Positions 1 through 64,000 of a stretch of 64,000 nt of DNA are shown piece by piece. The stretch is from positions 806,001 through 870,000 of the forward strand of contig NZ_JAHXGQ010000003.1 of NCBI RefSeq assembly GCF_019375475.1. The letters are read 5' to 3'. Position 1 is the first letter of the stretch, and the number at the start of each line of letters is the position of its first letter. The notes under the pieces were generated by a model. It saw only the letters and a list, made by a program, of their open reading frames with translations, was not told the DNA's origin and did no database searches. The translations under genes and the position numbers were made by a program. The DNA is from Saccharothrix obliqua. Its GTDB lineage: Bacteria; Actinomycetota; Actinomycetes; Mycobacteriales; Pseudonocardiaceae.

Positions 1-560
1 TGGAGGCGGCGAGCAGGGGAGTGCCGTGCCTCGCGGTGGAGAGTCCGGGTGTGCGTGACTCGGTCGTGGAGGGGCGTACTGGATGGCTCGTCGGGAGCGT
101 GGACGCCTTGGCGGGTGCTCTCGTGTTCGCGCTGGAGGCGCTGTCGGACGCGGACGTCGCCGCGGCGTTCGCCGACCGCTGCCGGGCGTGGGCGGCCTGC
201 TTCACGTGGGAGCGCGGCGCCGAGCTGCTGGCCGGCGTCGTCATCCAGGAGCTGGCCGGGCGGCAGAGCCGCCAACGCAGGGTCGCCCGGCCCGACATCG
301 CGGCGGTGGTGCGCTGCCGACCGGCGGTCGCACCGCTCACGGGCCGGCTGCGCTGCACCGACGAAGTGGTCACGGACCAGCAGGGCGTGACCACCATGTT
401 GCTGGGCGGGTGCGACGACCGCGATGCGGTGGCGGTCGCCGAGCGCGTGGGCAGGGAAGTCGAGAGCGTCCGCCTGGCGGACCGGTACGACCTGTTGCTG
501 GGGCCGAACGGTCGACCCGCCGAGTTCGGCCCTTCGCCCGCGGCCTCGGGCCGGCTATGA
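1..560 (+). CDS. GT4-family glycosyltransferase, 3' part only
   Basis: The gene runs in from before the window; the open frame is continuous from base 3 and stops at 558-560. The first visible residues (EAASRGVPCLAVESPGVRDS, then VVEGRTGWLV) match the C-terminal half of family 4 (GT-B) glycosyltransferases, where the E-A-x-x-x-G-x-P and G-x-x-D-x-V-x-x-G-x-x-G elements contact the nucleotide-sugar donor. After about residue 90 there is a C-terminal extension of some 95 residues that I do not recognise. The stop overlaps the next start (ATGA), so it is translationally coupled to the flippase/glycosyltransferase fusion and probably builds the same surface glycan. Sugar donor and acceptor cannot be inferred. 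The N-terminal half is missing only because the window begins here. Confidence 0.8.
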   Translation, partial: EAASRGVPCLAVESPGVRDSVVEGRTGWLVGSVDALAGALVFALEALSDADVAAAFADRCRAWAACFTWERGAELLAGVVIQELAGRQSRQRRVARPDIAAVVRCRPAVAPLTGRLRCTDEVVTDQQGVTTMLLGGCDDRDAVAVAERVGREVESVRLADRYDLLLGPNGRPAEFGPSPAASGRL

Positions 561-3500
561 GCGGTCGGAGCGCGTTGCACGCGAGTGCCGTGGTGACGGC
601 GGCGGCCGGGCTGGTCGGTGTCGTGAGCTTCGCGGGCACCATGGTCATGGCACATCTGCTGCCGACCGGCCAGTTCACCGTCTACAGCGCGGCGCACTCG
701 TTGCTCACCACCGTTGGGGTGGTCTCGGGGGCATTGGTGCCGTTGCCGCTGGCACGTGTAGTGCGGGCGCATCGCACCGGCGAACCCGAGCGGAGGTCGG
801 CCGTCGCGTTCGCCTCGACGGTCGCGCTGTCGGGTGGCGTGGTCGCCGCGGTGGTGGTCTTCGCGATCGTCCTTGGCCTCGCGTCGCCGGTGATGGCCGT
901 GTTGACGGGCATCTCGGCATTGGCGGTGTTCGCCGCCTCACCGGTGTGGGGCTGGATGCAGGGCGAGTCCCGGTTCGGTCTGCTCGCGACGGTGGCGGTC
1001 GCCGAGGTGCTGTTGCGTCTGGCGCTCGCGTTCGCCGCGGTCGCACTGGGCTTCGGTGCGTCCGGTGCCATCGCCGGTTACGCGGTCGGCACGGTGGCCG
1101 TGGTGGTGCTGGGCCTCGTGGTGATGTGGCCGGACCGCGGTGCGCGACTCGACTCGATGTGTGATCGCGACCGCTGGAAGGAGACCGTCGCGCTCGCATC
1201 GGTTCAGTTCACCGTGTCGGCTCTCGTGAGCGCGGACGTCGTCCTGGTGGCGGTGGTCGCGGCGGAGTCCGCGGCAGGTGCCGGTTACCAAGCGGTCGCG
1301 GCCATCGCGAAAGGGCCCGTCTACGTCGCGGCGAGCGCCGCACTGGTGAGCTTCCCGGCGCTTCGCAACGCTTCCCGGAGTGCCGCGCCGCGGGTCGCCG
1401 GAGAGATGCTGCGGTCGTTCGCCCGCCTCGCGCTCCCGGTCACCGCGGTGATCGCGACGGTGCCGACACCGTTCATCGGCGCGATCCTGCCCGGCGCGTA
1501 CCTGGACTCGGTGCGGCTGGTTCCGTGGTTGGCCGTCGCGGGTCTCGGTTCCGGCGCCGTGAGCACCCTGGTGATGGTGCTCCTGGGCTCGGGCGCGCTG
1601 CGGAGGTGCTGGGCGGGGCTCGCCGTTTCGGCGGTGATCGTCCCGGCGGGGCTGGTGACCGGTTGGGCCTCGCAGGGGACGATCGGGATGGCGCTCGGCG
1701 CTGCGGCGGGCACCTGCCTCTCCGCGGCCTTCTGCCTGGCACTGGCGTGGCGATCACTGCCAGGAGCGCTGGGAAGCGCGGCGTGGCGAGCCCTCCCACT
1801 CCTCGCCGTGCTCACCGGAACCCTGGTCCTGGCCCGGTTCTCCACCCTGTTGTGGTCGGGTGTGGCCGTGGTCGCCGCGGTCGCGGTACTGCGGCCCCGG
1901 GACGGGGAGTCGAAGGCCCCGGGTCGTCGGCTCGACGTCCTGCACCTCGGGTTTGAGGACGTGGCCATGCCGGGTGCGGGCGGTGGCGCCCTTCGCACCC
2001 ACGAGATCAACAAGCGCCTGGCCGCCGCAGGGCACCGGGTCACCGTGCTGGTGACCAGGTTCCCGGGTTGTCGGGACCGGGTCGAGGACGGCGTGCGGTA
2101 CGTCCACGTCGGCATCGGCGCGGGCCGGACGCTCGTCGGGCGGGTCGCCGGGTATGCGCTGACCCTGCCCTACCACGTGCGTCGCTTTCCCGCCGACCTG
2201 GTCGTGGAGGACTTCTTCGCCCCGATCTCGACCATGGCCGCACCGCTGTGGACCGGGCGCCCGACGGTCGGAGTCGTGCAGTGGCTCAACGCCAGGGGGA
2301 AGAGCGACCAGTACCACCTGCCGTTCCACCGGGTGGAGCGGTTCGGCGTGCGCCGGCACCGCGACCTGATCGCGGTGTCGCACGGCGTTGCCGGTGCGCT
2401 GCGAGAACTCAACCCCCACGCGGACGTCGAGGTGATCGGCAACGGCGTCGACCCGGCCGCGTTCACACCTCCGGCCTCCGATGGTGACGATGTCGTCTAT
2501 GTCGGCCGCCTGGAGGCGGAGCACAAGGGGTTGTACGCACTCCTGCACGCTTGGACGACGGCGAGCAGGCACACCGGGGGCGATCTGGTGATCGCGGGGA
2601 CCGGACCCGACGAGGCAGCCCTGCGCACGTTGGCGGAAGGACTCGGTATCGCCCACCGCGTCCGGTTCGTCGGCTGGATCAGCGGAACCGCGAAGTTCGA
2701 GCTGATGGCCCGTGCCCGCCTGGTGGTCGTCCCGTCCCAGTACGAGTCCTTCGGCATCGTGGCCGTCGAGGCGATGGCCACCGGCACGCCCGTGCTCGCC
2801 TTCGACATCCCGTGCCTGCGCGAAGTCGTGCCCGCCGGCTGCGGAGAACTGGTCCCGCCGTTCGACGTGGCGGGGTACGCCGATGCGATCGTCCGTGGTT
2901 GGCACAGGCGCAAGACGCCGTCGAGCGTCGACCGGGCGAAGCGGTTCGCCTCGTCCTTCGACTGGGACATGCTGGCCCGCTGCCAGGAGAACGTCTACCT
3001 GCGCCGCGTGCACGGCAGGACCGCGCACAGCCCCACAGCCGTGGTTCGTGCGCAGGTGGCCGGGCTGGGACGTGGTCGTGCGAGGAGCAGGCCACCGCGG
3101 CTGGTGCTGGTCGGCGACGTCGCGGCGGACGGCATCACCGAGTGGTCGGCGCTCCTCGCCGCACGTCGAGCGCTCGACGAAGACGCCGGGGTGACCGTCC
3201 TGTCCGGTGTGCCCGAGCGGATCGGCTCGCTGCTCCGGACGCCCGCGGTCCGGCTCACCGTCGGCAACCTCGTCAGGGCTTTCCGCGGGTGCGACGGCAT
3301 CGTGGTGGCGGGAACCGCCTTCGGCCCCGGGATGTCGGTGGCGGGGCGTCTGCTACCGCACCTGGCCGCGATCGCACGGTGCGCCGGGCGTGATGTCGTC
3401 TACGTCGGGATCGGTGTCCGCGACGGACTGGCGGCACACGTTCTGCGGAGTCTGCGCCGGGCGGCCGCAGGGGCACGAGCGTTCACCGTGCGCGATCGGA

Positions 3501-4108
3501 GGTCCTTCCGGCACTTGGATTCGCGTCGCGCGCGGATCTGCCACGTCGGCGACACGGGCGTCCAGGTGCCGTCAGCTGACCCGGCGGTCGCGCGTCGGCT
3601 GCTGCACGAGGCGGGTCTTGCCACGACGAGGCCGATCCTGCTGCTCGTACCGGAGGCGCCGGTTGACGGCACGTGGTTCGGGCGAGTGGCCGAGGATCTC
3701 GTGACCGCCGCGCGAACGTGGTTGGCGGGCGGGGGCTCCGCGGCGGTGGTCGGCCTGTCGCGAGCCGCGAACGGCACCGACGAACAGGAGCGGACGACCG
3801 CCTCCCTCATCCACGCGATCGCCGCCGCGGCCGGCGACGTCGCTCTACCGGTCCTCGGGCCAGACCTCACCCCACCCGTGGTGCGGGCGGTCTTGGGCGA
3901 GGCGGATGCCGTTCTCGGACAACACCTCCACCTCCTCCTGACGGCGTGGCACATCGGCGTTCCGTGTGCCTGCTCCACCACCGACGAGCAGATCGGATCG
4001 CTGGTCCAGGAGCACGGACTTCCCGTCCTGAACGGCGAACGGGCTGCTCAATGGCTCGACTCGATAATCCGAAATCCGATACTGATCGACTCAAGGCGGT
4101 ACAGATGA
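557..4108 (+). CDS. Three-part fusion: polysaccharide flippase - GT4 glycosyltransferase - pyruvyltransferase-like
   Basis: One uninterrupted frame of 1,183 aa beginning with ATG that overlaps the previous stop (ATGA). Residues 1 to about 450 are a run of hydrophobic helices like a Wzx/PST lipid-linked oligosaccharide flippase. Residues about 457-840 form a GT4 glycosyltransferase: a VLHLGFEDVAMPGAGGGALR entry, an IGNGVDP hinge, and an E-S-F-G-I-V-A-V-E-A-M-A donor site. Residues about 845-1183 resemble polysaccharide pyruvyltransferases of the CsaB type (VVAGTAFGPGMSV, VVYVGIGVRDG, a FTVRDRRSF element and a C-terminal VLGQHLHLLLTAW element). These steps are normally separate proteins. Fusion would place sugar addition, ketal decoration and membrane translocation in one polypeptide, with the last two domains presumably cytosolic. 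The third domain is the least certain call. Confidence 0.8.
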   Translation: MSGRSALHASAVVTAAAGLVGVVSFAGTMVMAHLLPTGQFTVYSAAHSLLTTVGVVSGALVPLPLARVVRAHRTGEPERRSAVAFASTVALSGGVVAAVVVFAIVLGLASPVMAVLTGISALAVFAASPVWGWMQGESRFGLLATVAVAEVLLRLALAFAAVALGFGASGAIAGYAVGTVAVVVLGLVVMWPDRGARLDSMCDRDRWKETVALASVQFTVSALVSADVVLVAVVAAESAAGAGYQAVAAIAKGPVYVAASAALVSFPALRNASRSAAPRVAGEMLRSFARLALPVTAVIATVPTPFIGAILPGAYLDSVRLVPWLAVAGLGSGAVSTLVMVLLGSGALRRCWAGLAVSAVIVPAGLVTGWASQGTIGMALGAAAGTCLSAAFCLALAWRSLPGALGSAAWRALPLLAVLTGTLVLARFSTLLWSGVAVVAAVAVLRPRDGESKAPGRRLDVLHLGFEDVAMPGAGGGALRTHEINKRLAAAGHRVTVLVTRFPGCRDRVEDGVRYVHVGIGAGRTLVGRVAGYALTLPYHVRRFPADLVVEDFFAPISTMAAPLWTGRPTVGVVQWLNARGKSDQYHLPFHRVERFGVRRHRDLIAVSHGVAGALRELNPHADVEVIGNGVDPAAFTPPASDGDDVVYVGRLEAEHKGLYALLHAWTTASRHTGGDLVIAGTGPDEAALRTLAEGLGIAHRVRFVGWISGTAKFELMARARLVVVPSQYESFGIVAVEAMATGTPVLAFDIPCLREVVPAGCGELVPPFDVAGYADAIVRGWHRRKTPSSVDRAKRFASSFDWDMLARCQENVYLRRVHGRTAHSPTAVVRAQVAGLGRGRARSRPPRLVLVGDVAADGITEWSALLAARRALDEDAGVTVLSGVPERIGSLLRTPAVRLTVGNLVRAFRGCDGIVVAGTAFGPGMSVAGRLLPHLAAIARCAGRDVVYVGIGVRDGLAAHVLRSLRRAAAGARAFTVRDRRSFRHLDSRRARICHVGDTGVQVPSADPAVARRLLHEAGLATTRPILLLVPEAPVDGTWFGRVAEDLVTAARTWLAGGGSAAVVGLSRAANGTDEQERTTASLIHAIAAAAGDVALPVLGPDLTPPVVRAVLGEADAVLGQHLHLLLTAWHIGVPCACSTTDEQIGSLVQEHGLPVLNGERAAQWLDSIIRNPILIDSRRYR

Positions 4109-5664
4109 CGGCAACCGTGCGCACGATCAAACCACGCGCGGGCGTCCTGGGTTCGCTCCGGGTTCAGGGAGCGTGGTGGTACTGGCTCGTGCCGGTGGCC
4201 TTGGGCCTGGGTGCGTTCTACATCCGGGCGGTGGGGCTGCGGACCGCCAACGAGGTTTTCATCGATGAGCTGACCTACGTGGACCTCGCCCGCGACGTCG
4301 CGGACGGTTACCTGCCGAACTTGAACGGGGAGCTGTTCTTCCTGCACCCACCGGGTTGGTTCCTGGTCACCGGTCTCGTCGTCAAGGCTTTCGGCCTGAC
4401 CGGGTCGGCCATCGAGGTCGTGTACCAACTCCGGTGGCTCAACGCCGTGCTGGGCGCCCTGGTCGTCGTGCTGGCGTACCTCATCACCAGGCGGGTCAAC
4501 AACGCCGCCGCGGCCACGCTGGTAGCGGTTGTCCTGGCGTTCGACCCCTTCGTGCTGCGGATGGACAGTCGCGTGATGATGGAAACGCCGACCACGGCCC
4601 TGCTGATGGCCGGTTGGCTGGTGCTGCTCCCCGCCGTGCGCCACTCGGCACCGTGGCGCCCGGTCGTCGCCGGGCTGCTGTTCGGTTGCGCGGTGCTGGT
4701 CAAGGACATCGGCTTCGTACTGGCGGTCGTCCCGCTGCTCCTCGCCCTCGTCTGGCGGCGGACGTTGGCACCGCGCCTGGTTCTGGTCGCCGCGGGGGCG
4801 ACGATCGTGCCATACGCGATCTACCTCGTGTTCCTGCTGCTCGGTGGTCACCTGGGTGATTGGTGGACGGCCAAGTCGCTCGGACTCGGGCGAATGGCGG
4901 GTCTGGTGCAGATCAGTGGCTTCAACGCGCCGAACGCGCCGAACCTGGGCAGCCGCCTGGTCGAGGAGGTCGGCCGCTTCGGCACCAGTTACGTGCTGAT
5001 CCTGCTCTGCCTGCTGGCCGGTGTCGGCGCTTCGTTCAGCGCCAGTGCGCCACGACGGTTGATCGGGCTGATCGCGCTGGTCAGCGGAGCCCTGGGCGTT
5101 TACGCGGCGTTCATCGGCACGCTGGAGGAGCAGTTCGGCTACTACGTCGTCGTCCCTTCGGCGCTCGCACTGGCCGTCGTCGCGGTGGAGAGCGTGGAGC
5201 GCGGTCTGCTCAACCGGAAACTCGTGGTCGGTGTGGCGGTGGCGTTCGCGGCGCTGACCGCGGTGCTGGGGCTCAGCGCGAGGCTGGTCACGGACGACGC
5301 GTACCGGCGGGTGGACGCGTGGTTGACCAAGAACGTCCCACCCGGGACGAAAGTCGGTTTGACCGGGGTGACCGCCGAGTTCGCCTACCTGCCCCGGACC
5401 GGGTACGGGGTGTGGCCGTCGTTGGAGTCCCTGGCGAAGCACGACGCGGAGTACGTCGTGACCCAGCGCCGGAGCCTGCGCGACGGCTACGGGTACGCCG
5501 CACCGGAACTCCTCGACTGGCTGAGTCGCAATGCCTTGCCCGTTTACTCCGCCGGTGGTCCCACCGGCGAGCAGACGACGGTGTGGCAGTTGAGCACCTA
5601 CCGCACGGCGAAGGCGGTCCGCACCGGCGAGCGGATCCCACCGGTCAACGGGCCGCACGAGTAG
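4105..5664 (+). CDS. Membrane mannosyltransferase-like glycosyltransferase (PMT/GT39-ArnT type)
   Basis: 519 aa; the ATG overlaps the previous stop (ATGA). About twelve hydrophobic helices run through the protein. Near the N-terminus there is an acidic loop, FIDELTYVDLARD, followed by FFLHPPGWF. This matches the first extracytoplasmic loop of PMT/ArnT-type GT-C enzymes, where an acidic D/E pair is catalytic and a HPP/HPPL element follows. Such enzymes take a sugar from a polyprenyl-phosphate carrier and add it outside the membrane. As the last gene of the operon it probably decorates a glycan or protein after translocation by the preceding flippase fusion. A soluble C-terminal domain of about 130 residues is present. 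A hairpin terminator follows at once. Confidence 0.8.
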   Translation: MTATVRTIKPRAGVLGSLRVQGAWWYWLVPVALGLGAFYIRAVGLRTANEVFIDELTYVDLARDVADGYLPNLNGELFFLHPPGWFLVTGLVVKAFGLTGSAIEVVYQLRWLNAVLGALVVVLAYLITRRVNNAAAATLVAVVLAFDPFVLRMDSRVMMETPTTALLMAGWLVLLPAVRHSAPWRPVVAGLLFGCAVLVKDIGFVLAVVPLLLALVWRRTLAPRLVLVAAGATIVPYAIYLVFLLLGGHLGDWWTAKSLGLGRMAGLVQISGFNAPNAPNLGSRLVEEVGRFGTSYVLILLCLLAGVGASFSASAPRRLIGLIALVSGALGVYAAFIGTLEEQFGYYVVVPSALALAVVAVESVERGLLNRKLVVGVAVAFAALTAVLGLSARLVTDDAYRRVDAWLTKNVPPGTKVGLTGVTAEFAYLPRTGYGVWPSLESLAKHDAEYVVTQRRSLRDGYGYAAPELLDWLSRNALPVYSAGGPTGEQTTVWQLSTYRTAKAVRTGERIPPVNGPHE

Positions 5665-5676
5665 CGGCCCGGGTCC

Positions 5677-5708
5677 GCCGATGCGCCTCCGCCCGGAGGC
5701 GCATCGGC
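5677..5708. terminator. Bidirectional hairpin terminator
   Basis: A perfect 15-bp inverted repeat (arms 5677-5691 and 5694-5708, two-base centre) starts 12 bp after the stop of the glycosyltransferase and ends 10 bp before the stop of the minus-strand dioxygenase. Its place between two converging genes fits a shared intrinsic-type terminator. There is no strong T run, as is usual in actinomycetes. Confidence 0.7.
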
Positions 5709-5717
5709 ATCTTCGTG

Positions 5718-6449
5718 TCAGAACGCGTCGTCCGTGCGGACCGTTTGGATGTGGGTGGTCCGCACACCGCGGTGCTCGTCCCTGCCGTGCCAGCAGCGGT
5801 AGTTGTCCAGCACCAGGATGTCGCCTTCGTGCAACGTGAAGCGGGGTAGCGCCGCCTGTGCGCGGTGGACCTCCTCGGTGATGCGGGACAACGTGGCGGT
5901 GATGTCGTCCGTCGCGGGGTCGCGGTGCAGCGGGGCGACGCCGTCGGTGCGCCGGGTGATGCGCCTGCCGGTGCGGGTGTGCTCGACGAGCCTGCCGACC
6001 CGCGGTGTTGCCGGCATGCCGCGGGTCCCCGCCCACCGGCCGTAGAGGTCGACATCCGTGCCCGTGAGGAACGCCCGCAGGTCCGGGGGCAGGGAGTCCG
6101 TGAAGGCGTGGGCGTCCAGTGCGAACGACTCCCCACCGGTGGTCGCCTGGCGCGTGAGCATGACCAGCACGTAATCCTCGTCGGGGTGCCGGCGGCGAAC
6201 AGGCGTGCCCGCGACGTCCACGACGATGTCGAAGCTGTCGGCGTGCAACGGCACGACGTTCCCGTTCACCGAACGCCTCGTGCGACAGGGGTACAGCTCG
6301 CGGAGGCGGGAGCCGAAGAGCCGCGCGGCGGCCGTGGTGAGCGAGTCCGGCACGGCCGGGAGTCCGGTGAGGACCACGGCCCCGGTCCGGGTGAGGTCGT
6401 CGCGGGCTCGCTCGATGTCGTCCGTGCGCCGCGGGACGATGGCCGTCAT
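5718..6449 (-). CDS. Fe(II)/2-oxoglutarate dioxygenase, TauD/TfdA-like
   Basis: 243 aa. The iron-binding facial triad is visible as H69-A-D71 (in VVPLHADSFD) and distal His221 in NYRCWHGRDEH; Arg223 is the expected 2-oxoglutarate-binding residue. The LDN-x-x-x-x-HGR arrangement is typical of enzymes that hydroxylate amino acids or small natural products. The ATG overlaps the stop of the upstream exporter gene (ATGA), so the two are made together. The neighbouring lasso-peptide operon lies beyond a 650-bp divergent spacer; a role in tailoring that peptide (for example beta-hydroxylation) is possible but is only inference from proximity. Substrate unknown. Confidence 0.8.
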   Translation of the reverse strand: MTAIVPRRTDDIERARDDLTRTGAVVLTGLPAVPDSLTTAAARLFGSRLRELYPCRTRRSVNGNVVPLHADSFDIVVDVAGTPVRRRHPDEDYVLVMLTRQATTGGESFALDAHAFTDSLPPDLRAFLTGTDVDLYGRWAGTRGMPATPRVGRLVEHTRTGRRITRRTDGVAPLHRDPATDDITATLSRITEEVHRAQAALPRFTLHEGDILVLDNYRCWHGRDEHRGVRTTHIQTVRTDDAF

Positions 6450-7669
6450 CGAGCCGCCCGGAATTCACGTGCGGACGGGACGAGCGCCGCCACGGCCGGT
6501 GCGGCGAAGCAGACCACCGCGCACGTGATCAGCACCGGTTCGGCGCCGAAGGCGTCGATCGCGGGTGCGATCAACGACAAGCCGAGCGGCGCGAGGCCGT
6601 AGGACAACAGGAAGTCGAGCGAGGAAACGCGGGCCAAGGACTGCGGCGCCACTTCCCGCTGGGTGGCGGTGAACCACGGGACGTTGAACAACTCGATGCC
6701 CAGTCCCGCCACCACGTAGGCGAGGACGACGATCTCCGCCGGAACGGGCAGCAGGAGGATCAGCGGGGCGAAGCCGTAGCAAGCCAGCCCGGCGAGCGCC
6801 ACCCAGCCCTGTGCGCGCGGTTGCCACCGGGCCACGACCACCGCGCCCACCAGCGCTCCCGCGGTGTAGGCGGTGAGCGCCGCAGCGAGCACCGCCTCAC
6901 TGCCGTACCGGTCGCGGCTGACCAGCGGCAGCACGACGCCGGTCGCGGAGTAGCCGGTGGCTATCACAGCGGTGAGGGCCCCGAGACCGGCGAGGAACCA
7001 CGGGTGGCGGCGCGCTTCGCGGACACCGGCGCGGAAGTCCTCGGTGAACCGTGGCCGAGCGGTCCCGGACGCGCCGACCCGGGTGGTGCCGGGCGGCGGG
7101 ATCAGTGCTGCTCCGAGCCACAGCGCGCCCACGGCGATGAGCAGTGCACGGGTGTCCACGACCGCGGCGAGCAGCGCGGTGCACCCGGGTGCGACCAGCG
7201 TGGTGATCCGCACCGCGAAGGTCATCGCCGCGTTGGCCCGCTGCCGCTGGTCCTCGGCCACCACCTCGGCCGTCAGCGCTTGGAAGGCCGGGCGGCAGGC
7301 CCCTTGTCCGGCCCCGGCGCACACCGCGGCGGCTGCCATCAACGCGGTCGACCGCCCCATCCCGAGCGCGATCACCGGAGCCGCGACCCCGGCGACCAAA
7401 CCCGCCCACAGCACGACCAAACGGCGCGAGTGCCGGTCGGCGAGCACGCCGGCGACCAGCACGGCCGCGATGAAGCCGGCCGTGCGAGCGGCGAGCAGGA
7501 AGCCCAACTCGACCGGCGTGATCGACCGGTCGAGCACGGCGAGGCCCAGGATGAAGGGCAGTGCCCAGGTGGCGAGACCGGATGCCGTCGCACCTGTCCA
7601 GAGCCGGAGGAAGGGCACGCTCCGGAACACCGGTGCCGCCCGCTCTTCTGTCGGTACGACGTCAGGCAC
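6446..7669 (-). CDS. MFS exporter
   Basis: A major facilitator superfamily permease of 407 aa with about twelve hydrophobic helices and a loop 2-3 signature (GVLADRHSRRLVV) typical of drug or metabolite exporters; its overall pattern is close to the macrolide-efflux group. An open frame extends further upstream, but GTG at 7669 is preceded by GGGAGGAG at the right distance and yields a normal family N-terminus, so I take that start. It is coupled to the downstream dioxygenase. No ABC transporter follows the lasso genes next door, so this permease is a candidate exporter for the lasso peptide or for a product of the dioxygenase. That link is inference. Confidence 0.75.
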   Translation of the reverse strand: MPDVVPTEERAAPVFRSVPFLRLWTGATASGLATWALPFILGLAVLDRSITPVELGFLLAARTAGFIAAVLVAGVLADRHSRRLVVLWAGLVAGVAAPVIALGMGRSTALMAAAAVCAGAGQGACRPAFQALTAEVVAEDQRQRANAAMTFAVRITTLVAPGCTALLAAVVDTRALLIAVGALWLGAALIPPPGTTRVGASGTARPRFTEDFRAGVREARRHPWFLAGLGALTAVIATGYSATGVVLPLVSRDRYGSEAVLAAALTAYTAGALVGAVVVARWQPRAQGWVALAGLACYGFAPLILLLPVPAEIVVLAYVVAGLGIELFNVPWFTATQREVAPQSLARVSSLDFLLSYGLAPLGLSLIAPAIDAFGAEPVLITCAVVCFAAPAVAALVPSAREFRAAR

Positions 7670-8319
7670 GGCGTGGACTCCTCCCGTAGGGGCTATTTGG
7701 GAACGATTGTCGGAAGTGTATGCGGCGGGGAGGTGGGGCCGTGTGCTCCGTGCTCCGCTGCCCGCCGGTCGGGCAGCCGGTGCGTGGTGCCGGAGCCGTC
7801 GCGGGCGAGAACCCTTCCGGGAGAAGGGGTTCGTCCGGGAAGCGGTCACCGGGGTCGTGGCGGCTCGCCCTGCGGTGAGGCGACCCGGGCGGCCTCGTCA
7901 CGTGGTCGGGTGTGCTCCGACCCCGTCGACCGGAGGCGGAACGTGCGCGATCGGACTAGCCGACAACCCCCGCGGGCAAGTGCGCGCCGGGCCACGGGGT
8001 GGCCGTGCGGTCTCCACCGCCGGGCGATGGTGAATTCTCGCGAATCGCCCGGACGGCACATCGCCAAATGCGGTCCGTGTGCGGAATCCGGTGCAGAACA
8101 CGGTTGGGCGGAGCGGTGAATCACACGTGTGCGTGAGCCGGCACATTCGAAACCCTTCACCGCGTTCCGGTGGAGTGGCTCGACTAATGCGTGTGGCGGG
8201 ATACCCGGGTGAACCATGCGGACGAGTGGTTTGCCGGCGGTCGTCTTGCGACCTTTTCGGCGTGCCCGGCATGTTGGGGCCGATGGCTTCCCGGTCATCG
8301 AAACACACGAGGAGTGGAA
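7670..8319. other. 650-bp divergent intergenic region with an inverted repeat
   Basis: No convincing coding sequence lies here; open frames on both strands have low-complexity Arg/Pro-rich composition. The region must carry the promoters for the MFS/dioxygenase pair (minus) and the lasso operon (plus). A perfect 9-bp inverted repeat with 15-bp spacer (8020-8028 and 8044-8052, arms CCGGGCGAT/ATCGCCCGG) is a candidate operator or hairpin. A weaker one lies around 7812-7834. I could not place -35/-10 boxes with confidence. Confidence 0.5.
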
Positions 8320-8460
8320 ATGATCAAGAAGTCGCTTCCGGCGCGTTACGAGTCCCCGGTCGCCGCCGAGGTCGGCCGGTTCACCACGGAGACCAAGGGC
8401 AGCAAGCCCCGGGGCAAGCGGGACGGTACGACGCCGTTCCGGAAGATCAAGACCTGGTGA
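8320..8460 (+). CDS. Lasso peptide precursor, very basic core
   Basis: 46 aa, ATG with a GAGGAG ribosome site. The leader carries the lasso recognition pattern Tyr10-x-x-Pro13 ... Gly19-x-Phe21 ... Thr25, that is YESPVAAEVGRFTTETK. Thr25 sits at the penultimate leader position required by B2 proteases, so cleavage is expected between Lys26 and Gly27. The core would be GSKPRGKRDGTTPFRKIKTW: Gly1 amine to Asp9 side chain gives a nine-residue macrolactam with an 11-residue tail. Asp9 is the only acidic residue of the core and is consumed by ring closure, leaving seven Lys/Arg residues. It is followed by a hairpin and the cyclase, protease and RRE genes. The precursor assignment is strong; the exact cleavage and ring sites are inferred from family rules. 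Confidence 0.93.
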   Translation: MIKKSLPARYESPVAAEVGRFTTETKGSKPRGKRDGTTPFRKIKTW

Positions 8461-8494
8461 CGTCGGCCTGACCGCCGGTTGTTACCGAAGAGCA

Positions 8495-8536
8495 CGTCGA
8501 GGTGGGAGTCGGATTTGTTCGGCTCCCACCTCGACG
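8495..8536 (+). promoter_or_regulatory. Hairpin between lasso precursor and cyclase genes
   Basis: A perfect 14-bp inverted repeat (8495-8508 and 8523-8536), extendable by three more pairs with one G-T wobble, leaves an 8-nt loop. It lies 34 bp after the precursor stop and before the cyclase start. Hairpins in this place are thought to protect the precursor mRNA or to attenuate transcription into the enzyme genes, so that substrate outnumbers enzyme. No T run follows. Confidence 0.7.
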
Positions 8537-8583
8537 CGCGGGGCGCGTGAATGCGGTGGGACCTACGGCGAAAGGGCAGTGAC

Positions 8584-10464
8584 GTGCTTTTCAAGCAGCG
8601 GCGGAGCAGGCGGTTCGCGATCGACGGCGGCCTGGTCGTGCTGCCCGATTCCGCGGCGGCGGCGCGGGTGTTCGAGCGCGTGCCGCACGACGAACCCGAC
8701 GTCGTGCGCCACCCGTCCGGTCGGCCGTGGCTGGTGGGGCGGTGGTCGCCGCGGGACCTGGTGGTGGTCGACGAGGGGCCGGTGCGCGTGGTGTTGTTCG
8801 GGTTCTGCCCGGTCGACCCGCGTGAGGTGCGCGCGCACCTGGTACGCGTCCGGCACCCGGCCGACCTCGACGCGCTGGCGCGGGTCCTGCCCGGCTGCGC
8901 GCACCTGGTGGCTTCGGTCGACGGCGAGGTCAGGTTCCAGGGCACGATCGCCGGTGTGCGCCGCGTGTTCACCGGACGGGTCGACGGGGTGTCGGTCGCG
9001 GGCGACCGGGCCGACGTCGTGGCCGAGGTGGTGGGTGCGGAGCCCGACGTGGACATGCTCGCGGTGGGATCGGTGTTCCCGCTGTTCATCCCGCCGCTCG
9101 GGGAACGCTCCTGGTGGCGCGGTGTCGAGGCCGTGGCCCCCGACTCGTACCTGCTGCTCACCCGGGACGGGAGGAGCCGGTCCGCCCGGTGGTGGACGCC
9201 GCCGGAGCCGGAGCGCTCGCTCGCGGCGGGCGCGGCCGAGCTGCGTCACGTGCTGGGAACCGCTGTCGCGCGGCGGAAACCGGCGGTGGGCAGGTTGTCG
9301 GCGGACCTGTCGGGCGGCATGGACTCCACGTCCCTGTGCTTCCTCGCCGCCGAGGGCACCCCGGACCTGCTCACGTTCCGCTGGCTCGACGGCAGCCCGC
9401 TCAACGACGACCGGCACTACGCCGTCGAGGCGAAGCGCCGGCTCGACCGGGCGGAACACCTGGAACTGGCGGTCGACGGCGGGCTGCGCGAGCTGGTCGC
9501 CGTGGACGAGTTCACCGACGCGGAGGAACCGCAGATCTGCGCGAGCGGGATGACCCGCATCAGGCGCGGCATCGACACCCTTGTGCGGCAGGGCGCGACC
9601 ACGCACCTGTCGGGCCACGGCGCGGACGAGCTGTTCACCGCGACGCCCTTCTACCTGCACAGCCTGCTGCGCCGGAAACCGTGGACGGCGTTGCGGAGAG
9701 CGCGGGTGTACCGCGCACTGGGGCGGTGGCCGCTGCTGCCCACCATCGCCGCGCTGGCCGACCGCCGCGGCCTGGACGCGTGGTGGCGGAGGTGCGCCGA
9801 CGAGCTGAGCCGCCCACTCCCCAAGCGCGCGCCCCTGCTGGACTGGGCGTCACGCATGGCCGCCTCGCCCTGGGCCACGCCGGAAGCGGTGGACCTGTGC
9901 CGGGAAGTCCTGCGTGGTGTCGCCGACGAAGCACGACCCTTCGCGGTCGACCGCGGCCAGCACGAGGCGGTGAGCAGCCTGCGCACGGCCGGGATGTTCG
10001 CGAGGCAGATGGTCCGCACGCACGCCGACCGCGGCTTGCGCTTCGAGGTGCCGTACCTGGACGACGGCGTGGTGGAGGCGGCGCTCGCCGTCCGCACCGA
10101 CGAGCGCTACACACCTTGGCGCTTCAAGCCCCTGCTCGCCGAGGCCATGCGAGGACTCGTGCCCGACATGATCCTCAACCGGTACACCAAGGGCGACTAC
10201 GAGGAGAACAGCGAACTCGACATGAAGCGGCAGATCCCGAAGATCCTGGAACTACTGGAGGATTCCGCGCTGGCCGCGCGCGGCATGATCGACCTCGACG
10301 CCGTGCGCGCCCGGTTGAGCCTGCCCCCGGACGTCATGAACGACGACATGTCGGTCCATCTCGACAACGTGGTGAGCATCGAGATGTGGTTGCGCGCCAC
10401 CGACGCGCGGAGTGGTGGGCGGCACAGCGCATCCGCTGTGCACGAACCGGTGGAGGTGTCATGA
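8584..10464 (+). CDS. Lasso peptide macrolactam synthetase (C protein, asparagine synthetase-like)
   Basis: 626 aa from GTG 8584, which has a GGG-rich ribosome site; ATG 8551 in the same frame would add 11 residues and has a poorer one. The N-terminal part is glutaminase-like without an obvious catalytic Cys at position 2. The ATP-pyrophosphatase signature SGGMDSTS lies near residue 243. In lasso pathways this protein adenylates the core Asp/Glu side chain and joins it to the Gly1 amine while the tail is threaded. The C-terminal part has the KGDYEENSELD-type region seen in lasso cyclases. The stop overlaps the protease start (ATGA), making one operon with the two B genes. Confidence 0.92.
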   Translation: MLFKQRRSRRFAIDGGLVVLPDSAAAARVFERVPHDEPDVVRHPSGRPWLVGRWSPRDLVVVDEGPVRVVLFGFCPVDPREVRAHLVRVRHPADLDALARVLPGCAHLVASVDGEVRFQGTIAGVRRVFTGRVDGVSVAGDRADVVAEVVGAEPDVDMLAVGSVFPLFIPPLGERSWWRGVEAVAPDSYLLLTRDGRSRSARWWTPPEPERSLAAGAAELRHVLGTAVARRKPAVGRLSADLSGGMDSTSLCFLAAEGTPDLLTFRWLDGSPLNDDRHYAVEAKRRLDRAEHLELAVDGGLRELVAVDEFTDAEEPQICASGMTRIRRGIDTLVRQGATTHLSGHGADELFTATPFYLHSLLRRKPWTALRRARVYRALGRWPLLPTIAALADRRGLDAWWRRCADELSRPLPKRAPLLDWASRMAASPWATPEAVDLCREVLRGVADEARPFAVDRGQHEAVSSLRTAGMFARQMVRTHADRGLRFEVPYLDDGVVEAALAVRTDERYTPWRFKPLLAEAMRGLVPDMILNRYTKGDYEENSELDMKRQIPKILELLEDSALAARGMIDLDAVRARLSLPPDVMNDDMSVHLDNVVSIEMWLRATDARSGGRHSASAVHEPVEVS

Positions 10465-10895
10465 GCACGCCCTGCGCCGTGCCCCCGCGGGCACGGCTTC
10501 CCTGGCACAAGAAGGTGCTCCCGGCCGCGGCCGCGGGGGTCGCGGCCGGGTTGGCGCGGCTCTCGCCGAAATCCCTGCGCGCCGTGATGGAAGTGGTCCG
10601 CCGCAACGCGCGGGCCGCCACCGCGGCCGAGGCGTCCGCGGCGCGTTCGGCGGTCGTCGCGGTCAGCCTGCGCTGCGCCGTCGACGGCTGCCTGCAACGG
10701 TCGATCGCCACGGCCCTGCTGTGCCGGGTCCGGGGCACGTGGCCGACGTGGTGCGTCGGCGTGCGGACGATCCCGTTCGGCGCGCACGCCTGGGTTTCGG
10801 TCGACGGCCGCATGATCGACGAAGGCGTGCCCGACGACACCTACCGGCCGCTGATCACGATCGGTCCCATGCCCACCCACGTGGAGGAACGGTGA
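10461..10895 (+). CDS. Lasso leader peptidase B2 (transglutaminase-like)
   Basis: 144 aa. It has the Cys-His-Asp protease pattern of lasso B2 proteins: catalytic Cys in DGCLQRSIATALLCR, His in FGAHAWVSVDG, and an acidic residue downstream. It removes the leader after the Thr-x site, with the RRE protein B1 delivering the substrate. The start overlaps the cyclase stop (ATGA) and its own stop overlaps the B1 start (GTGA). Length is normal for split B2 proteins of actinobacteria. Confidence 0.92.
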   Translation: MSTPCAVPPRARLPWHKKVLPAAAAGVAAGLARLSPKSLRAVMEVVRRNARAATAAEASAARSAVVAVSLRCAVDGCLQRSIATALLCRVRGTWPTWCVGVRTIPFGAHAWVSVDGRMIDEGVPDDTYRPLITIGPMPTHVEER

Positions 10896-11161
10896 ACCTG
10901 AGACTGGGAGCCGACACGGTCGGCACCGAGGCCGAGGACGGCATGGTCCTGCTGAACCAGCGGACGGGCGCCTACTGGCAGCTCAACCAGATGGGCGCGC
11001 ACACGTTGGAACGACTCCTCGCCGGGCGGACGGAGAGCGAGGTCGCGGACGAGTTCGCCGCCGTGTACGGCGTCGACCCGGCCCGTGTGCGCGACGACAT
11101 CACCGCCATGACGGAACGACTCCGGGAGGCGGGGCTGGTCGAGCGCGGTTCCGGCCGCTGA
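10892..11161 (+). CDS. Lasso RRE protein B1 (PqqD-like)
   Basis: 89 aa starting with GTG that overlaps the protease stop. It has the PqqD/RRE pattern: a beta-strand stretch with MVLLNQRTGAYWQLNQMG, then a helical part with Val/Ala-rich D-x-x-x-x-Y and a final D-I-x-x-x-x-x-x-L-R-E-A-G-L. It binds the YxxP leader motif and presents the precursor to the protease and cyclase. It is the last gene; only seven bases separate it from the converging sigma factor gene, and no dedicated lasso ABC transporter follows. Confidence 0.9.
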   Translation: MNLRLGADTVGTEAEDGMVLLNQRTGAYWQLNQMGAHTLERLLAGRTESEVADEFAAVYGVDPARVRDDITAMTERLREAGLVERGSGR

Positions 11162-11168
11162 CCGCGGC

Positions 11169-12155
11169 TCAGCCGGCCATGGCCAGCACCGCGCCGCTGC
11201 GGTCCGGGTCGCGCAGCAGGCGCAGCGACTCCTTCTCCAGCTGGCGGATGCGCTCCCGGGTCAGGCCGATCTCGGCGGCGACCTCCTGGAGGGTGCGCTG
11301 GCGACCGTCCCGCAGGCCGTAGCGCAGGGCGATGATGTGCGCCTGCCGCTCCGGCAGCGACGCCACCAGCGCCCGCAGCTCCTCGGCGAGCTGCGCCTGC
11401 TCGACGATCTCGTGCGCCTGCACGCCGTCGCCGTCCTCGATCAGCTCACCCACCACCGTGTCGGTGTCCTCGCGCACCGGCGCGTCGAGGCTGATCGCGG
11501 CGCGGTCGGCCGCGCGCAGCTCCACCAGCCGGGCGGTCGACATGCCCGCCGCGGCGGCGATCTCCTCGGTGGTCGGGTCGCGGTCCAGCTCCAGGCGCAG
11601 CCGCCGTTCCGCGGCCGTCGCCTTGGCGAGCTGCTCGGCCACGTGCACCGGCAGCCGGATCGTCCGCGTCTGGTCCGCGAGGCCGCGCTCGATGGCCTGG
11701 CGGATCCACCACGTCGCGTAGGTGGAGAACTTGAAGCCCTTGGCGTAGTCGAACTTCTCCACGGCGCGGATCAGCCCGAGGTTGCCCTCCTGGATCACGT
11801 CCAGCATCGGCATGCCGCGGTTGGCGTGCTTGCGCGCCACCGACACCACGAGCCGCAGGTTCGCGCGGACCATGTGGTCCTTGGCGTCCCGGCCGTCGGC
11901 CGCCACCGCGCGCAGGCCGGCACGGCGCTCGGTGGTCAGCGGTGCGCTCTCCCCGGCGTCGGCCGCACGCAGCAGCTCGGCGGCGTACACGCCGGCCTCG
12001 ATCCGCCTGGCCAGTTCGACCTCGTGGGCCGCGTCGAGCAGCGGCGTGCGGCCGATTTCCCGCAGGTAGCGACCCAGCAGGTCGGCGTCCTGGGACTGGT
12101 CCCGACCGGACTCCGCGCGGCGCGTCCGGCGGGCGGCGTCCATCGTCGACGGCAT
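11169..12155 (-). CDS. RNA polymerase sigma factor, RpoD/HrdB-related (group 2)
   Basis: 328 aa. Regions 1.2 to 4.2 are easy to follow: DLLGRYLREIGR (1.2), LVVSVARKHANRGMPMLDVI (2.1-2.2), KGFKFSTYATWWIRQAI (2.3-2.4), then a C-terminal helix-turn-helix (LQEVAAEIGLTRERIRQLEK). The short N-terminus, without the large region 1.1 of the essential sigma factor, and the small size suggest an alternative group 2 factor such as HrdA/HrdD or SigB. The ATG at 12155 follows GGAG at a good distance. It converges with the lasso operon with a 7-bp gap, so the two may interfere transcriptionally. Confidence 0.9.
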   Translation of the reverse strand: MPSTMDAARRTRRAESGRDQSQDADLLGRYLREIGRTPLLDAAHEVELARRIEAGVYAAELLRAADAGESAPLTTERRAGLRAVAADGRDAKDHMVRANLRLVVSVARKHANRGMPMLDVIQEGNLGLIRAVEKFDYAKGFKFSTYATWWIRQAIERGLADQTRTIRLPVHVAEQLAKATAAERRLRLELDRDPTTEEIAAAAGMSTARLVELRAADRAAISLDAPVREDTDTVVGELIEDGDGVQAHEIVEQAQLAEELRALVASLPERQAHIIALRYGLRDGRQRTLQEVAAEIGLTRERIRQLEKESLRLLRDPDRSGAVLAMAG

Positions 12156-12467
12156 GTCATCTCCTTGTCGGATCACACCCCGGCGCGCGCGAAACGGCAG
12201 GGGGAAAGGGCGAGTTGACCGGAGGCGGCGCGATGCCCGCCTCGCGCCCTGGAGGGCGACTTCTGTCCAACGAAACCCGTGCACCGTGAATTCCCGGTCG
12301 TGGGCCGCCGTAATCGCGTGACCGCGACGCGGGCGTGGGGGGTGACGGGAACCACCGCGAAACACGCCCGTTCGGCGCAATACCGGGAACCCGGACCGGC
12401 TCAGGTTCGTAGTAGCGGGTGAGCGGCCCGAACGGGCCGCCGGCGGACGAGAGGAAGGTGGGATCAG
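12156..12467. other. 312-bp divergent spacer between sigma factor and DivIVA-like gene
   Basis: No gene is seen. A GGGAAC element at 12347-12352 followed after 17 bases by GTT at 12370 resembles promoters read by ECF/SigR-type sigma factors and could drive the plus-strand gene. An 8-bp GC hairpin (12423-12430 with 12433-12440) sits in the likely leader of that gene. Both are weak, single-site observations. Confidence 0.35.
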
Positions 12468-13358
12468 GTGTCGGCCCCGGACCTCAGCACCGGCCAGCGC
12501 ACCGGCGACGACGGCGTGGTGCCGCTGCGCACCGACTTCGACCTGGTGTGGCGTGGCTACGACCGCGGCCAGGTTCAGCACTACGTCCGCGCCGTGGAGG
12601 CGGACCTGCGGCTGCTGGCCGCCGACCGCGACGCCGCGGTGGCGAACGCCGAGGCACTCGCCCGCCGGTTGGAGGAGACCCGCCGGCAGGTCCGGGAGCT
12701 GACCGAGCGGGTCGACCGGATCAGCCGCAGCCCGATCGACCCGGACGCGTTGTCCGAGCGGTTGCGGCGCGTGGTCGAGCTGGCGCACGCCGAGGCCGCC
12801 GAGATCACCACGCGGGCGCGGGCCGCCGCCGAGCAGCACTGGTCGGCCGCGCGGCAGGCCGCCGACCGGCTGCGGGAGCGCAGCGAACGGGTGGTCGCCG
12901 AGCTGGACGCGCGTCGTGCGGAGCTGGAGGCCGAGCACAGCGAGGTGATGGGCCGGGCCCGCGCGCAGGTCGAGGCCATGACCAGGCAGGCCGAGCAGCG
13001 GCGCCGCGATTTCGACGAGCAGGCGGCGCGGTTGCGCGAGGAGGAGGAGAAGGACTTCCACCTCGCGATGGCGTCCCGCCGGGAGGAGGCGGCGCGTGAG
13101 CTGGCCCGGGAGCGGGCCGCCGCGCGGCAGGAGGCGGACCGGCTGGTCGGCGAGGCCACGCGGCACGCGGACCGGATCGTCGCCGAGGCCCGTCGCCAGG
13201 TGGCCGAGCTGGTGGACCGCCGCGACCGGGTCGCCGCCGGCCTGCACGCCATCGAGGGCATCCTCGCCGACGCGGAACCGCTGCTCGACCCCCTCCCCGA
13301 GGAGGTCGAGCCCCCGGAGCGCACGCTGCGCCTGGCCCGCGAAGGGGCTGCGGCGTGA
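12468..13358 (+). CDS. DivIVA-like coiled-coil protein
   Basis: 296 aa, GTG start after GAGAGGAAGG. A short N-terminal domain (residues about 20-45) contains FDLVWRGYDRGQVQHYVRAV, close to the membrane-binding F-x-x-x-x-x-G-Y-D-x-x-x-V-x-x-F/Y element of DivIVA/Wag31. Nearly all the rest, residues about 45-270, is charged Glu/Arg/Ala-rich heptad coiled coil. Actinobacterial paralogues of this shape scaffold polar growth, septation or chromosome and envelope organisation. Its length and helix content differ from the essential Wag31, so it is likely a secondary paralogue. Confidence 0.75.
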   Translation: MSAPDLSTGQRTGDDGVVPLRTDFDLVWRGYDRGQVQHYVRAVEADLRLLAADRDAAVANAEALARRLEETRRQVRELTERVDRISRSPIDPDALSERLRRVVELAHAEAAEITTRARAAAEQHWSAARQAADRLRERSERVVAELDARRAELEAEHSEVMGRARAQVEAMTRQAEQRRRDFDEQAARLREEEEKDFHLAMASRREEAARELARERAAARQEADRLVGEATRHADRIVAEARRQVAELVDRRDRVAAGLHAIEGILADAEPLLDPLPEEVEPPERTLRLAREGAAA

Positions 13359-13505
13359 CGCGGCGTCACCGGCCGGTCGCGGTGTGACGAACCCGGCTCG
13401 CTACCGCGCGGCACGGGTTCGCGGCCGAACGTGAGGTACGGCACGGGCGCGGGCCGCCGGGTACCGCGCCTGTGCCTGTGATCGACGTCATCTTTGTCGG
13501 GTCTC

Positions 13506-13511
13506 TACAAT
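13506..13511 (+). promoter_or_regulatory. Possible -10 box upstream of the carboxylase gene
   Basis: TACAAT is a good -10 hexamer and stands out in a GC-rich background, 120 bp before the GTG start at 13632. The sequence 17 bp upstream is not a clear -35. If used, it would give a leader of roughly 110 nt. Confidence 0.35.
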
Positions 13512-13631
13512 TTCCCGGGCGTGACACGGTTGGTTACGGCATTTTGCTGTGGACCAGGTACACGAGAAGGTTCCGGGTGGAGTGGGTCTGCCAGGCCCAC
13601 CGCGGGGTGTCTACAGCAGGAGGCTCGGTCG

Positions 13632-16600
13632 GTGTTCAGTCGTGTTGCCATCGTCAACCGCGGAGAGGCCGCGATGCGGTTGATCCACGCCGTCCGGGAG
13701 CTGTCCGCGGAGACGGGGACGCGGATCGAGACCGTCGCGTTCCACACCGACGTCGACCGGACCGCCACGTTCGTCCGCGAGGCGGACCTCGCGCACGACC
13801 TCGGCCCGGCGTCGGCGCGGCCCTATCTGGACCTGGCGGTGCTGGAGCGCGCGCTGCGGGAGAGCGGCGCGGACGCGGCGTGGGTCGGCTGGGGCTTCGT
13901 CGCGGAGGACCCGGCGTTCGCGGAGCTGTGCGAACGGGTCGGCGTCACGTTCATCGGGCCCGGCCCGGAGGCCATGCGGCAACTCGGCGACAAGATCGGC
14001 GCGAAGCTGATCGCCGAGGAGGTCGGCGTGCCGGTCGCGCCGTGGAGCCGGGGCGCGGTCGAGGACCTGGACGCCGCCCTGGCCGCGGCCGACGAGATCG
14101 GCTACCCGCTGATGCTCAAGGCCACCGCGGGCGGCGGCGGGCGCGGCATCCGCGTGGTCACCGACGCGGCCGAACTCGCCGACGCCTACGAGCGCACCAG
14201 CCAGGAGGCGGCACGGGCGTTCGGCAGCGGCGTGGTGTTCCTGGAGCGCCTGGTCACCGGCGCACGGCACGTCGAGGTCCAGGTGATCGCCGACGGACAG
14301 GGCACGGCGTGGGCGCTCGGCGTCCGCGACTGCTCGGTGCAGCGGCGCAACCAGAAGATCATCGAGGAGTCGGCGTCGCCGGTGCTCAGCGCGGAGCAGG
14401 CGGCCGAGCTGAAGTCGTCCGCCGAGCGGCTGGCCGTCGCCGTCGGCTACCGGGGCGCGGCGACCGTCGAGTTCCTGTACCACCCCGGTGACAGGCTGTT
14501 CGCGTTCCTGGAGGTCAACACCCGGCTCCAGGTCGAGCACCCCATCACCGAGTCGACCACTGGGTTCGACCTGGTCAAGGCCCAGCTGTGGGTGGCGTCC
14601 GGGCGTCGGCTGGAGGGCGAGCCGCCGGTGGAGCGCGGTCACGCCGTCGAGGCGCGCCTGAACGCCGAGGACCCGGACCGCGACTTCGCGCCCTCGCCGG
14701 GCCGCATCGCCCGGCTCGACCTGCCGTCCGGTCCGGGCATCCGCGTGGACACCGGCGTCAGCGAGGGCGACACCATCCCCGCCGACTTCGACTCGATGAT
14801 CGCCAAGATCATCGCGCACGGCCGCGACCGGGACGAGGCCCTGGGCAGGCTGCGCCGCGCGATGGCCGAGACCACCGTGATCATCGAGGGCGGCGCGACG
14901 AACAAGAGCTTCGTGCTCGCCCTGCTCGACCGGCCCGAGGTGGTGGGCGCCACCGCCGACACCGGCTGGATCGACCGCGTGCGTGCCGAGGGCGACCTCG
15001 TCTCCCACCGGCACTCGGCCGTCGCGCTGGCCGCCGCCGCCATCGAGGCGTACGAGGAGGACGAGCGCGTCGAGCGGCAGCGCCTGCTGTCCACGGCGTT
15101 CGGCGGCCGTCCCCAGGTGCGGCACGAGAGCGGCCGGCCGCTGGACCTCAAGCTGCGCGGCGTGGGCTACCGCGTGCGGGTGGCCCGGGTCGGCGCGCAC
15201 CGCTTCCGGGTGGGCGTCGAGGCGGGCGGCGACGTCCGCACCGCCGATGTCGAGATCGACCGGTTCGACCGGCACACCGGGCAGATCGCCGTCAACGGCG
15301 CGCGGTACCGCCTGGCCACCGACACGCACGGTCCGGTCCACCTGGTCGAGGTGGACGGCGTCACGCACCGGGTCAGCCGCGACGAGGGCGGCGTGCTGCG
15401 CGCGCCGATGCCCGCGCTGGTGGTCGCCACGCCGCTGGAGGTCGGCGCGGAGGTCGAGGCGGGCGCGCCGGTGCTGGTGCTGGAAGCGATGAAGATGGAG
15501 GCGGTGCTGCGCGCGCCGGTCAAGGCGCGGCTCAAGGAGTGCCTGGTCTCCGTGGGCAGCCAGGTCGGCGCGGGCGCGCCGCTGCTGCGGCTGGAACCGC
15601 TCGTCGACGACGCGGCGGCGGACATCGTGACCGACGGGGCCGTCGAGCTGGACCTGCCGCCCGCACCCACCGAGATCCCGGCGGCGGACCGCGCCGCGCG
15701 GGGCCGGGAGGACCTGCGCGGCCTGCTGCTGGGCTTCGACGTCGACCCGCACGACGACCGCCGCGTGCTGGAGGACTACCTCGTCGCGCGCCGGGCCGCC
15801 GGTGCGGGCAACCGGCCGCTGGCCGAGGAACTGGCCCTGGTCGACGTGTTCGCCGACCTCGCCGACCTCAGCCGCAACCGGCCGACCGGCGAGGAGGCGG
15901 GCGCGCACGTGCACAGCGCCCGCGAGCACTTCCACACCTACCTCCAGAGCCTCGACGTCGAGCGCGCCGGGCTGCCCGCGTCGTTCCAGGACAAGCTGGC
16001 CAAGGCGCTCGGCCACTACGGCGTCGCGGAGCTGGCGCGGTCGCCCGAGCTGGAAGCCGCGGTGTTCCGGATCTTCCTGGCCCAGCAGCGCGCGGTGGCG
16101 GACTCGGCCGTCGTCACGGCGTTGCTGCGTGCCTGGCTGCGCGAGCCGCCGCCGGGCGAGGCGATGCGGGAGACCGCCGGCCGCGCGCTGGAGCGGCTGG
16201 TGTCCGCGACCCAGGTCCGCTTCCCGGTGGTGTCCGACCTCGCGCGCGGCGTGGTGTTCGCCTGGTTCGGCCAGCCCCTGCTGCGCCGCAACCGGGCCCG
16301 CGTCTACGCGGCCGTCCGCGCCCACCTGCGTCACCTCGACGCGCACCCGGACGCCGCGGACCGCGCCGAGCGGGTCGCCGAGATGGTGCGCAGCACCGAG
16401 CCGCTGGTGCGGCTGCTCGGCAGGCGGCTGGTCCGGCCCGGCCTGGACCACTCCGCCATGCTGGAGGTGCTGACCCGGCGGTACTACGGGAACAAGGGGC
16501 TCACCGCCGTCCACACCCGCGAGGTGGCGGGCTGCCAGTTCGTGGTCGCCCAGCGGGACGGTTCACGCGTGGTGTCGTCGGCGGCGCGGTTCGAGGCGTT

Positions 16601-19076
16601 CGGCGACGCGTTGCGCGGGCTCGCGGAGCTGGCGGGCGGTGCGGACGCCGTCGACGCGGACATCTACCTGGCGTGGGAGAACCAGCCGGAGGACTTCGAC
16701 GCGATGGCCGCCGCGCTGCACGCGGTCGTCGCCGCCCACCCGCTGCCGCACCGGGTGCAGCGGGTCACCGCCACCGTCGCGGGCAGCGGCGGCGCGGTCA
16801 TGCACCACCACTTCACGTTCCGCCCGTCGACCACCGGGATGGCCGAGGAGCGGCTGATCCGCGGCCTGCACCCGTACATCGCGCAGCGGATGCAGATGGA
16901 GCGGCTGCGCGAGTTCGACCTGACCCGGCTGCCGTCCACGGACGAGGAGGTCTACCTCTTCCAGGCGGTGGCCCGGGAGAACCCGTCCGACGACCGGCTG
17001 GTGGCGTTCGCGCAGGTGCGCGACCTGACCGAGCTGCGGGACCAGGACGGCAGGCTGGTCGCGCTGCCCACCGCGGAGGACACCGTCGCCGCCTGCCTGG
17101 AGTCGATCCGCCAGGCGCAGTCGCGGCGGCCGTCGGGCAAGCGGTTCAACACCAACCGGATCGTGGTCTACGTGTGGCCGCCGAGCGAGATCACCCGGGC
17201 GGAGCTGGAGGTGCTGGTCGAGCGGGTGCTGCCGACCACCGCCGGCGCCGGGCTGGAGGAGGTCCTGTTCATCGCGCGGCAGCGCGACCGGAAGACCGGT
17301 GCGCTGGCCAAGATCGCGGTGCGGATCTCGTTCGACGCCACCGGCGGCACCGCGCTGACCGTGGGCGAACCGCCGGTGGACCCGGTGGTGCCGATCGACG
17401 CCTACCGGCTCAAGGTGCTGCGCGCCAGCAGCCGCAACACCGTCTACCCGTACGAGCTGACCAACCTGCTCGGCGAGTTCGTCGAGCACGACCTGGACGA
17501 CGACCACGCGCTGGTGCCGGTGGACCGCCCGAAGGGGCGCAACACGGCGGCGATCGTCGCGGGCGTGGTGACCACCCGCACCCGGCGGCACCCGCAGGGC
17601 GTCCAGCGGGTGGTGCTGCTCGGCGACCCGACGAAATCCCTCGGCGCGCTGTCCGAGCCGGAGTGCCGCCGGGTGATCGCCGCGCTGGACCTGGCGGAGC
17701 GGACGGGGGTGCCGGTGGAGTGGTACGCCCTGTCCTCCGGCGCCCGGATCTCCATGTCCTCGGGCACCGAGAACATGGACTGGGTCGCGGCGGCGCTCAA
17801 GCGGATCGTCGAGTTCACCCAGGCCGGCGGTGAGATCAACATCGTGGTGTCGGGCATCAACGTCGGCGCGCAGCCGTACTGGAACGCCGAGGCGACGATG
17901 CTGATGCACACCAGGGGCGTGCTGGTGATGACGCCGGACTCGGCCATGGTGCTCACCGGCAAGCAGGCGCTGGACTTCTCCGGCGGCGTGTCGGCGGAGG
18001 ACAACTTCGGCATCGGCGGCTACGACCGGGTGATGGGCCCGAACGGGCAGGCCCAGTATTGGGCGCCGGACCTGGTGTCCGCGCGCAACGTGCTGATGGC
18101 CCACTACGAGCACACCTACGTCGCGCCGGGCGAGTCGGGCCCGCGACCCGCGCGGAGCACCGACCCGGTGGACCGCGACATCTCCGACTACCCGCACGTG
18201 CTGGAGGGCAGCGACTTCACCACGGTCGGCGAGATCTTCTCGGCGACCGCGAACCCGGACCGCAAGAAGGCGTTCGACATCCGCACGGTGATGCGCGCGG
18301 TGTCCGACCAGGACCACCCGGTGCTGGAGCGCTGGGCGGGCATGGCGGACGCGGACACCGTCGTGGTGCAGGACGCGCACCTCGGCGGTCGGCCGGTGTG
18401 CCTGCTCGGGGTGGAGTCCCGGTCGGTGCCGCGTCGTGGTTTCCCGCCCACCGACGGGCCGGACGCCTACACGGCGGGCACCCTGTTCCCGCAGTCGTCG
18501 AAGAAGGCGGCGCGGGCGATCAACGCGGCCAGCGGCAACCGGCCGCTGGTGGTGCTGGCCAACCTGTCCGGTTTCGACGGTTCGCCGGAGTCGATGCGCA
18601 AGCTGCAACTGGAGTACGGCGCCGAGATCGGCCGGGCCATCGTGAACTTCGCGGGCCCGATCGTGTTCTGCGTGATCTCCCGGTACCACGGCGGCGCGTT
18701 CGTGGTGTTCTCCAAGGCGCTCAACCCGCGGATGACGGTGCTCGCGGTGGAGGGTTCGTTCGCGTCGGTGATCGGCGGCGCGCCCGCGGCGGCGGTCGTG
18801 TTCACCGGCGAGGTCGACCAGCGCACGTCGGCCGACCGCCGGGTCGCCGAGCTGGAGGCGCGGCTGGCCGAGACCACCGGCGCGGAGCGGGCCGAGCTGA
18901 GCGCGAAGCTCACCGAGGTGCGTGCCGCGGTGCGCGCGGAGAAGCTGGGCGACGTGGCCACCGAGTTCGACCGGGTGCACAGCGTGCACCGCGCGGTCGA
19001 GGTCGGCTCGGTGGACGCGGTGGTGAGCGCGGCCGAGCTGCGGCCGAAGATCATCGAGGCCATCGCGGACCGCTGA
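13632..19076 (+). CDS. Single-chain biotin-dependent acyl-CoA carboxylase (BC-BCCP-CT)
   Basis: 1,814 aa from GTG 13632, chosen because GGAGG lies 8 nt upstream. Residues about 1-450 are biotin carboxylase (AIVNRGEAAMR, ATP loop KATAGGGGRGIR, EVNTRLQVEHPITE). The biotinyl Lys is in VLEAMKMEAV near residue 621. A central region of about 400 residues without clear motifs follows. The C-terminal 650 residues are carboxyltransferase (GEINIVVSGINVGAQPYWNA, ALDFSGGVSAEDNFGIGGYD, FAGPIVFCVISRYHGGAFVV). Bacterial acetyl- and propionyl-CoA carboxylases are normally split subunits; this one-chain order mirrors eukaryotic ACC and is known from some actinobacteria. It should make malonyl- or methylmalonyl-type units. 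Acyl-CoA specificity is not readable. Confidence 0.88.
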   Translation: MFSRVAIVNRGEAAMRLIHAVRELSAETGTRIETVAFHTDVDRTATFVREADLAHDLGPASARPYLDLAVLERALRESGADAAWVGWGFVAEDPAFAELCERVGVTFIGPGPEAMRQLGDKIGAKLIAEEVGVPVAPWSRGAVEDLDAALAAADEIGYPLMLKATAGGGGRGIRVVTDAAELADAYERTSQEAARAFGSGVVFLERLVTGARHVEVQVIADGQGTAWALGVRDCSVQRRNQKIIEESASPVLSAEQAAELKSSAERLAVAVGYRGAATVEFLYHPGDRLFAFLEVNTRLQVEHPITESTTGFDLVKAQLWVASGRRLEGEPPVERGHAVEARLNAEDPDRDFAPSPGRIARLDLPSGPGIRVDTGVSEGDTIPADFDSMIAKIIAHGRDRDEALGRLRRAMAETTVIIEGGATNKSFVLALLDRPEVVGATADTGWIDRVRAEGDLVSHRHSAVALAAAAIEAYEEDERVERQRLLSTAFGGRPQVRHESGRPLDLKLRGVGYRVRVARVGAHRFRVGVEAGGDVRTADVEIDRFDRHTGQIAVNGARYRLATDTHGPVHLVEVDGVTHRVSRDEGGVLRAPMPALVVATPLEVGAEVEAGAPVLVLEAMKMEAVLRAPVKARLKECLVSVGSQVGAGAPLLRLEPLVDDAAADIVTDGAVELDLPPAPTEIPAADRAARGREDLRGLLLGFDVDPHDDRRVLEDYLVARRAAGAGNRPLAEELALVDVFADLADLSRNRPTGEEAGAHVHSAREHFHTYLQSLDVERAGLPASFQDKLAKALGHYGVAELARSPELEAAVFRIFLAQQRAVADSAVVTALLRAWLREPPPGEAMRETAGRALERLVSATQVRFPVVSDLARGVVFAWFGQPLLRRNRARVYAAVRAHLRHLDAHPDAADRAERVAEMVRSTEPLVRLLGRRLVRPGLDHSAMLEVLTRRYYGNKGLTAVHTREVAGCQFVVAQRDGSRVVSSAARFEAFGDALRGLAELAGGADAVDADIYLAWENQPEDFDAMAAALHAVVAAHPLPHRVQRVTATVAGSGGAVMHHHFTFRPSTTGMAEERLIRGLHPYIAQRMQMERLREFDLTRLPSTDEEVYLFQAVARENPSDDRLVAFAQVRDLTELRDQDGRLVALPTAEDTVAACLESIRQAQSRRPSGKRFNTNRIVVYVWPPSEITRAELEVLVERVLPTTAGAGLEEVLFIARQRDRKTGALAKIAVRISFDATGGTALTVGEPPVDPVVPIDAYRLKVLRASSRNTVYPYELTNLLGEFVEHDLDDDHALVPVDRPKGRNTAAIVAGVVTTRTRRHPQGVQRVVLLGDPTKSLGALSEPECRRVIAALDLAERTGVPVEWYALSSGARISMSSGTENMDWVAAALKRIVEFTQAGGEINIVVSGINVGAQPYWNAEATMLMHTRGVLVMTPDSAMVLTGKQALDFSGGVSAEDNFGIGGYDRVMGPNGQAQYWAPDLVSARNVLMAHYEHTYVAPGESGPRPARSTDPVDRDISDYPHVLEGSDFTTVGEIFSATANPDRKKAFDIRTVMRAVSDQDHPVLERWAGMADADTVVVQDAHLGGRPVCLLGVESRSVPRRGFPPTDGPDAYTAGTLFPQSSKKAARAINAASGNRPLVVLANLSGFDGSPESMRKLQLEYGAEIGRAIVNFAGPIVFCVISRYHGGAFVVFSKALNPRMTVLAVEGSFASVIGGAPAAAVVFTGEVDQRTSADRRVAELEARLAETTGAERAELSAKLTEVRAAVRAEKLGDVATEFDRVHSVHRAVEVGSVDAVVSAAELRPKIIEAIADR

Positions 19077-19081
19077 CACCT

Positions 19082-19120
19082 CCGCCGGTCCGCCCGGGGT
19101 CGTCCCGGGCGGACCGGCGG
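19082..19120. terminator. Strong bidirectional hairpin terminator
   Basis: A perfect 17-bp GC-rich inverted repeat (19082-19098 and 19104-19120, five-base loop), with further pairing outside it, sits exactly between the stops of the converging carboxylase and carboxypeptidase genes. Confidence 0.8.
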
Positions 19121-19122
19121 TG

Positions 19123-19695
19123 TCACGTGCCGGTGGCGCTGGGCAGCAGCGCGGGGCACCCGGCCGTCGCGTACGACGGGTCGTGCTCGAAGTGCCAGTA
19201 TTCGTTGTCGTAGCGGCGGCACCAGCCCAGCGGACCGGCGTTGCGCTCCAGCCACAGCGCGGAGTCGTGCGGCTGCACGTCCACCGCCCGGCCCCGGACG
19301 TGCATCGACTTCTCCGGCGGCAGCACGTACTGCGCGGCCAGCTCCACCGAGCCGAACCGGCGCACCGCGTCGTCGAACTCGTGCTGCTGCTGGCCGGTGC
19401 TGCGCTTGCCGTCGTTCAGGCACAGCCGCACGCCCTGCCTGCCCGCCGCGTCGGTCAGCCGCTGCCACGCGTCGAGCACGTCCGGCGGCAGCCCGGTGGG
19501 CGGCTCGTCGACGAACCGGGCGTCCAGCGGGCAGACCGGGCCGGTGTCCGGTCCGGGAACGCCCTCCACCAGCGCCAGCGGGCGTCCGGGCACCGGGTCG
19601 GGGACGAACGACATGCGGCCGGTGGCGCCCAGCGCCACGACACCGGCCGCCAGGAGCGTCACCACCACGAGCGGCAGAACCGCGCGCAAGAACAT
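19123..19695 (-). CDS. VanY-like D-alanyl-D-alanine carboxypeptidase (M15), membrane anchored
   Basis: 190 aa. An N-terminal hydrophobic segment (residues about 5-25) acts as signal anchor. The zinc-site pattern of M15 peptidases is present: SMHVRGRAVDV (His and Asp ligands seven residues apart) and EYWHFE with the second His after the catalytic Glu. Such enzymes trim terminal D-Ala from peptidoglycan stems. It lies 27 nt downstream of a lipoprotein beta-lactamase on the same strand, so the two probably form an operon acting outside the membrane. Confidence 0.85.
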   Translation of the reverse strand: MFLRAVLPLVVVTLLAAGVVALGATGRMSFVPDPVPGRPLALVEGVPGPDTGPVCPLDARFVDEPPTGLPPDVLDAWQRLTDAAGRQGVRLCLNDGKRSTGQQQHEFDDAVRRFGSVELAAQYVLPPEKSMHVRGRAVDVQPHDSALWLERNAGPLGWCRRYDNEYWHFEHDPSYATAGCPALLPSATGT

Positions 19696-19722
19696 CAGAC
19701 CTTCACCTGCCTCGAAGATTCG

Positions 19723-20619
19723 TCACGTGAGGACGTCGACCACGTGCGCCGCCGCCTTGGCGATGATCGCCTCGTCGTACTTCGCGTCCCGCGTCGCCTT
19801 GCTGGACATGATCGCGATGACGAGGGGCGCCGAATTCGGCGGCCACACCAGGCCGATGTCGTTGACCGTGCCGTAGGACCCGGTCCCCGTTTTGTCGGCC
19901 ACGGTCCAGCCCTCCGGCACACCTCCGCGGATGCGGCGCGGCGCCGCCTCGGTGGCGTTGCGCTCCAGCAGGTCGCGCAGGAACGCACGCCGGTCGGGCG
20001 GCAGCACGTCGCCCAGGACGATCCGCTGGTAGGCCGTGCCGATGGCGCGCGGCGTGGTGGTGTCGCGCGGGTCGCCCGGCGTGGCCTCCGTGATGTCCGG
20101 TTCCCACCGGTCCATCCGGGTCTCCCGGTCGCCGAGGCCACGCAGGAACGCGTTCAGCGCCTCCGGTCCGCCCAGGTCGCGGAGCAGCAGGTTGCCCGCC
20201 GTGCCGTCGCTGTAGCGGACCGCGGCGTCGCACAGGTCGCGCACGGTCATGCCGGTGGCCACGTGCTGCCGGGTGATGAAGGCGCTCCGCAGGAGGTCGC
20301 TCTCCGCGTAGGTGACGACCTCGTCGAGGTGTTCCACCGGGTTGCGCTGGAGGACCGCGGCCGCCGCGAGGCCCTTGAAGGTGGAGCAGAACGCGAACCT
20401 CTCGTCCGCCCGGTGGGTGATCGTGGCGGAGGGGCCGACGGCGTACACGCCGAGCCGCGCGTCGAACTCGCGCTCCAGCGCCGCCCAGCGGTCGTCGGGT
20501 GCGGTCGTGGTCGTGGTCGGCGGTGCCGTGGCGCTGGTCGGGTCGGGTGGGGGAGCCGTCGTGCACGCGGCCACCGGCAGGAGCGCGGCGGCGCCGAGCA
20601 GGGCGCGGCGGCTGATCAT
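19723..20619 (-). CDS. Class A beta-lactamase, lipoprotein
   Basis: 298 aa. The N-terminus has a twin-Arg (SRRALLG) and a lipobox V-A-A-Cys19, so it is probably exported by Tat or Sec and lipid anchored. A Thr/Pro linker leads to the catalytic domain. Motifs: Ser79-T-F-Lys82 (SxxK), Ser137-Asp-Gly (SDG instead of the common SDN), Glu173 in RWEPDITEATPGD (the general base of the omega loop) and Lys243-Thr-Gly. Genes of this type protect actinomycetes against beta-lactams. It is divergent from a LysR regulator, the classic AmpR/BlaA layout, which suggests control by that protein. Confidence 0.9.
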   Translation of the reverse strand: MISRRALLGAAALLPVAACTTAPPPDPTSATAPPTTTTTAPDDRWAALEREFDARLGVYAVGPSATITHRADERFAFCSTFKGLAAAAVLQRNPVEHLDEVVTYAESDLLRSAFITRQHVATGMTVRDLCDAAVRYSDGTAGNLLLRDLGGPEALNAFLRGLGDRETRMDRWEPDITEATPGDPRDTTTPRAIGTAYQRIVLGDVLPPDRRAFLRDLLERNATEAAPRRIRGGVPEGWTVADKTGTGSYGTVNDIGLVWPPNSAPLVIAIMSSKATRDAKYDEAIIAKAAAHVVDVLT

Positions 20620-20730
20620 CGGTGCGTCGTCCTCTCACGTCGCGGAGCGGGTCGTGAGGGAGCCTCGCAGAACGCCACGCATCCCGTCCAAGACGTGAAT
20701 GACTTGATCCATGCTGATCCGGCATATGAT

Positions 20731-21627
20731 GTGCCCGTGGACGTGGTGGCGGCTTGCCGGGCCTTCGTCGCCGTGAGCGGGCGCGGCAGCTTCACGGACG
20801 GGGCGGCGGTGGCGCGCATCCCGCAGTCCGTCGCCAGCAGGCGGGTCGCCGCGCTGGAGAAGCACTTCGGGGCCAGACTCCTGACCAGGTCGTCGCGCAG
20901 CGTCGCGTTGACGCCCTTCGGTCGGGAGGTGCTGCCCGCCGCGCGACGCCTGGTGGAACTGGCCGAGGCGCTGGAGCGCGACGCCGAGCAGGCGCGGCTG
21001 CGGCCGTTCCGGCTGGCCGTGCCCGCCGTGTGCGCCCCGCACCTGCTGGCGCGGCTGGTCGCCGGCGCGCGCGAGCACGGCCTGACCCTCGACCCCTGGC
21101 CCGCCGACCCCGGTCGGCGCGCCGAGCTGGCCCGGACGCTGGAGGTGCGCGCGGCCCTGGTCGCGGTGCCGCCCGACGAGGCCGCGTGGCGGGTGCCGCT
21201 GGGCCTGGCCGCCCGTGCCGACCCGGGCACCGCCTCGGCGTTCTTCCTGGAGACGCTGCGCGTGAGCCGGGTGGAGCGGGGCGTGCGGTGGCGGCGGGTG
21301 TGGCTCCAGGCCGAGGACGACGTGCCGCACGTCCGCGACCGCCTGACCCGGCTGCGGGACGCGGTCGGACTGCTGCCCGCGCAGGTGGCCGTGGCGCCGT
21401 CCCTGGTCGCCGCGACCGCCGAGGTGCTCGGCTCGACCGACCTGCTGCTCTGCTCACCGGCGCAGGCGGGTGAACTCGGGCTGCACTGGCGGCCGGTGGG
21501 CGAGTTGCGGCTGGCCCGCGGCTACGCTGTGACCTCCCACGCCCGGGAGGACGGCGGGTGGGTGCGCGACCTGCTGCCCGAGCTGGTCGGCGCGTGTCTC
21601 GGCGCGAAGGTGGGTGACGCGTCGTGA
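20731..21627 (+). CDS. LysR-family regulator divergent from beta-lactamase
   Basis: 298 aa from GTG 20731 (GTG 20737 is an equal candidate). The N-terminal winged helix-turn-helix is clear (FTDGAAVARIPQSVASRRVAALEKHFGARLLTR), followed by a short linker helix and an effector domain with few conserved features. The 111-bp gap to the divergent beta-lactamase gene should hold the operator. The stop overlaps the next start (GTGA), so it is co-translated with a cytosolic beta-lactamase-fold protein. By analogy with AmpR-type systems it may sense cell-wall or beta-lactam signals, but no ligand can be deduced. Confidence 0.85.
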   Translation: MPVDVVAACRAFVAVSGRGSFTDGAAVARIPQSVASRRVAALEKHFGARLLTRSSRSVALTPFGREVLPAARRLVELAEALERDAEQARLRPFRLAVPAVCAPHLLARLVAGAREHGLTLDPWPADPGRRAELARTLEVRAALVAVPPDEAAWRVPLGLAARADPGTASAFFLETLRVSRVERGVRWRRVWLQAEDDVPHVRDRLTRLRDAVGLLPAQVAVAPSLVAATAEVLGSTDLLLCSPAQAGELGLHWRPVGELRLARGYAVTSHAREDGGWVRDLLPELVGACLGAKVGDAS

Positions 21628-22517
21628 CGGCGGTGCGGGAGGCGCGGGAGACGCTGGCCGCGGCCGGGTTGCGTGGTTCGTTCCTGGTGCGCGACCTCGA
21701 CACGGGCGACGAGCTGGGCATCGACCCGGACCTGGAGTTCCCGGTGGCGTCCCTGGTCAAGGTGCCGCTGGCGATCGCCACGCTGGAGCGCGTGACGCGT
21801 GGCGAGCTGGACGGCGCCACGCCGGTCCAGGTGCGACCCGGCCGGATGACGGTGCCGGGACCGACGGGGCTGGGCAAGTTCCTGCACCCGGCCACGATCG
21901 CGATCGACGACCTGCTCTACCTGAGCACCGCGATCAGCGACAGCGTCGCGGCGGACGCGTTGTTCGCGCTGACCCCGCCCGCCGCCGTCACCGCCGAGCT
22001 GCGCCGCCTCGGCCACCAGGGCATCACCGTCCGGCACCTCATGGAAGACCTCACCGACACGCCCGCCGAGCGGTTCACCCGGCCCGAGGCGCACCTGGCG
22101 CACTCCCTCGCCATCACGGCGGGCACCGCCGGGCAGGGCCACCCCGTGCCGCAGCTCGACATCAGCCTCGCCAACACCGGGTCGGCCCGTGCCTTCGCGG
22201 ACCTCGTGCAGGGTGTGTGGCGGCCGACGTCGATCGCGCCGCCGGTCGCCGCGCGGGTCCGGGAGCTGATGGGCGACAACGTCATCCGGCACCGGCTGGC
22301 GCCCGATTTCGCGTCCGACTCGGCGCGGTGGTCGTCCAAGACCGGCACCCTGCTGAACCTGCGGCACGAGGTCGGGGTGGTGGAGCACGCCGACGGCCAG
22401 GCGTACGTGGTGGCCGCGTTCAGCGAGTCCCGCGTGCCCGCCGCCGTCCAGCCGGGTGCGGAGGCGTTGCTGGCCCACGTCGCCCGCACCCTGCGCGACC
22501 AGCTCCGGATGGGGTGA
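21624..22517 (+). CDS. Cytosolic class A beta-lactamase-fold serine hydrolase
   Basis: 297 aa with no signal peptide. It keeps the serine motifs Ser43-L-V-Lys46, Ser105-Asp-Ser and Lys239-Thr-Gly, but the region where class A enzymes have the omega-loop Glu reads PQLDISLANTGSARAF, with no evident Glu. Without that base, deacylation would be slow, so it may behave as a covalent sensor or an esterase/amidase instead of a true beta-lactamase. Its GTG overlaps the LysR stop. Regulator and hydrolase-like protein encoded as a pair suggest linked roles. Confidence 0.75.
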   Translation: MTAVREARETLAAAGLRGSFLVRDLDTGDELGIDPDLEFPVASLVKVPLAIATLERVTRGELDGATPVQVRPGRMTVPGPTGLGKFLHPATIAIDDLLYLSTAISDSVAADALFALTPPAAVTAELRRLGHQGITVRHLMEDLTDTPAERFTRPEAHLAHSLAITAGTAGQGHPVPQLDISLANTGSARAFADLVQGVWRPTSIAPPVAARVRELMGDNVIRHRLAPDFASDSARWSSKTGTLLNLRHEVGVVEHADGQAYVVAAFSESRVPAAVQPGAEALLAHVARTLRDQLRMG

Positions 22518-22524
22518 GCGGGCG

Positions 22525-23130
22525 TCAGCCGGCGAGCTTCGCCGCGATCCGGATGACGCGACCCGCCAGGTGGTCGAGGGCGGCGAGCTGGGCCTCGCCC
22601 AGCGGCGCGTCGTTGGTGCCGCCGGTGACGTGCGAGACGCCGTACGGGTTGCCGTCGGAGAACTTGAGCTGGTCGGTGTAGCCGGGCGCGGCGATGATGC
22701 CGCCGAAGTGGTGGATCGTGTTGTACAGCGCGAGCAGCGTCGACTCCTGGCCGCCGTGCTCGGTCATCGAGGCGGTGAAGCCCGCGTAGACCTTGTCGGC
22801 GAGCAGGCCCTGCTGCCACTGCGGCCCGAGCGTGTCCAGGAACTGCTTGAGCTGGCTGGAGACGTTGCCGTAGCGGGTGGGCGTGCCGAGCAGGACGGCG
22901 TCGGCCCAGACGATGTCGTCGGCGGTGGCCTTGGGCTCGTCCTTCGTGCGGTCGAAGTGCTGGCTCCAGGCGGCGTTGGAGGCGATGGCCTCCGCCGGGG
23001 CGAGTTCGGCGACCTGGCGCAGCCGCACCTCGGCCCCGGCCCGCTTGCCCGCCTCGGCCAACCGCTCGGCCATGGCGTGGATGTTGCCGGTGGACGAGTA
23101 GTAGATGACTGCCAGTTTGGGGTCGGCCAT
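22525..23130 (-). CDS. wrbA: NAD(P)H:quinone oxidoreductase, WrbA type
   Basis: 201 aa, ATG with GGAGGAG. A flavodoxin-like FMN protein: the phosphate loop is YYSSTGNIHAMA, and the WrbA features GTPTRYGNVSSQLKQFLDT and the late PYGVSHVTGG element are all present. It reduces quinones by two electrons, limiting redox cycling. It converges with the beta-lactamase-fold gene with 7 bp between stops; no functional link is evident. Confidence 0.9.
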   Translation of the reverse strand: MADPKLAVIYYSSTGNIHAMAERLAEAGKRAGAEVRLRQVAELAPAEAIASNAAWSQHFDRTKDEPKATADDIVWADAVLLGTPTRYGNVSSQLKQFLDTLGPQWQQGLLADKVYAGFTASMTEHGGQESTLLALYNTIHHFGGIIAAPGYTDQLKFSDGNPYGVSHVTGGTNDAPLGEAQLAALDHLAGRVIRIAAKLAG

Positions 23131-23342
23131 GGCGTGCTCTCCTCCGGTGTTCCGTCGAGGGCTGGTTCGCACTGTACGGAGCCGGGACGTCGATCGCTCG
23201 CCGGCGCGGTGGTTCGCCGTCGGTGACACGCGGTCACCCGCGTGGCGGACGGCCGGGGTGAATCAGGCCGCCCGTGTTGTCCCGCATCGCGTCACGTGTC
23301 CATCGTGGAGCGTCTGTCACATCGACCGGAAGGACGCGAGCC

Positions 23343-23669
23343 ATGTCCCGTCGACCCCTCCGAGCCGCCGCCGTCGCACTCGTCACCGCGACCGCGATCC
23401 TGGCCGCTCCCGGTTCCGCGCTGGCCGTGACCGGCAGCTTCGTCGTGGACGGGAAAGTCGTGCTGCAAAATCCCGAGGACAAGAAGTGCCACAAGGTGAA
23501 GATCAAGAAGAAGCAGGTCATCACCAACATGACGTCGGGTCGCGCGCAGCTCTACAAGAAGCGCAGCCTGTTCGGCAAGTGCTCGGGGCTGTGGACGATC
23601 GTGCAGTCCGAGGCGCCGAACTTGCAGGCCGAGCACGATTTGCAGGGTGTGGTGTTCGTGTCGAACTGA
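23343..23669 (+). CDS. Small secreted protein of unknown function
   Basis: 108 aa, ATG after GGAAGGA. A clear Sec signal peptide (RRPLRAAAVALVTATAILAA, cleavage expected after A-L-A) leaves a mature protein of about 80 residues that is Lys-rich in its first half and has two Cys (in KKCHK and GKCSG), which may form one disulphide. I recognise no family. It is probably exported and basic. An upstream frame extension lacks a ribosome site. Confidence 0.7.
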   Translation: MSRRPLRAAAVALVTATAILAAPGSALAVTGSFVVDGKVVLQNPEDKKCHKVKIKKKQVITNMTSGRAQLYKKRSLFGKCSGLWTIVQSEAPNLQAEHDLQGVVFVSN

Positions 23670-23937
23670 CCTTCGCACCGCCGGGTGACCACGTCGGCTG
23701 CGCAGCGTGAGGTGGAGGTGGTGATCCGGGCCCGAACCACTCGTCGCGCCACCCGATGCGGGCATTCGGCGCGGCGTGCCTTGGGGGCGCGGGTGGTCGC
23801 GGTCGAGGATGGGCGCGCACCGATCCGGCTTCGGCGTGGGAGGGCCCGTGATCGCGACCCGCGCGGTCCGCTGTGGACGGTCCCACCACGCGGCAGGGGT
23901 CGCCCGGTCGGGCCAACCCACCAGCGCGGAGGCCGTC

Positions 23938-26568
23938 ATGGGCATCGAGACCATCAGGATCCACCCCGGTATCGGGGTGGCGCGGGTGGGCAACAGCCCG
24001 GAGCACTTCATCGGCCCCGAACACCCGGACCAACCGCCACCGGAGTCGTTCAAGGACGACAAGGGCCGGGTGCGCGGGCAGGGCGCGCGGTTCCGGCTGA
24101 TGGGCTACGACGCGGCCGGCCGGTTCGTGCGGGAGGTCACGGCCGCGGACGCCCGGATCACGTGGCGGGTGCGGCTGGGCAACGCCAAGGCCGCCGACCA
24201 CCGGGTCAACCCGGAGGAGAGCTACCGGGACATGTACCTCCACGGTGACGCCGCCCTGACCGTGTCCGGTTCGGACGGTGTGCCCGCGCCGGCCGCGCTG
24301 GGCGGGCGGATCACGTTCCGGAGCGGGGTGGCCACGCCGAAGGGCTTCGACGTCCGGTTGGGCGAGCTGCGCCCGGACGTGGCGCGGGGTCGGCCGACCG
24401 GGCGGCTGGTCGTGCTCGGCGGTGCGGGGCGCGCCGGGTGCCGGTTCCCGGCCGTGGACAACCAGAACTGCGGTGGCGTGCGGAACCCCGGCTGGTTCGA
24501 CGACACGTCCGACGGGCCGGTCGGCGCCACGGTCGTGCTGGACGACGGGATAGTCGAGGCCGTCGGCGCGTGGGTGGTGGTCGCGCCGCCCTGCTACGCG
24601 CCGCACTTCCGCGACGTCGTCACGCTGGGGGACCGGTTGCTGGAGCTGGCGGTGGCGCACGGCTGGGTCGGGGTGGACGAGGACTGGCCGCTGGTGGACG
24701 GGGTGCGCGTGCCCTCCTACGTCCGCCACGTCGACCCCGTGCTGCGTGCGGTGGAGGCGGTGCGCTACGTCAACCACGCCGCACCTCTCGCCGAGCACGA
24801 GTGGCGACATCCCGTTACCGGGGACGAGGAACGCGCCGCCGTCTTCCGCCTGCTCATGGATTCGGTGACGTTGACCGGGCCGCAGCGGACCGTGCTGGCG
24901 GAGTGGGCGCGGGGTCGGTTCTCGCGGGACCGGCCGCCGACCGCCCCGGCTCCCGCGGACGTCGACCACGCGGCCCTGGCGGGCATGTCGGGCGCGGCGT
25001 TCCGGCCGGGCGTGGAGGTCGGGGAAGCGGTCCTGGACCCCACCCGCTACTACGGCTCGGACGAGCCCTCGGACCCGTTGCGCCTGCGTCACGACCGCAA
25101 CCGGCCCGGTGCGTTGACCGAGGGCCTGGGCCTGCCGTGGCAGGCGGCGTTCCGGATCTGCGGCGACCTGTGGTGGCCCGTCACGCGACCCGACCACGTG
25201 CTGCACCCGGAGACCTCGGCCTACCAGGCGTGGGACCGGTCCGTCGGCGACAACGCGGCGATGGTCGCGCACTGGCACCGGGGCGGGTTCGTGGTCCCGG
25301 ACGGGCCGCGGTACGTCGAGCGGGAACGCGACCCGGTGGCCGTCGTGACACCGCGTCGGCCGCAGGTGTTCCTCCACCACGACGCGGGGCAGATGGCGTT
25401 CGACGTCACCTCCCCGGAGGAGATCACGCTGGTCGTCCACCCGTCGCCGGACGGGCAGCTCACCGTGCGGCCCGCGGCGGCGGTGGTGCCGCCGACCGGG
25501 GAGGACCGGGTGCGCACCGTGTGGTTCGGCGTGGAGGGCAGGCTGGCCGAGCTGGTGCCGCGCACGGTCGAGGTCGCGTGCCCGCGGCTGGGCGAGGCGT
25601 GGCACGTCCAGGTGGTCGCCGCGCTGCCGGGCCTGGACGACCTGCCCGACCCGCTGCCGGACGCGCCGGGCACCGCGCCGGTGCTGACCACGGAGGTGGC
25701 GGTGGTGCCGGGAACCGTGCTGCGGGTGCCGTTCCAGGCGACCGAGGTGGACACCGGGCTGGAGGTCGCGCTGGTGGGCGGCGACCCGAGGAGCGTGCAC
25801 CTGCTGCTGCAAAGCCCCACCGGCGCGCTCATCGGGCCGGAGACGGAGGGGGCGCACTGGGAGGCGCGTGGCGGTCGGCAGGTCTACCGCTTCCCGCTGC
25901 CCGCGCGGCTGCGCCCGGACCGCGCCGAGGGGCCCGGCACGTGGCACGTGCTGGTCGACGCCGAGCAGGCGAGGGAGGCGGCGCCCTGCGCCCTGGCCGT
26001 CCGCGTCCGGTCCGCGATCGACCTGGACGTGGAGCGGTCGGCGGGGCGGCTGGTGGTGAGGCCGCGTGGACCGGTCGCCGTCCAGGTGTGGGCGGAGTTC
26101 ACCGGTGCGGACGGCGAGGTGCGCCGGGCGGAGTTCGCCGGTGACGGCGAGGTGGACCTCGCCGGTGCCGGTGCGGGCCGGGTCCGGCTCGAACCGGGTG
26201 GCGCGGATCTGCCCGGAGTCGCGGACTCCGCCGGTGTCGTGGGGGAGGAGGGCCGTGTCGTGCCCGCGAACACCGGCCCGCTGCGTGCGGACCTGCCACC
26301 GGGCAGCGGTGGTGTGCGGGTGCTGGCGCGCGGCACCAGCCCGCTGGGGTACCCGTTCCAGCGCGAGTACCGGCTGGCGGACGCCGACGTGCCGACCCGA
26401 CCGGTGGTGGACCTGGCGACCACGGCGTCCGTCCAGTTGGACACCGCGCTCGACGAGGCGGTCACCATCCCCGTCCGGCCGGCTGTCCTGCCGGGTGACC
26501 GCCCGGGCGCGGCGGCCGACCAGCCGAGCACGGCGGCCGACCGGCCGACCGCCTCGGACGACCGGTGA
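23938..26568 (+). CDS. LodA-like quinocofactor (CTQ) amine/amino-acid oxidase with C-terminal extension
   Basis: 876 aa from ATG 23938 (GGAGG five nt upstream). The N-terminus IRIHPGIGVARVGNSPEHFI and the motif LPWQAAFRICGDLWWPVTRP are hallmarks of the LodA/GoxA family, whose members oxidise lysine epsilon-amines, glycine or related amines using a cysteine-tryptophylquinone built from the chain itself. Cys408 is the probable cofactor Cys; the partner Trp is likely downstream (Trp446 in HWHRGGF is a candidate). LodA proteins are about 700 aa; here roughly 250 extra C-terminal residues look like beta-sandwich domains of unknown role. The stop overlaps the flavoprotein start (GTGA), matching the lodAB pair. 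Substrate unknown. Confidence 0.85.
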   Translation: MGIETIRIHPGIGVARVGNSPEHFIGPEHPDQPPPESFKDDKGRVRGQGARFRLMGYDAAGRFVREVTAADARITWRVRLGNAKAADHRVNPEESYRDMYLHGDAALTVSGSDGVPAPAALGGRITFRSGVATPKGFDVRLGELRPDVARGRPTGRLVVLGGAGRAGCRFPAVDNQNCGGVRNPGWFDDTSDGPVGATVVLDDGIVEAVGAWVVVAPPCYAPHFRDVVTLGDRLLELAVAHGWVGVDEDWPLVDGVRVPSYVRHVDPVLRAVEAVRYVNHAAPLAEHEWRHPVTGDEERAAVFRLLMDSVTLTGPQRTVLAEWARGRFSRDRPPTAPAPADVDHAALAGMSGAAFRPGVEVGEAVLDPTRYYGSDEPSDPLRLRHDRNRPGALTEGLGLPWQAAFRICGDLWWPVTRPDHVLHPETSAYQAWDRSVGDNAAMVAHWHRGGFVVPDGPRYVERERDPVAVVTPRRPQVFLHHDAGQMAFDVTSPEEITLVVHPSPDGQLTVRPAAAVVPPTGEDRVRTVWFGVEGRLAELVPRTVEVACPRLGEAWHVQVVAALPGLDDLPDPLPDAPGTAPVLTTEVAVVPGTVLRVPFQATEVDTGLEVALVGGDPRSVHLLLQSPTGALIGPETEGAHWEARGGRQVYRFPLPARLRPDRAEGPGTWHVLVDAEQAREAAPCALAVRVRSAIDLDVERSAGRLVVRPRGPVAVQVWAEFTGADGEVRRAEFAGDGEVDLAGAGAGRVRLEPGGADLPGVADSAGVVGEEGRVVPANTGPLRADLPPGSGGVRVLARGTSPLGYPFQREYRLADADVPTRPVVDLATTASVQLDTALDEAVTIPVRPAVLPGDRPGAAADQPSTAADRPTASDDR

Positions 26569-27662
26569 ACGGCGTGGTGTGCCGCCCGGTCGACGTGGTG
26601 GTGGCCGGGGCGGGACCGGCCGGGTCCGCCGCCGCCCTGGCGCTGGCGCGTGCCGGTCACCGCGTCCTGCTCGCCGAGGCGAGCCGCTTCGACCGGCCGC
26701 GGTTGGGTGAGACGTTGTCGCCGTTCGCGGTGGCGCTGCTGGACGACCTCGCGCTGCCGCGGACCGGTGTGCCGCAGTGGGGTTTCGCGTCGGCGTGGGG
26801 TTCGGCGGAACTGGCCGAGTCCTCGTTCGTGTGGTCGCCGTTCGGCGGTGGCGAGCACGTCGACCGCCGCGCCTTCGACGTGGCCCTGGCGGGTGCGGCG
26901 TGTGACGCGGGCGCGCGGCTCGTGCCGGGCTGCCCGGTCACCGCCGCCGAACCGGCCGGTGACGGCTGGCGGGTCGCGGTGGGTGGCCGGGCGGTGCGTG
27001 CGCGGGCGGTGGTCGACGCGACCGGTCGCGCCGCCGCCGTGGCCCGCCGCCTGGGCGCGAGGTGGGTGCGGCTGGACCGGCTGGTGGGTGTCGCCGCGTT
27101 CTTCCACGAAGGCGTGGTGGACGGCGGGATCGGGCTCCTGGAGGCGGTTCCGGACGGCTGGTGGTACACCGCGCCCGTGCCGCCGGAGCGGCGGGCCGTC
27201 ACGTTCATCACCGACGTGGACCTGTGCCGCCGCCACCGCTACCACGAAACCGGGACCTGGCGGCAGGCGCTCGCCGGCACGCGGTACGTCGCCGCCCACG
27301 CGACGGGCCCGCCGACCGGTCCGCTCACCCTCGGCTCGGCCGCGTCGGGTGCGTTGCGCGGACCGGCCGCGCCGGGCCGGTGGCTGGCCGTCGGTGACGC
27401 CGCGCTGGCCGTGGACCCGTTGTCCGGCAGCGGGATCGCGCGTGCGTTGAGCACCGGGTACGCGGGCGGCGAGGCGATGGCGCACTGGCTGGCGGGCGAT
27501 CGCGGCCCAGCCGTCGCCCACGAGGCGCGGCTGGCGTGCGACCTGCACGACTACCTGCGCAACCGGGTCGACCACTACCGCCGCGAGCAGCGCTGGCCGA
27601 CCAGCCCGTTCTGGGTGCGGCGGCACCGGTCGGCACCGCGCGCGGCGGTGCCGGTGCGGTGA
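26565..27662 (+). CDS. LodB-like FAD protein for quinocofactor maturation
   Basis: 365 aa. It has an FAD-binding N-terminus (VVVAGAGPAGSAAALALARAG), a mid-chain VDATGRAA and a late GDAALAVDPLSGSGIARAL, the p-hydroxybenzoate hydroxylase fold. In lodAB pairs this flavoprotein installs the tryptophylquinone in the partner oxidase. The GTG start overlaps the oxidase stop, so the two are made in step. Stops of this gene and the converging YcaO gene are only 8 bp apart. Confidence 0.85.
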   Translation: MNGVVCRPVDVVVAGAGPAGSAAALALARAGHRVLLAEASRFDRPRLGETLSPFAVALLDDLALPRTGVPQWGFASAWGSAELAESSFVWSPFGGGEHVDRRAFDVALAGAACDAGARLVPGCPVTAAEPAGDGWRVAVGGRAVRARAVVDATGRAAAVARRLGARWVRLDRLVGVAAFFHEGVVDGGIGLLEAVPDGWWYTAPVPPERRAVTFITDVDLCRRHRYHETGTWRQALAGTRYVAAHATGPPTGPLTLGSAASGALRGPAAPGRWLAVGDAALAVDPLSGSGIARALSTGYAGGEAMAHWLAGDRGPAVAHEARLACDLHDYLRNRVDHYRREQRWPTSPFWVRRHRSAPRAAVPVR

Positions 27663-27670
27663 CACCCGGT

Positions 27671-28960
27671 TCAGACCGGCGTCGCGACGGCCTGGTCCGC
27701 GGTTTCGGTGCGGGCCGCGGCGAGGCCGCGCGGACCCGGCAGGACCAGCGCGCCGTCCGTGACGAGCGTGAAGCGCTCCAGGCCGGGGACGAACACGTTG
27801 ACCACGGCGAGGTTCGCCGTGGTGTGGTGGTTCCTGATGTGGACGGCGAAACCACTCCGGTGCAGCGTGGTGATCAGCCGTTCCGCGTGCTCACGCGGCG
27901 AACCCGGCGCGGGTGCGTCCTCGAACGGCGTGAACCGCGCGGTGCGCAGCGCTTCGGTGAAATCGGCCAGCCGGCAGCGGTGCAGCGCCGGGTAGCCGGT
28001 CGTCCGGTCGCGGCGGGGCGGGGTGTCGTCGTCATCCCCGGCCATGGTGGTGTGGATCTGGATCAGCTCGGTGATGGCGCGGTTCAGCGCGTACCGGCGG
28101 GACAACGACGCGCCGCAGCCCCGGACGCGGGCCGGCTGCCCGGCCGGTGGCGGCAGGAAGGCCCAGTAGGCGGGCACGCCCAGGTCCGTGGTCATGTCGA
28201 TCAGCCGCACCTCGCCACCGGTCAGGGCCTTCGCCCTCTCCCACAGCAGCGCCAGGTCCTCGGGCAGGGTGGCGGGGTCGACGGCGGTCAGCCGCGCGGG
28301 CGGTGACTTGAGGAAGGTCCTGGCCAGCAGCAGGGACATCGCGTCCCGCTCGACGGTCTCGTTGAGGCCGTGCACCAGCGCCTCGGTCGGGTCGGAACCG
28401 GCGGCCCAGCCGTTGTTCATCGAGTACCGCCGCAGCCAGTTGTACCGGTAGGGGTCGCCCACCAGGTAACGCAGTTCCTCCGCGTTCATGCGGAGGTACT
28501 GGGGCACCGAGAGCGCGACCGGCACGGCGACCTCGCTCCCGTCGAGCGCCGACCGGTAGGTGAAGCAGGCGATCGGGTCGTCCGGGCCGTCGACCAGCAG
28601 CGCGACCGCCGCGTCGCGGATCAGGTGCCGCTGCGCCGCCACCTCGTGCGCCGACCGCAGGACGATGTCGTGCTCGGACAACGTGCTCGCGCCGCTCAGC
28701 CGGTGTTCCAGCGCCTCGAACAACGCGCCCACCTTGGCTTCGGCGGTCGTGCCCTTGCCGAGCCCGATGCCGTCCAGCACCACCACGCCGTCCCGCCGCA
28801 GCTCGCACCGCCACGTGGACGCCGCGTCCTCGAGCAGCGGTGTCAGCACGACGTCCAGGTGGAGTTCCGCCGCGGCGGCCAGGCCGCGCGACAGGGCTCG
28901 GTCCAACGCGATCGTCCGCTCACCGAACTGGTGCGCCTGCTCGGGTGTCGCTGCGTGCAT
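27671..28960 (-). CDS. YcaO-domain enzyme of a putative RiPP locus
   Basis: 429 aa from ATG 28960 (CAGGAG 5 nt upstream). The YcaO ATP-binding elements are present: AKVGALFEALEHRLSG, NNGWAAGSDPTEALVHGLNE with the following TVERDAMSL, and a late ALNRAITELIQIH. YcaO proteins activate backbone amides with ATP to make azolines, thioamides or amidines. No E1-like/ocin-ThiF partner, TfuA or dehydrogenase is nearby, so it would act alone, as the YcaOs of bottromycin-type pathways do. The gene follows a 35-residue acidic peptide gene and a strong hairpin, as in RiPP operons. It is not the RimO-associated E. coli type. Confidence 0.85.
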   Translation of the reverse strand: MHAATPEQAHQFGERTIALDRALSRGLAAAAELHLDVVLTPLLEDAASTWRCELRRDGVVVLDGIGLGKGTTAEAKVGALFEALEHRLSGASTLSEHDIVLRSAHEVAAQRHLIRDAAVALLVDGPDDPIACFTYRSALDGSEVAVPVALSVPQYLRMNAEELRYLVGDPYRYNWLRRYSMNNGWAAGSDPTEALVHGLNETVERDAMSLLLARTFLKSPPARLTAVDPATLPEDLALLWERAKALTGGEVRLIDMTTDLGVPAYWAFLPPPAGQPARVRGCGASLSRRYALNRAITELIQIHTTMAGDDDDTPPRRDRTTGYPALHRCRLADFTEALRTARFTPFEDAPAPGSPREHAERLITTLHRSGFAVHIRNHHTTANLAVVNVFVPGLERFTLVTDGALVLPGPRGLAAARTETADQAVATPV

Positions 28961-28991
28961 CAAGGCTCCTGGGGTTCGGTGGGAGGGCTTG

Positions 28992-29034
28992 CGGTGTGGT
29001 GCCCGCGAAGCACTGCCTCGCGGGCACCACACCG
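28992..29034 (-). promoter_or_regulatory. Long perfect hairpin between peptide gene and YcaO gene
   Basis: Arms of 17 bp (28992-29008 and 29018-29034) pair without a mismatch around a 9-nt loop. On the minus strand it follows the stop of the small peptide (29052) and precedes the YcaO start (28960). It is laid out like the hairpin of the lasso locus and would allow a high precursor-to-enzyme ratio through partial termination or mRNA protection. No T run follows. Confidence 0.7.
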
Positions 29035-29051
29035 AGCGCGGTTACCAGTTC

Positions 29052-29159
29052 TCACCGGCGTTCGCGGCACAACTCGTCGATGGCCTGGGTCTCCCTGAGC
29101 GACAGGTCGTTGTCGTCGTCCTCTTCTTCGCCCGCGAGCCAGTCGGCGTCATTACCCAT
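29052..29159 (-). CDS. 35-aa acidic peptide, candidate YcaO substrate
   Basis: ATG preceded by GGAGGAG at ideal distance. The peptide starts MGNDADWLAGEEEDDDNDLS and ends with a Glu/Arg-rich stretch: Ser20 and Thr24 are followed by the single Cys31 in ELCRERR-COOH. The strongly acidic front half resembles a leader. Potential YcaO targets are Cys31, Ser20, Thr24 or a backbone amide near the C-terminus. Support: excellent ribosome site, a 17-bp hairpin behind it, and the YcaO gene as next gene on the same strand. I know no family for it; it could also be a non-modified regulatory peptide. Confidence 0.65.
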   Translation of the reverse strand: MGNDADWLAGEEEDDDNDLSLRETQAIDELCRERR

Positions 29160-29229
29160 GATCTACTCCTCCGAAGTGGTGTACTTCTCGGACCAGTGGC
29201 GGATCACCGCCGGAACCCATCGTCCTTGT

Positions 29230-29244
29230 CCTTGCGCCGCAAGG
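29230..29244. promoter_or_regulatory. 15-bp palindrome upstream of peptide/YcaO genes
   Basis: CCTTGCGCCGCAAGG is a perfect palindrome about 70 bp upstream of the peptide start codon, within the 384-bp spacer between the divergent peptide and caspase-like genes. Its position suits an operator. I see nothing else in this spacer beyond a short GGCGG/CCGCC repeat nearer the gene. Confidence 0.35.
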
Positions 29245-29543
29245 GAAATCGTCGGGGAGGTATTCACCCGGGCCGGCACACGTCCGAGGTGGGTGACCCC
29301 GGGGATCGGCTACCGAACGTCGCATTGGGACCACAAGGGTGATGTCCCCGACGACACCGGCCGCGTGGTCGTGTACTGAATCGCCCGGCTCCCGGGCGGA
29401 AGCGCACCCCTACATCCCGTCGGGCGGTGCGCGCATCGCCGTGCGGGCCGGACGCGGTGGTGGTTGGGCCAGGTGGGTGAAGGGCTTGGTCGCGGAGCGC
29501 TGGTGTGCATACCTTCGAGCGGGTGGACCGGGAGGGGGTCGGT

Positions 29544-30875
29544 GTGCTGGCCGTGCTCATGGGCGGTTACCGCGGCACCGCGCTGCCCGACGTGGTCGCC
29601 GCCCGGCACAGCGTCCAGGCGTTGCGCGGGGTGTTGACCGGTCGACCCGGCACCCGCGTCGAGGTGCCGGCGGCCGGTCCGCGGTCCGCGGGTGCGATCG
29701 CCGCGTTGCTCGGGGAACCCGCCGACCGCCTGCTCCTCTACTACGCGGGCCACGCGCGGTTGACCGACGACGGGGACGTGCTGCTGGGTCTGCCGGACAG
29801 CGACCCGGACGACGTTTCCACCTGGCTGCGGTTCGCCGACGTCCGCGCGTCGGTGCGCGCGCACGGCGCGCCCGGGAAAGTCGTTGTCCTGGACTGCTGT
29901 TTCACCGACGGCGCGGACAACGCGGACAGCGTGGACGACCTCGCCGACCGCGTCGAGCGGGCCACCCGGGTGGACGGGGCGCGCACGCTGGTGTTCTGCC
30001 TGGCCAGCCGGGAGGCCGTGTACGACGATCGCGCCAACGGCCTGACGTACCTGGGGCACGCCCTCGTCCGCGCCTTGTCCCGGGGTGCGGACGTGACCGC
30101 CGCCGCCGACGACCCCGGGCTGCGCGGGGTGCACGCGGGCCGATTACGGCCGACTCCTGCCGTCGAGCCGGTGGCGACCGCCGAGCCGAATCCCGCGGTG
30201 GAGGGGGAAACCGTTGCCGCGCGGGACGTCGAGCCGGTGCGCTTCCGGGTTTCGGTGCCGCGTTCGGTCGTCGTGTACGACAGGGTCGCCCTCGTGGCGG
30301 TCGCGGCGATGACCGTGTGGATCGGCTCGGTGCTCGGCGTCGACGTCTGGGCGTTCGCGATGATGACGCTCGTGGCGGCGCGGATGATGGAATCCGAGGT
30401 CCACGTCCCGTGGTGGAGGTGGGTGCGGGTCGGCGACGAGCTGACCCTGCACCGGGGGCGTGGCGTGGCGGCGTTCGTGAAACGGGGCCTGAAGAAGGAG
30501 TTGTCGCTCGACTGGCGGCACGCCGGTGTGGAACGCGTGGTGGTCGGCCGGGTCGGGAGCCGGTCGCGGGTGAACCTGCACGTGTCGCCGGACGCGGCGG
30601 CCCGGCTGTGGAACGTCGTCCCGTTCACCGGTTTCGGCGGCTACCGGTACGGCTTGTTCGCGCACGGCGCGCGTGGTCTCGCCTGGCCGCTCGGCGACGT
30701 GCACGCACCGGCCGAGGAGGTGGCGGAGGCGTTCCGGGCCGCCGTTCCGGCCGGTGTGGACGTGGCGGTGGTCCTCAACGCCGAACCGCCGTACCGCCGC
30801 GCCCGGCGGTGGGTGCTGGTGTTCTACCTGCTGTTCTTCGGTTCCCTGTTGCTGGGGGTCTCCGTCGTCGGATGA
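29544..30875 (+). CDS. Membrane-anchored caspase-like (C14) protein
   Basis: 443 aa from GTG 29544, which follows GGAGGGGG by 5 nt; GTG 29505 is the longer alternative. Residues about 1-195 read as a caspase-like peptidase domain: catalytic His70 in LLLYYAGHARL and the Asp117-Cys118-Cys119 element in VVVLDCCFTD. The rest has two hydrophobic helices at about 245-275, a domain with the pattern of a PH-like beta barrel, and a final membrane helix. Prokaryotic metacaspase-like proteins act in stress, cell death or defence signalling. Its last 101 bp are antisense to the end of the converging TIR-like gene. Confidence 0.75.
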   Translation: MLAVLMGGYRGTALPDVVAARHSVQALRGVLTGRPGTRVEVPAAGPRSAGAIAALLGEPADRLLLYYAGHARLTDDGDVLLGLPDSDPDDVSTWLRFADVRASVRAHGAPGKVVVLDCCFTDGADNADSVDDLADRVERATRVDGARTLVFCLASREAVYDDRANGLTYLGHALVRALSRGADVTAAADDPGLRGVHAGRLRPTPAVEPVATAEPNPAVEGETVAARDVEPVRFRVSVPRSVVVYDRVALVAVAAMTVWIGSVLGVDVWAFAMMTLVAARMMESEVHVPWWRWVRVGDELTLHRGRGVAAFVKRGLKKELSLDWRHAGVERVVVGRVGSRSRVNLHVSPDAAARLWNVVPFTGFGGYRYGLFAHGARGLAWPLGDVHAPAEEVAEAFRAAVPAGVDVAVVLNAEPPYRRARRWVLVFYLLFFGSLLLGVSVVG

Positions 30876-32844
30876 GCCGCAGCCGGGGCGCGGCGGCCAC
30901 CCGTCCGGCTACCCGCACCGCGAGGAAGACCGCGTCCACGAGGAGGACGACGATCGCGGCGAAGGCCATGCCCGCCAGGAAACCGGCGGGCACGGCGGCG
31001 ACGCGCACGGCCACCTGCTCCACCCACCCGGCGTCACCTAGTTCGATGCCCACCGCGGCCAGCAGCCCGGCGAACACGCCGAACCCCGCCATGGGACTCC
31101 ACAACGTCGTGCGCAACCGCCAGCGCGCGGACTTCCGCCGGGCCTCGACCCGTTCGGCGCGCAACGCGCCCGCGCGGACGAACGGGTGGACCGCGGGCGG
31201 CGGGTCGAAACCGGAGTCCTGGGCCAGGACCGCGGCGCGGACGGCGTCGAGCACCCGCGCGACGTGCTCGGCGTGGCCCGGGAAGTCCAGCGCCGCGGGT
31301 CCGACGTGGAGCGTCGCGTAGTCCGCGGTGACGGTCGCCGATGCCAGGTCCGCGTGGGGCAGCACGACAACGCCTCCCCGGTAGCGGATGTGCACGGCGC
31401 GGTCGGTGCACCAGGTGCGCGCGTCGCCGAAGTCGGACCGGGTGTCCAGCACGGCGATCACCGGGTCGGTCGCCCCGGCGACGACCTCGCCGTGCCGTCG
31501 GGGCAGCTCGGGCGCGACCCGCAACGTGGCGGGGAACGGTCCGGGCAGCGCACGCGGCAACGCCAGCAGGGCGTCGCGGATCGCGGTGGCCCGGTGCTCC
31601 AGGAACGTGTCCGAGCCCGCTGCCGCGCGGGTGAGCGCGTAGACCGGTGCGCCGTCCACCCGGAGCTGCACGTCGTCGCCGGTCACGAGCCGGGCGACCG
31701 GTCCGCGCGGACCCAGTCGGAACTCGTGCCCGACCCGCTTCCCGTCGACCAGGACGGCGGTTTTTCCCTTGCGGGACGGTCGGTACTCGACAACGTGCTC
31801 TTCCACGCCGTCACCGACGCGCACGACGAAGTCCACACCGCCCGTGCGGACCCGCTCCGCCCGCCACCGGCCGCGGGCGATGCGGACGGGCGGCACGGCG
31901 GGCTTGTCGCCGGGCGTCACCGGTACGGCGGGGCGCACCCGCCGCCACCGCCGGGGCTGCCGCACACCGGCCCGCTCGTACACCTCGGTCAGGGCACGGG
32001 AGAACACGCTCGCGACCCAGTTCCGCGCGCTGCCGGGGCCGTCGAGGTGGCGCAGGTGCGGCGTCCAGTCGGCGTCGAACCACACGGCCGCGCGGGTGTA
32101 GGCGTGCGCGGCGGCCGGCAGGGTCGGTGTCCGGGGCCGGTACTCGGGCAGGCCGCGCGGGAACCGGTCGCCGGTCGACGCGCGGAACGACTCGTACTGG
32201 GCGGCGTCCCGGCACACGACGAGCACCACGCGTTCCGGCGCGATCCGCGCGACCACCTGGTCCACCTCCCAGCGCAACCCGTCGCCGGGCCCGGCGGCCA
32301 GCAGCACCAGCCCGGCGCGGTCCAGGCCCGCGAGCACCTGCTCCCGCCACCGGTCGTCGGAGGAGAAGTGCCGCGCCGCACCGGCCGGCGGCAGCACGTC
32401 ACCGGGTTGGCCGAGCGCGACCACCCGCCCGAACGGCGCCAGCGCGGCGGCCAGCTGCTCCTCCTCGGTGCGCGTCGTGCCCCAGTAGTCGAGCAGCTGC
32501 TCACCGCGCTGCTGGGCGGAAAAACCCTCGTCGTCCACAAAGGACCTGAGGAACAACACCACTTCCCGGTCGGCCGGCAACGCGTCGAGCGAGCGCAGCA
32601 CCTCCGCCGCGTGCCGCCGCCCGCGCAGCACCGCGCGGCGACCGAACGCCAGCAGCACCACACCGCCCGCGGTGCACAGGATCGGCCGCAGCAGCGGGTA
32701 CGGCCCCGAACTCGCGCCGCCGTGGCCCACCAGCAGCAGCACCAGCCCGAGGACGAACGCGGGCCACCCGACCAGGCGCAGCAGCCGGGCGCGGGCGGGT
32801 GATTGCCGGACCCGCGTGGCCGGACGGGACGGACGATCCTCCAC
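30775..32844 (-). CDS. Membrane protein with TIR-like domain
   Basis: 689 aa from GTG 32844. N-terminal helices (residues about 20-65) are followed by a domain at about 85-230 with REVVLFLRSFVDDEGFSAQ, GRVVALGQPGDVLPP, AGLVLLAAGPGDGLRWEVDQ and ERVVLVVCR. These read as strands of a TIR-like/flavodoxin-type fold, without an assured NADase Glu. A middle portion of unknown type and two more helices (about 590-650) precede a very basic, Arg-rich tail. Similar proteins occur beside actinobacterial signalling genes. It converges on the caspase-like gene with a 101-bp overlap of coding ends. The domain call is by pattern only. Confidence 0.6.
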   Translation of the reverse strand: MEDRPSRPATRVRQSPARARLLRLVGWPAFVLGLVLLLVGHGGASSGPYPLLRPILCTAGGVVLLAFGRRAVLRGRRHAAEVLRSLDALPADREVVLFLRSFVDDEGFSAQQRGEQLLDYWGTTRTEEEQLAAALAPFGRVVALGQPGDVLPPAGAARHFSSDDRWREQVLAGLDRAGLVLLAAGPGDGLRWEVDQVVARIAPERVVLVVCRDAAQYESFRASTGDRFPRGLPEYRPRTPTLPAAAHAYTRAAVWFDADWTPHLRHLDGPGSARNWVASVFSRALTEVYERAGVRQPRRWRRVRPAVPVTPGDKPAVPPVRIARGRWRAERVRTGGVDFVVRVGDGVEEHVVEYRPSRKGKTAVLVDGKRVGHEFRLGPRGPVARLVTGDDVQLRVDGAPVYALTRAAAGSDTFLEHRATAIRDALLALPRALPGPFPATLRVAPELPRRHGEVVAGATDPVIAVLDTRSDFGDARTWCTDRAVHIRYRGGVVVLPHADLASATVTADYATLHVGPAALDFPGHAEHVARVLDAVRAAVLAQDSGFDPPPAVHPFVRAGALRAERVEARRKSARWRLRTTLWSPMAGFGVFAGLLAAVGIELGDAGWVEQVAVRVAAVPAGFLAGMAFAAIVVLLVDAVFLAVRVAGRVAAAPRLRLIRRRRPPATGNRRTAGRTPAPTAGRGGTAVRR

Positions 32845-32862
32845 TCGCGCCCCCGTGTCCCC

Positions 32863-33486
32863 TCAGGATCGCCCGTCCAGCGCGCGGAGCGCGGGCTCCA
32901 GGTGACCGAGCGCTTCCCGCAGCAGGTCGGCCAGCGGCCGGTCACTCGTGACGACGACGAGAGGTCCGGTGCCGCCGGGGTGCACCCACCGCTCCAGGGC
33001 GACGCGTGCGGCGGCCGAGACGGCGGCGGCCAGCACGGCGGGCGCCAGGGTGTCGGTGCCGCCGGTGCGCTCCGCGATCGCCGACGCGAGCGGCCGGGCG
33101 ATCGTGGACATGGCGTTGACGAACTCCGCGCGCAACCGGGGCGTCGAGGTGATCAGGCAGAGCGCGTCGCCCGCCGGTTCGGTCGTGTACTGCTCGACCA
33201 CGGCCTCGGTCACGGCTCGGGCCAGGGGTTCGCCCGCCGGGCGGGCCCGCAGCGCCTCCGCGACGCGAAGCGCGCGTTCGGCGGTGACGGCGGCGACGAT
33301 CGCCTGCTCGCGGCTGGCGTAGTAGTTGTTGTAGGTCCGCGGCGAGACGCCGACGGCGTCGGCGATGTCGTCCACCCGGACGTTGTCCGGTCCGCGCTCC
33401 AGCGCCAACCGCAACGCGGCTTCGCCGAGGGCCTTGCGCGTGGCTGCTTTCTTGCGCTCGCGCAGCCCGCCCTTCCCGTCCGCCAT
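32863..33486 (-). CDS. TetR-family regulator
   Basis: 207 aa. The N-terminal helix-turn-helix is typical (RVDDIADAVGVSPRTYNNYY), with the all-helical ligand domain behind it. It ends 18 bp before the TIR-like gene start on the same strand, so they may be co-transcribed. The pattern YNNYYASREQ is that of actinobacterial TetR proteins linked to efflux or redox genes. No target operator was identified. Confidence 0.85.
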   Translation of the reverse strand: MADGKGGLRERKKAATRKALGEAALRLALERGPDNVRVDDIADAVGVSPRTYNNYYASREQAIVAAVTAERALRVAEALRARPAGEPLARAVTEAVVEQYTTEPAGDALCLITSTPRLRAEFVNAMSTIARPLASAIAERTGGTDTLAPAVLAAAVSAAARVALERWVHPGGTGPLVVVTSDRPLADLLREALGHLEPALRALDGRS

Positions 33487-33532
33487 GCGGGCAGCCTACC
33501 TTGCGCAGGCGCATTTTTGCGTCATCGCAATT

Positions 33533-34021
33533 TCAGGGCGCGCTCTCCCGGCGTTCGGTGGACCGCCGCTCGACCGCCTCCGCGACCTCTTCGATCGCAC
33601 GGCGGATCAGTGCGCCGTAGTCGTCGTCGCCGAGGGCGCCCTGGTGCTGCCGGGCCGCGGCGAGGTGGTCGCGCGCGGCGTCGAACGAGCCGAGCCGGCG
33701 GAAGTTGTCGGCGAGGTTCAGGTGCAGCGACGGGTAGAACCCGGCGACGGCCAGGTGGTCGTGGTGGCGTTGGACCCGCGCGTCGGTGAGGGTCGCCGCG
33801 GCGTCGAGCGCGCGGACGTCCCAGACGAGGGCCTGCGCCGGGTCGTCGTGCAGGTCGGCGAAGTAGTGCGCCAGGACGCAGCGGTGGAAGGGGTCGCCCG
33901 CCGGTCCGATCCGGTCCCACAGGCGGCTCAGCCCGGCGCGCGCGGCGGCGGTGTCGCCGGTGCGGCCGAGGGTCACCGCCTCGGTGATCTCGGTCATCGT
34001 CGGGTCCGGGGTGGTGGTCAT
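33533..34021 (-). CDS. Small helical TPR-like protein
   Basis: 162 aa, all helical. It has repeats of the TPR shape (GRTGDTAAARAGLSRLWDRI, HLNLADNFRRLGSFDAARDH) and a charged C-terminal tail. The start overlaps the stop of the MerR/beta-clamp gene (TCAT on the plus strand), so the two are translationally coupled. It is probably an interaction partner or effector of that regulator. No enzymatic motif is seen. Confidence 0.65.
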   Translation of the reverse strand: MTTTPDPTMTEITEAVTLGRTGDTAAARAGLSRLWDRIGPAGDPFHRCVLAHYFADLHDDPAQALVWDVRALDAAATLTDARVQRHHDHLAVAGFYPSLHLNLADNFRRLGSFDAARDHLAAARQHQGALGDDDYGALIRRAIEEVAEAVERRSTERRESAP

Positions 34022-35091
34022 CCGGTGGTTCCTCCGGGTTCGGGGCGGAGCGGCATCACCAGGGTGGTGAGGTCGCCGTCGTCGGCGGAGCGCACGACGA
34101 CCGGTTCGTGGGGCAGTGCGAGGTCGAGCATCACGTCCGGGCCGACCGCCGTCGTGACGGCCGGGTGGAGGGTGGCGGCGGCGAACTCCACCACCGTTCC
34201 CGGTCCGGTGACGTCGGCGGTGACCGCCGACCGGCCGTTCGGCGAGGAGATCACCAGTCCCGTCGCCGAGACGTCGAGCCGGACGCGTGGGGCGTGCTGC
34301 TCCTCCAAGCCGCGTGCCAGCGCGTTGCGGGGGACCAGCACGCGCGTGCGGGCTTCGGGCAGGGACGCGAGCAGCAACCGGTGGTCGGGGTACGGCTCGG
34401 TCAGGGTGCGGCAGTCGCGGGTGGTCTCGTCGCCCCACAGGCGGACGTGGCCGGTGCGGGCGCTCAGCCGCAGGTCGTGCTGGCGGCGCGTCCAGGGCAG
34501 CGCGGGTCGCAGGTCGTCGGCGTCGACGGTGGCCGACCAGGTCGGGCCGGGTCGGGTCGGGACCAGCGTCCGGGTGGACAGCCGGTAGCGATCGGTCGCG
34601 GTGAGCACCACGGTGTCCGAGGACACGTCGATGCGCACCCCGTTGAGCACGGGCAGCCCCGGCTCGTGCGTGGTGGCGGTGAGGACCTGCTCCACGGCCG
34701 TGGTGAACACCAACGCGTTGACACCCGTGACCAGCGCGTCGACGCTTGTAGCGGGCGACCGCGCGTCCGACCCGCCCAGTGCGGCCTTGACCGCCACGGC
34801 CGTCTCCCGAGCGTGCCGAGCCCGTTCCGCCAGCCCCGCGACGTGCTCGTCCACGATCCGAGCCGCCTCCCCGGCAGCCCCGCCGAGCACCTCCCCGATC
34901 CGCTCCAGCGGCATGTCGATCTCCCGCAACCGCCGGATCGCCACCGCCCGCGCGACCTGGTCGCGCGCGTAGTAGCGGTAGCCGGACACGTGATCCACAC
35001 TCGCCGGCCGCAGCAGACCGGAGTCCGCGTAGAAGCGCAGGGCACTCGCGGTCAGCCCGCAGGCGCGGGCGAAGACCCCGATGGTGAGCAT
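34018..35091 (-). CDS. MerR regulator fused to a DnaN-like (beta-clamp) domain
   Basis: 357 aa from ATG 35091. Residues 1-75 are a MerR winged helix (MLTIGVFARACGLTASALRF, GYRYYARDQVARA), then a dimerisation helix to about 115. Residues about 130-350 resemble a DNA polymerase III beta subunit: PVLNGVRIDVSSDTVVLTATDRYRLSTRTL is the beta-clamp V-L-x-G-V-x-x-x-x-x-x-x-x-L-x-A-T-D-x-Y-R-L signature, with a final LVMPLRPE like the clamp C-terminus. Such fusions exist in actinobacteria, but the ligand or partner is unknown. It is coupled to the TPR-like gene. A textbook MerR promoter lies directly upstream, which indicates autoregulation. Confidence 0.85.
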   Translation of the reverse strand: MLTIGVFARACGLTASALRFYADSGLLRPASVDHVSGYRYYARDQVARAVAIRRLREIDMPLERIGEVLGGAAGEAARIVDEHVAGLAERARHARETAVAVKAALGGSDARSPATSVDALVTGVNALVFTTAVEQVLTATTHEPGLPVLNGVRIDVSSDTVVLTATDRYRLSTRTLVPTRPGPTWSATVDADDLRPALPWTRRQHDLRLSARTGHVRLWGDETTRDCRTLTEPYPDHRLLLASLPEARTRVLVPRNALARGLEEQHAPRVRLDVSATGLVISSPNGRSAVTADVTGPGTVVEFAAATLHPAVTTAVGPDVMLDLALPHEPVVVRSADDGDLTTLVMPLRPEPGGTTG

Positions 35092-35106
35092 CTCGGACAC
35101 CCGCCC

Positions 35107-35137
35107 ATCATCGGCCTTCAAGTAACTCGAAGGTCAA
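35107..35137 (-). promoter_or_regulatory. MerR-type promoter with palindromic operator
   Basis: On the minus strand TTGACC (35132-35137, -35) and GATGAT (35107-35112, -10) are 19 bp apart, the over-long spacing that MerR proteins correct by twisting DNA. The spacer holds the near-perfect palindrome CCTTCGAGTTACTTGAAGG (35115-35133), two mismatches from full symmetry. It starts about 16 bp before the regulator's ATG. Confidence 0.75.
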
Positions 35138-35246
35138 ACCGCGGGCGCGACCTGCCCCGGAGGCGCCCCGACCTCGATGCCCGGCCGCGGACCGGCGGCA
35201 CCGAACATCGCGACGCGCCTGTGGGTGGCCGGCACGTGATCGGCCC

Positions 35247-35380
35247 GCCCGCCACCCGCTCCAGGCCCGCCACCCGCTCGAGGCCCGCCACCCGCGCCAG
35301 GGCCGCCACCCGCCCCCGGGCCGGCACCCGCTCCAGGCCCACCACCCGCCCCCCGCCCCCCGGGCCGCCACCCGCTCCGC
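35247..35380. repeat. 18-bp tandem repeat, about seven copies
   Basis: Units of the form GCCCGCCACCCGCTCCAG occur head to tail at 35247, 35265, 35283, 35301, 35319 and 35337, with a last unit at 35363 after 8 extra bases. The first three differ by one base or so; later ones diverge. No gene is assigned across it; any translation is low-complexity (Ala-Gly-Gly-Gly-Pro or Arg-His-Pro). It borders the palindrome array. Confidence 0.8.
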
Positions 35381-35399
35381 GATGTCCTGCCGGCCGAAG

Positions 35400-35613
35400 C
35401 TTCAGGCAGGCTCCCTGAAGGTTCACCCACCTAACTTTCAGGGAGCCTGCCTGAAAGATCCGCCGCCACCTAACTTTCAGGGAGGCTCCCTGAAAGTTTC
35501 GGCCCGCCACAACTTTCAGGCAGGCTTCCTGACAGTTCCGGCCCGCCCCAACTATCAGGCAGGCTCCCTGAAAGTTTCCGGCGCGGCTTTCTTTCAGGGA
35601 GGCTCCCTGAAAG
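35400..35613. repeat. Array of six palindromes with 39-bp period
   Basis: A 23-bp palindrome of consensus CTTTCAGGGAGG-CTCCCTGAAAG occurs at 35435-35457, 35474-35496, 35513-35535, 35552-35574 and 35591-35613, exactly 39 bp apart, plus a shorter copy at 35400-35420. Differences are mostly G/C exchanges at the middle of the arms. Intervening 14-16-bp segments are related to each other (often TTTCGGCCCGCCACAA). The array fills the spacer between the MerR promoter and the acetyltransferase gene and could be a set of protein-binding sites or a mobile extragenic palindrome family. Confidence 0.9.
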
Positions 35614-35710
35614 TTTCGGCTCAGCCCGGCCCCGGCGTGGGCGACCCGGATGACCGACCAGGTGCGGTCAGTGCGATTTGCCCACGGGGCTTGGGAGGCA
35701 TCATTGATCC

Positions 35711-36265
35711 ATGCCCATCATCTCCAGCCCCGAGACCCTGTTCGGCGAGGTCGTCATCCGGCCCGCGCGACCCGGCGAAGAGGACGTCGTGCTCGACCTC
35801 CTGGCCGATGCCGCCGCCTGGCTCGACGGGCGGGGCATCACGCAGTGGCCCCTGCGGTTCCCGGCCGACTCCGTGCGGGCGCAGATTTCGCGGGGAGAGG
35901 TGTTGCTGGTGGAGGAAGCCCGACAGCCCGTCGCGACGTTGGCGGTCACCGACGACGAGGCGGAGTTCTGGGGCCCCGTCACGGAACCGGCCTACTACGT
36001 CGGCCGGTTCGCCGTCGCCCGGCGGGCCGGTGGTGGCGGTCTCGGCCGTCGCCTCATCGGCTGGGTCGCGGGCAAGGCCGCGGACCACGGTCGGCAGTAC
36101 GTCCGCCTGGCCACGGTCCGCCACAACCCGGGCCTGCGGGGCTACTACGAGCGGGCCGGGTTCGTGCACGTCGTCGACCCGCCCCACGCGCGGTGGGAGA
36201 TGAGCCTCTACCAGCTGGCCGTGACACCGGCCGTCGAGGTCTCAGGACGGGAGCACCACGGGTAG
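35711..36265 (+). CDS. GNAT-family N-acetyltransferase
   Basis: 184 aa, ATG 35711. It has the GNAT order: an acidic beta-1 region (VVIRPARPGEEDVVL), FWGPV...YYVGRFAVARRAGGGGLGRRLI, the acetyl-CoA pyrophosphate loop (R/Q-x-x-G-x-G/A), and RHNPGLRGYYERAGFVHV near the end. The substrate is unknown. Its end overlaps the end of the converging P450 gene by 24 bp. Confidence 0.85.
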   Translation: MPIISSPETLFGEVVIRPARPGEEDVVLDLLADAAAWLDGRGITQWPLRFPADSVRAQISRGEVLLVEEARQPVATLAVTDDEAEFWGPVTEPAYYVGRFAVARRAGGGGLGRRLIGWVAGKAADHGRQYVRLATVRHNPGLRGYYERAGFVHVVDPPHARWEMSLYQLAVTPAVEVSGREHHG

Positions 36266-37471
36266 GGCCGCGTACGGGTTCATGATCGAGGAATCACGAC
36301 GCCGCGGCGCCTGGACGGCGAGGCGGGCACGTGGGTGCCGCGTGCTCAGCTCGCGCAGCACGGTGTTGACCTCCAGCCGCGCGAGCTGGGCGCCCAGGCA
36401 GTAGTGGACGCCGTGGCCGAACGAGATGTGCTGCGCGGCGGTGGCCCGTGCCGGGCGGAACAAGGCGGCGTCGGCCCCGTGGACGGCGGGGTCGCGGTTG
36501 GCGGCCCCGATGTTGATCAGGACCAGCTCGCCCGCGCGGACGGTGGCGCCCAGGACGTCGAAGTCTTCGGTGGCCACCCGGTGCGGCGCGTTGCGCACAC
36601 CGTTGTCCACCCGCAGCGCCTCGTCCACGACGCGGGGTATCTCCTCCGGGTGGGCGACGACCTCCCGCCACCCGGCCGCGTCGGCGGCGAGCAGCAGGGC
36701 CAGTGCGTTGCCGATGGCGTTCGCGGTCGTCTCGTGACCGGCCACGACCAATATGAACGCGTTGCCGAGCAGTTCCTCCGGTGTCAGCCGGTCGCCGTCC
36801 ACGCCGACCTGGACCAAGGCGCTGAGCAACCCGTCGTCGGGGTGGCGGCGCTTGTGCTCGATCGCCTCGGCCATGTACGCGGTCATGTCCCGCGTCGCCT
36901 GCGGGCTGACGTCCGGGCTCTCCGCCATGAGCGCGTCGGTCCAGGCGCGCAGCCGGTCGTGGTCCGACCTCGGCAGGCCCAGCAGCTCGCTGATCACGAT
37001 CAGCGGCAACGGGGACGCCAACCGGTCCATCAGGTCGACGGGCTCGTCCACCGGCAGCGCGGCCACCAGCTCGGCCGCGATCCGCTCGACGCGCGACCGC
37101 AAGGCGCGCACCCGGCGGGGCGCGAACGCGGTGGAGATCAACCCCCGCAGCCGCCCGTGCGTGGGCGGGTTCGACATGAGCACGGACGGCGCGAACATGC
37201 CGTTGACCTCCTCCTCGGCGACGCCCTGCGCGCGCAGCGCGGCGGTGAGGTCCGCCGAGTCCTTGGACAGCCGCGGGTCGGCGAGCAGCGCCTTGGCGGT
37301 CTCCAGCGGCACCGTCGCCACCAGGACCCGCACCCCGTTGGGCAGCGCGGCCGGGGTGATCCACTGCCCACGATCGCGCAGCCCGTCCTCGACCACGTGG
37401 TGCGCCACGCCGCGCAGACCGGCGGTGCTCACGAGGTTCCGGGTGGACGGGACGTGGATCGGGTCTACCAC
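36242..37471 (-). CDS. Cytochrome P450
   Basis: 409 aa from GTG 37471, chosen because GGGAG lies 6 nt upstream; the open frame is longer but the extension does not look like P450. Motifs: I-helix AGHETT (residues 244-249), E284-A-L-R287 of the ExxR pair, and the haem loop FGHGVHYCLG with Cys358 as thiolate ligand. The I-helix Glu-Thr pair is intact, so oxygen activation is expected. It is the last gene of the halogenated-pyrrole operon, 62 bp after a halogenase. P450s in halopyrrole pathways can hydroxylate or couple aromatic rings; the job here is inferred. Confidence 0.88.
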   Translation of the reverse strand: MVDPIHVPSTRNLVSTAGLRGVAHHVVEDGLRDRGQWITPAALPNGVRVLVATVPLETAKALLADPRLSKDSADLTAALRAQGVAEEEVNGMFAPSVLMSNPPTHGRLRGLISTAFAPRRVRALRSRVERIAAELVAALPVDEPVDLMDRLASPLPLIVISELLGLPRSDHDRLRAWTDALMAESPDVSPQATRDMTAYMAEAIEHKRRHPDDGLLSALVQVGVDGDRLTPEELLGNAFILVVAGHETTANAIGNALALLLAADAAGWREVVAHPEEIPRVVDEALRVDNGVRNAPHRVATEDFDVLGATVRAGELVLINIGAANRDPAVHGADAALFRPARATAAQHISFGHGVHYCLGAQLARLEVNTVLRELSTRHPRARLAVQAPRRRDSSIMNPYAALPVVLPS

Positions 37472-37533
37472 CAGCAGCTCCCAGCGCTCGACGGGCCACC
37501 ACCCCCGGCGGCGCCGGAGGTGAGCCGCGAGGA

Positions 37534-38838
37534 TCAGGTGGTGGTCAGCCCGAGCCGCGGGCTGACCACCACCCGCAACCCCGTGGTCACGTCCCGGATG
37601 GCGTTCGGCGGCAGGTCCGCCGCGGCGCCGTAGCCGGCGTCCTGGAGGTCGCTCAACCCCGAGATCAGCTTGGTGAACGCCCACTGCGGCAGCCGGCGGC
37701 GGGCGCCGTCGCGGGTCAGCCGCTGGGCCAGCCAGAAGTAGGTCTCCTTCCCACGATACTGCTGGTACATCAGGGAAACCAGGGCTAAAAAGCGTTCGTA
37801 CGAACGGCGGTAGTGCTGTTGGAAGAACTCCAGTCCCCGGTCCTCCGCGACGTCGCCGCGCAGGATCGAACTCACGCAGGCCGCGCCGAGCAGCGCGCTG
37901 TACATGGCCAGGTGGGTCCCGGTGGACAGCAACGGGTCCAGGAAGCACGCCGCGTCGCCGATGATCACGTGGCCGGGCCCGCAGAACCGGCCGGCCGCGT
38001 AGGAGTAGTCCTGCTCGATGCGCACCGGCGACCGGAACGTCGCACCACGCAACAGCGACGCGACGGTGTCCGACTCCGCCACGGCCTCCAGCAACACCTC
38101 CTCGTCGCGGGAGTGCCGGGCGCGGCGCTCGCGGAACAGGTCCCGGTGGGTGACGAAACCGACGCTGAACCTCCTGCCGCCCAGCGGGATGACCCAGTAC
38201 CAGCCGTCCGGCGACGAGATCGAGTTGAGCCCGCCCTCGGGCGTGCCGGGCAGGGTCCGGGCGCCGTCCCAGTAACCCCAGATCGCGACGTTGCGGAACA
38301 CCTCGTGCGGCACCCGGTCGCGGTGGTGGCCCACCGACAGCACACCCGCGCGGCCGGAGGCGTCGATGATGAAGTCGGCCGCCGTCTCACCCCGCGTGCC
38401 GTCCCGCCGGACCCACCGCACGGCACGCGGCCGGTCGCCCGCGAAGACGACCTCCCGGACCGCCACGCCCTCCTCGACCCGCACGCCCTGCTCGCGGGCG
38501 TTGCGCAGCAGCAGGTGGTCGAACTCGGCGCGCTCGACCTGCCACGAGTACACCTCGTCGCCGAACTGGGCGGACCAGTCGACGGCCCAGCCCTCGTCGC
38601 CCCAGCGCAGGTAACCGCCCCGCTTGACCTGGAAACCACGTGCCTCCACCAGGTCCAGCGCGCCGGACAGGCCGAGCACCGTGCGGCACGACGGCGCGAG
38701 CGATTCGCCGATGTGGTAGCGCGGGAACGCGTCCCGCTCGAACAGGTGGACCTCGAAACCCGCTCGGGCCAGCAGCGCGGCGGCGGTGCTGCCCGCCGGA
38801 CCGCCGCCGATGACCAACACGGTGTCGGGGCGTGGCAT
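37534..38838 (-). CDS. Flavin-dependent halogenase (pyrrolyl-carrier type), copy 1
   Basis: 434 aa from ATG 38838 (AAGGGA upstream). FAD site VLVIGGGPAGSTAAALLARAG and the halogenase tunnel signature W-x-W-x-I-P, here GWYWVIP, are present; GDAACFLDPLLSTGTHLAMY binds FAD near the end. The sequence groups by pattern with enzymes acting on carrier-tethered pyrrole or phenol (PltA-like), not with free-tryptophan halogenases. With the second halogenase of the operon it may add two or more halogens. A flavin reductase is not encoded nearby and would have to be supplied elsewhere. Confidence 0.85.
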   Translation of the reverse strand: MPRPDTVLVIGGGPAGSTAAALLARAGFEVHLFERDAFPRYHIGESLAPSCRTVLGLSGALDLVEARGFQVKRGGYLRWGDEGWAVDWSAQFGDEVYSWQVERAEFDHLLLRNAREQGVRVEEGVAVREVVFAGDRPRAVRWVRRDGTRGETAADFIIDASGRAGVLSVGHHRDRVPHEVFRNVAIWGYWDGARTLPGTPEGGLNSISSPDGWYWVIPLGGRRFSVGFVTHRDLFRERRARHSRDEEVLLEAVAESDTVASLLRGATFRSPVRIEQDYSYAAGRFCGPGHVIIGDAACFLDPLLSTGTHLAMYSALLGAACVSSILRGDVAEDRGLEFFQQHYRRSYERFLALVSLMYQQYRGKETYFWLAQRLTRDGARRRLPQWAFTKLISGLSDLQDAGYGAAADLPPNAIRDVTTGLRVVVSPRLGLTTT

Positions 38839-38849
38839 CGCGTGTCCCT

Positions 38850-39539
38850 TCAGTCGCGGGCGAGGCGGGCGGTGAGGTGGAACGCCGGTATCGACGCGCG
38901 CCCGCCGCCGGGCAGGGTGTGGGTGGTGGGCAGGACGTCGTGGCCGCCGGCCACGGCCACGTAGCGGGGGCCGAGCAACGCCATCACGTCCTCCGCCGTG
39001 AGCACGCCCGGCCGGATGCCGGCGGACAGCACCCGGGACAACGCGGGCGGCGGCCCGCCGGCGGTCAGCGCCGCGAAGTACGCCTCGGCGGTGGGCGCGA
39101 GTTCCACGAGGTGGAGGGTGCCGCGCTCGCCGAGCAGCCGCCGCACCGCCGCGGCGAACGCGGGCCGCAGGTCCGGCGCGACCTGGTGCAGGACACCGCG
39201 CAGGTGGACGTTGGCGTCGCCGCACCGGTCGTGCAGGCGGGCCACCGCGGCGGTGTCCAGGGCGTCGAGCACGACGTAGGTGACGTTCGGGTGCGGGTGC
39301 GTCCGCCGGGCCAGGTCGATCGCCGCCGCCGACGCGTCCGCGCCGATGACCCGCTCGAAGTGCGCGGCGAGCTGGACGGCCTGCGTGCCGTTGCCGCACC
39401 CGACGTCCACCACCGGCAGGCTGCCGTCCAGCACCTCGGTCAACCGCGCCAGGTCCGCGGGCACGTCCCACAGCGGCGGCCTGCCGTCCCGCGCGGTGGC
39501 CCGCCAGAACACCTCCCAGACGTCAGCGCCGGTGCGCAC
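38850..39539 (-). CDS. SAM-dependent methyltransferase
   Basis: 229 aa from GTG 39539 (GAGGAGG six nt upstream). Class I fold with motif I VVDVGCGNGTQ and a following acidic VIGADAS. Its start lies inside the end of the adenylation gene (17-bp overlap), so they are coupled. It probably methylates the pyrrole product (N-, O- or C-methylation cannot be told apart here). The C-terminal half lacks features of a known subfamily. Confidence 0.8.
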   Translation of the reverse strand: MRTGADVWEVFWRATARDGRPPLWDVPADLARLTEVLDGSLPVVDVGCGNGTQAVQLAAHFERVIGADASAAAIDLARRTHPHPNVTYVVLDALDTAAVARLHDRCGDANVHLRGVLHQVAPDLRPAFAAAVRRLLGERGTLHLVELAPTAEAYFAALTAGGPPPALSRVLSAGIRPGVLTAEDVMALLGPRYVAVAGGHDVLPTTHTLPGGGRASIPAFHLTARLARD

Positions 39540-41112
39540 CGGGCGCCTCCTCGTCCGGTGTGCCCAGTGCGACCGCGGCGCGGTCGCGCAGGGCGGCCCG
39601 GTCGGTCTTGCCGGTCGGCGTCCGGGGCAGCTCGGGCAGCACGTCGAACCGCTCGGGCACGGCGGCGCGCGGCAGCCGTTCGGCGCAGTGCCGCGTCAGC
39701 TCGGCCGCGTCGACGCCCGGCGCGGCCACCGCGGCGACCAGGTGCAGGTCACCGTCGGCGTCCGGGACGGCGAGCACCGCGCAGTCCGCGACCGCCGGGT
39801 GGTCGTGCAGCACCACCTCGACCTCGCCGGGTTCGACGCGGTTGCCGCGGATCTTGACCTGGTCGTCGCGGCGGCCGAGGAACGTGTAGCGGCCGTCGCC
39901 CTCGTGGCGGACCAGGTCGCCCGTGCGGTAGCACGTGCCACCGCCGTCGGGCGCGGGCACCAGTGCGGCTCCGGTCCGGTCCGGGTCGTTCCAGTAGCCG
40001 CGCATCACCGTGGGACCGCGGACGTGCAGCTCGCCGGTCTCACCGGGCGCGGCGAGGTGGCCGTCATCGGTGACCGCGAAGACGCTCACGCCGGTGATGG
40101 CCCGCCCGATCGGGATCGACGTGGTGGTGGGCGGCAGCGGGTGCGGCACCTCGTGCCAGGTGCACACGTTGGTCTCGGTGGGCCCGTAGAAGTTGAGGAA
40201 CCGGGCGTGCGGCAGCAGCGCCATCAGCTGCCGCAGGCGGGGCACCGGGAACACCTCGCCCGCGAACGCCACCAGGCGCAGCCGGGACAGGTCGCGCCGG
40301 GCGAGGTCGCCGCGTTCGCGCAGCATCACCAGCGCCGAGGGCACCGAGTACCAGACCGTGACGCCGGCGCGTTCCACGAGGCTCGCCACGCTCATCGGGA
40401 ACACGCCGACCCGGGGCGGAATCAGGACCAGCGCCGCCGCCGCGGAAGCGGTGGCGAAGACGTCGAAGACGGACAGGTCGAAGTGCAGCGGCGCCTGGCC
40501 GCCGACCCGGTCGTCCGGCGCCAGTTCGCACGTCCGGGCCGCCCACCGCACGAAGGCCAGCGCGTTGCCGTGGCTGAGCGCCACGCCCTTCGGCACGCCG
40601 GTCGACCCGGACGTGTAGAGCACGTAGGCGAGGTCGTCGGGACCGATCCGGGGCGCGGGCGCGACCGGCTCGCAGCGGTCGAGGTCGGCGCGGCCCAGCC
40701 ACCGCACCGGCCCGGTGCCCCGTCCCGCCCCGTCGCACACCACCACGGTGTCGAGCGGCGGGACGACCGGCACCGTGCTCGCGGTGAACTCGGTGACCAC
40801 GACGCACCGCGCGCCGCTGTCGCGCAGCAGCACCGCGGTCCGCGCCGGCGGCGCGAGCGGGTCCAGCGGCACGTACGCGGCCCCGGCGGCGAGCACACCG
40901 TGGATCGCCACGACCGCCTCGGTCGACTTCGGCAGGTACAGCGCGACGCGATCACCGGGGCGCACGCCCGCCTCGACCAGCAACCGGGCCATCCGGCTCG
41001 CCTCCGCGTGCAGGAGTGCGTACGGGACAACGCGTTCGCCGTCGACCACCGCCGTGCGCCCGGGGTGCTCACGCGCCGCGGCGGCGACCAGGTCCGGCAG
41101 CACGCCCGTCAT
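39523..41112 (-). CDS. Stand-alone amino-acid adenylation enzyme, prolyl-AMP ligase type
   Basis: 529 aa. The full A-domain set is present: LYTSGSTGVPKGV (A3), HFDLSVFDVFA (A4), FYGPTETNVC (A5), YRTGDLV (A7), GRRDDQVKIRGNRVE (A8) and PTGKTDR (A10 with catalytic Lys). Aligning by eye to the GrsA pocket I read residues D-L-F-Y-A-A-F-V-C(-K), which resembles the code of PltF-type proline ligases that feed pyrrole formation. The ATG overlaps the stop of the carrier-protein gene (ATGA). With carrier, dehydrogenase and halogenases alongside, loading of L-proline onto the carrier is the best reading. Confidence 0.85.
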   Translation of the reverse strand: MTGVLPDLVAAAAREHPGRTAVVDGERVVPYALLHAEASRMARLLVEAGVRPGDRVALYLPKSTEAVVAIHGVLAAGAAYVPLDPLAPPARTAVLLRDSGARCVVVTEFTASTVPVVPPLDTVVVCDGAGRGTGPVRWLGRADLDRCEPVAPAPRIGPDDLAYVLYTSGSTGVPKGVALSHGNALAFVRWAARTCELAPDDRVGGQAPLHFDLSVFDVFATASAAAALVLIPPRVGVFPMSVASLVERAGVTVWYSVPSALVMLRERGDLARRDLSRLRLVAFAGEVFPVPRLRQLMALLPHARFLNFYGPTETNVCTWHEVPHPLPPTTTSIPIGRAITGVSVFAVTDDGHLAAPGETGELHVRGPTVMRGYWNDPDRTGAALVPAPDGGGTCYRTGDLVRHEGDGRYTFLGRRDDQVKIRGNRVEPGEVEVVLHDHPAVADCAVLAVPDADGDLHLVAAVAAPGVDAAELTRHCAERLPRAAVPERFDVLPELPRTPTGKTDRAALRDRAAVALGTPDEEAPGAHRR

Positions 41113-41381
41113 GGTCGCCGCCCCGGGTCCTCGACCGCCGTCACCCGGCGCTCGACGTACCAGCTGATGGCGGAGATGGACTCGAAGTTGTCGGCGGTCA
41201 GGTCGATCTCGTCGACCGTGATGCCGAACTCCTCCTGGAGCCACGCCGACAGCTCCAGCGTGCCGAGCGAGTCGAGCAGGCCGCGGTCGATCAGCGAGTC
41301 GTCGTCGCCCAGCGCGGCCAGTGCCGCGGCCCGGCCGGGTGTCGTCGCCAGGAACGCGCGGATGCGTTGCGCCACGGTCAT
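41109..41381 (-). CDS. Peptidyl carrier protein
   Basis: 90 aa. A discrete carrier with the phosphopantetheine site Asp37-Ser38-Leu39 (DRGLLDSLGTLEL). It would hold prolyl, then dehydroprolyl and halopyrrolyl groups as thioesters. Start and stop overlap the neighbouring genes (ATGA on both sides), which places it between its expected dehydrogenase and adenylation partners. Confidence 0.88.
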   Translation of the reverse strand: MTVAQRIRAFLATTPGRAAALAALGDDDSLIDRGLLDSLGTLELSAWLQEEFGITVDEIDLTADNFESISAISWYVERRVTAVEDPGRRP

Positions 41382-42535
41382 GTGCCCACTCCCAGTCCGA
41401 GAAGACGTGCGGCGATGTTCTTCTGGATCTCCGTCGTGCCGGAGTAGACGCGACCGCCCAGGGCGTCGCGCAGCTCCCGCTCCAAGCCCAGCGCGGTGGT
41501 GTACCCGCTGCCACCGTGCAGGTGCACCGCGTCCGACGCCGACTGCACCAGGCACTCGCTCAGGTGCAGCTTGAGCAGCGCCGCGTCGGAGTCGGTGTCG
41601 CGCTTCTCGTCCAGCAGCCAGGCGAAGCGGTAGAGCAGCGTCCGGGCCGTGTCCAGGCGCAGCCGCATGTCCACGATGCGGTGGGCGACCGCCTGGAAGT
41701 CGCCGATCGCGCGACCGTGCTGCCGCCGACCCCGCGCGTAGGCCACGCACTGGTCGAGGTGGCGGCGCATCGTGCCGACGGCCGGCGCGAGGATGAAACC
41801 GCGTTCCCGCCGCATGGTGGCGTTGAAGATGGCCATACCCGCGCCCGGTGGGCCCAGCACCGCGTCGGTCGGGACGTGGCAGCCGTCCAGGTGCAGGTCG
41901 GCCATCGGGGACGTGCGCAGGCCCATCTTGTCGGTGGGCGGGCCGACCGTGAGCCCGCGTGTGTCGCGCTCGACCAGGAACGCGCACAACCCGGCGTGCC
42001 TGCGCACCCGGTTCGTCGTGGCCAGCACGAGGAACAACCCGGCCACGGGCGCGTTGGTGACGAACGTCTTCCCGCCGTCCAGCCGGAAACCGCCCTCCAC
42101 GGGTGTCGCGGTGGTGGTCAGCTGCGCCGGGTCGGAACCGGCGTCGGGTTCGGTCGCGGCGTGCGCGATGACCAGCGATCCGTCACACGCCGCGGGCAGG
42201 TAGCGACGGCGTTGCGCGTCCGTGCCGAAGCGGGCGATCGGCACCGCGCCCGCCCACAGGTGCGCGCCCAGCGAGAAGATCAACCCGTTGTCGCGGCACC
42301 CGTGGCCCAGCGCCTCCAGCGCCGCCGCGGTGGTCACCGCGTCCGCGCCCCCGCCGCCGTGCTCCACCGGCAGCGGCAGGCCGGTCAGCCCGAGCCGCGC
42401 GCACTTGCGCCACGCCTCGGCCGAGAACGCGCTGTCGCGGTCGCGCTCGGCGATGGCGTCGTTGAGTTCCCGCGCGGCGAACTCCGCCACGGTCGCGGCG
42501 TACGCCGACTGCTCGGCGGTGAGCCCGAAATCCAT
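41378..42535 (-). CDS. Acyl-CoA dehydrogenase-like prolyl-carrier dehydrogenase
   Basis: 385 aa from ATG 42535. An acyl-CoA dehydrogenase fold: IAHAATEPDAGSDPAQL, GGKTFVTNAPVAGLFLVL, and the C-terminal LHGGSGYTTALGLERELRDA and YSGTTEIQKN. Family members such as PltE oxidise prolyl-S-carrier by four electrons to pyrrolyl-S-carrier. The neighbours (carrier, A enzyme, halogenases) favour this over fatty-acid oxidation. FAD is the expected cofactor. The catalytic base is not assigned. Confidence 0.85.
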   Translation of the reverse strand: MDFGLTAEQSAYAATVAEFAARELNDAIAERDRDSAFSAEAWRKCARLGLTGLPLPVEHGGGGADAVTTAAALEALGHGCRDNGLIFSLGAHLWAGAVPIARFGTDAQRRRYLPAACDGSLVIAHAATEPDAGSDPAQLTTTATPVEGGFRLDGGKTFVTNAPVAGLFLVLATTNRVRRHAGLCAFLVERDTRGLTVGPPTDKMGLRTSPMADLHLDGCHVPTDAVLGPPGAGMAIFNATMRRERGFILAPAVGTMRRHLDQCVAYARGRRQHGRAIGDFQAVAHRIVDMRLRLDTARTLLYRFAWLLDEKRDTDSDAALLKLHLSECLVQSASDAVHLHGGSGYTTALGLERELRDALGGRVYSGTTEIQKNIAARLLGLGVGT

Positions 42536-42549
42536 GTCCGCACCGGGTT

Positions 42550-43887
42550 TCAGAACGCGGGGTCCATGGCGGGCGCGCGCAGACCGCCCAGGTACCGGTG
42601 CCACACGTGACGCGGGTTGTCCTCCACCGCGCGCAGCACGGCACGCATCTTGGCAAGCGCCGGTGGCTCGTCGTCGTCGTAAAAGCAGCCCTGGAGCATC
42701 TGGAGGACGTCGCCGCGGTAACGCGGGTCGTGGACGAATGCCGTGTAGAGGACGTTGAGCCGGTAGTAGATCGAGATGAACTCGTACCAGTTGCGCATGG
42801 CCCGGCGCATCATCGTCTCGAACCGCGTGAACCGCGGCTTGCGGAAATCACCGGCCGCCGCAGCGGCGATGATGTCGTGACTGGCCAGGCGGGCGCTGTT
42901 GAGCGCCACGCTCACCCCGCTGGAGAAGATCGGGTCGACGAACCGCCCGGCGTCGCCGACCATCAGCCACCCGTCGCCGCAGATCTCGCTCATCGCGTAG
43001 CTGTAGTCGCCCTCGTGCCGGAACGGGCGCACCCGGCGCGCCGCGCCCAGGGCCGCGCGCATCTCCGGCCGGCTGTCGACGCAGCTCCAGAAGAAGGACT
43101 CGCGGTCCTCCTTCGCCGCGGCGAACCGCTGCTTCTGCGTGACCACGCCGACGCTGGTGATCGTCTCGGTGATCGGGATCTGCCAGACCCACGTGTCGGT
43201 GATCGGCAGGAAGTGCACGAAGATGTAGTCGGCCTTGTCCTCGCTGACCGCCACGGCCGTCCGGTCCAGGCCCTCGAACCAGGTGTGGATGGCGTACTGG
43301 TTGAAAACCGGGTCGGGTTTCTTCAAGCGCAGCCGGTTGCCCAGGAACGTGCCGCGCCCGCTCGCGTCCACCACCATGCGCACCGTGACGTCCCGGTCCC
43401 GGCCGTCGAGCGCGACGCCGAGCCTGGGGTGCGGGCCGGACAGGTCGGCGGTGCGCACCCGCGCGCCCTGGTGGACCTCCGCTCCGGCGGACTCCGCGTG
43501 CCGTAACAGCAGCAGGTCGAACTCGGCGCGGTCGACGTGGTAGGTGTAGTCCTGCGCCACGCCCGGCTGGTCCCGCTCGGCGAACCGCGTGCTCGCCTCC
43601 CGGAACCCGTGCGGCAGTTCGTAGTCCAGCGTCGGCACGGTGCGGGGCAGCGCCGACGTCCAGACCGCGCCGTACTTGCGGACGAAACCGGCGGAGTCCA
43701 CTGTGGGCAGCACGCCGATCTCGTCCAGGACCGGTGTGGTGGCGGGCACCAGCGACTCGCCGACGTGTGGTCGCGGGAAGCGCTCGGACTCGAAGACCAC
43801 GCACGAAAGCCCTGCTCGGGCGAGGTAGGACGCGGTCGTCGAGCCGGCCGGTCCACCCCCGACGATGCCGATGTCGAAATCGGGCAT
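42550..43887 (-). CDS. Flavin-dependent halogenase (pyrrolyl-carrier type), copy 2
   Basis: 445 aa, ATG with GAGGAGGAT. First gene of the operon. FAD site IGIVGGGPAGSTTASYLARAG, the halogenase signature WVWQIPITET, and MVGDAGRFVDPIFSSGVSVA. It is clearly distinct from the other halogenase of this operon, so they are paralogues and not a recent duplication. Different ring positions or successive halogenations are plausible. The upstream 0.87-kb spacer should carry the operon promoter. Confidence 0.88.
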   Translation of the reverse strand: MPDFDIGIVGGGPAGSTTASYLARAGLSCVVFESERFPRPHVGESLVPATTPVLDEIGVLPTVDSAGFVRKYGAVWTSALPRTVPTLDYELPHGFREASTRFAERDQPGVAQDYTYHVDRAEFDLLLLRHAESAGAEVHQGARVRTADLSGPHPRLGVALDGRDRDVTVRMVVDASGRGTFLGNRLRLKKPDPVFNQYAIHTWFEGLDRTAVAVSEDKADYIFVHFLPITDTWVWQIPITETITSVGVVTQKQRFAAAKEDRESFFWSCVDSRPEMRAALGAARRVRPFRHEGDYSYAMSEICGDGWLMVGDAGRFVDPIFSSGVSVALNSARLASHDIIAAAAAGDFRKPRFTRFETMMRRAMRNWYEFISIYYRLNVLYTAFVHDPRYRGDVLQMLQGCFYDDDEPPALAKMRAVLRAVEDNPRHVWHRYLGGLRAPAMDPAF

Positions 43888-44754
43888 GTCATCCTCCTCG
43901 GTCGCCGCGGTTGACGCGCACCAGGTCCGTCCGAAGTGGACTCCGGCGGTGCGGGCGGTCGACCGGTGCGGAGTGGGCGACCCGGGACCAGTGTGCGACA
44001 AGCGGCGGATCGACCGCAGTACGGCAGACGAGTGACCTTCGTGGTGCCGGAAACCCGCATTCTGCGAGGTAGGAGTGAATATTCCACTACATGACCAAGT
44101 CTCGGTTACGGCCGCGCACCGGGGCCCGGCACCCGGGTCGTCCGTCCGAAGCGGACGGCGTGGTGGACCGGCTCCCGGTCGCGGTGTCGGACTGCCGAAG
44201 CGCCGGGTCTTCGGCACCGCACTTCGGATATCCGATCGCCGTGCCGCGGTGACCGGCCCCGCCGGCTGTCCGGACAGCGCACCGCGGGCACGTGATCACC
44301 GGGTGGCCGGTCGTCGGCACGGCGGACGCGTGACCGTCGGCCGTCCGCTCGTCGGCGCTCCGGGCACGGCGCGCGCCCGCCCCGCTCGGTGGCGGCGTGA
44401 CACCGCGGTGTGACACCCGACCGGTTCTCGTTCGTGCCCGCGACGTGGTCGACCGGCCGGGCGTTCCCGGCCCGCGGGTGGCCGGTCGCACGGGGTGCGC
44501 GCACCGGTGAACTCCACCGGCCTGGAATTCGACTGGCCGGACCCCCGATCTCCCGGGACGTGCGCCGGTCGCGCGAGCCCGGTGGCGCGCCCGCGCACCG
44601 TCGAACAATCGGTCGAACCGGCTCGGTACCGAAGTGCACGCAATCCGCGCAACTGCGGAAAAGGCCGCACAATGACTTGTGGGTGACGATGATCCGGTAA
44701 TACAGTCTTATGGCCGGGGGGAATCGCCCAACACAGGCGAATTCAGGGGAGACC
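43888..44754. other. 867-bp divergent spacer upstream of the pyrrole operon
   Basis: I see no convincing gene. A minus-strand frame around 44150-44300 has CPRC and YPKCGAE pairs like a zinc ribbon, but it has no ribosome site and a low-complexity remainder. An AT-rich imperfect palindrome, AGTGAATATTCCACT (44074-44088), is a candidate operator for the halogenase operon. TTGTGG (44677-44682) with TAATAC (44698-44703), 15 bp apart, is a possible promoter for the antiporter gene. Confidence 0.4.
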
Positions 44755-45939
44755 ATGGACGGCGATGGCGGCAGGCCGACGGCGTGGGCCCGGTCGGCGG
44801 GCCTGCTCATCGCGGTGGGCGCGGGTTGGTTGCTCGCCCGGTCGCTCGGCGTGCACGACATCTCCTCCTCGCCCGGCTACTTCTTCGCGATCAACGCGCT
44901 GCTCGGGTTCGGCCTCTACGCCAGCACCCGCGGCATCGACCTCGCCGAGTTCCGGGAGCACTGGGGCACCGTGCTCGCGGCCGTCACGCTGGGCGTCGGG
45001 CTGAAGGTGGCGTTGATCTTCGGCTTCCTCTACCTGTTCTACAGCCGCCCCGAACACCTGCTGCTCGCGGTGGCGGTGGCGCAGATCGACCCGCTGTCGG
45101 TGGCCGCGCTGCGCGCGGGTTCCCGCCTGTCGGAAGCGGGCAAGACGCTGCTGGCGGCGTGGTCCTCGTTCGACGACCCGATCACGGTCCTGCTGAGCGT
45201 GTACCTCACCGCGCTGGTGATCGGCGGCGACGCGCCGCTGTCCGGCGCGGGCCTCGGCACGTTCTCGCTGAACATCGGGCTGAACCTGGTGCTGGCCGGT
45301 GCGGCGTTCGCGGCGTGGCGCGTGCTGCGCCGCCGCGCACCGTCCGCCGCGGGGTGGCGCCGCGTCGTCGGCCGGGTGGTCGCGGTGGTGGCGGTGCTGG
45401 GTGTCGGCGCGCTGGCCGTGCGGTACTCGCTGCTGCCCGCGCTCGCGTTGATCGGGCTGTTCTTCCGGCCGGGCCGTGACGCGGACGTGGACCGGACGGC
45501 GCGGGGCGCGATGTACGCGGGCACGTTCGCGGTGGGCGCGGTCCTGGTCGACGGGGTGGACCCGACCACCGGCGCGCTGCTCGGCGTGGGCGCGTTCCTC
45601 GCGCAGGTGGTGGCGGCGGCGCTGCTGACCGCCCGCCCGCGCTGGCGCGGTGACCGCACCAGGCTGGCGCTGGGGCAGCAGAACGGCCTCACCGCGATCA
45701 TCCTGGCGCTGACGCTGCAACCGGTGCTGCCCGGCGCGGTCGCGGTGATCGCGCCGGCGGTCGTGGTCGTCAACCTGCTGCACGCGATCACCAACTCGCT
45801 GCACGACCGCTTCCGGCCGCCCGTCACGCGGCCGGACGTCCCCCGACCGCCGGTCGCGCCACCTGCCGCGCCACCGGCCCGCCGCGGCGGGCCGCCCGTG
45901 CCGAAAACGGTCGCGGTCGACCCGCTCGCCCGTCCCTGA
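44755..45939 (+). CDS. Cation/proton antiporter-like membrane protein (CPA family)
   Basis: 394 aa from ATG 44755, which has AGGGGAG four nt upstream; ATG 44710 would add 15 residues without a ribosome site. About eleven hydrophobic helices; the unwound-helix signature SSFDDPITVLLS has the Asp-Asp pair that carries Na+ and H+ in the NhaA/NhaP-type fold. The tail of about 40 residues is Pro-rich and basic. Probably pH or sodium homeostasis. It does not appear linked to the pyrrole operon, from which it diverges. Confidence 0.75.
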   Translation: MDGDGGRPTAWARSAGLLIAVGAGWLLARSLGVHDISSSPGYFFAINALLGFGLYASTRGIDLAEFREHWGTVLAAVTLGVGLKVALIFGFLYLFYSRPEHLLLAVAVAQIDPLSVAALRAGSRLSEAGKTLLAAWSSFDDPITVLLSVYLTALVIGGDAPLSGAGLGTFSLNIGLNLVLAGAAFAAWRVLRRRAPSAAGWRRVVGRVVAVVAVLGVGALAVRYSLLPALALIGLFFRPGRDADVDRTARGAMYAGTFAVGAVLVDGVDPTTGALLGVGAFLAQVVAAALLTARPRWRGDRTRLALGQQNGLTAIILALTLQPVLPGAVAVIAPAVVVVNLLHAITNSLHDRFRPPVTRPDVPRPPVAPPAAPPARRGGPPVPKTVAVDPLARP

Positions 45940-46208
45940 TCATGAATCGCCGCCGTTCTCCGCGAATCCGCACATCGGCGGTCCCGGTCGGGACGAATAC
46001 CGGCGGGTGAGATTCATTCCAGGCCGGGTGGAAATCCTGCGTCGCCGGGTTCCCGACCCGGCCACGACGGGTGACCGGCGGACATTCCGGTGTGGGCCGT
46101 CCCGGTGGCAACGGCCGGGCGTTCGGGGTACGCCGAGTAACCAATTTTACCCTCTTTGCGATTCTAAGACCGGTAGAGTCACAAGTCCGACACCGCAAGG
46201 GGGATGGG

Positions 46209-46925
46209 ATGCGGGGCTCGCGGGCAGCCATGGCCGCGTTGCTGTGGTGCGCCCTGGCCGTCCTGTCCCCGCCCGCGGCCCGAGCGGACACCGAGGACGA
46301 CGCGAAGGTGGTCCACTGCCTGTCGCCCACGCGGCGCGACGCACTCCGCCAGGCCGCCGAAGCCCTGGAGACCAGGCCCGAAGCCGACCTGGCGCAGTGG
46401 CGCAAGCACCGCCCCGACGACTTCGAGCGTGCCTGCGACGCCCTGTACACGGCGCAGAAGTCCGCCGACCCCGGCTGGTTCGCCAACCTCCTGCCCTTCC
46501 TCACCGGCCTGTTCAGCGCCGCCGCCGCGTTCGCCTTCACCACCTGGCAGAACCGCGTTTCCCGCGGCCGGGTCGTCGCGGACGCGCTGAGCACCGCGGT
46601 CACCGAGTTCCGCGAGGCGGCCGACGCCTACCTCCGGAGCTGGACGGCGGGGCGCTCGGACGCGGACGTGGTGGCCAAGCGGCACAAGCTGGTCGACCAG
46701 CTCGCGAAGCTCCGCTCGCAGCACCCCGCGTGGCAGGCGCCCGGCGACGCCATCACCCGGCTGACCGACGGCCCGCTGGGCGATGCGCTGAGCACCGGGT
46801 GGGGCCGGGAGCAGGCGGCGAACCGGAAGCGCCGCGAGGAGTGCGCGGCGGCGCTCATCGCCGTGCGGGACGACGTGTTCGCGATCGCCGCCGCGCTCAC
46901 CCGCCCGCTGCGGGGGCGCCGATGA
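46209..46925 (+). CDS. Membrane protein with signal-like N-terminus, first gene of ATPase operon
   Basis: 238 aa from ATG 46209 (AAGGGGG upstream). The N-terminus (MAALLWCALAVLSPPAARA) is a signal peptide. A second hydrophobic segment, ANLLPFLTGLFSAAAAFAFT, near residue 100 spans the membrane, followed by a charged helical, presumably cytosolic domain. I know no family. The stop overlaps the first ATPase start (ATGA), so it probably anchors or signals to the two NTPases encoded next. Confidence 0.7.
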   Translation: MRGSRAAMAALLWCALAVLSPPAARADTEDDAKVVHCLSPTRRDALRQAAEALETRPEADLAQWRKHRPDDFERACDALYTAQKSADPGWFANLLPFLTGLFSAAAAFAFTTWQNRVSRGRVVADALSTAVTEFREAADAYLRSWTAGRSDADVVAKRHKLVDQLAKLRSQHPAWQAPGDAITRLTDGPLGDALSTGWGREQAANRKRREECAAALIAVRDDVFAIAAALTRPLRGRR

Positions 46926-47857
46926 CGCTCGAACCCGTCAACCCCTTCGCGGTGCCCCACCTGCACGGCCCGGTGCAACCGCTGCGGCCGTTCGCGCACG
47001 ACCACGACGGCCTCTACGTGCGGGTGGACGACGGCGAGCAGCAGTACCTGAGCTTCCAGCGGCAGATGGGCGACCTGCGCGCGTTGCTGGAGATCGGCCG
47101 CACGGTGCTCGCCATCGGTGAATCGGGTTGCGGCAAGACGGCCCTGCTGCACCGCTGCGCCGCGTGGGTGATCGCCGAGCTGGGCGGGCGCGGCGTGACC
47201 GCGAAGGTGGTCGACGCGACCCGCCGGTTCCTGGTGGCCAGGGAGATGCCGTCGGCCGAGCGGCTCGTCGCCGTGTGCGACCACCTCTACGACCTGATGC
47301 GCCAGGACGGTCTGATCCGGCCGGACGCGGACGCGGAGTTCAAGGAGAACCGCCGGGAACCGTACCGGGTGTACCAGAACCTCGGCGGCTTCATGCCCGA
47401 CGACCACGTGCTGATCCTCCTGCTGCCCTCGCCGAAGGAGTTGTGGGAGGAAGTCGTGCAGTACGCGGGTTTCGCCCAGGGCAGGGTGCTCTTCCTGATG
47501 GAGTCGGACATGCTGGCCGATGAGGACGTCGCCCGCATCCGCCGCGACGTGGCGCACTTCACCGAGCCGGTCGTCCTGCAGGTGGGCCCGCTGGTGGCGG
47601 GCGACGTCGAGCGGTTCGTCACCGATCGGTTGGGACGTCGGGGGAACACCGCCCGCTTCCCGCGGCTGAGCGACGAGGCGATCGCCGCGGCGGGCCGGAA
47701 GTTCAAGACCGTTGCGCAGTTGCAGTTGGCGTTGCACAGCACCTACCAGTCCCGGATGGATCGGGCGACGGGATACGAGAACGACGCGTGGGTGACCGCC
47801 GAGGAGATCCTCGAGGACTCCGAGCGTCGCTCCGTCAAGGGATCGGGGACCTCATGA
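46922..47857 (+). CDS. P-loop ATPase of unknown function
   Basis: 311 aa. It begins with a short MTLEPVNPFAVPHL segment and has a Walker A, VLAIGESGCGKTALLHR, at about residues 64-80 and a candidate Walker B in HVLILLLPSPKE. The C-terminal 60 residues look like an AAA+ lid-type helical domain. Both its ends overlap neighbours (ATGA). The next protein also opens with an NPF segment, so the two NTPases may share an interaction site. No enzyme or defence family could be assigned. Confidence 0.75.
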   Translation: MTLEPVNPFAVPHLHGPVQPLRPFAHDHDGLYVRVDDGEQQYLSFQRQMGDLRALLEIGRTVLAIGESGCGKTALLHRCAAWVIAELGGRGVTAKVVDATRRFLVAREMPSAERLVAVCDHLYDLMRQDGLIRPDADAEFKENRREPYRVYQNLGGFMPDDHVLILLLPSPKELWEEVVQYAGFAQGRVLFLMESDMLADEDVARIRRDVAHFTEPVVLQVGPLVAGDVERFVTDRLGRRGNTARFPRLSDEAIAAAGRKFKTVAQLQLALHSTYQSRMDRATGYENDAWVTAEEILEDSERRSVKGSGTS

Positions 47858-50160
47858 GCGGCGGACGCGGCGACGGGACACCTTTGCGCAACCCGTTCTC
47901 CACCATGGCGGTCTCGCGCATCGTGGGCTTCGGCGAAGACCTCGGCACCACGGACGTCACGGTGGAGACCGACGCGATCCGCCGCGCCGTCACCTACCTC
48001 ACCGAGTACCTGGACGCGCCGCCCGCCGAGCGCGGTGGACCGGAGTCGGCGACGGTGATGCTGATCCTGGGCGAGCACGGCAGCGGCAAGTCGCACCTGG
48101 CGCGGCACCTCGTCCGGCTCGCCGGCGCGCGCCTGTCGGACGAGACCAGCTCGCTGCACATCGAGGCCACCGCGGACGACGTGCTGCACACCTACCAGCG
48201 GCTCCTGCTCCAGGTGGGTCTCGACCGGGTGCGCGCGCGGGTCAACGAGTTCTACGCGGACATCGTCGCCGAGCAGCTCCAGGACACCGGGCTGGCGAGC
48301 AACGCCGTGGAGCTGCTGCGCCGCCGCGAGATCGAGCCGCGCAGCGTCGTCCGGCAGCTGCAACTGATGGAGAGCCAACTGCTGCGGCGGGTGCACCGCA
48401 AGCTCCACGACGTCACCGCCGACGCGCGGTACGGCCAGGCGCTGTCGTTGTTGCTGCGCCCCGGTTTCGAGACCGCCGTCTGGAACTGGCTGACCGGTCT
48501 GGAGCCGGAGGGCATCCTCGTCGAGCGCGGTATCGCCACGCCCATCGCCACCGACACCGACGTGCTGGAGGCGATGGGCGTGCTGGCGCTGCTGTTCGGC
48601 GGCGAGCGGCGGCGGTTCCTGCTCGTGGTGGACGAGTTCGACAAGATCTTCTCGGCGGCCAGGGACGCCGACCGGCGGGTGGTGCCCGCGTTCCAGGAGA
48701 TGCTGGAGGTCTTCACCAGGGCCGGCGCGTGCCTGGTCCTGTGTGGTCACCCGGATTTCGTGGACATGCTCGACAGCAGCACGGTGGAGCGCGTCACGCA
48801 CACCGTGCGCATGGCCGGGTTGAGCGCCGCGCAGGTCGAGCAGTTCGTCCGGCTCGCGCAGGAGGCGGAGTTCGGCAGCCCGCGGCTGGAGCCGTTCTCG
48901 GTGGAGACCGCGGCGTACGTCGCGGCGCTGACCGGCGGCAACCCCCGCAAGGTCATCCGGATGTGCCACGCGCTCTACCGCATGGCGCACGAGAGCCCCG
49001 AGGGGCGCGTCACCGACGAGATGGTGCGGGAGACCGCGAGGGACCAGCTGGGGTCGCTGAGCACCGACGAGGTCGTCCAGGCCGCGCGCCGGGTGTTGCT
49101 GCACAACGGCTGGACCTACCAGCCGGACCACTACCTGGCGCTGGGCCGGGACTCCCGAGTGGACTTCTGGCTGACGTTCGAGGACCGCACGGGCGGCTGC
49201 GCCGTCGTCTTCACCGACTCGGTCCTGACCGAGCAGGACTTCACCGCCGTGCACCGCCGGACGGCGGCGGTGCGCAAGGCGGTCCCGGTCGCGGAGGTCG
49301 TCGTCGTGGTCAACGGCGTCGTCGCCGTCGAACCGGCCGCCCGGTTGCGCCAGGTGCTCGGCCGCGAACCGCTCGTCTACTCGGGCCGGGGTTTCGCCGA
49401 GGACTTCCGCGCCGCCGTCCGGGCCGCCGCGCGGCTGCTGCCCGGCGACCCCCGGCGCGACCCGATGGGTGGTGTGGGGCAGCGGATCGACCAGATCAAC
49501 CGGCAGCAGTCGAGCCTCTACGACTTCGTCGAGCAGCTGGCCGACCACCTCGACGTGATGCGGACGTCGTCGGACCGGCGGCTCGACGCGATCCAGCAGC
49601 ACCTGGCCGCGCTCGACACCGGGCCGGGACGCGTCGGCGCGCCGAGCGCCGATCCCGCCCTGCCACCGGAGGTCGCGCGGTTGTTCAGCGACGGGCTGGC
49701 GGCGTTGGAGGAGATCACCCAGACCGAGCTGATGGTGCGGGAGGCGTTCGACTCCGCCGCGCCCGACGTGCTGGAGGCGGCGCAACGCAGGCAGGGCTCC
49801 GCCGGTTACCTGGAGGCGGTCGGGATCGCGGCCCTGCTGCGGCAGGCGCTGCTGAGCTTCCGGGACACCGTGCTGCGGTGGTACCGGACCGAGCACGTGC
49901 CCCGGTTCGCGGAGGAGCTGCCGCCGAGCACGGCGGACAGCCTGGACGAGATCTGCCGGACCTACGACGCGGTGGTGGAGTACCTGCCGCTGCACCGGCT
50001 GGAACCGCTCGTCCAGCTCCCGCCGTGGAGTTCGCGTGGCGGCGTCGTCTCGGAGCTGACCCGGTCGACGCGCCGCGCGCGGCTGTGGCAGCGCTTGGAC
50101 AACCTCAGCCTGCACGTGCGCGACACCCTGGTCCGGGCCGCGTTGTCCGGGCAGGGCTGA
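47854..50160 (+). CDS. Large AAA+/ORC-like ATPase with C-terminal domain
   Basis: 768 aa. It starts SGGRGDGTPLRNPFSTMAVS. Walker A is LILGEHGSGKSHLARHL near residue 75. A Walker B-type LLVVDEFDKIFSAARD lies around residue 265, followed by a sensor-like VLCGHPDF and a lid with GGNPRKVIRMC. This is the order of Cdc6/ORC-like and conflict-system ATPases. Residues about 415-500 (NGWTYQPDHY, DSRVDFWLTFED, VVVVVNGVVAVE) have the strand pattern of a restriction-endonuclease-like fold but no E-x-K is seen. The remaining 250 residues are helical. It ends 3 bp from the stop of the converging Roadblock-like gene. Confidence 0.75.
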   Translation: MSGGRGDGTPLRNPFSTMAVSRIVGFGEDLGTTDVTVETDAIRRAVTYLTEYLDAPPAERGGPESATVMLILGEHGSGKSHLARHLVRLAGARLSDETSSLHIEATADDVLHTYQRLLLQVGLDRVRARVNEFYADIVAEQLQDTGLASNAVELLRRREIEPRSVVRQLQLMESQLLRRVHRKLHDVTADARYGQALSLLLRPGFETAVWNWLTGLEPEGILVERGIATPIATDTDVLEAMGVLALLFGGERRRFLLVVDEFDKIFSAARDADRRVVPAFQEMLEVFTRAGACLVLCGHPDFVDMLDSSTVERVTHTVRMAGLSAAQVEQFVRLAQEAEFGSPRLEPFSVETAAYVAALTGGNPRKVIRMCHALYRMAHESPEGRVTDEMVRETARDQLGSLSTDEVVQAARRVLLHNGWTYQPDHYLALGRDSRVDFWLTFEDRTGGCAVVFTDSVLTEQDFTAVHRRTAAVRKAVPVAEVVVVVNGVVAVEPAARLRQVLGREPLVYSGRGFAEDFRAAVRAAARLLPGDPRRDPMGGVGQRIDQINRQQSSLYDFVEQLADHLDVMRTSSDRRLDAIQQHLAALDTGPGRVGAPSADPALPPEVARLFSDGLAALEEITQTELMVREAFDSAAPDVLEAAQRRQGSAGYLEAVGIAALLRQALLSFRDTVLRWYRTEHVPRFAEELPPSTADSLDEICRTYDAVVEYLPLHRLEPLVQLPPWSSRGGVVSELTRSTRRARLWQRLDNLSLHVRDTLVRAALSGQG

Positions 50161-50163
50161 CGG

Positions 50164-51153
50164 TCAGCCGCGCACGACGGTGCTCGCCAACCGCGCCAAC
50201 GCCGTGTCGGCGTCGCGGACGCGGCTCTGGTCGATGGTGACGCCGACCAGGTAGGTGCCCACGTCCAGCCGGTAGTAGTAGATCGCGCCCTGCTCCACGT
50301 CGAGCACGAGCCGCCGCAGCAACCCGCCGGGCTCCGCGCCCGCGATCACGCGGTTGAGCCGCCGGGCGAGCCGGTCCAGCTCCCGGCCGAACACGCGGTA
50401 GAACGTCCGTCGCGTGTCGACCGCGATCTGCGTGAAGAACGGACCCAGCGACGGGTGTCCCAGGTGGTCCGCCTCCAGCACCAGGTCGCCTTCGGTGTAG
50501 TAGGCCAGGTACTGGAGGGCGTGCGGGCGGACGGTGGCCCGGAACGCGTGCGTCAGCTCGTCCGGCACGGCGTCGAACTCCTCGACGCGTGGTTGCTCGT
50601 CGTCGAGGATGGCCGCGGCGGGCGCCGTGCCCACCGACTCCCAGCCGCCGTGGTTGAGCGACGGCAGGCTGATCCGGTTGCGCAGCCTCGTGACGAGCGC
50701 CGACAGCGCCCGGTCCGCCGAGTTCACCGGCGCGACGTCGGTCAGCGGCGTGCCGGACGAGCCGGGCACGCCGCGGGTCACCGCGACGACGCACTCCCGG
50801 GGCACGACCGTGTCGCACAGCACGGCGCCGTGCTCGGTCTGGAGCACCGCCCGGATGAGCGGCCCGGTGCGCGGCTCCTGGAGCACGCGGTCGAGGTCCC
50901 CGGTGAGGTAGGCGAGCCGCCTGCCCAACTGCCGCAAGGCGTCCCGGCCGGCGAACCCCGTGCCGAGCAGGTCCGAGGAGAACGCGAACACTCCTTGGCT
51001 GAAGTAGGCGACGTAGGGCAGCGCGGGTTCGGCCGCGACCGCCTCGCCGCACGCCTGCCTGGCCTCGCCGAACCCGTTGCCGAGGAAGTCCGCCTGCTCC
51101 TCGTGCGGTGTCACCGGCGCGGTGGCCGCGTCAGGTTTGGGGGATGTCGACAT
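50164..51153 (-). CDS. Duplicated Roadblock/LC7-like protein next to FxsT
   Basis: 329 aa from ATG 51153 (GGAGGAG five nt upstream). The chain is an internal duplication: LPYVAYFSQG ... IRAVLQTEHGAVLCDTVVPRECVVAVT in the first half matches LQYLAYYTEG ... RRLVLDVEQGAIYYYRLDVGTYLVGVTI in the second. Strand-helix-strand patterns with a G-A-V/I turn are those of Roadblock/LC7 light chains, which partner small GTPases or ATPases. Its first 23 bases overlap the end of fxsT in another frame, so it belongs to that operon. The fold call is tentative. Confidence 0.55.
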   Translation of the reverse strand: MSTSPKPDAATAPVTPHEEQADFLGNGFGEARQACGEAVAAEPALPYVAYFSQGVFAFSSDLLGTGFAGRDALRQLGRRLAYLTGDLDRVLQEPRTGPLIRAVLQTEHGAVLCDTVVPRECVVAVTRGVPGSSGTPLTDVAPVNSADRALSALVTRLRNRISLPSLNHGGWESVGTAPAAAILDDEQPRVEEFDAVPDELTHAFRATVRPHALQYLAYYTEGDLVLEADHLGHPSLGPFFTQIAVDTRRTFYRVFGRELDRLARRLNRVIAGAEPGGLLRRLVLDVEQGAIYYYRLDVGTYLVGVTIDQSRVRDADTALARLASTVVRG

Positions 51154-54100
51154 CAATGCTCCTCCAGCCCTCGTCGCGGACGGCGCCGGGTTTGCGCACC
51201 ACCCGCAGGTCGTCCCGCGCGATCACCGTGCCCGGGTGCCCGTCGCCCAGGTACTCGCGGCAGTCCCGGTGCGCCCGCGCCAGCAGCGCCTCGGCGCCGG
51301 GCAGGTCGCCGCGGGCGGCGGTGGCGCGGGCGTGGGCCACCGCCGCCGCCAGCGTCCACGGGTGCGCCTCGCCCAGCTTCGCGTCCAGCGCGTCCAGTGC
51401 CCGGTGCACCTCGCCGGCGCCCTGCTCGACCCGGCCCGCCGCGCACCGGCTGAGCCCCAGGCAGAGGAGGGCCAGGGCGGTGAACGGGTGGTCGTCGGCC
51501 AGGCGCAGGTGTTCGCGGAGCCCGGCGAGCACCAGTTCGGACAGCTCCACCGCGGTGTCCGCCTCGCCCAGCGCACGGTGGTCCATGGCCAGGCTGAGTT
51601 GGCACGCCAGGGTTTCCGGGTGGTGCGGGCCCTGGACCTCCCGGAAACCACGCAGCGTGCCGCGGTCGCGCTCCTTGGCGGACCTGAGGTTGCCGCTGAG
51701 GCGTTCGGCGATGGCCAGGTGCCACTGGGCGGCCAGTTCGACGGGGCGGATGCCGGGGCCGAAGGCACGCAGCCGGTCGCGCGCGGTGCGCAGCGACGCC
51801 ATGGCCTCCGCGTACCGGCCCAGTTCCCGTTGGTACACGCCGATCCGCAGTCGCGACCACCACGTGTTCGGGTCGCGCGAGCCGAACAACCGCAGCCTGC
51901 GCTCGAAGTTGTCGGCCTCCACCTGGAGCGCGCCGGCGGGGTCGCCGGACAGGAACAGCGATTCCGCCAGGTTGTTCGCCGCGCTGCGGGTGTGCGGGTG
52001 GTCGTCGCCGAAGGTGTCGCGGAAACCCAGCCAGGTGACGCGGTCCTCGTCCAGGGCTTCGGCGAAGCGCCCCAGCCCGCGCAGGTCGCCGCCGAGCCCG
52101 CGCGCGGTGATCAACGCCTGCGGGCTGGTGAGTTCGGCCGTCCGCCGCTGCTGGAGCAGCGCGCTCTCGTCCAGCCGCATGGCGACGTCGGCCCTGCCCA
52201 GGCGGCGTTCCACGTTCGCGAGCTGCACGGCGAGGCGGGAGCGCAACGCGTCGTCCGCGCCGAAAACCGCCGTCCACGAGGTCACCAGCTCGTGCCCCGG
52301 TTCGGTGGAGGCGAAGTCGACGCCCGCGCCGCCGTCGGTGTAGAGGAACCGGAGCTGGTTCACCAACCAGCGGCGGACCACCTCGTCCCGGCTTTTCAGC
52401 GCACCGGAGGGGAACACGTGCTTCTGGAGTTCCCGGAACCGCCACGACCGGCTGCGCTTGCCGTCCGGCGACTCCTCGGCTTCCTCCGCCTCGGTGGGCG
52501 CGAACGCGGCGAGGGCGCGGAGCGCCTGGGCCTGCCGCTCGGCCCGGAGGTCGGGCCCCATGGCGTCGAGCAACGCCCGCTGCACGACGCGGTGCAGGCG
52601 CAGGCTGTTGCGCTCGCCCCAGTCCACGCGGAACAAACCGTGCCGTGCGCCGAGCCACAGCACGCGGTCGACCTCCCAGCTGTCCAGCCGAAGCGGTCCC
52701 GCGTCCACCCCGCCGACCTCGACCAGCGTCGAGACCACCGCGGTCGAGCGGACCAGCCGCAGGCCGACGCCCTGGGTGGACAGGAACGAGCACAGCTGCG
52801 CCAGCAGCACCGCGATGCGCCCGGCGGGATCGGCCGCCAGGGATTCCACCAGGACGGCGACCACCCGGGCGACCACGCCGCGGTCCGGCCGCGCCGCCTC
52901 GTCGAGCCGTTCCAGGAAGGCACGCACCGACCAGGCGACGGCGTCGGCCACGGGCGAGCCCGTGCGGCGCTCGCGGGTGACGGCCTCGGCGAGCCAGGAG
53001 ACGCTGAGTTCCAGGGCGAGCGGCAGGTGCTCCACCGCGCGCGCCACGCGCTCGGCGTCCTCGTCGCCCAGGCCGGGCACCCGCGCGACGAGGAGGCGGT
53101 TGCTGTCGCGCACCGGGAACTGGTCCAGTTCGAGGTCCGGTTCGGCGGTCGCGGAGGTGATCAGCACGTGACCGGGCCCGTGTGCCGGGACCAGGCCGTC
53201 GAGCACGTCGGTGTCGTCGGCGTTGTCGTAGACCAGCAACCACCGGCGGAACCGCTGCCCCGCGGCCAGTTCCGCCGGCGGCGACGGCGTCCCGTGCTCG
53301 GTCGCCGCGTGGTCGCCCAGGTCCGAAGCACGCATCCGGTCGCCGAGCTGGGAAAGCGCGATCAGCACGGCCTGCCGGTCGTGTGCCGGGACCCACCACA
53401 CCAGGTCGTAGTCCCCGGCGAACCGGTAGGCGTACTCCAGCGCCAGTTCGCTCTTGCCGACGCCGGGCACGCCGCCGATCGTGACGGCACCGCCCTGCTC
53501 CACCACCCGGTCGCGCAGCGCTTCCAGCGCCTCCTCCCGACCCACGAACCGCTGGTGACGTGCCGGCAGCAACTGCACGGCCGGTTCGGTCCCGGGCAGG
53601 CCGGGCCTGCCGTCCACCGCGTCGGGCGGTTCGATCAGCCCGAAGTGCTTGAGCAGCCGGGCCCGCGCACCGGGTTCGTCGGCACCGGCGACGTCGACCA
53701 CGGGTGCGACCGCGGCGGGTCCGAAGTCGCCGCTCTCCACCCGCAGCCGCACCGCGTCGGCGGAACGACCCGCCACCAGCCGGTTGAGCCGCGGTCCCAC
53801 CGGGGACGCGTCCAGCCGGGACGAGGAGATGATCAGCAGTTCCGCGTCGGGCGGCCACGACGCGTCGTCACGCAGCGGGGACGTCCGCGCGCCCGCGTGC
53901 TCCAGCGCTTCACGCGCCCAGTCCGCCCACGCCCGGTCGCGCGGGGCGTACGCCACGACGACGTGGTCCGGTTCGGTCGCCACCTCGATGCCGAAGACGC
54001 GTCGGTAGCGCGAGCGGATCCTCCGCTGCACGGGCGCCATGCGGGTGACGGAACCCCGGCTGACCGTCGCCGCGAGCTGTTCGTACGCCGCGCGCAGGCC

Positions 54101-54823
54101 CGTCGGGTCGTCCGGCTCCTCCACCACCACGGCCAGCAGGGGTTCGTACGTCTCGTAAGGGCGGTAGGGGATGCGGATCGAGGTGGCGTCGTCGTCACCG
54201 GCGTCCACGAGTTCGGCGAAGGCCACGCGGATCGAGGCGAGGCCGCGTTGCGCGCGCGGGCCGTCCTGGTCGTTGACCTTGGTGGCCAGCGGCACGATGG
54301 TGAGCGGGACGGACGCGTGCCGGCGCAGGTCGTCGGCCAGTTCGGCGGCGTCCCGGATCGCGCGTTGCCGCGGCACGAAGCAGATCACGGCGAAGTCGGC
54401 CACCTCGGCGATCGCGGCCGGTGCCGCGCCACCCCCGACCGGCGCCTCCAGCAGCACGAAGTCGTACTCGGCCGCGACGAGCCGGACCCGCGACTCGACG
54501 GCCTTCGCCGACGTGGCGCCGCCGCCCACCGCCGGTGGTTCGGTGAGGACGTCGGCGTACCCGGCGGAGCCGGGTGGTTCGTGCCGCCGCGCGGTGGCGG
54601 GTGGTTCGGCCGCACCGTCCGGGCGGGGCAGGGCGACCTCCCGCGTGGCGAAGGGTTCCAGGTACTCGGCGACCCGCGGCGCGCCCGAACCCAGGTCGAG
54701 GACCAGGACCCGCCGGTCCGCGCTCGCCAGCACCCACGCCAGGTTGGCGACCGCGCTGGTGCGCCCGGCGCCGTCCGACGCCGACAGGAAGGCGGCGGTG
54801 ACCGCTCGCCCTGAGCTGTTCAT
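51131..54823 (-). CDS. fxsT: FxsT-type regulator: MinD-like, TIR-like, NB-ARC, TPR
   Basis: 1,230 aa from ATG 54823 (GGAG five nt upstream). Residues 1-270 are MinD/ParA-like with a degenerate P-loop, SASDGAGRTSAVANL (Arg for Lys). Residues about 285-400 are TIR-like (VVVAYAPRDRAWADWAREAL). An NB-ARC NTPase follows, with VTIGGVPGVGKSELALEYAY near residue 450 and LLVYDNADD as Walker B. The last 450 residues are TPR repeats, many with histidine-rich G-D-x-H-P. This is the architecture of the tetratricopeptide protein of FxSxx-COOH systems, and the FxsA-like peptide gene lies directly upstream. It probably senses or transduces a signal; it is not known to modify the peptide. Confidence 0.85.
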   Translation of the reverse strand: MNSSGRAVTAAFLSASDGAGRTSAVANLAWVLASADRRVLVLDLGSGAPRVAEYLEPFATREVALPRPDGAAEPPATARRHEPPGSAGYADVLTEPPAVGGGATSAKAVESRVRLVAAEYDFVLLEAPVGGGAAPAAIAEVADFAVICFVPRQRAIRDAAELADDLRRHASVPLTIVPLATKVNDQDGPRAQRGLASIRVAFAELVDAGDDDATSIRIPYRPYETYEPLLAVVVEEPDDPTGLRAAYEQLAATVSRGSVTRMAPVQRRIRSRYRRVFGIEVATEPDHVVVAYAPRDRAWADWAREALEHAGARTSPLRDDASWPPDAELLIISSSRLDASPVGPRLNRLVAGRSADAVRLRVESGDFGPAAVAPVVDVAGADEPGARARLLKHFGLIEPPDAVDGRPGLPGTEPAVQLLPARHQRFVGREEALEALRDRVVEQGGAVTIGGVPGVGKSELALEYAYRFAGDYDLVWWVPAHDRQAVLIALSQLGDRMRASDLGDHAATEHGTPSPPAELAAGQRFRRWLLVYDNADDTDVLDGLVPAHGPGHVLITSATAEPDLELDQFPVRDSNRLLVARVPGLGDEDAERVARAVEHLPLALELSVSWLAEAVTRERRTGSPVADAVAWSVRAFLERLDEAARPDRGVVARVVAVLVESLAADPAGRIAVLLAQLCSFLSTQGVGLRLVRSTAVVSTLVEVGGVDAGPLRLDSWEVDRVLWLGARHGLFRVDWGERNSLRLHRVVQRALLDAMGPDLRAERQAQALRALAAFAPTEAEEAEESPDGKRSRSWRFRELQKHVFPSGALKSRDEVVRRWLVNQLRFLYTDGGAGVDFASTEPGHELVTSWTAVFGADDALRSRLAVQLANVERRLGRADVAMRLDESALLQQRRTAELTSPQALITARGLGGDLRGLGRFAEALDEDRVTWLGFRDTFGDDHPHTRSAANNLAESLFLSGDPAGALQVEADNFERRLRLFGSRDPNTWWSRLRIGVYQRELGRYAEAMASLRTARDRLRAFGPGIRPVELAAQWHLAIAERLSGNLRSAKERDRGTLRGFREVQGPHHPETLACQLSLAMDHRALGEADTAVELSELVLAGLREHLRLADDHPFTALALLCLGLSRCAAGRVEQGAGEVHRALDALDAKLGEAHPWTLAAAVAHARATAARGDLPGAEALLARAHRDCREYLGDGHPGTVIARDDLRVVRKPGAVRDEGWRSIDVDIPQT

Positions 54824-54923
54824 CACTTCTCCAGATCGCCGCGGGGCGGTGCGCAATTAGCGGTGTCCGCTCAATTGCGGGAAGGGCGGGGACAAATCAC
54901 TCGAATGGCGGCGCGTGGGCGCA

Positions 54924-55088
54924 CTACAACGAACTCTGGAACGCGGCGTATTGATCCGACGCCTGGCGCTCGGCCAGTATCCGGCGCAGTGAGGCACGCA
55001 GCGCGGGCGCGGCTACCTCGTCCAAGTCCTGCGGAGACAGGTCGGCCAGGTCGAGGAGTTCGGACTCCAGCACGCCGTCATCGGCCAT
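54924..55088 (-). CDS. fxsA: FxSxx-COOH peptide (FxsA)
   Basis: 54 aa, ATG with GGAGGAG a few bases upstream. It begins with an acidic, Leu-rich segment (MADDGVLESELLDLADLSPQ, then a DLDEV step) and ends in AAFQSSL-COOH: Phe-Gln-Ser-Ser-Leu fits the rule F-x-S-x-x-COOH that defines this family of putatively modified short peptides. FxsT lies 100 bp downstream on the same strand, and a HExxH enzyme starts 216 bp away on the other. In known systems a radical SAM protein (FxsB) acts on the peptide; none is visible in this window. Modification state and function are unknown. Confidence 0.88.
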   Translation of the reverse strand: MADDGVLESELLDLADLSPQDLDEVAAPALRASLRRILAERQASDQYAAFQSSL

Positions 55089-55303
55089 CTCTCCACTCCT
55101 CCGCGTGCGGCTGCGCTCGGCGGTCCCGGTGGAAACCGGCGACCGCACCGCGCGGTCCGGTGGTCGCGCCGAGTCGCCCGGGGTGCTCCGTGCGAGGCTA
55201 GCGGAAGAATGAGCGGGTATCCCGGCAAAATTCCGGGTTTTCCGTGAGATCATTTGTCGGGTCGGTCGCGCCGACTCGCCCGCGAACCGTCGTGGAGGCC
55301 GCC

Positions 55304-56443
55304 ATGACCCCCAGATCACGCATGTCCCGGGCGACCTTCTCCGCGTTGGCGGACGGCGGCGGTGGCGTCGCGGGGATGCGGTGCCTGGTGCGGGCGCGGC
55401 GCAGCCGGACGCTCCAACTGGTCCGGTACATCGCGGACCGGCGACCCGAAGCGCGTGAGGCGTTCGACGCGGTGAAGAGCCTGCCCGCCGCGGCGGTGCA
55501 CCGGGTGGTCGACCACCCGGCGGTGGGGGAGTGGGCCACGCGCACCGCGCTCGGGCGGGCGTCACCGGCCGGTCTGGCGTTCGTGGCGGCGGCTGCCGCC
55601 GTGCACGCGGGCACGTCGTTGTCGTTGGAGCTGCCGCCCGCGGACCGGCCGCGCCTGCCGACGCTCGGCGTGGTCAAGGGCAGGCCGTCCGGCAAGGTCT
55701 CGGTGGACGGGCTGGCGTGGGAGCCGACACCTCGCGTCGTCATGCGTGACGGCACGGTGTTCCTGGTGGAGAAGTGGGCGGTCGGCGGGCAGCCGGCGGA
55801 ACTCCGCGTGGCCGCCGGCGTGGACGTCGCCCGGTGGCAGGAGGTGGTGTCCGGCGCGTGGGAGCTGCTGTCCCGGGACCACGCGGACGTGGCGGCCGAG
55901 TTCGCCACCGCGGTCACCGTGCTGACACCGCTGGCCGAACCGCGCTCGGGCATGAGCAGCGCGACCCACGCCGACGCGTTCGGCTGCGTGTTCATGTCGT
56001 TGTCGGCGGACCCGGCGGTGGTCGCGATGACGTTGGCGCACGAGTTGCAGCACACCAAGTTGGTGGCGTTGATGGACCTGTTCCCCTTGGTGGTACCGGA
56101 TTCCGGCGAGCGGTTCTACGCGCCCTGGCGCGACGACCCGCGTCCGGCCATCGGCCTGCTGCACGGCGCGTACGCGCACCTGGGCGTGGCGGGCTTCTGC
56201 CGCCGCGCGGGCCGGGAGGTGGAGTTCGCCCGGTGGCGTGCGGCGTCCCTGCGCGCGGCGCGCACGCTGCTCGGCGGCGCGGTGCTGACCGCGTTGGGCC
56301 GGGAGTTCGTGACGGGCATGGCGGCCACGCTGTCCCGGTGGTGTGCCGAACCGGTGTCCCCGGCGGCGCAGACCCGGGCCGACCGCCTGGCGGCGGCACA
56401 CCGCGCCCGGTGGTCGGCGGCGGGTCACGGCGCGCCGGGGTGA
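55304..56443 (+). CDS. HExxH-motif peptide modification enzyme
   Basis: 379 aa from ATG 55304 (GGAGG five nt upstream). The metal site is His246-Glu247-x-x-His250 in LAHELQHTK, within a protein of the size and pattern of the mod_HExxH proteins found with FxSxx-COOH peptides. Related domains fused to radical SAM proteins have been reported as 2-oxoglutarate-dependent beta-hydroxylases, so iron and 2-oxoglutarate dependence is possible. Here it is free-standing and diverges from fxsA. It has no signal peptide and is not an ordinary secreted metalloprotease. Confidence 0.82.
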   Translation: MTPRSRMSRATFSALADGGGGVAGMRCLVRARRSRTLQLVRYIADRRPEAREAFDAVKSLPAAAVHRVVDHPAVGEWATRTALGRASPAGLAFVAAAAAVHAGTSLSLELPPADRPRLPTLGVVKGRPSGKVSVDGLAWEPTPRVVMRDGTVFLVEKWAVGGQPAELRVAAGVDVARWQEVVSGAWELLSRDHADVAAEFATAVTVLTPLAEPRSGMSSATHADAFGCVFMSLSADPAVVAMTLAHELQHTKLVALMDLFPLVVPDSGERFYAPWRDDPRPAIGLLHGAYAHLGVAGFCRRAGREVEFARWRAASLRAARTLLGGAVLTALGREFVTGMAATLSRWCAEPVSPAAQTRADRLAAAHRARWSAAGHGAPG

Positions 56444-56476
56444 TCGCGCCGGTGGTCGGATGGTGCTCGGGCCCGC

Positions 56477-57016
56477 TCAGGTGCGGCGGATGAGGCCGGT
56501 GGCACGCAGTCGCGCGTCGGCCCGGTCGTCGATGCTGACCCGGATCTCCCCGCCGTCCGCCCCGGCGCCGCTGAGCGCGCCGATCAGCAGGACCAGGCAG
56601 CCCAGGGTGCGGACGAGCATCGCCCAGCCGCCCTTGGCCAGGCCGATCCGGCTGCCGTCCTTCGCCCGCACCAGGCGCGTGCCCGCCAGCAGCGCCCCCA
56701 GCCCCCGGCCGTTCGCGTAGCACCAGCCGTACAGCAGCGGCACCGCGATCAGGCTCGCCAGGAAGACCACGCTCGCACCGGCGGCGTCGTAGGACGTGTT
56801 GTAGTACGCCACCGCCGCGCCGACCGAGAGGCCGAACACCAGGAAGAGGTCGACCAGCCACGCGAGGAAGACGGCACCACGACCCGCCTCCACGTAGTAG
56901 GCGCCGTTCTGGAACGTCTTGATGCGCTTGGCGACATCCGGTCCCATGGTGGCGGCGACCTGTTCGCGCAGCGGCATCCGGGATGTGACGCGTTCGTCCC
57001 GCCGGCTGGTGCTCAT
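56477..57016 (-). CDS. RDD-family membrane protein
   Basis: 179 aa, ATG with GAGGAGAGG. Three to four hydrophobic helices (residues about 50-70, 80-100 and 130-155) with the family's Arg/Asp pair in AWLVDLFLVF and a loop GLGALLAGTRLV. RDD proteins are of uncertain function, sometimes linked to ion transport. It converges with the HExxH gene. Confidence 0.8.
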   Translation of the reverse strand: MSTSRRDERVTSRMPLREQVAATMGPDVAKRIKTFQNGAYYVEAGRGAVFLAWLVDLFLVFGLSVGAAVAYYNTSYDAAGASVVFLASLIAVPLLYGWCYANGRGLGALLAGTRLVRAKDGSRIGLAKGGWAMLVRTLGCLVLLIGALSGAGADGGEIRVSIDDRADARLRATGLIRRT

Positions 57017-57061
57017 GTCCTCGACCTCTCCTCGCGCCCGGAACCACCCGGGGTCCGGAGA

Positions 57062-58498
57062 TCATGCCTCGCCGAGGTGGGCGGCGTGCCGCCCCTGCCC
57101 GGCCAGCGCCCGCCCGATCAGCTCCGCGCCCGCGGCGAAGCGGTCGGGGTCCGGGCCGGCGTAGTTCAGACGGACGAACGGAGCGGGCGGTTCCGCCGGG
57201 AACCACTCGTGACCGGGTGCGATCGCCACGCCCGCCGCCGCGCAGTCGCGGACCAGCCGGTCCACGTCCACCCCGGCCGGCAGCCGGACCCACAGGTTCA
57301 GGCCGCCCGGTGGCACGTGCGCGAGGTCCGCCCGCGGCACGTGCTCGGCCAGGCTCGCGACGAGCAGGTCCCGCCGGGCACGCAGCCGGTGCCGGACGGC
57401 ACGCAGGTGGGTCCGCCAGCCGGGTTGGGTGACCACGTCCAACGCGGCGGCCTGGAGGACACCGCTGACGTACGCCGACTCCGCGCCCCGGTCGGCCAGC
57501 ACCCGGTCCCGCGCGGGGCCGCGGGCGACCACGGCGGCCACCCGCACCGCGGGCGACACGCTCTTGGTCAGCGAGCGCAGGTAGACGACGTGGCCCGCGT
57601 CGTCGTGCGCCGCGACCGGTCGGGCGGTGGTGTCGATGCCCAGGTCGTGTGCCCAGTCGTCCTCGATCAGGAACGCGCCGTGTGACCGGACCACGTCCAG
57701 CACCCGTTCGGCGAGCCGCGGGGACCACTGCGCGCCGGTGGGGTTGGCGTAGTTGGGCTGGGCGTAGAACGCGCGGGCGCCGGTGTCCCGGAACGCACGC
57801 GCCAGGTCGTCCGGATCGGGACCGGCGGGTCCGCTGGGCACGGGCGCCAACCGCACCCCGGCCTGCGCCGCCGCCAGGATCGCGCCCCAGTAGGTCGGCG
57901 ACTCGACCAGCAGCGGCTGCCCGGCCCCGACCAGGGCGCGGAAGATCGAGCTGAGGCCGCTCTGGCTGCCCGGCAGGACGACCACGTCCCGCGGCGCGGG
58001 CGGGGTGACACCGGTCGGCGTGGCGTCGGCCAGCTCGGTGGCGAACCACGCCCGCAGCTCCGGCAGCCCGGCCGCGGCGGACTTGGCCAGCGCCGCTTCG
58101 CCACGCGCGGCCCGGGTGAGCGCGGCACGCACCAGCCGCTCCGGGAGCAGTTCGCGGTCGGGGTAGCCGGTGTGCAGGGCGATGGTGTCCGGCGAGTGGT
58201 CGCGCAGCGGCGTCGCCAGGGCCGGGATGCGGGCGGGCGGCGAGCCCAGCGCGGCGGTCTGCCAGCCGTAGTCGGGTGGGCGCGTCGTCCGGGCGGCGCG
58301 GACGAACGTGCCCACGCCGGGGCGGGTCTCGACCAGGCCGAGCGCGGTGAGCGCGTGCACCGCCTTCTGCACGGTGACCGGGCTCGCGCCGTACTCGGCC
58401 ATCAGCGCCCGGTTCGACGGGACGCGCGTGCCGGGTGGCGCTTGGGCGATCCACGTGCGCAGACCGGCCAAGATCCGCGCGCTGCTATCGTTGGCCAT
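57062..58498 (-). CDS. MocR-type regulator (GntR DNA-binding domain plus aminotransferase-like domain)
   Basis: 478 aa. Residues 1-75 are a GntR winged helix (RVPSNRALMAEYGASPVTVQ, then VETRPGVGTFV). The rest is a fold-type I PLP domain with the Schiff-base Lys in LRSLTKSVSP and NPTGAQWS before it. MocR proteins usually bind PLP or an aminated ligand and control a divergent gene, here an EamA transporter. Its ATG (58498-58496) overlaps the transporter ATG (58497-58499) on the other strand, inside a shared operator. Confidence 0.9.
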   Translation of the reverse strand: MANDSSARILAGLRTWIAQAPPGTRVPSNRALMAEYGASPVTVQKAVHALTALGLVETRPGVGTFVRAARTTRPPDYGWQTAALGSPPARIPALATPLRDHSPDTIALHTGYPDRELLPERLVRAALTRAARGEAALAKSAAAGLPELRAWFATELADATPTGVTPPAPRDVVVLPGSQSGLSSIFRALVGAGQPLLVESPTYWGAILAAAQAGVRLAPVPSGPAGPDPDDLARAFRDTGARAFYAQPNYANPTGAQWSPRLAERVLDVVRSHGAFLIEDDWAHDLGIDTTARPVAAHDDAGHVVYLRSLTKSVSPAVRVAAVVARGPARDRVLADRGAESAYVSGVLQAAALDVVTQPGWRTHLRAVRHRLRARRDLLVASLAEHVPRADLAHVPPGGLNLWVRLPAGVDVDRLVRDCAAAGVAIAPGHEWFPAEPPAPFVRLNYAGPDPDRFAAGAELIGRALAGQGRHAAHLGEA

Positions 58499-58514
58499 GT
58501 TGGGGAACGATAGC
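58484..58514. promoter_or_regulatory. Shared operator with both start codons inside it
   Basis: A perfect 9-bp inverted repeat (GCTATCGTT at 58484-58492, AACGATAGC at 58506-58514) is separated by 13 bp that contain the overlapping, opposite ATG codons of the MocR and EamA genes. Each arm carries TATCGT, suitable as a -10 box for the gene it faces, 5 and 8 bp from the respective ATG. This implies leaderless or almost leaderless mRNAs and MocR repression at both. Confidence 0.7.
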
Positions 58515-59417
58515 GTTACTCAAAAATCACCGCTGGTGCTACCGGCGTCGGGCCTGCGGTGGGGTTTGCTCGGGGTGGTGGCGTTCTCGTTCACCGTGCC
58601 CTTCACGCGGGTGGCGGTCGGCGGGCTGTCCCCGTTGTTCATCGGCGCCGGGCGGGCGGTGGTCGCGGCCGTGCTCGCCGGTCTCGCGCTCGCGCTGACC
58701 GGGCAGGCGCGGCCGGTCGGGCGGCAGTGGGCGCGGCTGGCCGTGGTCGCCGGCGGGGTGGTGGTCGGTTTCCCGGTGCTGACGTCCTACGCGCTGACCA
58801 CCGCGTCGGCCGGGCACGGCGCCGTGGTGGTGGCGTTGCTGCCGGCGGCGACCGCCGTGCTGGCCGCGATCCGCGGCGGCGAGCGGCCACCGCGCTCGTT
58901 CTGGCTCACGGCCGCCGTCGGCGCGGTCGTGGCACTGGTGTTCGCGTCCCTCCAGGGCGGCGGTCTCGCGGGCTGGTCGGACCTGCTGCTGTTCGGCGCG
59001 GTGGCCGCCGCCGCGGTCGGGTACGCGGAGGGCGGGCTGCTCGCCCGGGAACTCGGCTCCTGGCAGACGGTGTCGTGGGCGCTCGTGGTGGCCTCGCCGG
59101 TGATGGTCGTCCTGACGGCCGTCGCCGCGGTCCGGGAGCCGCCGTCCGCCACCGGGGTGCAGTGGGCCGCGTTCGCCTACCTGGCCGTGATCAGCATGTT
59201 CCTCGGCTTCTTCGCCTGGTACCGGGGGTTGGCCGTCGGGCCGATGGCGCGGGTGAGCCAGGTCCAGCTCGTGCAGCCCGTGCTGACGATCGCGTGGGCC
59301 GCGCTCCTGCTGCGCGAGGACCCGGGGTGGCCGACCGTGCTCGGCGGCGCGGCGGTGGTCGCGTGCGCCGGTCTCGCCGTCCGCATCCGGCTCGACCGGA
59401 CCGCCCCGCCGCGGTAG
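58497..59417 (+). CDS. EamA/DMT-type permease
   Basis: 306 aa with ten hydrophobic helices in two homologous halves, the drug/metabolite transporter fold (VAFSFTVPFTRVAVGGLSPL early; ARVSQVQLVQPVLTIAWAAL late). ATG 58497 is taken; no ribosome site precedes it, in line with a leaderless mRNA, and the in-frame GTG at 58536 is an alternative. It is divergent from MocR and probably controlled by it. Substrate unknown, perhaps an amino acid, vitamin or metabolite recognised by the MocR PLP domain. Confidence 0.85.
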   Translation: MLGNDSVTQKSPLVLPASGLRWGLLGVVAFSFTVPFTRVAVGGLSPLFIGAGRAVVAAVLAGLALALTGQARPVGRQWARLAVVAGGVVVGFPVLTSYALTTASAGHGAVVVALLPAATAVLAAIRGGERPPRSFWLTAAVGAVVALVFASLQGGGLAGWSDLLLFGAVAAAAVGYAEGGLLARELGSWQTVSWALVVASPVMVVLTAVAAVREPPSATGVQWAAFAYLAVISMFLGFFAWYRGLAVGPMARVSQVQLVQPVLTIAWAALLLREDPGWPTVLGGAAVVACAGLAVRIRLDRTAPPR

Positions 59418-59511
59418 GGCCATCCGGGTGAACCCCGGGTGAGGTTCGCCGGTCTGCCGGGTTTCCGCGCTATCCCTGTCCGGAACGAGGCTGTCAGGGG
59501 GGCGCCGGGGT

Positions 59512-62487
59512 ATGCGAGTCGAGTTCGGCCTGCTGGGTGAGGTCACCGCGCGCGTGGACGGCCGCGCCGTCGACCTCGGGCCCGCGCGGCAGCGGTGCGT
59601 GCTGGCGGCGCTGGCGGTCGACGTGGGCCGCGCGGTGCCCGCCGAGCGGCTGGTGGCCCGCGTCTGGGGGCCGGACACGCCCCGCCGCGGCACCGCCGCG
59701 CTGCACAGCTACATCTCCCGGTTGCGGCGCGTGCTGGCCGGCGCGGCGGGCGTCGTGCGGCGGTCCGGCGGCTACGCCCTGGTCGCCCACCAGTCGGGGC
59801 CGGTGGTGGACCTCGAGCGGTTCCGGGCGTTGCGTGCCCGTGGTGACGAGGTGGCCGCGTTGACCGAGGCGTTGGCGTTGTGGCGGGGCGAGCCGCTGAC
59901 CGGGCTGTCCGGCGAGTGGGCGGCGGCCGAGCGCGAGCGGCTGCGGCGGGAACGGCTCGCCGCCCAGCACGACCTGGTCGACGCGCGGCTGCGGGCGGGC
60001 GAGGGCGAGGGGCTGGTGGTGGAGCTGTCCGCCCGCGCCGCCGAGCACCCGCTGGACGAGCGCGTCGCCGGGCAGTACCTGCTCGCCCTGCACCGGGCGG
60101 GCCGGTCGGCGGACGCGCTGGAGCAGTACCGCCGGGTGCGCGACCGGCTGGCGGACGAGCTGGGCGCCGATCCCGGCAGGCCGCTGCGCGAGCTGCATCG
60201 GCGTATCCTGGCCGACGACCCGGCCCTCACCCCGCCGCCCGGCGACGGGCAGCCCGCGCCCGCCGCGCTCGCCGGGCGGCCCGCCGCGCCCGGCGATCGG
60301 CAGTCCGAAGCACCCGGCGAAGGACCCGGCGACCCGCGGCCCGAGCCCGAGGCGCTCGCTGACCAGCGCTCCGCGTCGGGGGAGGCTCCTGGCGCGCTTC
60401 CCGCGTCCGCGCGGGAGTCCGGCGACGCGCTGCCCGCGTCGCAGGCACCCGGCGACCGGCGGCCCGTGCCCAGGCAGCTGCCCGCCGAACCACCGCACTT
60501 CACCGGTCGCGTGGCCGAACTCGCCGTGCTGCACGACCACCTGGCCGCCGCCGGACCGGGCCGGGCGGTGGTGATCTCGGCGATCGCCGGCTCGGGCGGG
60601 ATCGGCAAGACCTGGCTCGCGTTGCACTTCGCGCACCGCCACGCCGACCGGTTCCCGGACGGCCAGCTCTTCGTGGACCTGCGCGGGTTCAGCCCCGAGG
60701 GCAGGCCGATGGAACCGGCGGTCGCGGTGCGGGGTTTCCTCGACGCGCTCGGCGTGGACCCGGGTCGGCTGCCCGTCGACCCGCACGCCCAGGCCGCGTT
60801 GTTCCGCAGCCTGGTCGCCGACCGGCGGATGCTGGTCGTGCTCGACAACGCCGCCGACACCGCGCAGGTCGCACCGCTGCTGCCCGGCGGCCGGTCGTGC
60901 GCCGTGCTGGTGACCAGCCGCACCCGCCTGCCCGGCCTGGTCACCGGCCACGGCGCACACCACGTGCCGCTCGACGTGCTCTCCGCGCGGGAGGCCCACG
61001 CGTTGCTGACCGCACGCCTCGGCGTCACGCGGGTCGCGGCCGAACCGGCGGCGGTCGGCGAACTCGTCGCGCTGTGCGGTGGTTTCCCGCTGGCGCTGAG
61101 CATCGTCGCGGGCCAGGCCCACACCCGACCCGACCGGTCGCTGGCGGACCTCGCCACCGAGCTGCGCGACCTCGGCCTGGCCGCGCTGGCGGACGACGAC
61201 CCCGCCGCCAGCCTGCCCGCCGTGCTGTCCTGGTCCCGGCGCACCCTCGCGCCGTCCCGGCTGACGGCCTTCGCGTTGCTCGGCACCGCGCCCGGACCCG
61301 ACACCGGCCTGCCCGCCGCCGCGAGCCTGCTCGGCCTGCCCGTCCCGCAGGCCAGGGCCGTGCTCCGGGACCTGGAGCGGACGTCGTTGGTCGTCCAGGA
61401 CGCCGCGGGCCGGTACCGGATGCACGACCTGATCCGCTGCTACGCCTTCGACACGGCGGAAGAGCACGCGCCCGAACCGGACCGCGCGGCGGCGTTGCGC
61501 AGAGTGGTCGACTACTACGCGTACACCGCCCACGCCGCCGAACGCCGCCTGAACCCCACCCGCCAACCCATCGACCTCGTGCCGCCCGCGGCCGGCATCC
61601 AGCAGCACCCGGTGCCCGACGACCCGACCGCCCTCGCGTGGTTCGACGCCGAGCGCGCCAACCTCCGCGCCGCCCAGCGCACCGCCGCCACCCACAACTG
61701 GCACGACCCGGTCTGGTACCTGGCGTGGACCACCACCACGTTCCACGACCGCCGCGGCCACCGCGACGAGCAGATCGCCATGTGGGAGGCCGCATTGCGC
61801 GCGTCCGCACACCTGCCCGGCCTCGTGGGCCTGCGCGTGCACGAACTGCTCGGGCGCACCTACGCCGGCGCGGGCAGGCACGACGACGCGATCGAACACC
61901 TGCACAAGGCCCTCACGCTGGCCGAGCGGCACGACGACCCCAGTCAGCAGGCCCATGCGCACTACACGCTCGCCTGGACGTGGGAACTGCACGGCGACGA
62001 CCGCAAAGCCCTCGACCACGCCACCCGTGCGCTGGACCAGTACCGCGACCTCGACCACGCGGTGTGGGCGGCGGACGCGCTCAGCCGTGTCGGCTGGTAC
62101 ACCGCCCGCCTGGGCGAGCACGGCACCGCGCGCACCCAGTGCGAGACCGCCCTGGCCCAGCACCGCCGGCACCGCAACACCGTCGGCGAGGCGGACACCC
62201 TGGACAGCCTCGGCTACATCGCCCACCACACCGGCCACCACGAGGAGTCCGTGCGGCGCTACCAGGAGGCCATCGCCCTGTACCGGCGTCTCAGCAACCA
62301 CTACGACCTCGCCACCACGCTCGAATACCTGGGCCACCCGTACGCCGCCCTCGGCCGGCACGAGGAGGCGCGGGACGCGTGGCGGGAGGCGTTGGAGCTG
62401 TACCGGGATCAGGCGCGCACGCCGGACGCGGAACGCGTCCAAGCCCGCCTCGCACCGCGACCCACGTCGACCGGTCGAAACCTTTGA
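59512..62487 (+). CDS. SARP-type regulator with NB-ARC and TPR domains (AfsR-like)
   Basis: 991 aa, ATG after a G-rich ribosome site. Residues 1-95 are an OmpR-like winged helix (MRVEFGLLGEVTARVDGRAV, ALHSYISRLRRVL); about 96-240 is the bacterial activator domain. A Pro/Ala-rich linker of some 80 residues follows. The NB-ARC starts near residue 330, with ISAIAGSGGIGKTWLALHFA around 357 and MLVVLDNA as Walker B. The last third is TPR repeats. Such proteins activate antibiotic clusters in response to signals. The linker is longer and richer in charged repeats (APGDRQS, APGDRRP) than usual. No pathway gene adjoins, so its targets may be the halopyrrole or RiPP loci or lie elsewhere. Confidence 0.88.
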   Translation: MRVEFGLLGEVTARVDGRAVDLGPARQRCVLAALAVDVGRAVPAERLVARVWGPDTPRRGTAALHSYISRLRRVLAGAAGVVRRSGGYALVAHQSGPVVDLERFRALRARGDEVAALTEALALWRGEPLTGLSGEWAAAERERLRRERLAAQHDLVDARLRAGEGEGLVVELSARAAEHPLDERVAGQYLLALHRAGRSADALEQYRRVRDRLADELGADPGRPLRELHRRILADDPALTPPPGDGQPAPAALAGRPAAPGDRQSEAPGEGPGDPRPEPEALADQRSASGEAPGALPASARESGDALPASQAPGDRRPVPRQLPAEPPHFTGRVAELAVLHDHLAAAGPGRAVVISAIAGSGGIGKTWLALHFAHRHADRFPDGQLFVDLRGFSPEGRPMEPAVAVRGFLDALGVDPGRLPVDPHAQAALFRSLVADRRMLVVLDNAADTAQVAPLLPGGRSCAVLVTSRTRLPGLVTGHGAHHVPLDVLSAREAHALLTARLGVTRVAAEPAAVGELVALCGGFPLALSIVAGQAHTRPDRSLADLATELRDLGLAALADDDPAASLPAVLSWSRRTLAPSRLTAFALLGTAPGPDTGLPAAASLLGLPVPQARAVLRDLERTSLVVQDAAGRYRMHDLIRCYAFDTAEEHAPEPDRAAALRRVVDYYAYTAHAAERRLNPTRQPIDLVPPAAGIQQHPVPDDPTALAWFDAERANLRAAQRTAATHNWHDPVWYLAWTTTTFHDRRGHRDEQIAMWEAALRASAHLPGLVGLRVHELLGRTYAGAGRHDDAIEHLHKALTLAERHDDPSQQAHAHYTLAWTWELHGDDRKALDHATRALDQYRDLDHAVWAADALSRVGWYTARLGEHGTARTQCETALAQHRRHRNTVGEADTLDSLGYIAHHTGHHEESVRRYQEAIALYRRLSNHYDLATTLEYLGHPYAALGRHEEARDAWREALELYRDQARTPDAERVQARLAPRPTSTGRNL

Positions 62488-62563
62488 CGGCAACCGAAGC
62501 AGCGTGTTGTTGGCCACTGCGCGGGCACGAGCCCGCAGCCCGCGCTTGACGTAGGTTGGTGGG

Positions 62564-63760
62564 ATGCGTGACGAGCAGCCGGTCAAGCGTCGCGACCCCC
62601 GGGCCGGGACGCGGGTGCTGCTCACCTTCGCCGCCGTGGGCGCGTTGCTGGCAGCGCTGCTGATGGGTCCCGACCGCACCGTGCCGGGGCGCCCCGCGGC
62701 GGCTCCCGGAGCCTCCCCGCCGTCGTCCCCGTCGTCCCAGCCGTCGACCGACACCACGACGACCCCGCCGCCCGACCCGTGCGCGGTGAAGGCGGCGGCC
62801 CTGCCGTTGCGTGAACGGCTGGCGCAAACGCTCATGGTCGGCGTGAACCCCAGTGGCCCGGAGGAAGCGCTCGGGTTGGTCCGCGACGAGCGCGTGGGCG
62901 GCATCTTCATCGGCGGCGACCACACCGGGCTGCTCGCCGGCGGGCTGGACGCGGTGCACGGCGCGGCGCCCGTGCCGCCGGTGGTCGCCGTGGACGACGA
63001 AGGCGGGCGCGTGCAGCGGGTGGACCAGCTGGACGGCTCCATCCCCAGTGCCCGGCGGATGGCCGAGACCATGTCACCGGCGGAGGTGCGCGTGCTGGCG
63101 GCGCGACGCGGAGCCGCGTTGCGCGCCCGGGGCGTGACCATGGACCTCGCCCCGGTGCTCGACACCAGTGCCCAGCCCGACGACGCGGTGATCGGCGACC
63201 GGTCGTTCAGCGCCGACCCGGCGGTGGCCCGCGAGTACGCGCAGGCGTTCGCCGAGGGGTTGCGCGAGTCGGGTGTCACGCCCGTGCTCAAGCACTTCCC
63301 GGGGCACGGCAACACCAGCGGCGACTCGCACCGGGGCGCGGTGACCTCCCCGCCGCTGGACGAGCTGCGGGGGACCGACCTGGCGCCCTACCGCGACATC
63401 GGCCGCTACGGTCCGGCCGCGGTGATGGTGGGGCACATCGACGTGCCGGGTCTGACCGGCGGCCGACCGGCGACGTTGAGCTCCGAGGCGTACGCCCTGC
63501 TGCGTGGCGAGTTCGGCTTCGCCGGCCCGGTGATGACCGACGACCTGGGCGCGATGCGTGCCGTGACCGACCTGGTGGACCTGCCCGAAGCGGTGCGGCT
63601 GGCCCTGGCCTCGGGCGCGGACCTCGCGTTGTGGTCCAGCGGCGGGCGCACCGGCGAGGTGCTGGACCACCTGGAGGCCGCGGTCGCGTCCGGCTCCCTG
63701 CCCGCGACCCGCGTCGACGAGGCCGCCCGGCGGGTCCTGGCCATGAAGGGCGCGTGCTGA
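62564..63760 (+). CDS. GH3 beta-N-acetylhexosaminidase, NagZ-like, membrane anchored or secreted
   Basis: 398 aa. An N-terminal hydrophobic helix (residues about 18-34) and a Ser/Thr/Pro linker precede the catalytic domain. The NagZ loop KHFPGHGNTSGDSH with its His-Asp acid/base pair is complete, and the nucleophile Asp is in VMTDDLGAM. Enzymes of this type remove GlcNAc from peptidoglycan fragments; this one acts outside the cell. It may be linked to cell-wall turnover, as are the VanY and beta-lactamase genes elsewhere in the window. Confidence 0.88.
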   Translation: MRDEQPVKRRDPRAGTRVLLTFAAVGALLAALLMGPDRTVPGRPAAAPGASPPSSPSSQPSTDTTTTPPPDPCAVKAAALPLRERLAQTLMVGVNPSGPEEALGLVRDERVGGIFIGGDHTGLLAGGLDAVHGAAPVPPVVAVDDEGGRVQRVDQLDGSIPSARRMAETMSPAEVRVLAARRGAALRARGVTMDLAPVLDTSAQPDDAVIGDRSFSADPAVAREYAQAFAEGLRESGVTPVLKHFPGHGNTSGDSHRGAVTSPPLDELRGTDLAPYRDIGRYGPAAVMVGHIDVPGLTGGRPATLSSEAYALLRGEFGFAGPVMTDDLGAMRAVTDLVDLPEAVRLALASGADLALWSSGGRTGEVLDHLEAAVASGSLPATRVDEAARRVLAMKGAC

Positions 63761-63896
63761 CGCGCGGTCCACTGTAGACGGTTGTGTGCTCCCGGCGTCT
63801 CGGTTGGCGCTTTGTCCCTACGTTCCGCCCTACTGGGCGGCGCGCTGCTTCCCCAAGCTCGAACGCGAGGGTCGCCATGTCGGGGAAGGCGGGACT

Positions 63897-64000
63897 ATGC
63901 GGTGGAAAGTGCTGCTCGCGGCGGTGCTGGTCGCGGGCGCGGTGGTGGTGGTGCCGGACGCGGCGCGCGCCGCGGGGGTGGAGCGGAGCGAGCCGGTGTA
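63897..64000 (+). CDS. Start of a secreted protein, cut by window end
   Basis: ATG with GGGAAGG upstream. The 34 complete codons give a signal peptide (MRWKVLLAAVLVAGAVVVVP, then an A-R-A-A cleavage region) and the first mature residues VERSEPV. The window ends two bases into the next codon, so neither function nor length can be seen. A 6-bp hairpin (CCGCCC/GGGCGG) lies about 60 bp upstream. Confidence 0.55.
   Translation, partial: MRWKVLLAAVLVAGAVVVVPDAARAAGVERSEPV

What the first reader, a model, noticed from the sequence alone, without database searches (positions are those of the whole stretch)
50164..56443. FxSxx-COOH system without a visible radical SAM enzyme
Present are a 54-aa peptide ending F-Q-S-S-L-COOH, a full-length FxsT-type MinD/TIR/NB-ARC/TPR protein and a divergent HExxH modification protein. 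I find no protein with a CxxxCxxC radical SAM motif in the window, nor an FxsC. In the commonly described systems FxsB is the expected modifying enzyme. Here the stand-alone HExxH enzyme may be the only local modifier, giving a hydroxylated peptide read by a STAND-type sensor: a possible peptide-signal/defence or developmental switch.
Basis: partly seen in the sequence, partly recalled or inferred. Interest (0 to 1): 0.87.

Follow-up and report, generated by a model that had tools for sequence, protein, structure and literature searches.

The report
Peptide-signal cassette missing its radical-SAM enzyme
This actinobacterium carries a second copy of a peptide-modification and sensor gene set that has cleanly lost its ring-forming enzyme while keeping the exact target site in the peptide, so it most likely borrows that enzyme from a complete copy elsewhere in the same genome.

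Summary
In detail: a 54-aa FxsA (tail FQSSL), an FxsT and a stand-alone HExxH protein sit together, and no radical SAM gene was found in the window. The proposal that the HExxH enzyme works alone is not supported. The same genome carries a complete FxsA-FxsB-HExxH-FxsT locus on another contig, with one FxsB over the family cut-off. The window locus is a diverged paralogue of that cassette without FxsB. The FxsB-less arrangement occurs in 3 of 25 genomes held for the genus; the last ten residues of the peptide (DQYAAFQSSL) are identical in all three, and in another genus (G089) they sit beside an FxsB. Over three surveys, 0 of 110 FxsA hits reaching the profile's tail lay in a genome without FxsB, against 13 of 24 that did not reach it. 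A second family has an independent FxsB-less FxSxx locus, also in an FxsB-bearing genome (G687). Best reading (0.68): a stable satellite cassette whose peptide is cross-linked in trans by the single FxsB, then hydroxylated by its own HExxH enzyme and read by its own FxsT. No biochemistry was done. HExxH-only chemistry is disfavoured, not excluded (0.2).

The parts
54924..55088 (-). FxsA precursor peptide, 54 aa, C-terminus DQYAAFQSSL-COOH
   Evidence: TIGR04268 37.7 bits over cut-off 28; C-terminal 10 aa identical in L014 and L020
51131..54823 (-). FxsT: MinD-like N-terminus, NB-ARC-type ATPase and TPR protein, 1230 aa
   Evidence: NF040586 656 bits; Pfam TPR_12 over cut-off, AAA_16 28.8 bits under its cut-off 32.6
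55304..56443 (+). aKG-HExxH-type peptide beta-hydroxylase homologue (ORF open from 55244; start at 55304 inferred)
   Evidence: TIGR04267 159 bits; HELQH kept; solved chains matched by profile: 22nu and ChlH 8s5f
55089..55303 (.). divergent intergenic region where FxsB sits in canonical loci; no FxsB remnant seen
   Evidence: 215 bp; best tblastn of FxsB E 0.18 over 20 residues
50164..51156 (-). 330-aa conserved cassette protein of no known family (P0003)
   Evidence: no Pfam, NCBIfam or PADLOC match at the limits used; found in 48 of 61 loci, window included
47854..50160 (+). AAA/NACHT-like ATPase of the cassette (P0005; ORF open from 47788; start at 47854 inferred)
   Evidence: Pfam AAA_22 E 1.9e-8, over cut-off; found in 46 of 61 loci, window included
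46922..47857 (+). second small ATPase-like gene of the cassette
   Evidence: P-loop visible in the sequence; weak AAA matches only; found in 42 of 61 loci, window included
46071..46925 (+). accessory gene, signal-peptide-like N-terminus by eye (start inferred further in, near 46209)
   Evidence: found in 9 of 61 loci, window included; not in the genome's own canonical locus
44710..45939 (+). hydrophobic, probably multi-pass membrane protein, 409 aa
   Evidence: found in 38 of 61 loci, window included, 69% identical in G212; not in the genome's own canonical locus; no Pfam match

Best explanation
A satellite FxSxx-COOH cassette. It is a diverged paralogue of the complete FxsA-FxsB-HExxH-FxsT locus in the same genome, and belongs to a clade that lost FxsB, by parsimony once and before the three known copies diverged. 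Its peptide most likely still receives the Phe-to-Ser (i, i+2) cyclophane on FQS, made in trans by the FxsB of the complete locus. The satellite's own HExxH enzyme then hydroxylates it, and the satellite's own FxsT senses or uses the product. Shown: gene content, paralogy, conservation, presence of FxsB elsewhere, retention of the target motif.
For: One FxsB over cut-off in the genome, beside another FxsA, HExxH and FxsT. FxsB-less cassette in 3 of 25 genus genomes (G000, G110, G212; the latter two are single-contig assemblies); all three also carry a canonical FxsA-FxsB locus. A 4-protein tree puts the three together (SH-aLRT 100), next to an FxsB-bearing cassette of another genus (L022); of the 46 loci in it, 42 have FxsB and 4 do not: these three and L065. 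A profile of the three HExxH proteins scores 755-765 bits on them and at most 436 elsewhere in 390 family genomes; it was built from them, so the gap shows a distinct clade only. The tail DQYAAFQSSL is identical in all three despite synonymous changes in those codons, and identical in G089, where FxsB is adjacent. FxsA has the lowest pN/pS of five cassette genes (0.24-0.33 against 0.38-0.79). 0 of 110 tail-reaching FxsA hits are in genomes without FxsB, against 13 of 24 that do not reach the tail; Fisher p 6e-12 if hits were independent, which they are not. Independent FxsB-less FxSxx locus in G687, whose two FxsBs lie on other contigs. The genome G736, without an FxsB match, has the same kind of cassette with a peptide that has no FxSxx tail.
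Against: No assay shows FxsB acting on this peptide. Within the genus the co-occurrence is uninformative: FxsB is in 19 of 25 genomes, so three of three by chance is 0.42. Among FxsB-less loci alone the link of tail and FxsB is p 0.04, and 0.08 if the genus trio counts once. Only part of the FxsA candidates of each genome was scored (17 to 150 per genome), so counts are lower bounds. The two FxsA leaders share LESELLD but differ after it, and the satellite tail (QYAAFQSSL) is not that of the FxsA beside the genome's FxsB (RFAAFESSL). The tail could be kept for recognition by FxsT or HExxH rather than FxsB.
Confidence: 0.68

Rival explanations
1. HExxH-only maturation: the satellite peptide is hydroxylated without any cyclophane and the linear hydroxylated peptide is the signal.
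For: HExxH is the only local modifier found and its motif is intact. aKG-dependent HEXXH enzymes of other RiPP clusters (PflC, PosC) are reported to catalyse new transformations (PMC12636437, start of abstract and passages seen). HExxH loci with other peptide tails exist in genomes without FxsB.
Against: No tail-reaching FxsA hit was in a genome lacking FxsB (0 of 110). The 13 hits in genomes lacking FxsB do not reach the tail; I read two of them, G141 and G736, and neither ends in FxSxx. ChlH hydroxylation depends on a preinstalled cyclophane (PMC12636437, passage seen).
Confidence: 0.2
2. A decaying or regulatory copy: the satellite peptide is not matured at all and competes with the canonical peptide for FxsB or FxsT, or the cassette is on its way out.
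For: FxsT, the 330-aa protein and the ATPase evolve faster than in the canonical cassettes of the same three species (FxsT pN/pS 0.48-0.64 against 0.27-0.39). FxsB is lost.
Against: No stop or frame break seen in the five genes; all five have pN/pS below 1 in all three pairs, FxsA the lowest. HExxH pN/pS (0.38-0.47) is close to that of the canonical copies (0.33-0.42), and its motif is intact.
Confidence: 0.08
3. The HExxH protein is a zincin protease that cleaves FxsA to release a C-terminal peptide, as stated for such systems by Kaur and colleagues (eLife 2020).
For: PMC7159879 section 24 (read in full) says so. HExxH motif present.
Against: The two solved sequences matched by profile are a protein named radical SAM core domain-containing (22nu) and ChlH (8s5f); the ChlH-type protein is described as an aKG-dependent hydroxylase, contrary to its earlier annotation as a metallopeptidase (PMC12636437). 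NCBIfam names the family an aKG-HExxH peptide beta-hydroxylase.
Confidence: 0.04

Closest known systems
FxSxx-COOH system (FxsA TIGR04268, FxsB TIGR04269, HExxH TIGR04267, FxsT NF040586)
   Same: FxsA, HExxH and FxsT all over their family cut-offs; ATPase, 330-aa protein, FxsT, FxsA and HExxH in the same order and orientation as at the genome's complete locus
   Different: FxsB missing from the locus; its site is a 215-bp gap with no remnant seen
Standalone peptide-processing systems with MinD-like/AP-ATPase proteins (Kaur et al., eLife 2020, PMC7159879, section 24 read)
   Same: Peptide, zincin-like protein, and AP-ATPase/TPR protein with a MinD-like domain
   Different: That section ties an FxSxx tail to an additional radical SAM gene; here the tail is present and the gene is elsewhere in the genome
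Triceptide maturases, e.g. MscB linking C4(Phe) to C-beta(Ser), residues i and i+2 (PMC11002830, passages seen)
   Same: The window peptide keeps Phe and Ser at i and i+2. That MscB's family IPR026335 is the FxsB family is recalled, not tested
   Different: No such enzyme at this locus
ChlH aKG-HExxH beta-hydroxylase (8s5f; described in PMC12636437, passages seen)
   Same: Profile match E 5.5e-8 over profile positions 244-351, around HExxH
   Different: [quoted passage not shown] this one stands alone and shares only that part detectably

Membership tests
FxSxx-COOH RiPP system | FxsA precursor with FxSxx C-terminus | tested here: met
   TIGR04268 37.7 bits, cut-off 28; ends FQSSL
FxSxx-COOH RiPP system | FxsB radical SAM/SPASM enzyme in the locus | tested here: not met
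   none in window or locus; one in the genome on contig C2
FxSxx-COOH RiPP system | FxsT NB-ARC/TPR protein | tested here: met
   NF040586 656 bits, cut-off 300
FxSxx-COOH RiPP system | FxsC | tested here: not met
   0 of 13 same-family genomes, which include ones with complete FxsB loci, so not diagnostic in this lineage; matched in 9 of 24 genomes searched, 8 over cut-off
aKG-HExxH peptide beta-hydroxylase (TIGR04267) | family profile and intact HExxH motif | tested here: met
   159 bits, cut-off 40; H246, E247 and H250 invariant in six proteins aligned
aKG-HExxH peptide beta-hydroxylase (TIGR04267) | Fe(II)/2-oxoglutarate-dependent hydroxylation | not testable with these tools
   needs biochemistry
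MinD/TIR/AP-ATPase FxsT | MinD-like N-terminal domain | tested here: inconclusive
   NF047398 25.9 bits (cut-off 90), CbiA E 0.003 under cut-off; model with blocks of about 50-70 pLDDT over residues 11-180
MinD/TIR/AP-ATPase FxsT | TIR domain | tested here: inconclusive
   Pfam TIR_2 E 0.013, under cut-off; model pLDDT under 50 there

The most novel reading that the evidence does not exclude
The satellite peptide is matured without FxsB: a stand-alone HExxH hydroxylase acts on a linear FxSxx tail, giving a cyclophane-free FxSxx signal read by its own FxsT, in the same cell as the cross-linked canonical signal.
Probability: 0.2. Interest if true: 0.7.

Novelty: new variant of a known kind. Interest (0 to 1): 0.45.

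Why it matters
In the surveys here an FxSxx precursor nearly always lies next to its FxsB (103 of 110 tail-reaching hits within 10 kb). A conserved satellite cassette that keeps precursor, hydroxylase and sensor but drops the cyclophane enzyme suggests one enzyme serving two peptide-sensor pairs, and is a natural test of whether HExxH hydroxylation and FxsT sensing need the cyclophane. It also warns against reading local gene absence as new chemistry.

Tried and rejected
The genome-contig scan with three HExxH proteins chose weak patterns and returned only two Lentzea loci. AlphaFold models from three-row alignments were poor (P0003 mean pLDDT 34.7; FxsT N-terminus 46.2), so no fold search was run. 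PADLOC gave only weak matches. Considered and rejected: assembly gap (two of the three FxsB-less loci are in single-contig genomes); FxsB remnant in the gap; recent pseudogenisation; FxsC loss as informative. Two apparent exceptions, G180 and G734, reach the tail in the profile but read GWQSC and FSNEG, not FxSxx; the G734 hit also lies within 1 kb of its contig's end. G540's FxSxx peptide (AAFNSSV, 29.6 bits) has no match to the cassette proteins in its 20 kb and lies among recombinase- and FtsK-like genes (by eye); it is counted as one of the five FxsB-less tail-bearing cases but is weak. Literature: searches with FxSxx-COOH, FxsB with cyclophane, and FxSxx with radical SAM found no description of FxsB-less FxSxx loci; the founding paper (Haft and Basu 2011) and the ChlH paper are not held, so this is not proof of absence in print.

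Full report
What is there. The window carries, on the minus strand, FxsA (54924-55088, 54 aa, tail FQSSL), FxsT (51131-54823) and a 330-aa protein of no known family (50164-51156). On the plus strand, diverging from FxsA, lies an HExxH protein (55304-56443). FxsA, FxsT and HExxH are over the curated cut-offs of their NCBIfam models. No radical SAM enzyme was found in the window: no FxsB match, and one CxxxCxxC in ORFs of 150 aa or more, near the end of an 808-aa frame without any Pfam match.

The missing enzyme is in the genome. A whole-genome search with TIGR04269 gave four matches, one over the cut-off: G000:C2:163835-164905, 422 bits against 370. It lies beside a second FxsA (ending FESSL), a second HExxH protein and a second FxsT. 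The window locus is a paralogue of that cassette: the ATPase, the 330-aa protein, FxsT, FxsA and HExxH correspond at 46-53% identity in the same order, and of this core only FxsB is missing. Outside the core the two differ too: the second small ATPase gene is shared (41%), but the window's 44710-45939 and 46071-46925 genes have no match in the joined canonical region. The gap between FxsA and HExxH is 215 bp and shows no FxsB remnant.

Conservation. Of 25 genomes held for the genus, 19 have FxsB and the same 19 have a canonical FxsA. Three of them (G000, G110, G212) have in addition the FxsB-less cassette. A profile of the three FxsB-less HExxH proteins scored 755-765 bits on those three and at most 436 elsewhere in 390 family genomes; the profile was built from these three, so the gap marks a clade and nothing more. 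A tree of four concatenated proteins (46 of 61 loci, those with all four; quick method, long branches flagged) puts the three together with SH-aLRT 100, next to L022 of another genus, which has FxsB, and apart from the genus's own canonical cassettes. Of the 46 loci, 42 have an FxsB match; the four without are these three and L065. FxsB was therefore lost once on the stem of this clade, by parsimony. Whether the cassette is an old paralogue or came by transfer is open; apart from one weak match (34% over 650 residues to the 59512-62487 protein in G212), the neighbours on the HExxH side did not match in about 30 kb of G110 or G212.

The tail. The last ten residues, DQYAAFQSSL, are the same in all three species although synonymous changes occur in those codons. 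The same ten residues end the FxsA of G089, which has an adjacent FxsB. MscB, a three-residue cyclophane enzyme, links Phe to the beta carbon of Ser at i+2 (PMC11002830, passages seen); these two residues are kept. FxsA has the lowest pN/pS of the five cassette genes compared (0.24-0.33; the others 0.38-0.79); the same figure was not obtained for the canonical FxsA.

Survey. Three sets of genomes were searched for FxsA: 200 of the family, 25 of the genus and 394 of the class, with some overlap. The tool scored only a part of its first candidates (33, 150 and 17 per genome), so hits are lower bounds. Genomes with a hit, and all of the genus, were searched for FxsB. After merging repeats there were 134 hits. 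Of 110 that reach profile position 40 or beyond, 103 lie within 10 kb of an FxsB, 7 do not but their genome has FxsB elsewhere, and none lies in a genome without FxsB. Of 24 that stop short, 5 are near FxsB, 6 have it elsewhere and 13 are in genomes without it. I read the tails of the seven exceptions: five are FxSxx (G000, G110, G212, G687, G540), two are not (G180, G734). I did not read the tails of all 103. G687 is in another family and has FxsA (tail GFQSAI), HExxH and an NB-ARC/TPR-type protein; its fetched 20 kb shows no FxsB match and no CxxxCxxC in ORFs of 150 aa or more, and its two FxsBs are on other contigs. G736, with no FxsB match at E 1e-50, has a cassette of the same kind with a peptide that does not end in FxSxx. 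Counts are of hits, not of independent events; for FxsB-less loci alone the association is p 0.04, and 0.08 with the genus trio counted once; within the genus alone it is uninformative (0.42).

Mechanism. The simplest account is that FxsB serves two precursors: it cross-links FQS of the satellite peptide in trans, the satellite HExxH protein hydroxylates the result, and the satellite FxsT responds. Support for the order of steps comes from ChlH, whose hydroxylation depends on a preinstalled cyclophane (PMC12636437, passages seen). Every biochemical step is inference. What the sensor does (defence, signalling, development) is not shown by anything here; the eLife 2020 paper proposes a toxin or signal role for such peptides (PMC7159879, section 24 read).

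Verdict. A real and conserved arrangement, not described in the library as far as searched, best seen as a new variant of the FxSxx-COOH system.

Noticed in passing
window 50164-51156 (-): 330-aa protein found in 48 of 61 loci, no Pfam/NCBIfam/PADLOC match. A very low-confidence model (mean pLDDT 34.7) shows a repeated helix-strand-strand-helix-strand-strand-strand-helix order, which would suit two roadblock/LC7-like domains (recalled pattern, untested).
   Followed up: partly
   Followed up: partly
L062 9956-14302: G687 has an independent FxsB-less FxSxx locus in which a SIR2-like gene (recognised by eye) and another large reading frame lie between FxsA and HExxH.
   Followed up: partly
L063 near 9940-10080: G540 has an apparent orphan FxsA (tail AAFNSSV) amid recombinase- and FtsK-like genes (by eye), with no match to the cassette proteins in 20 kb.
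   Followed up: partly
window 59512-62487 (+): Regulator-like protein with BTAD, NB-ARC and TPR domains (Pfam) a few kb from the cassette.
   Followed up: no
L065: G736 has a cassette with distant homologues of FxsT, the 330-aa protein and the ATPase, an HExxH protein, no FxsB match in the genome and a peptide without an FxSxx tail: a natural control.
   Followed up: partly
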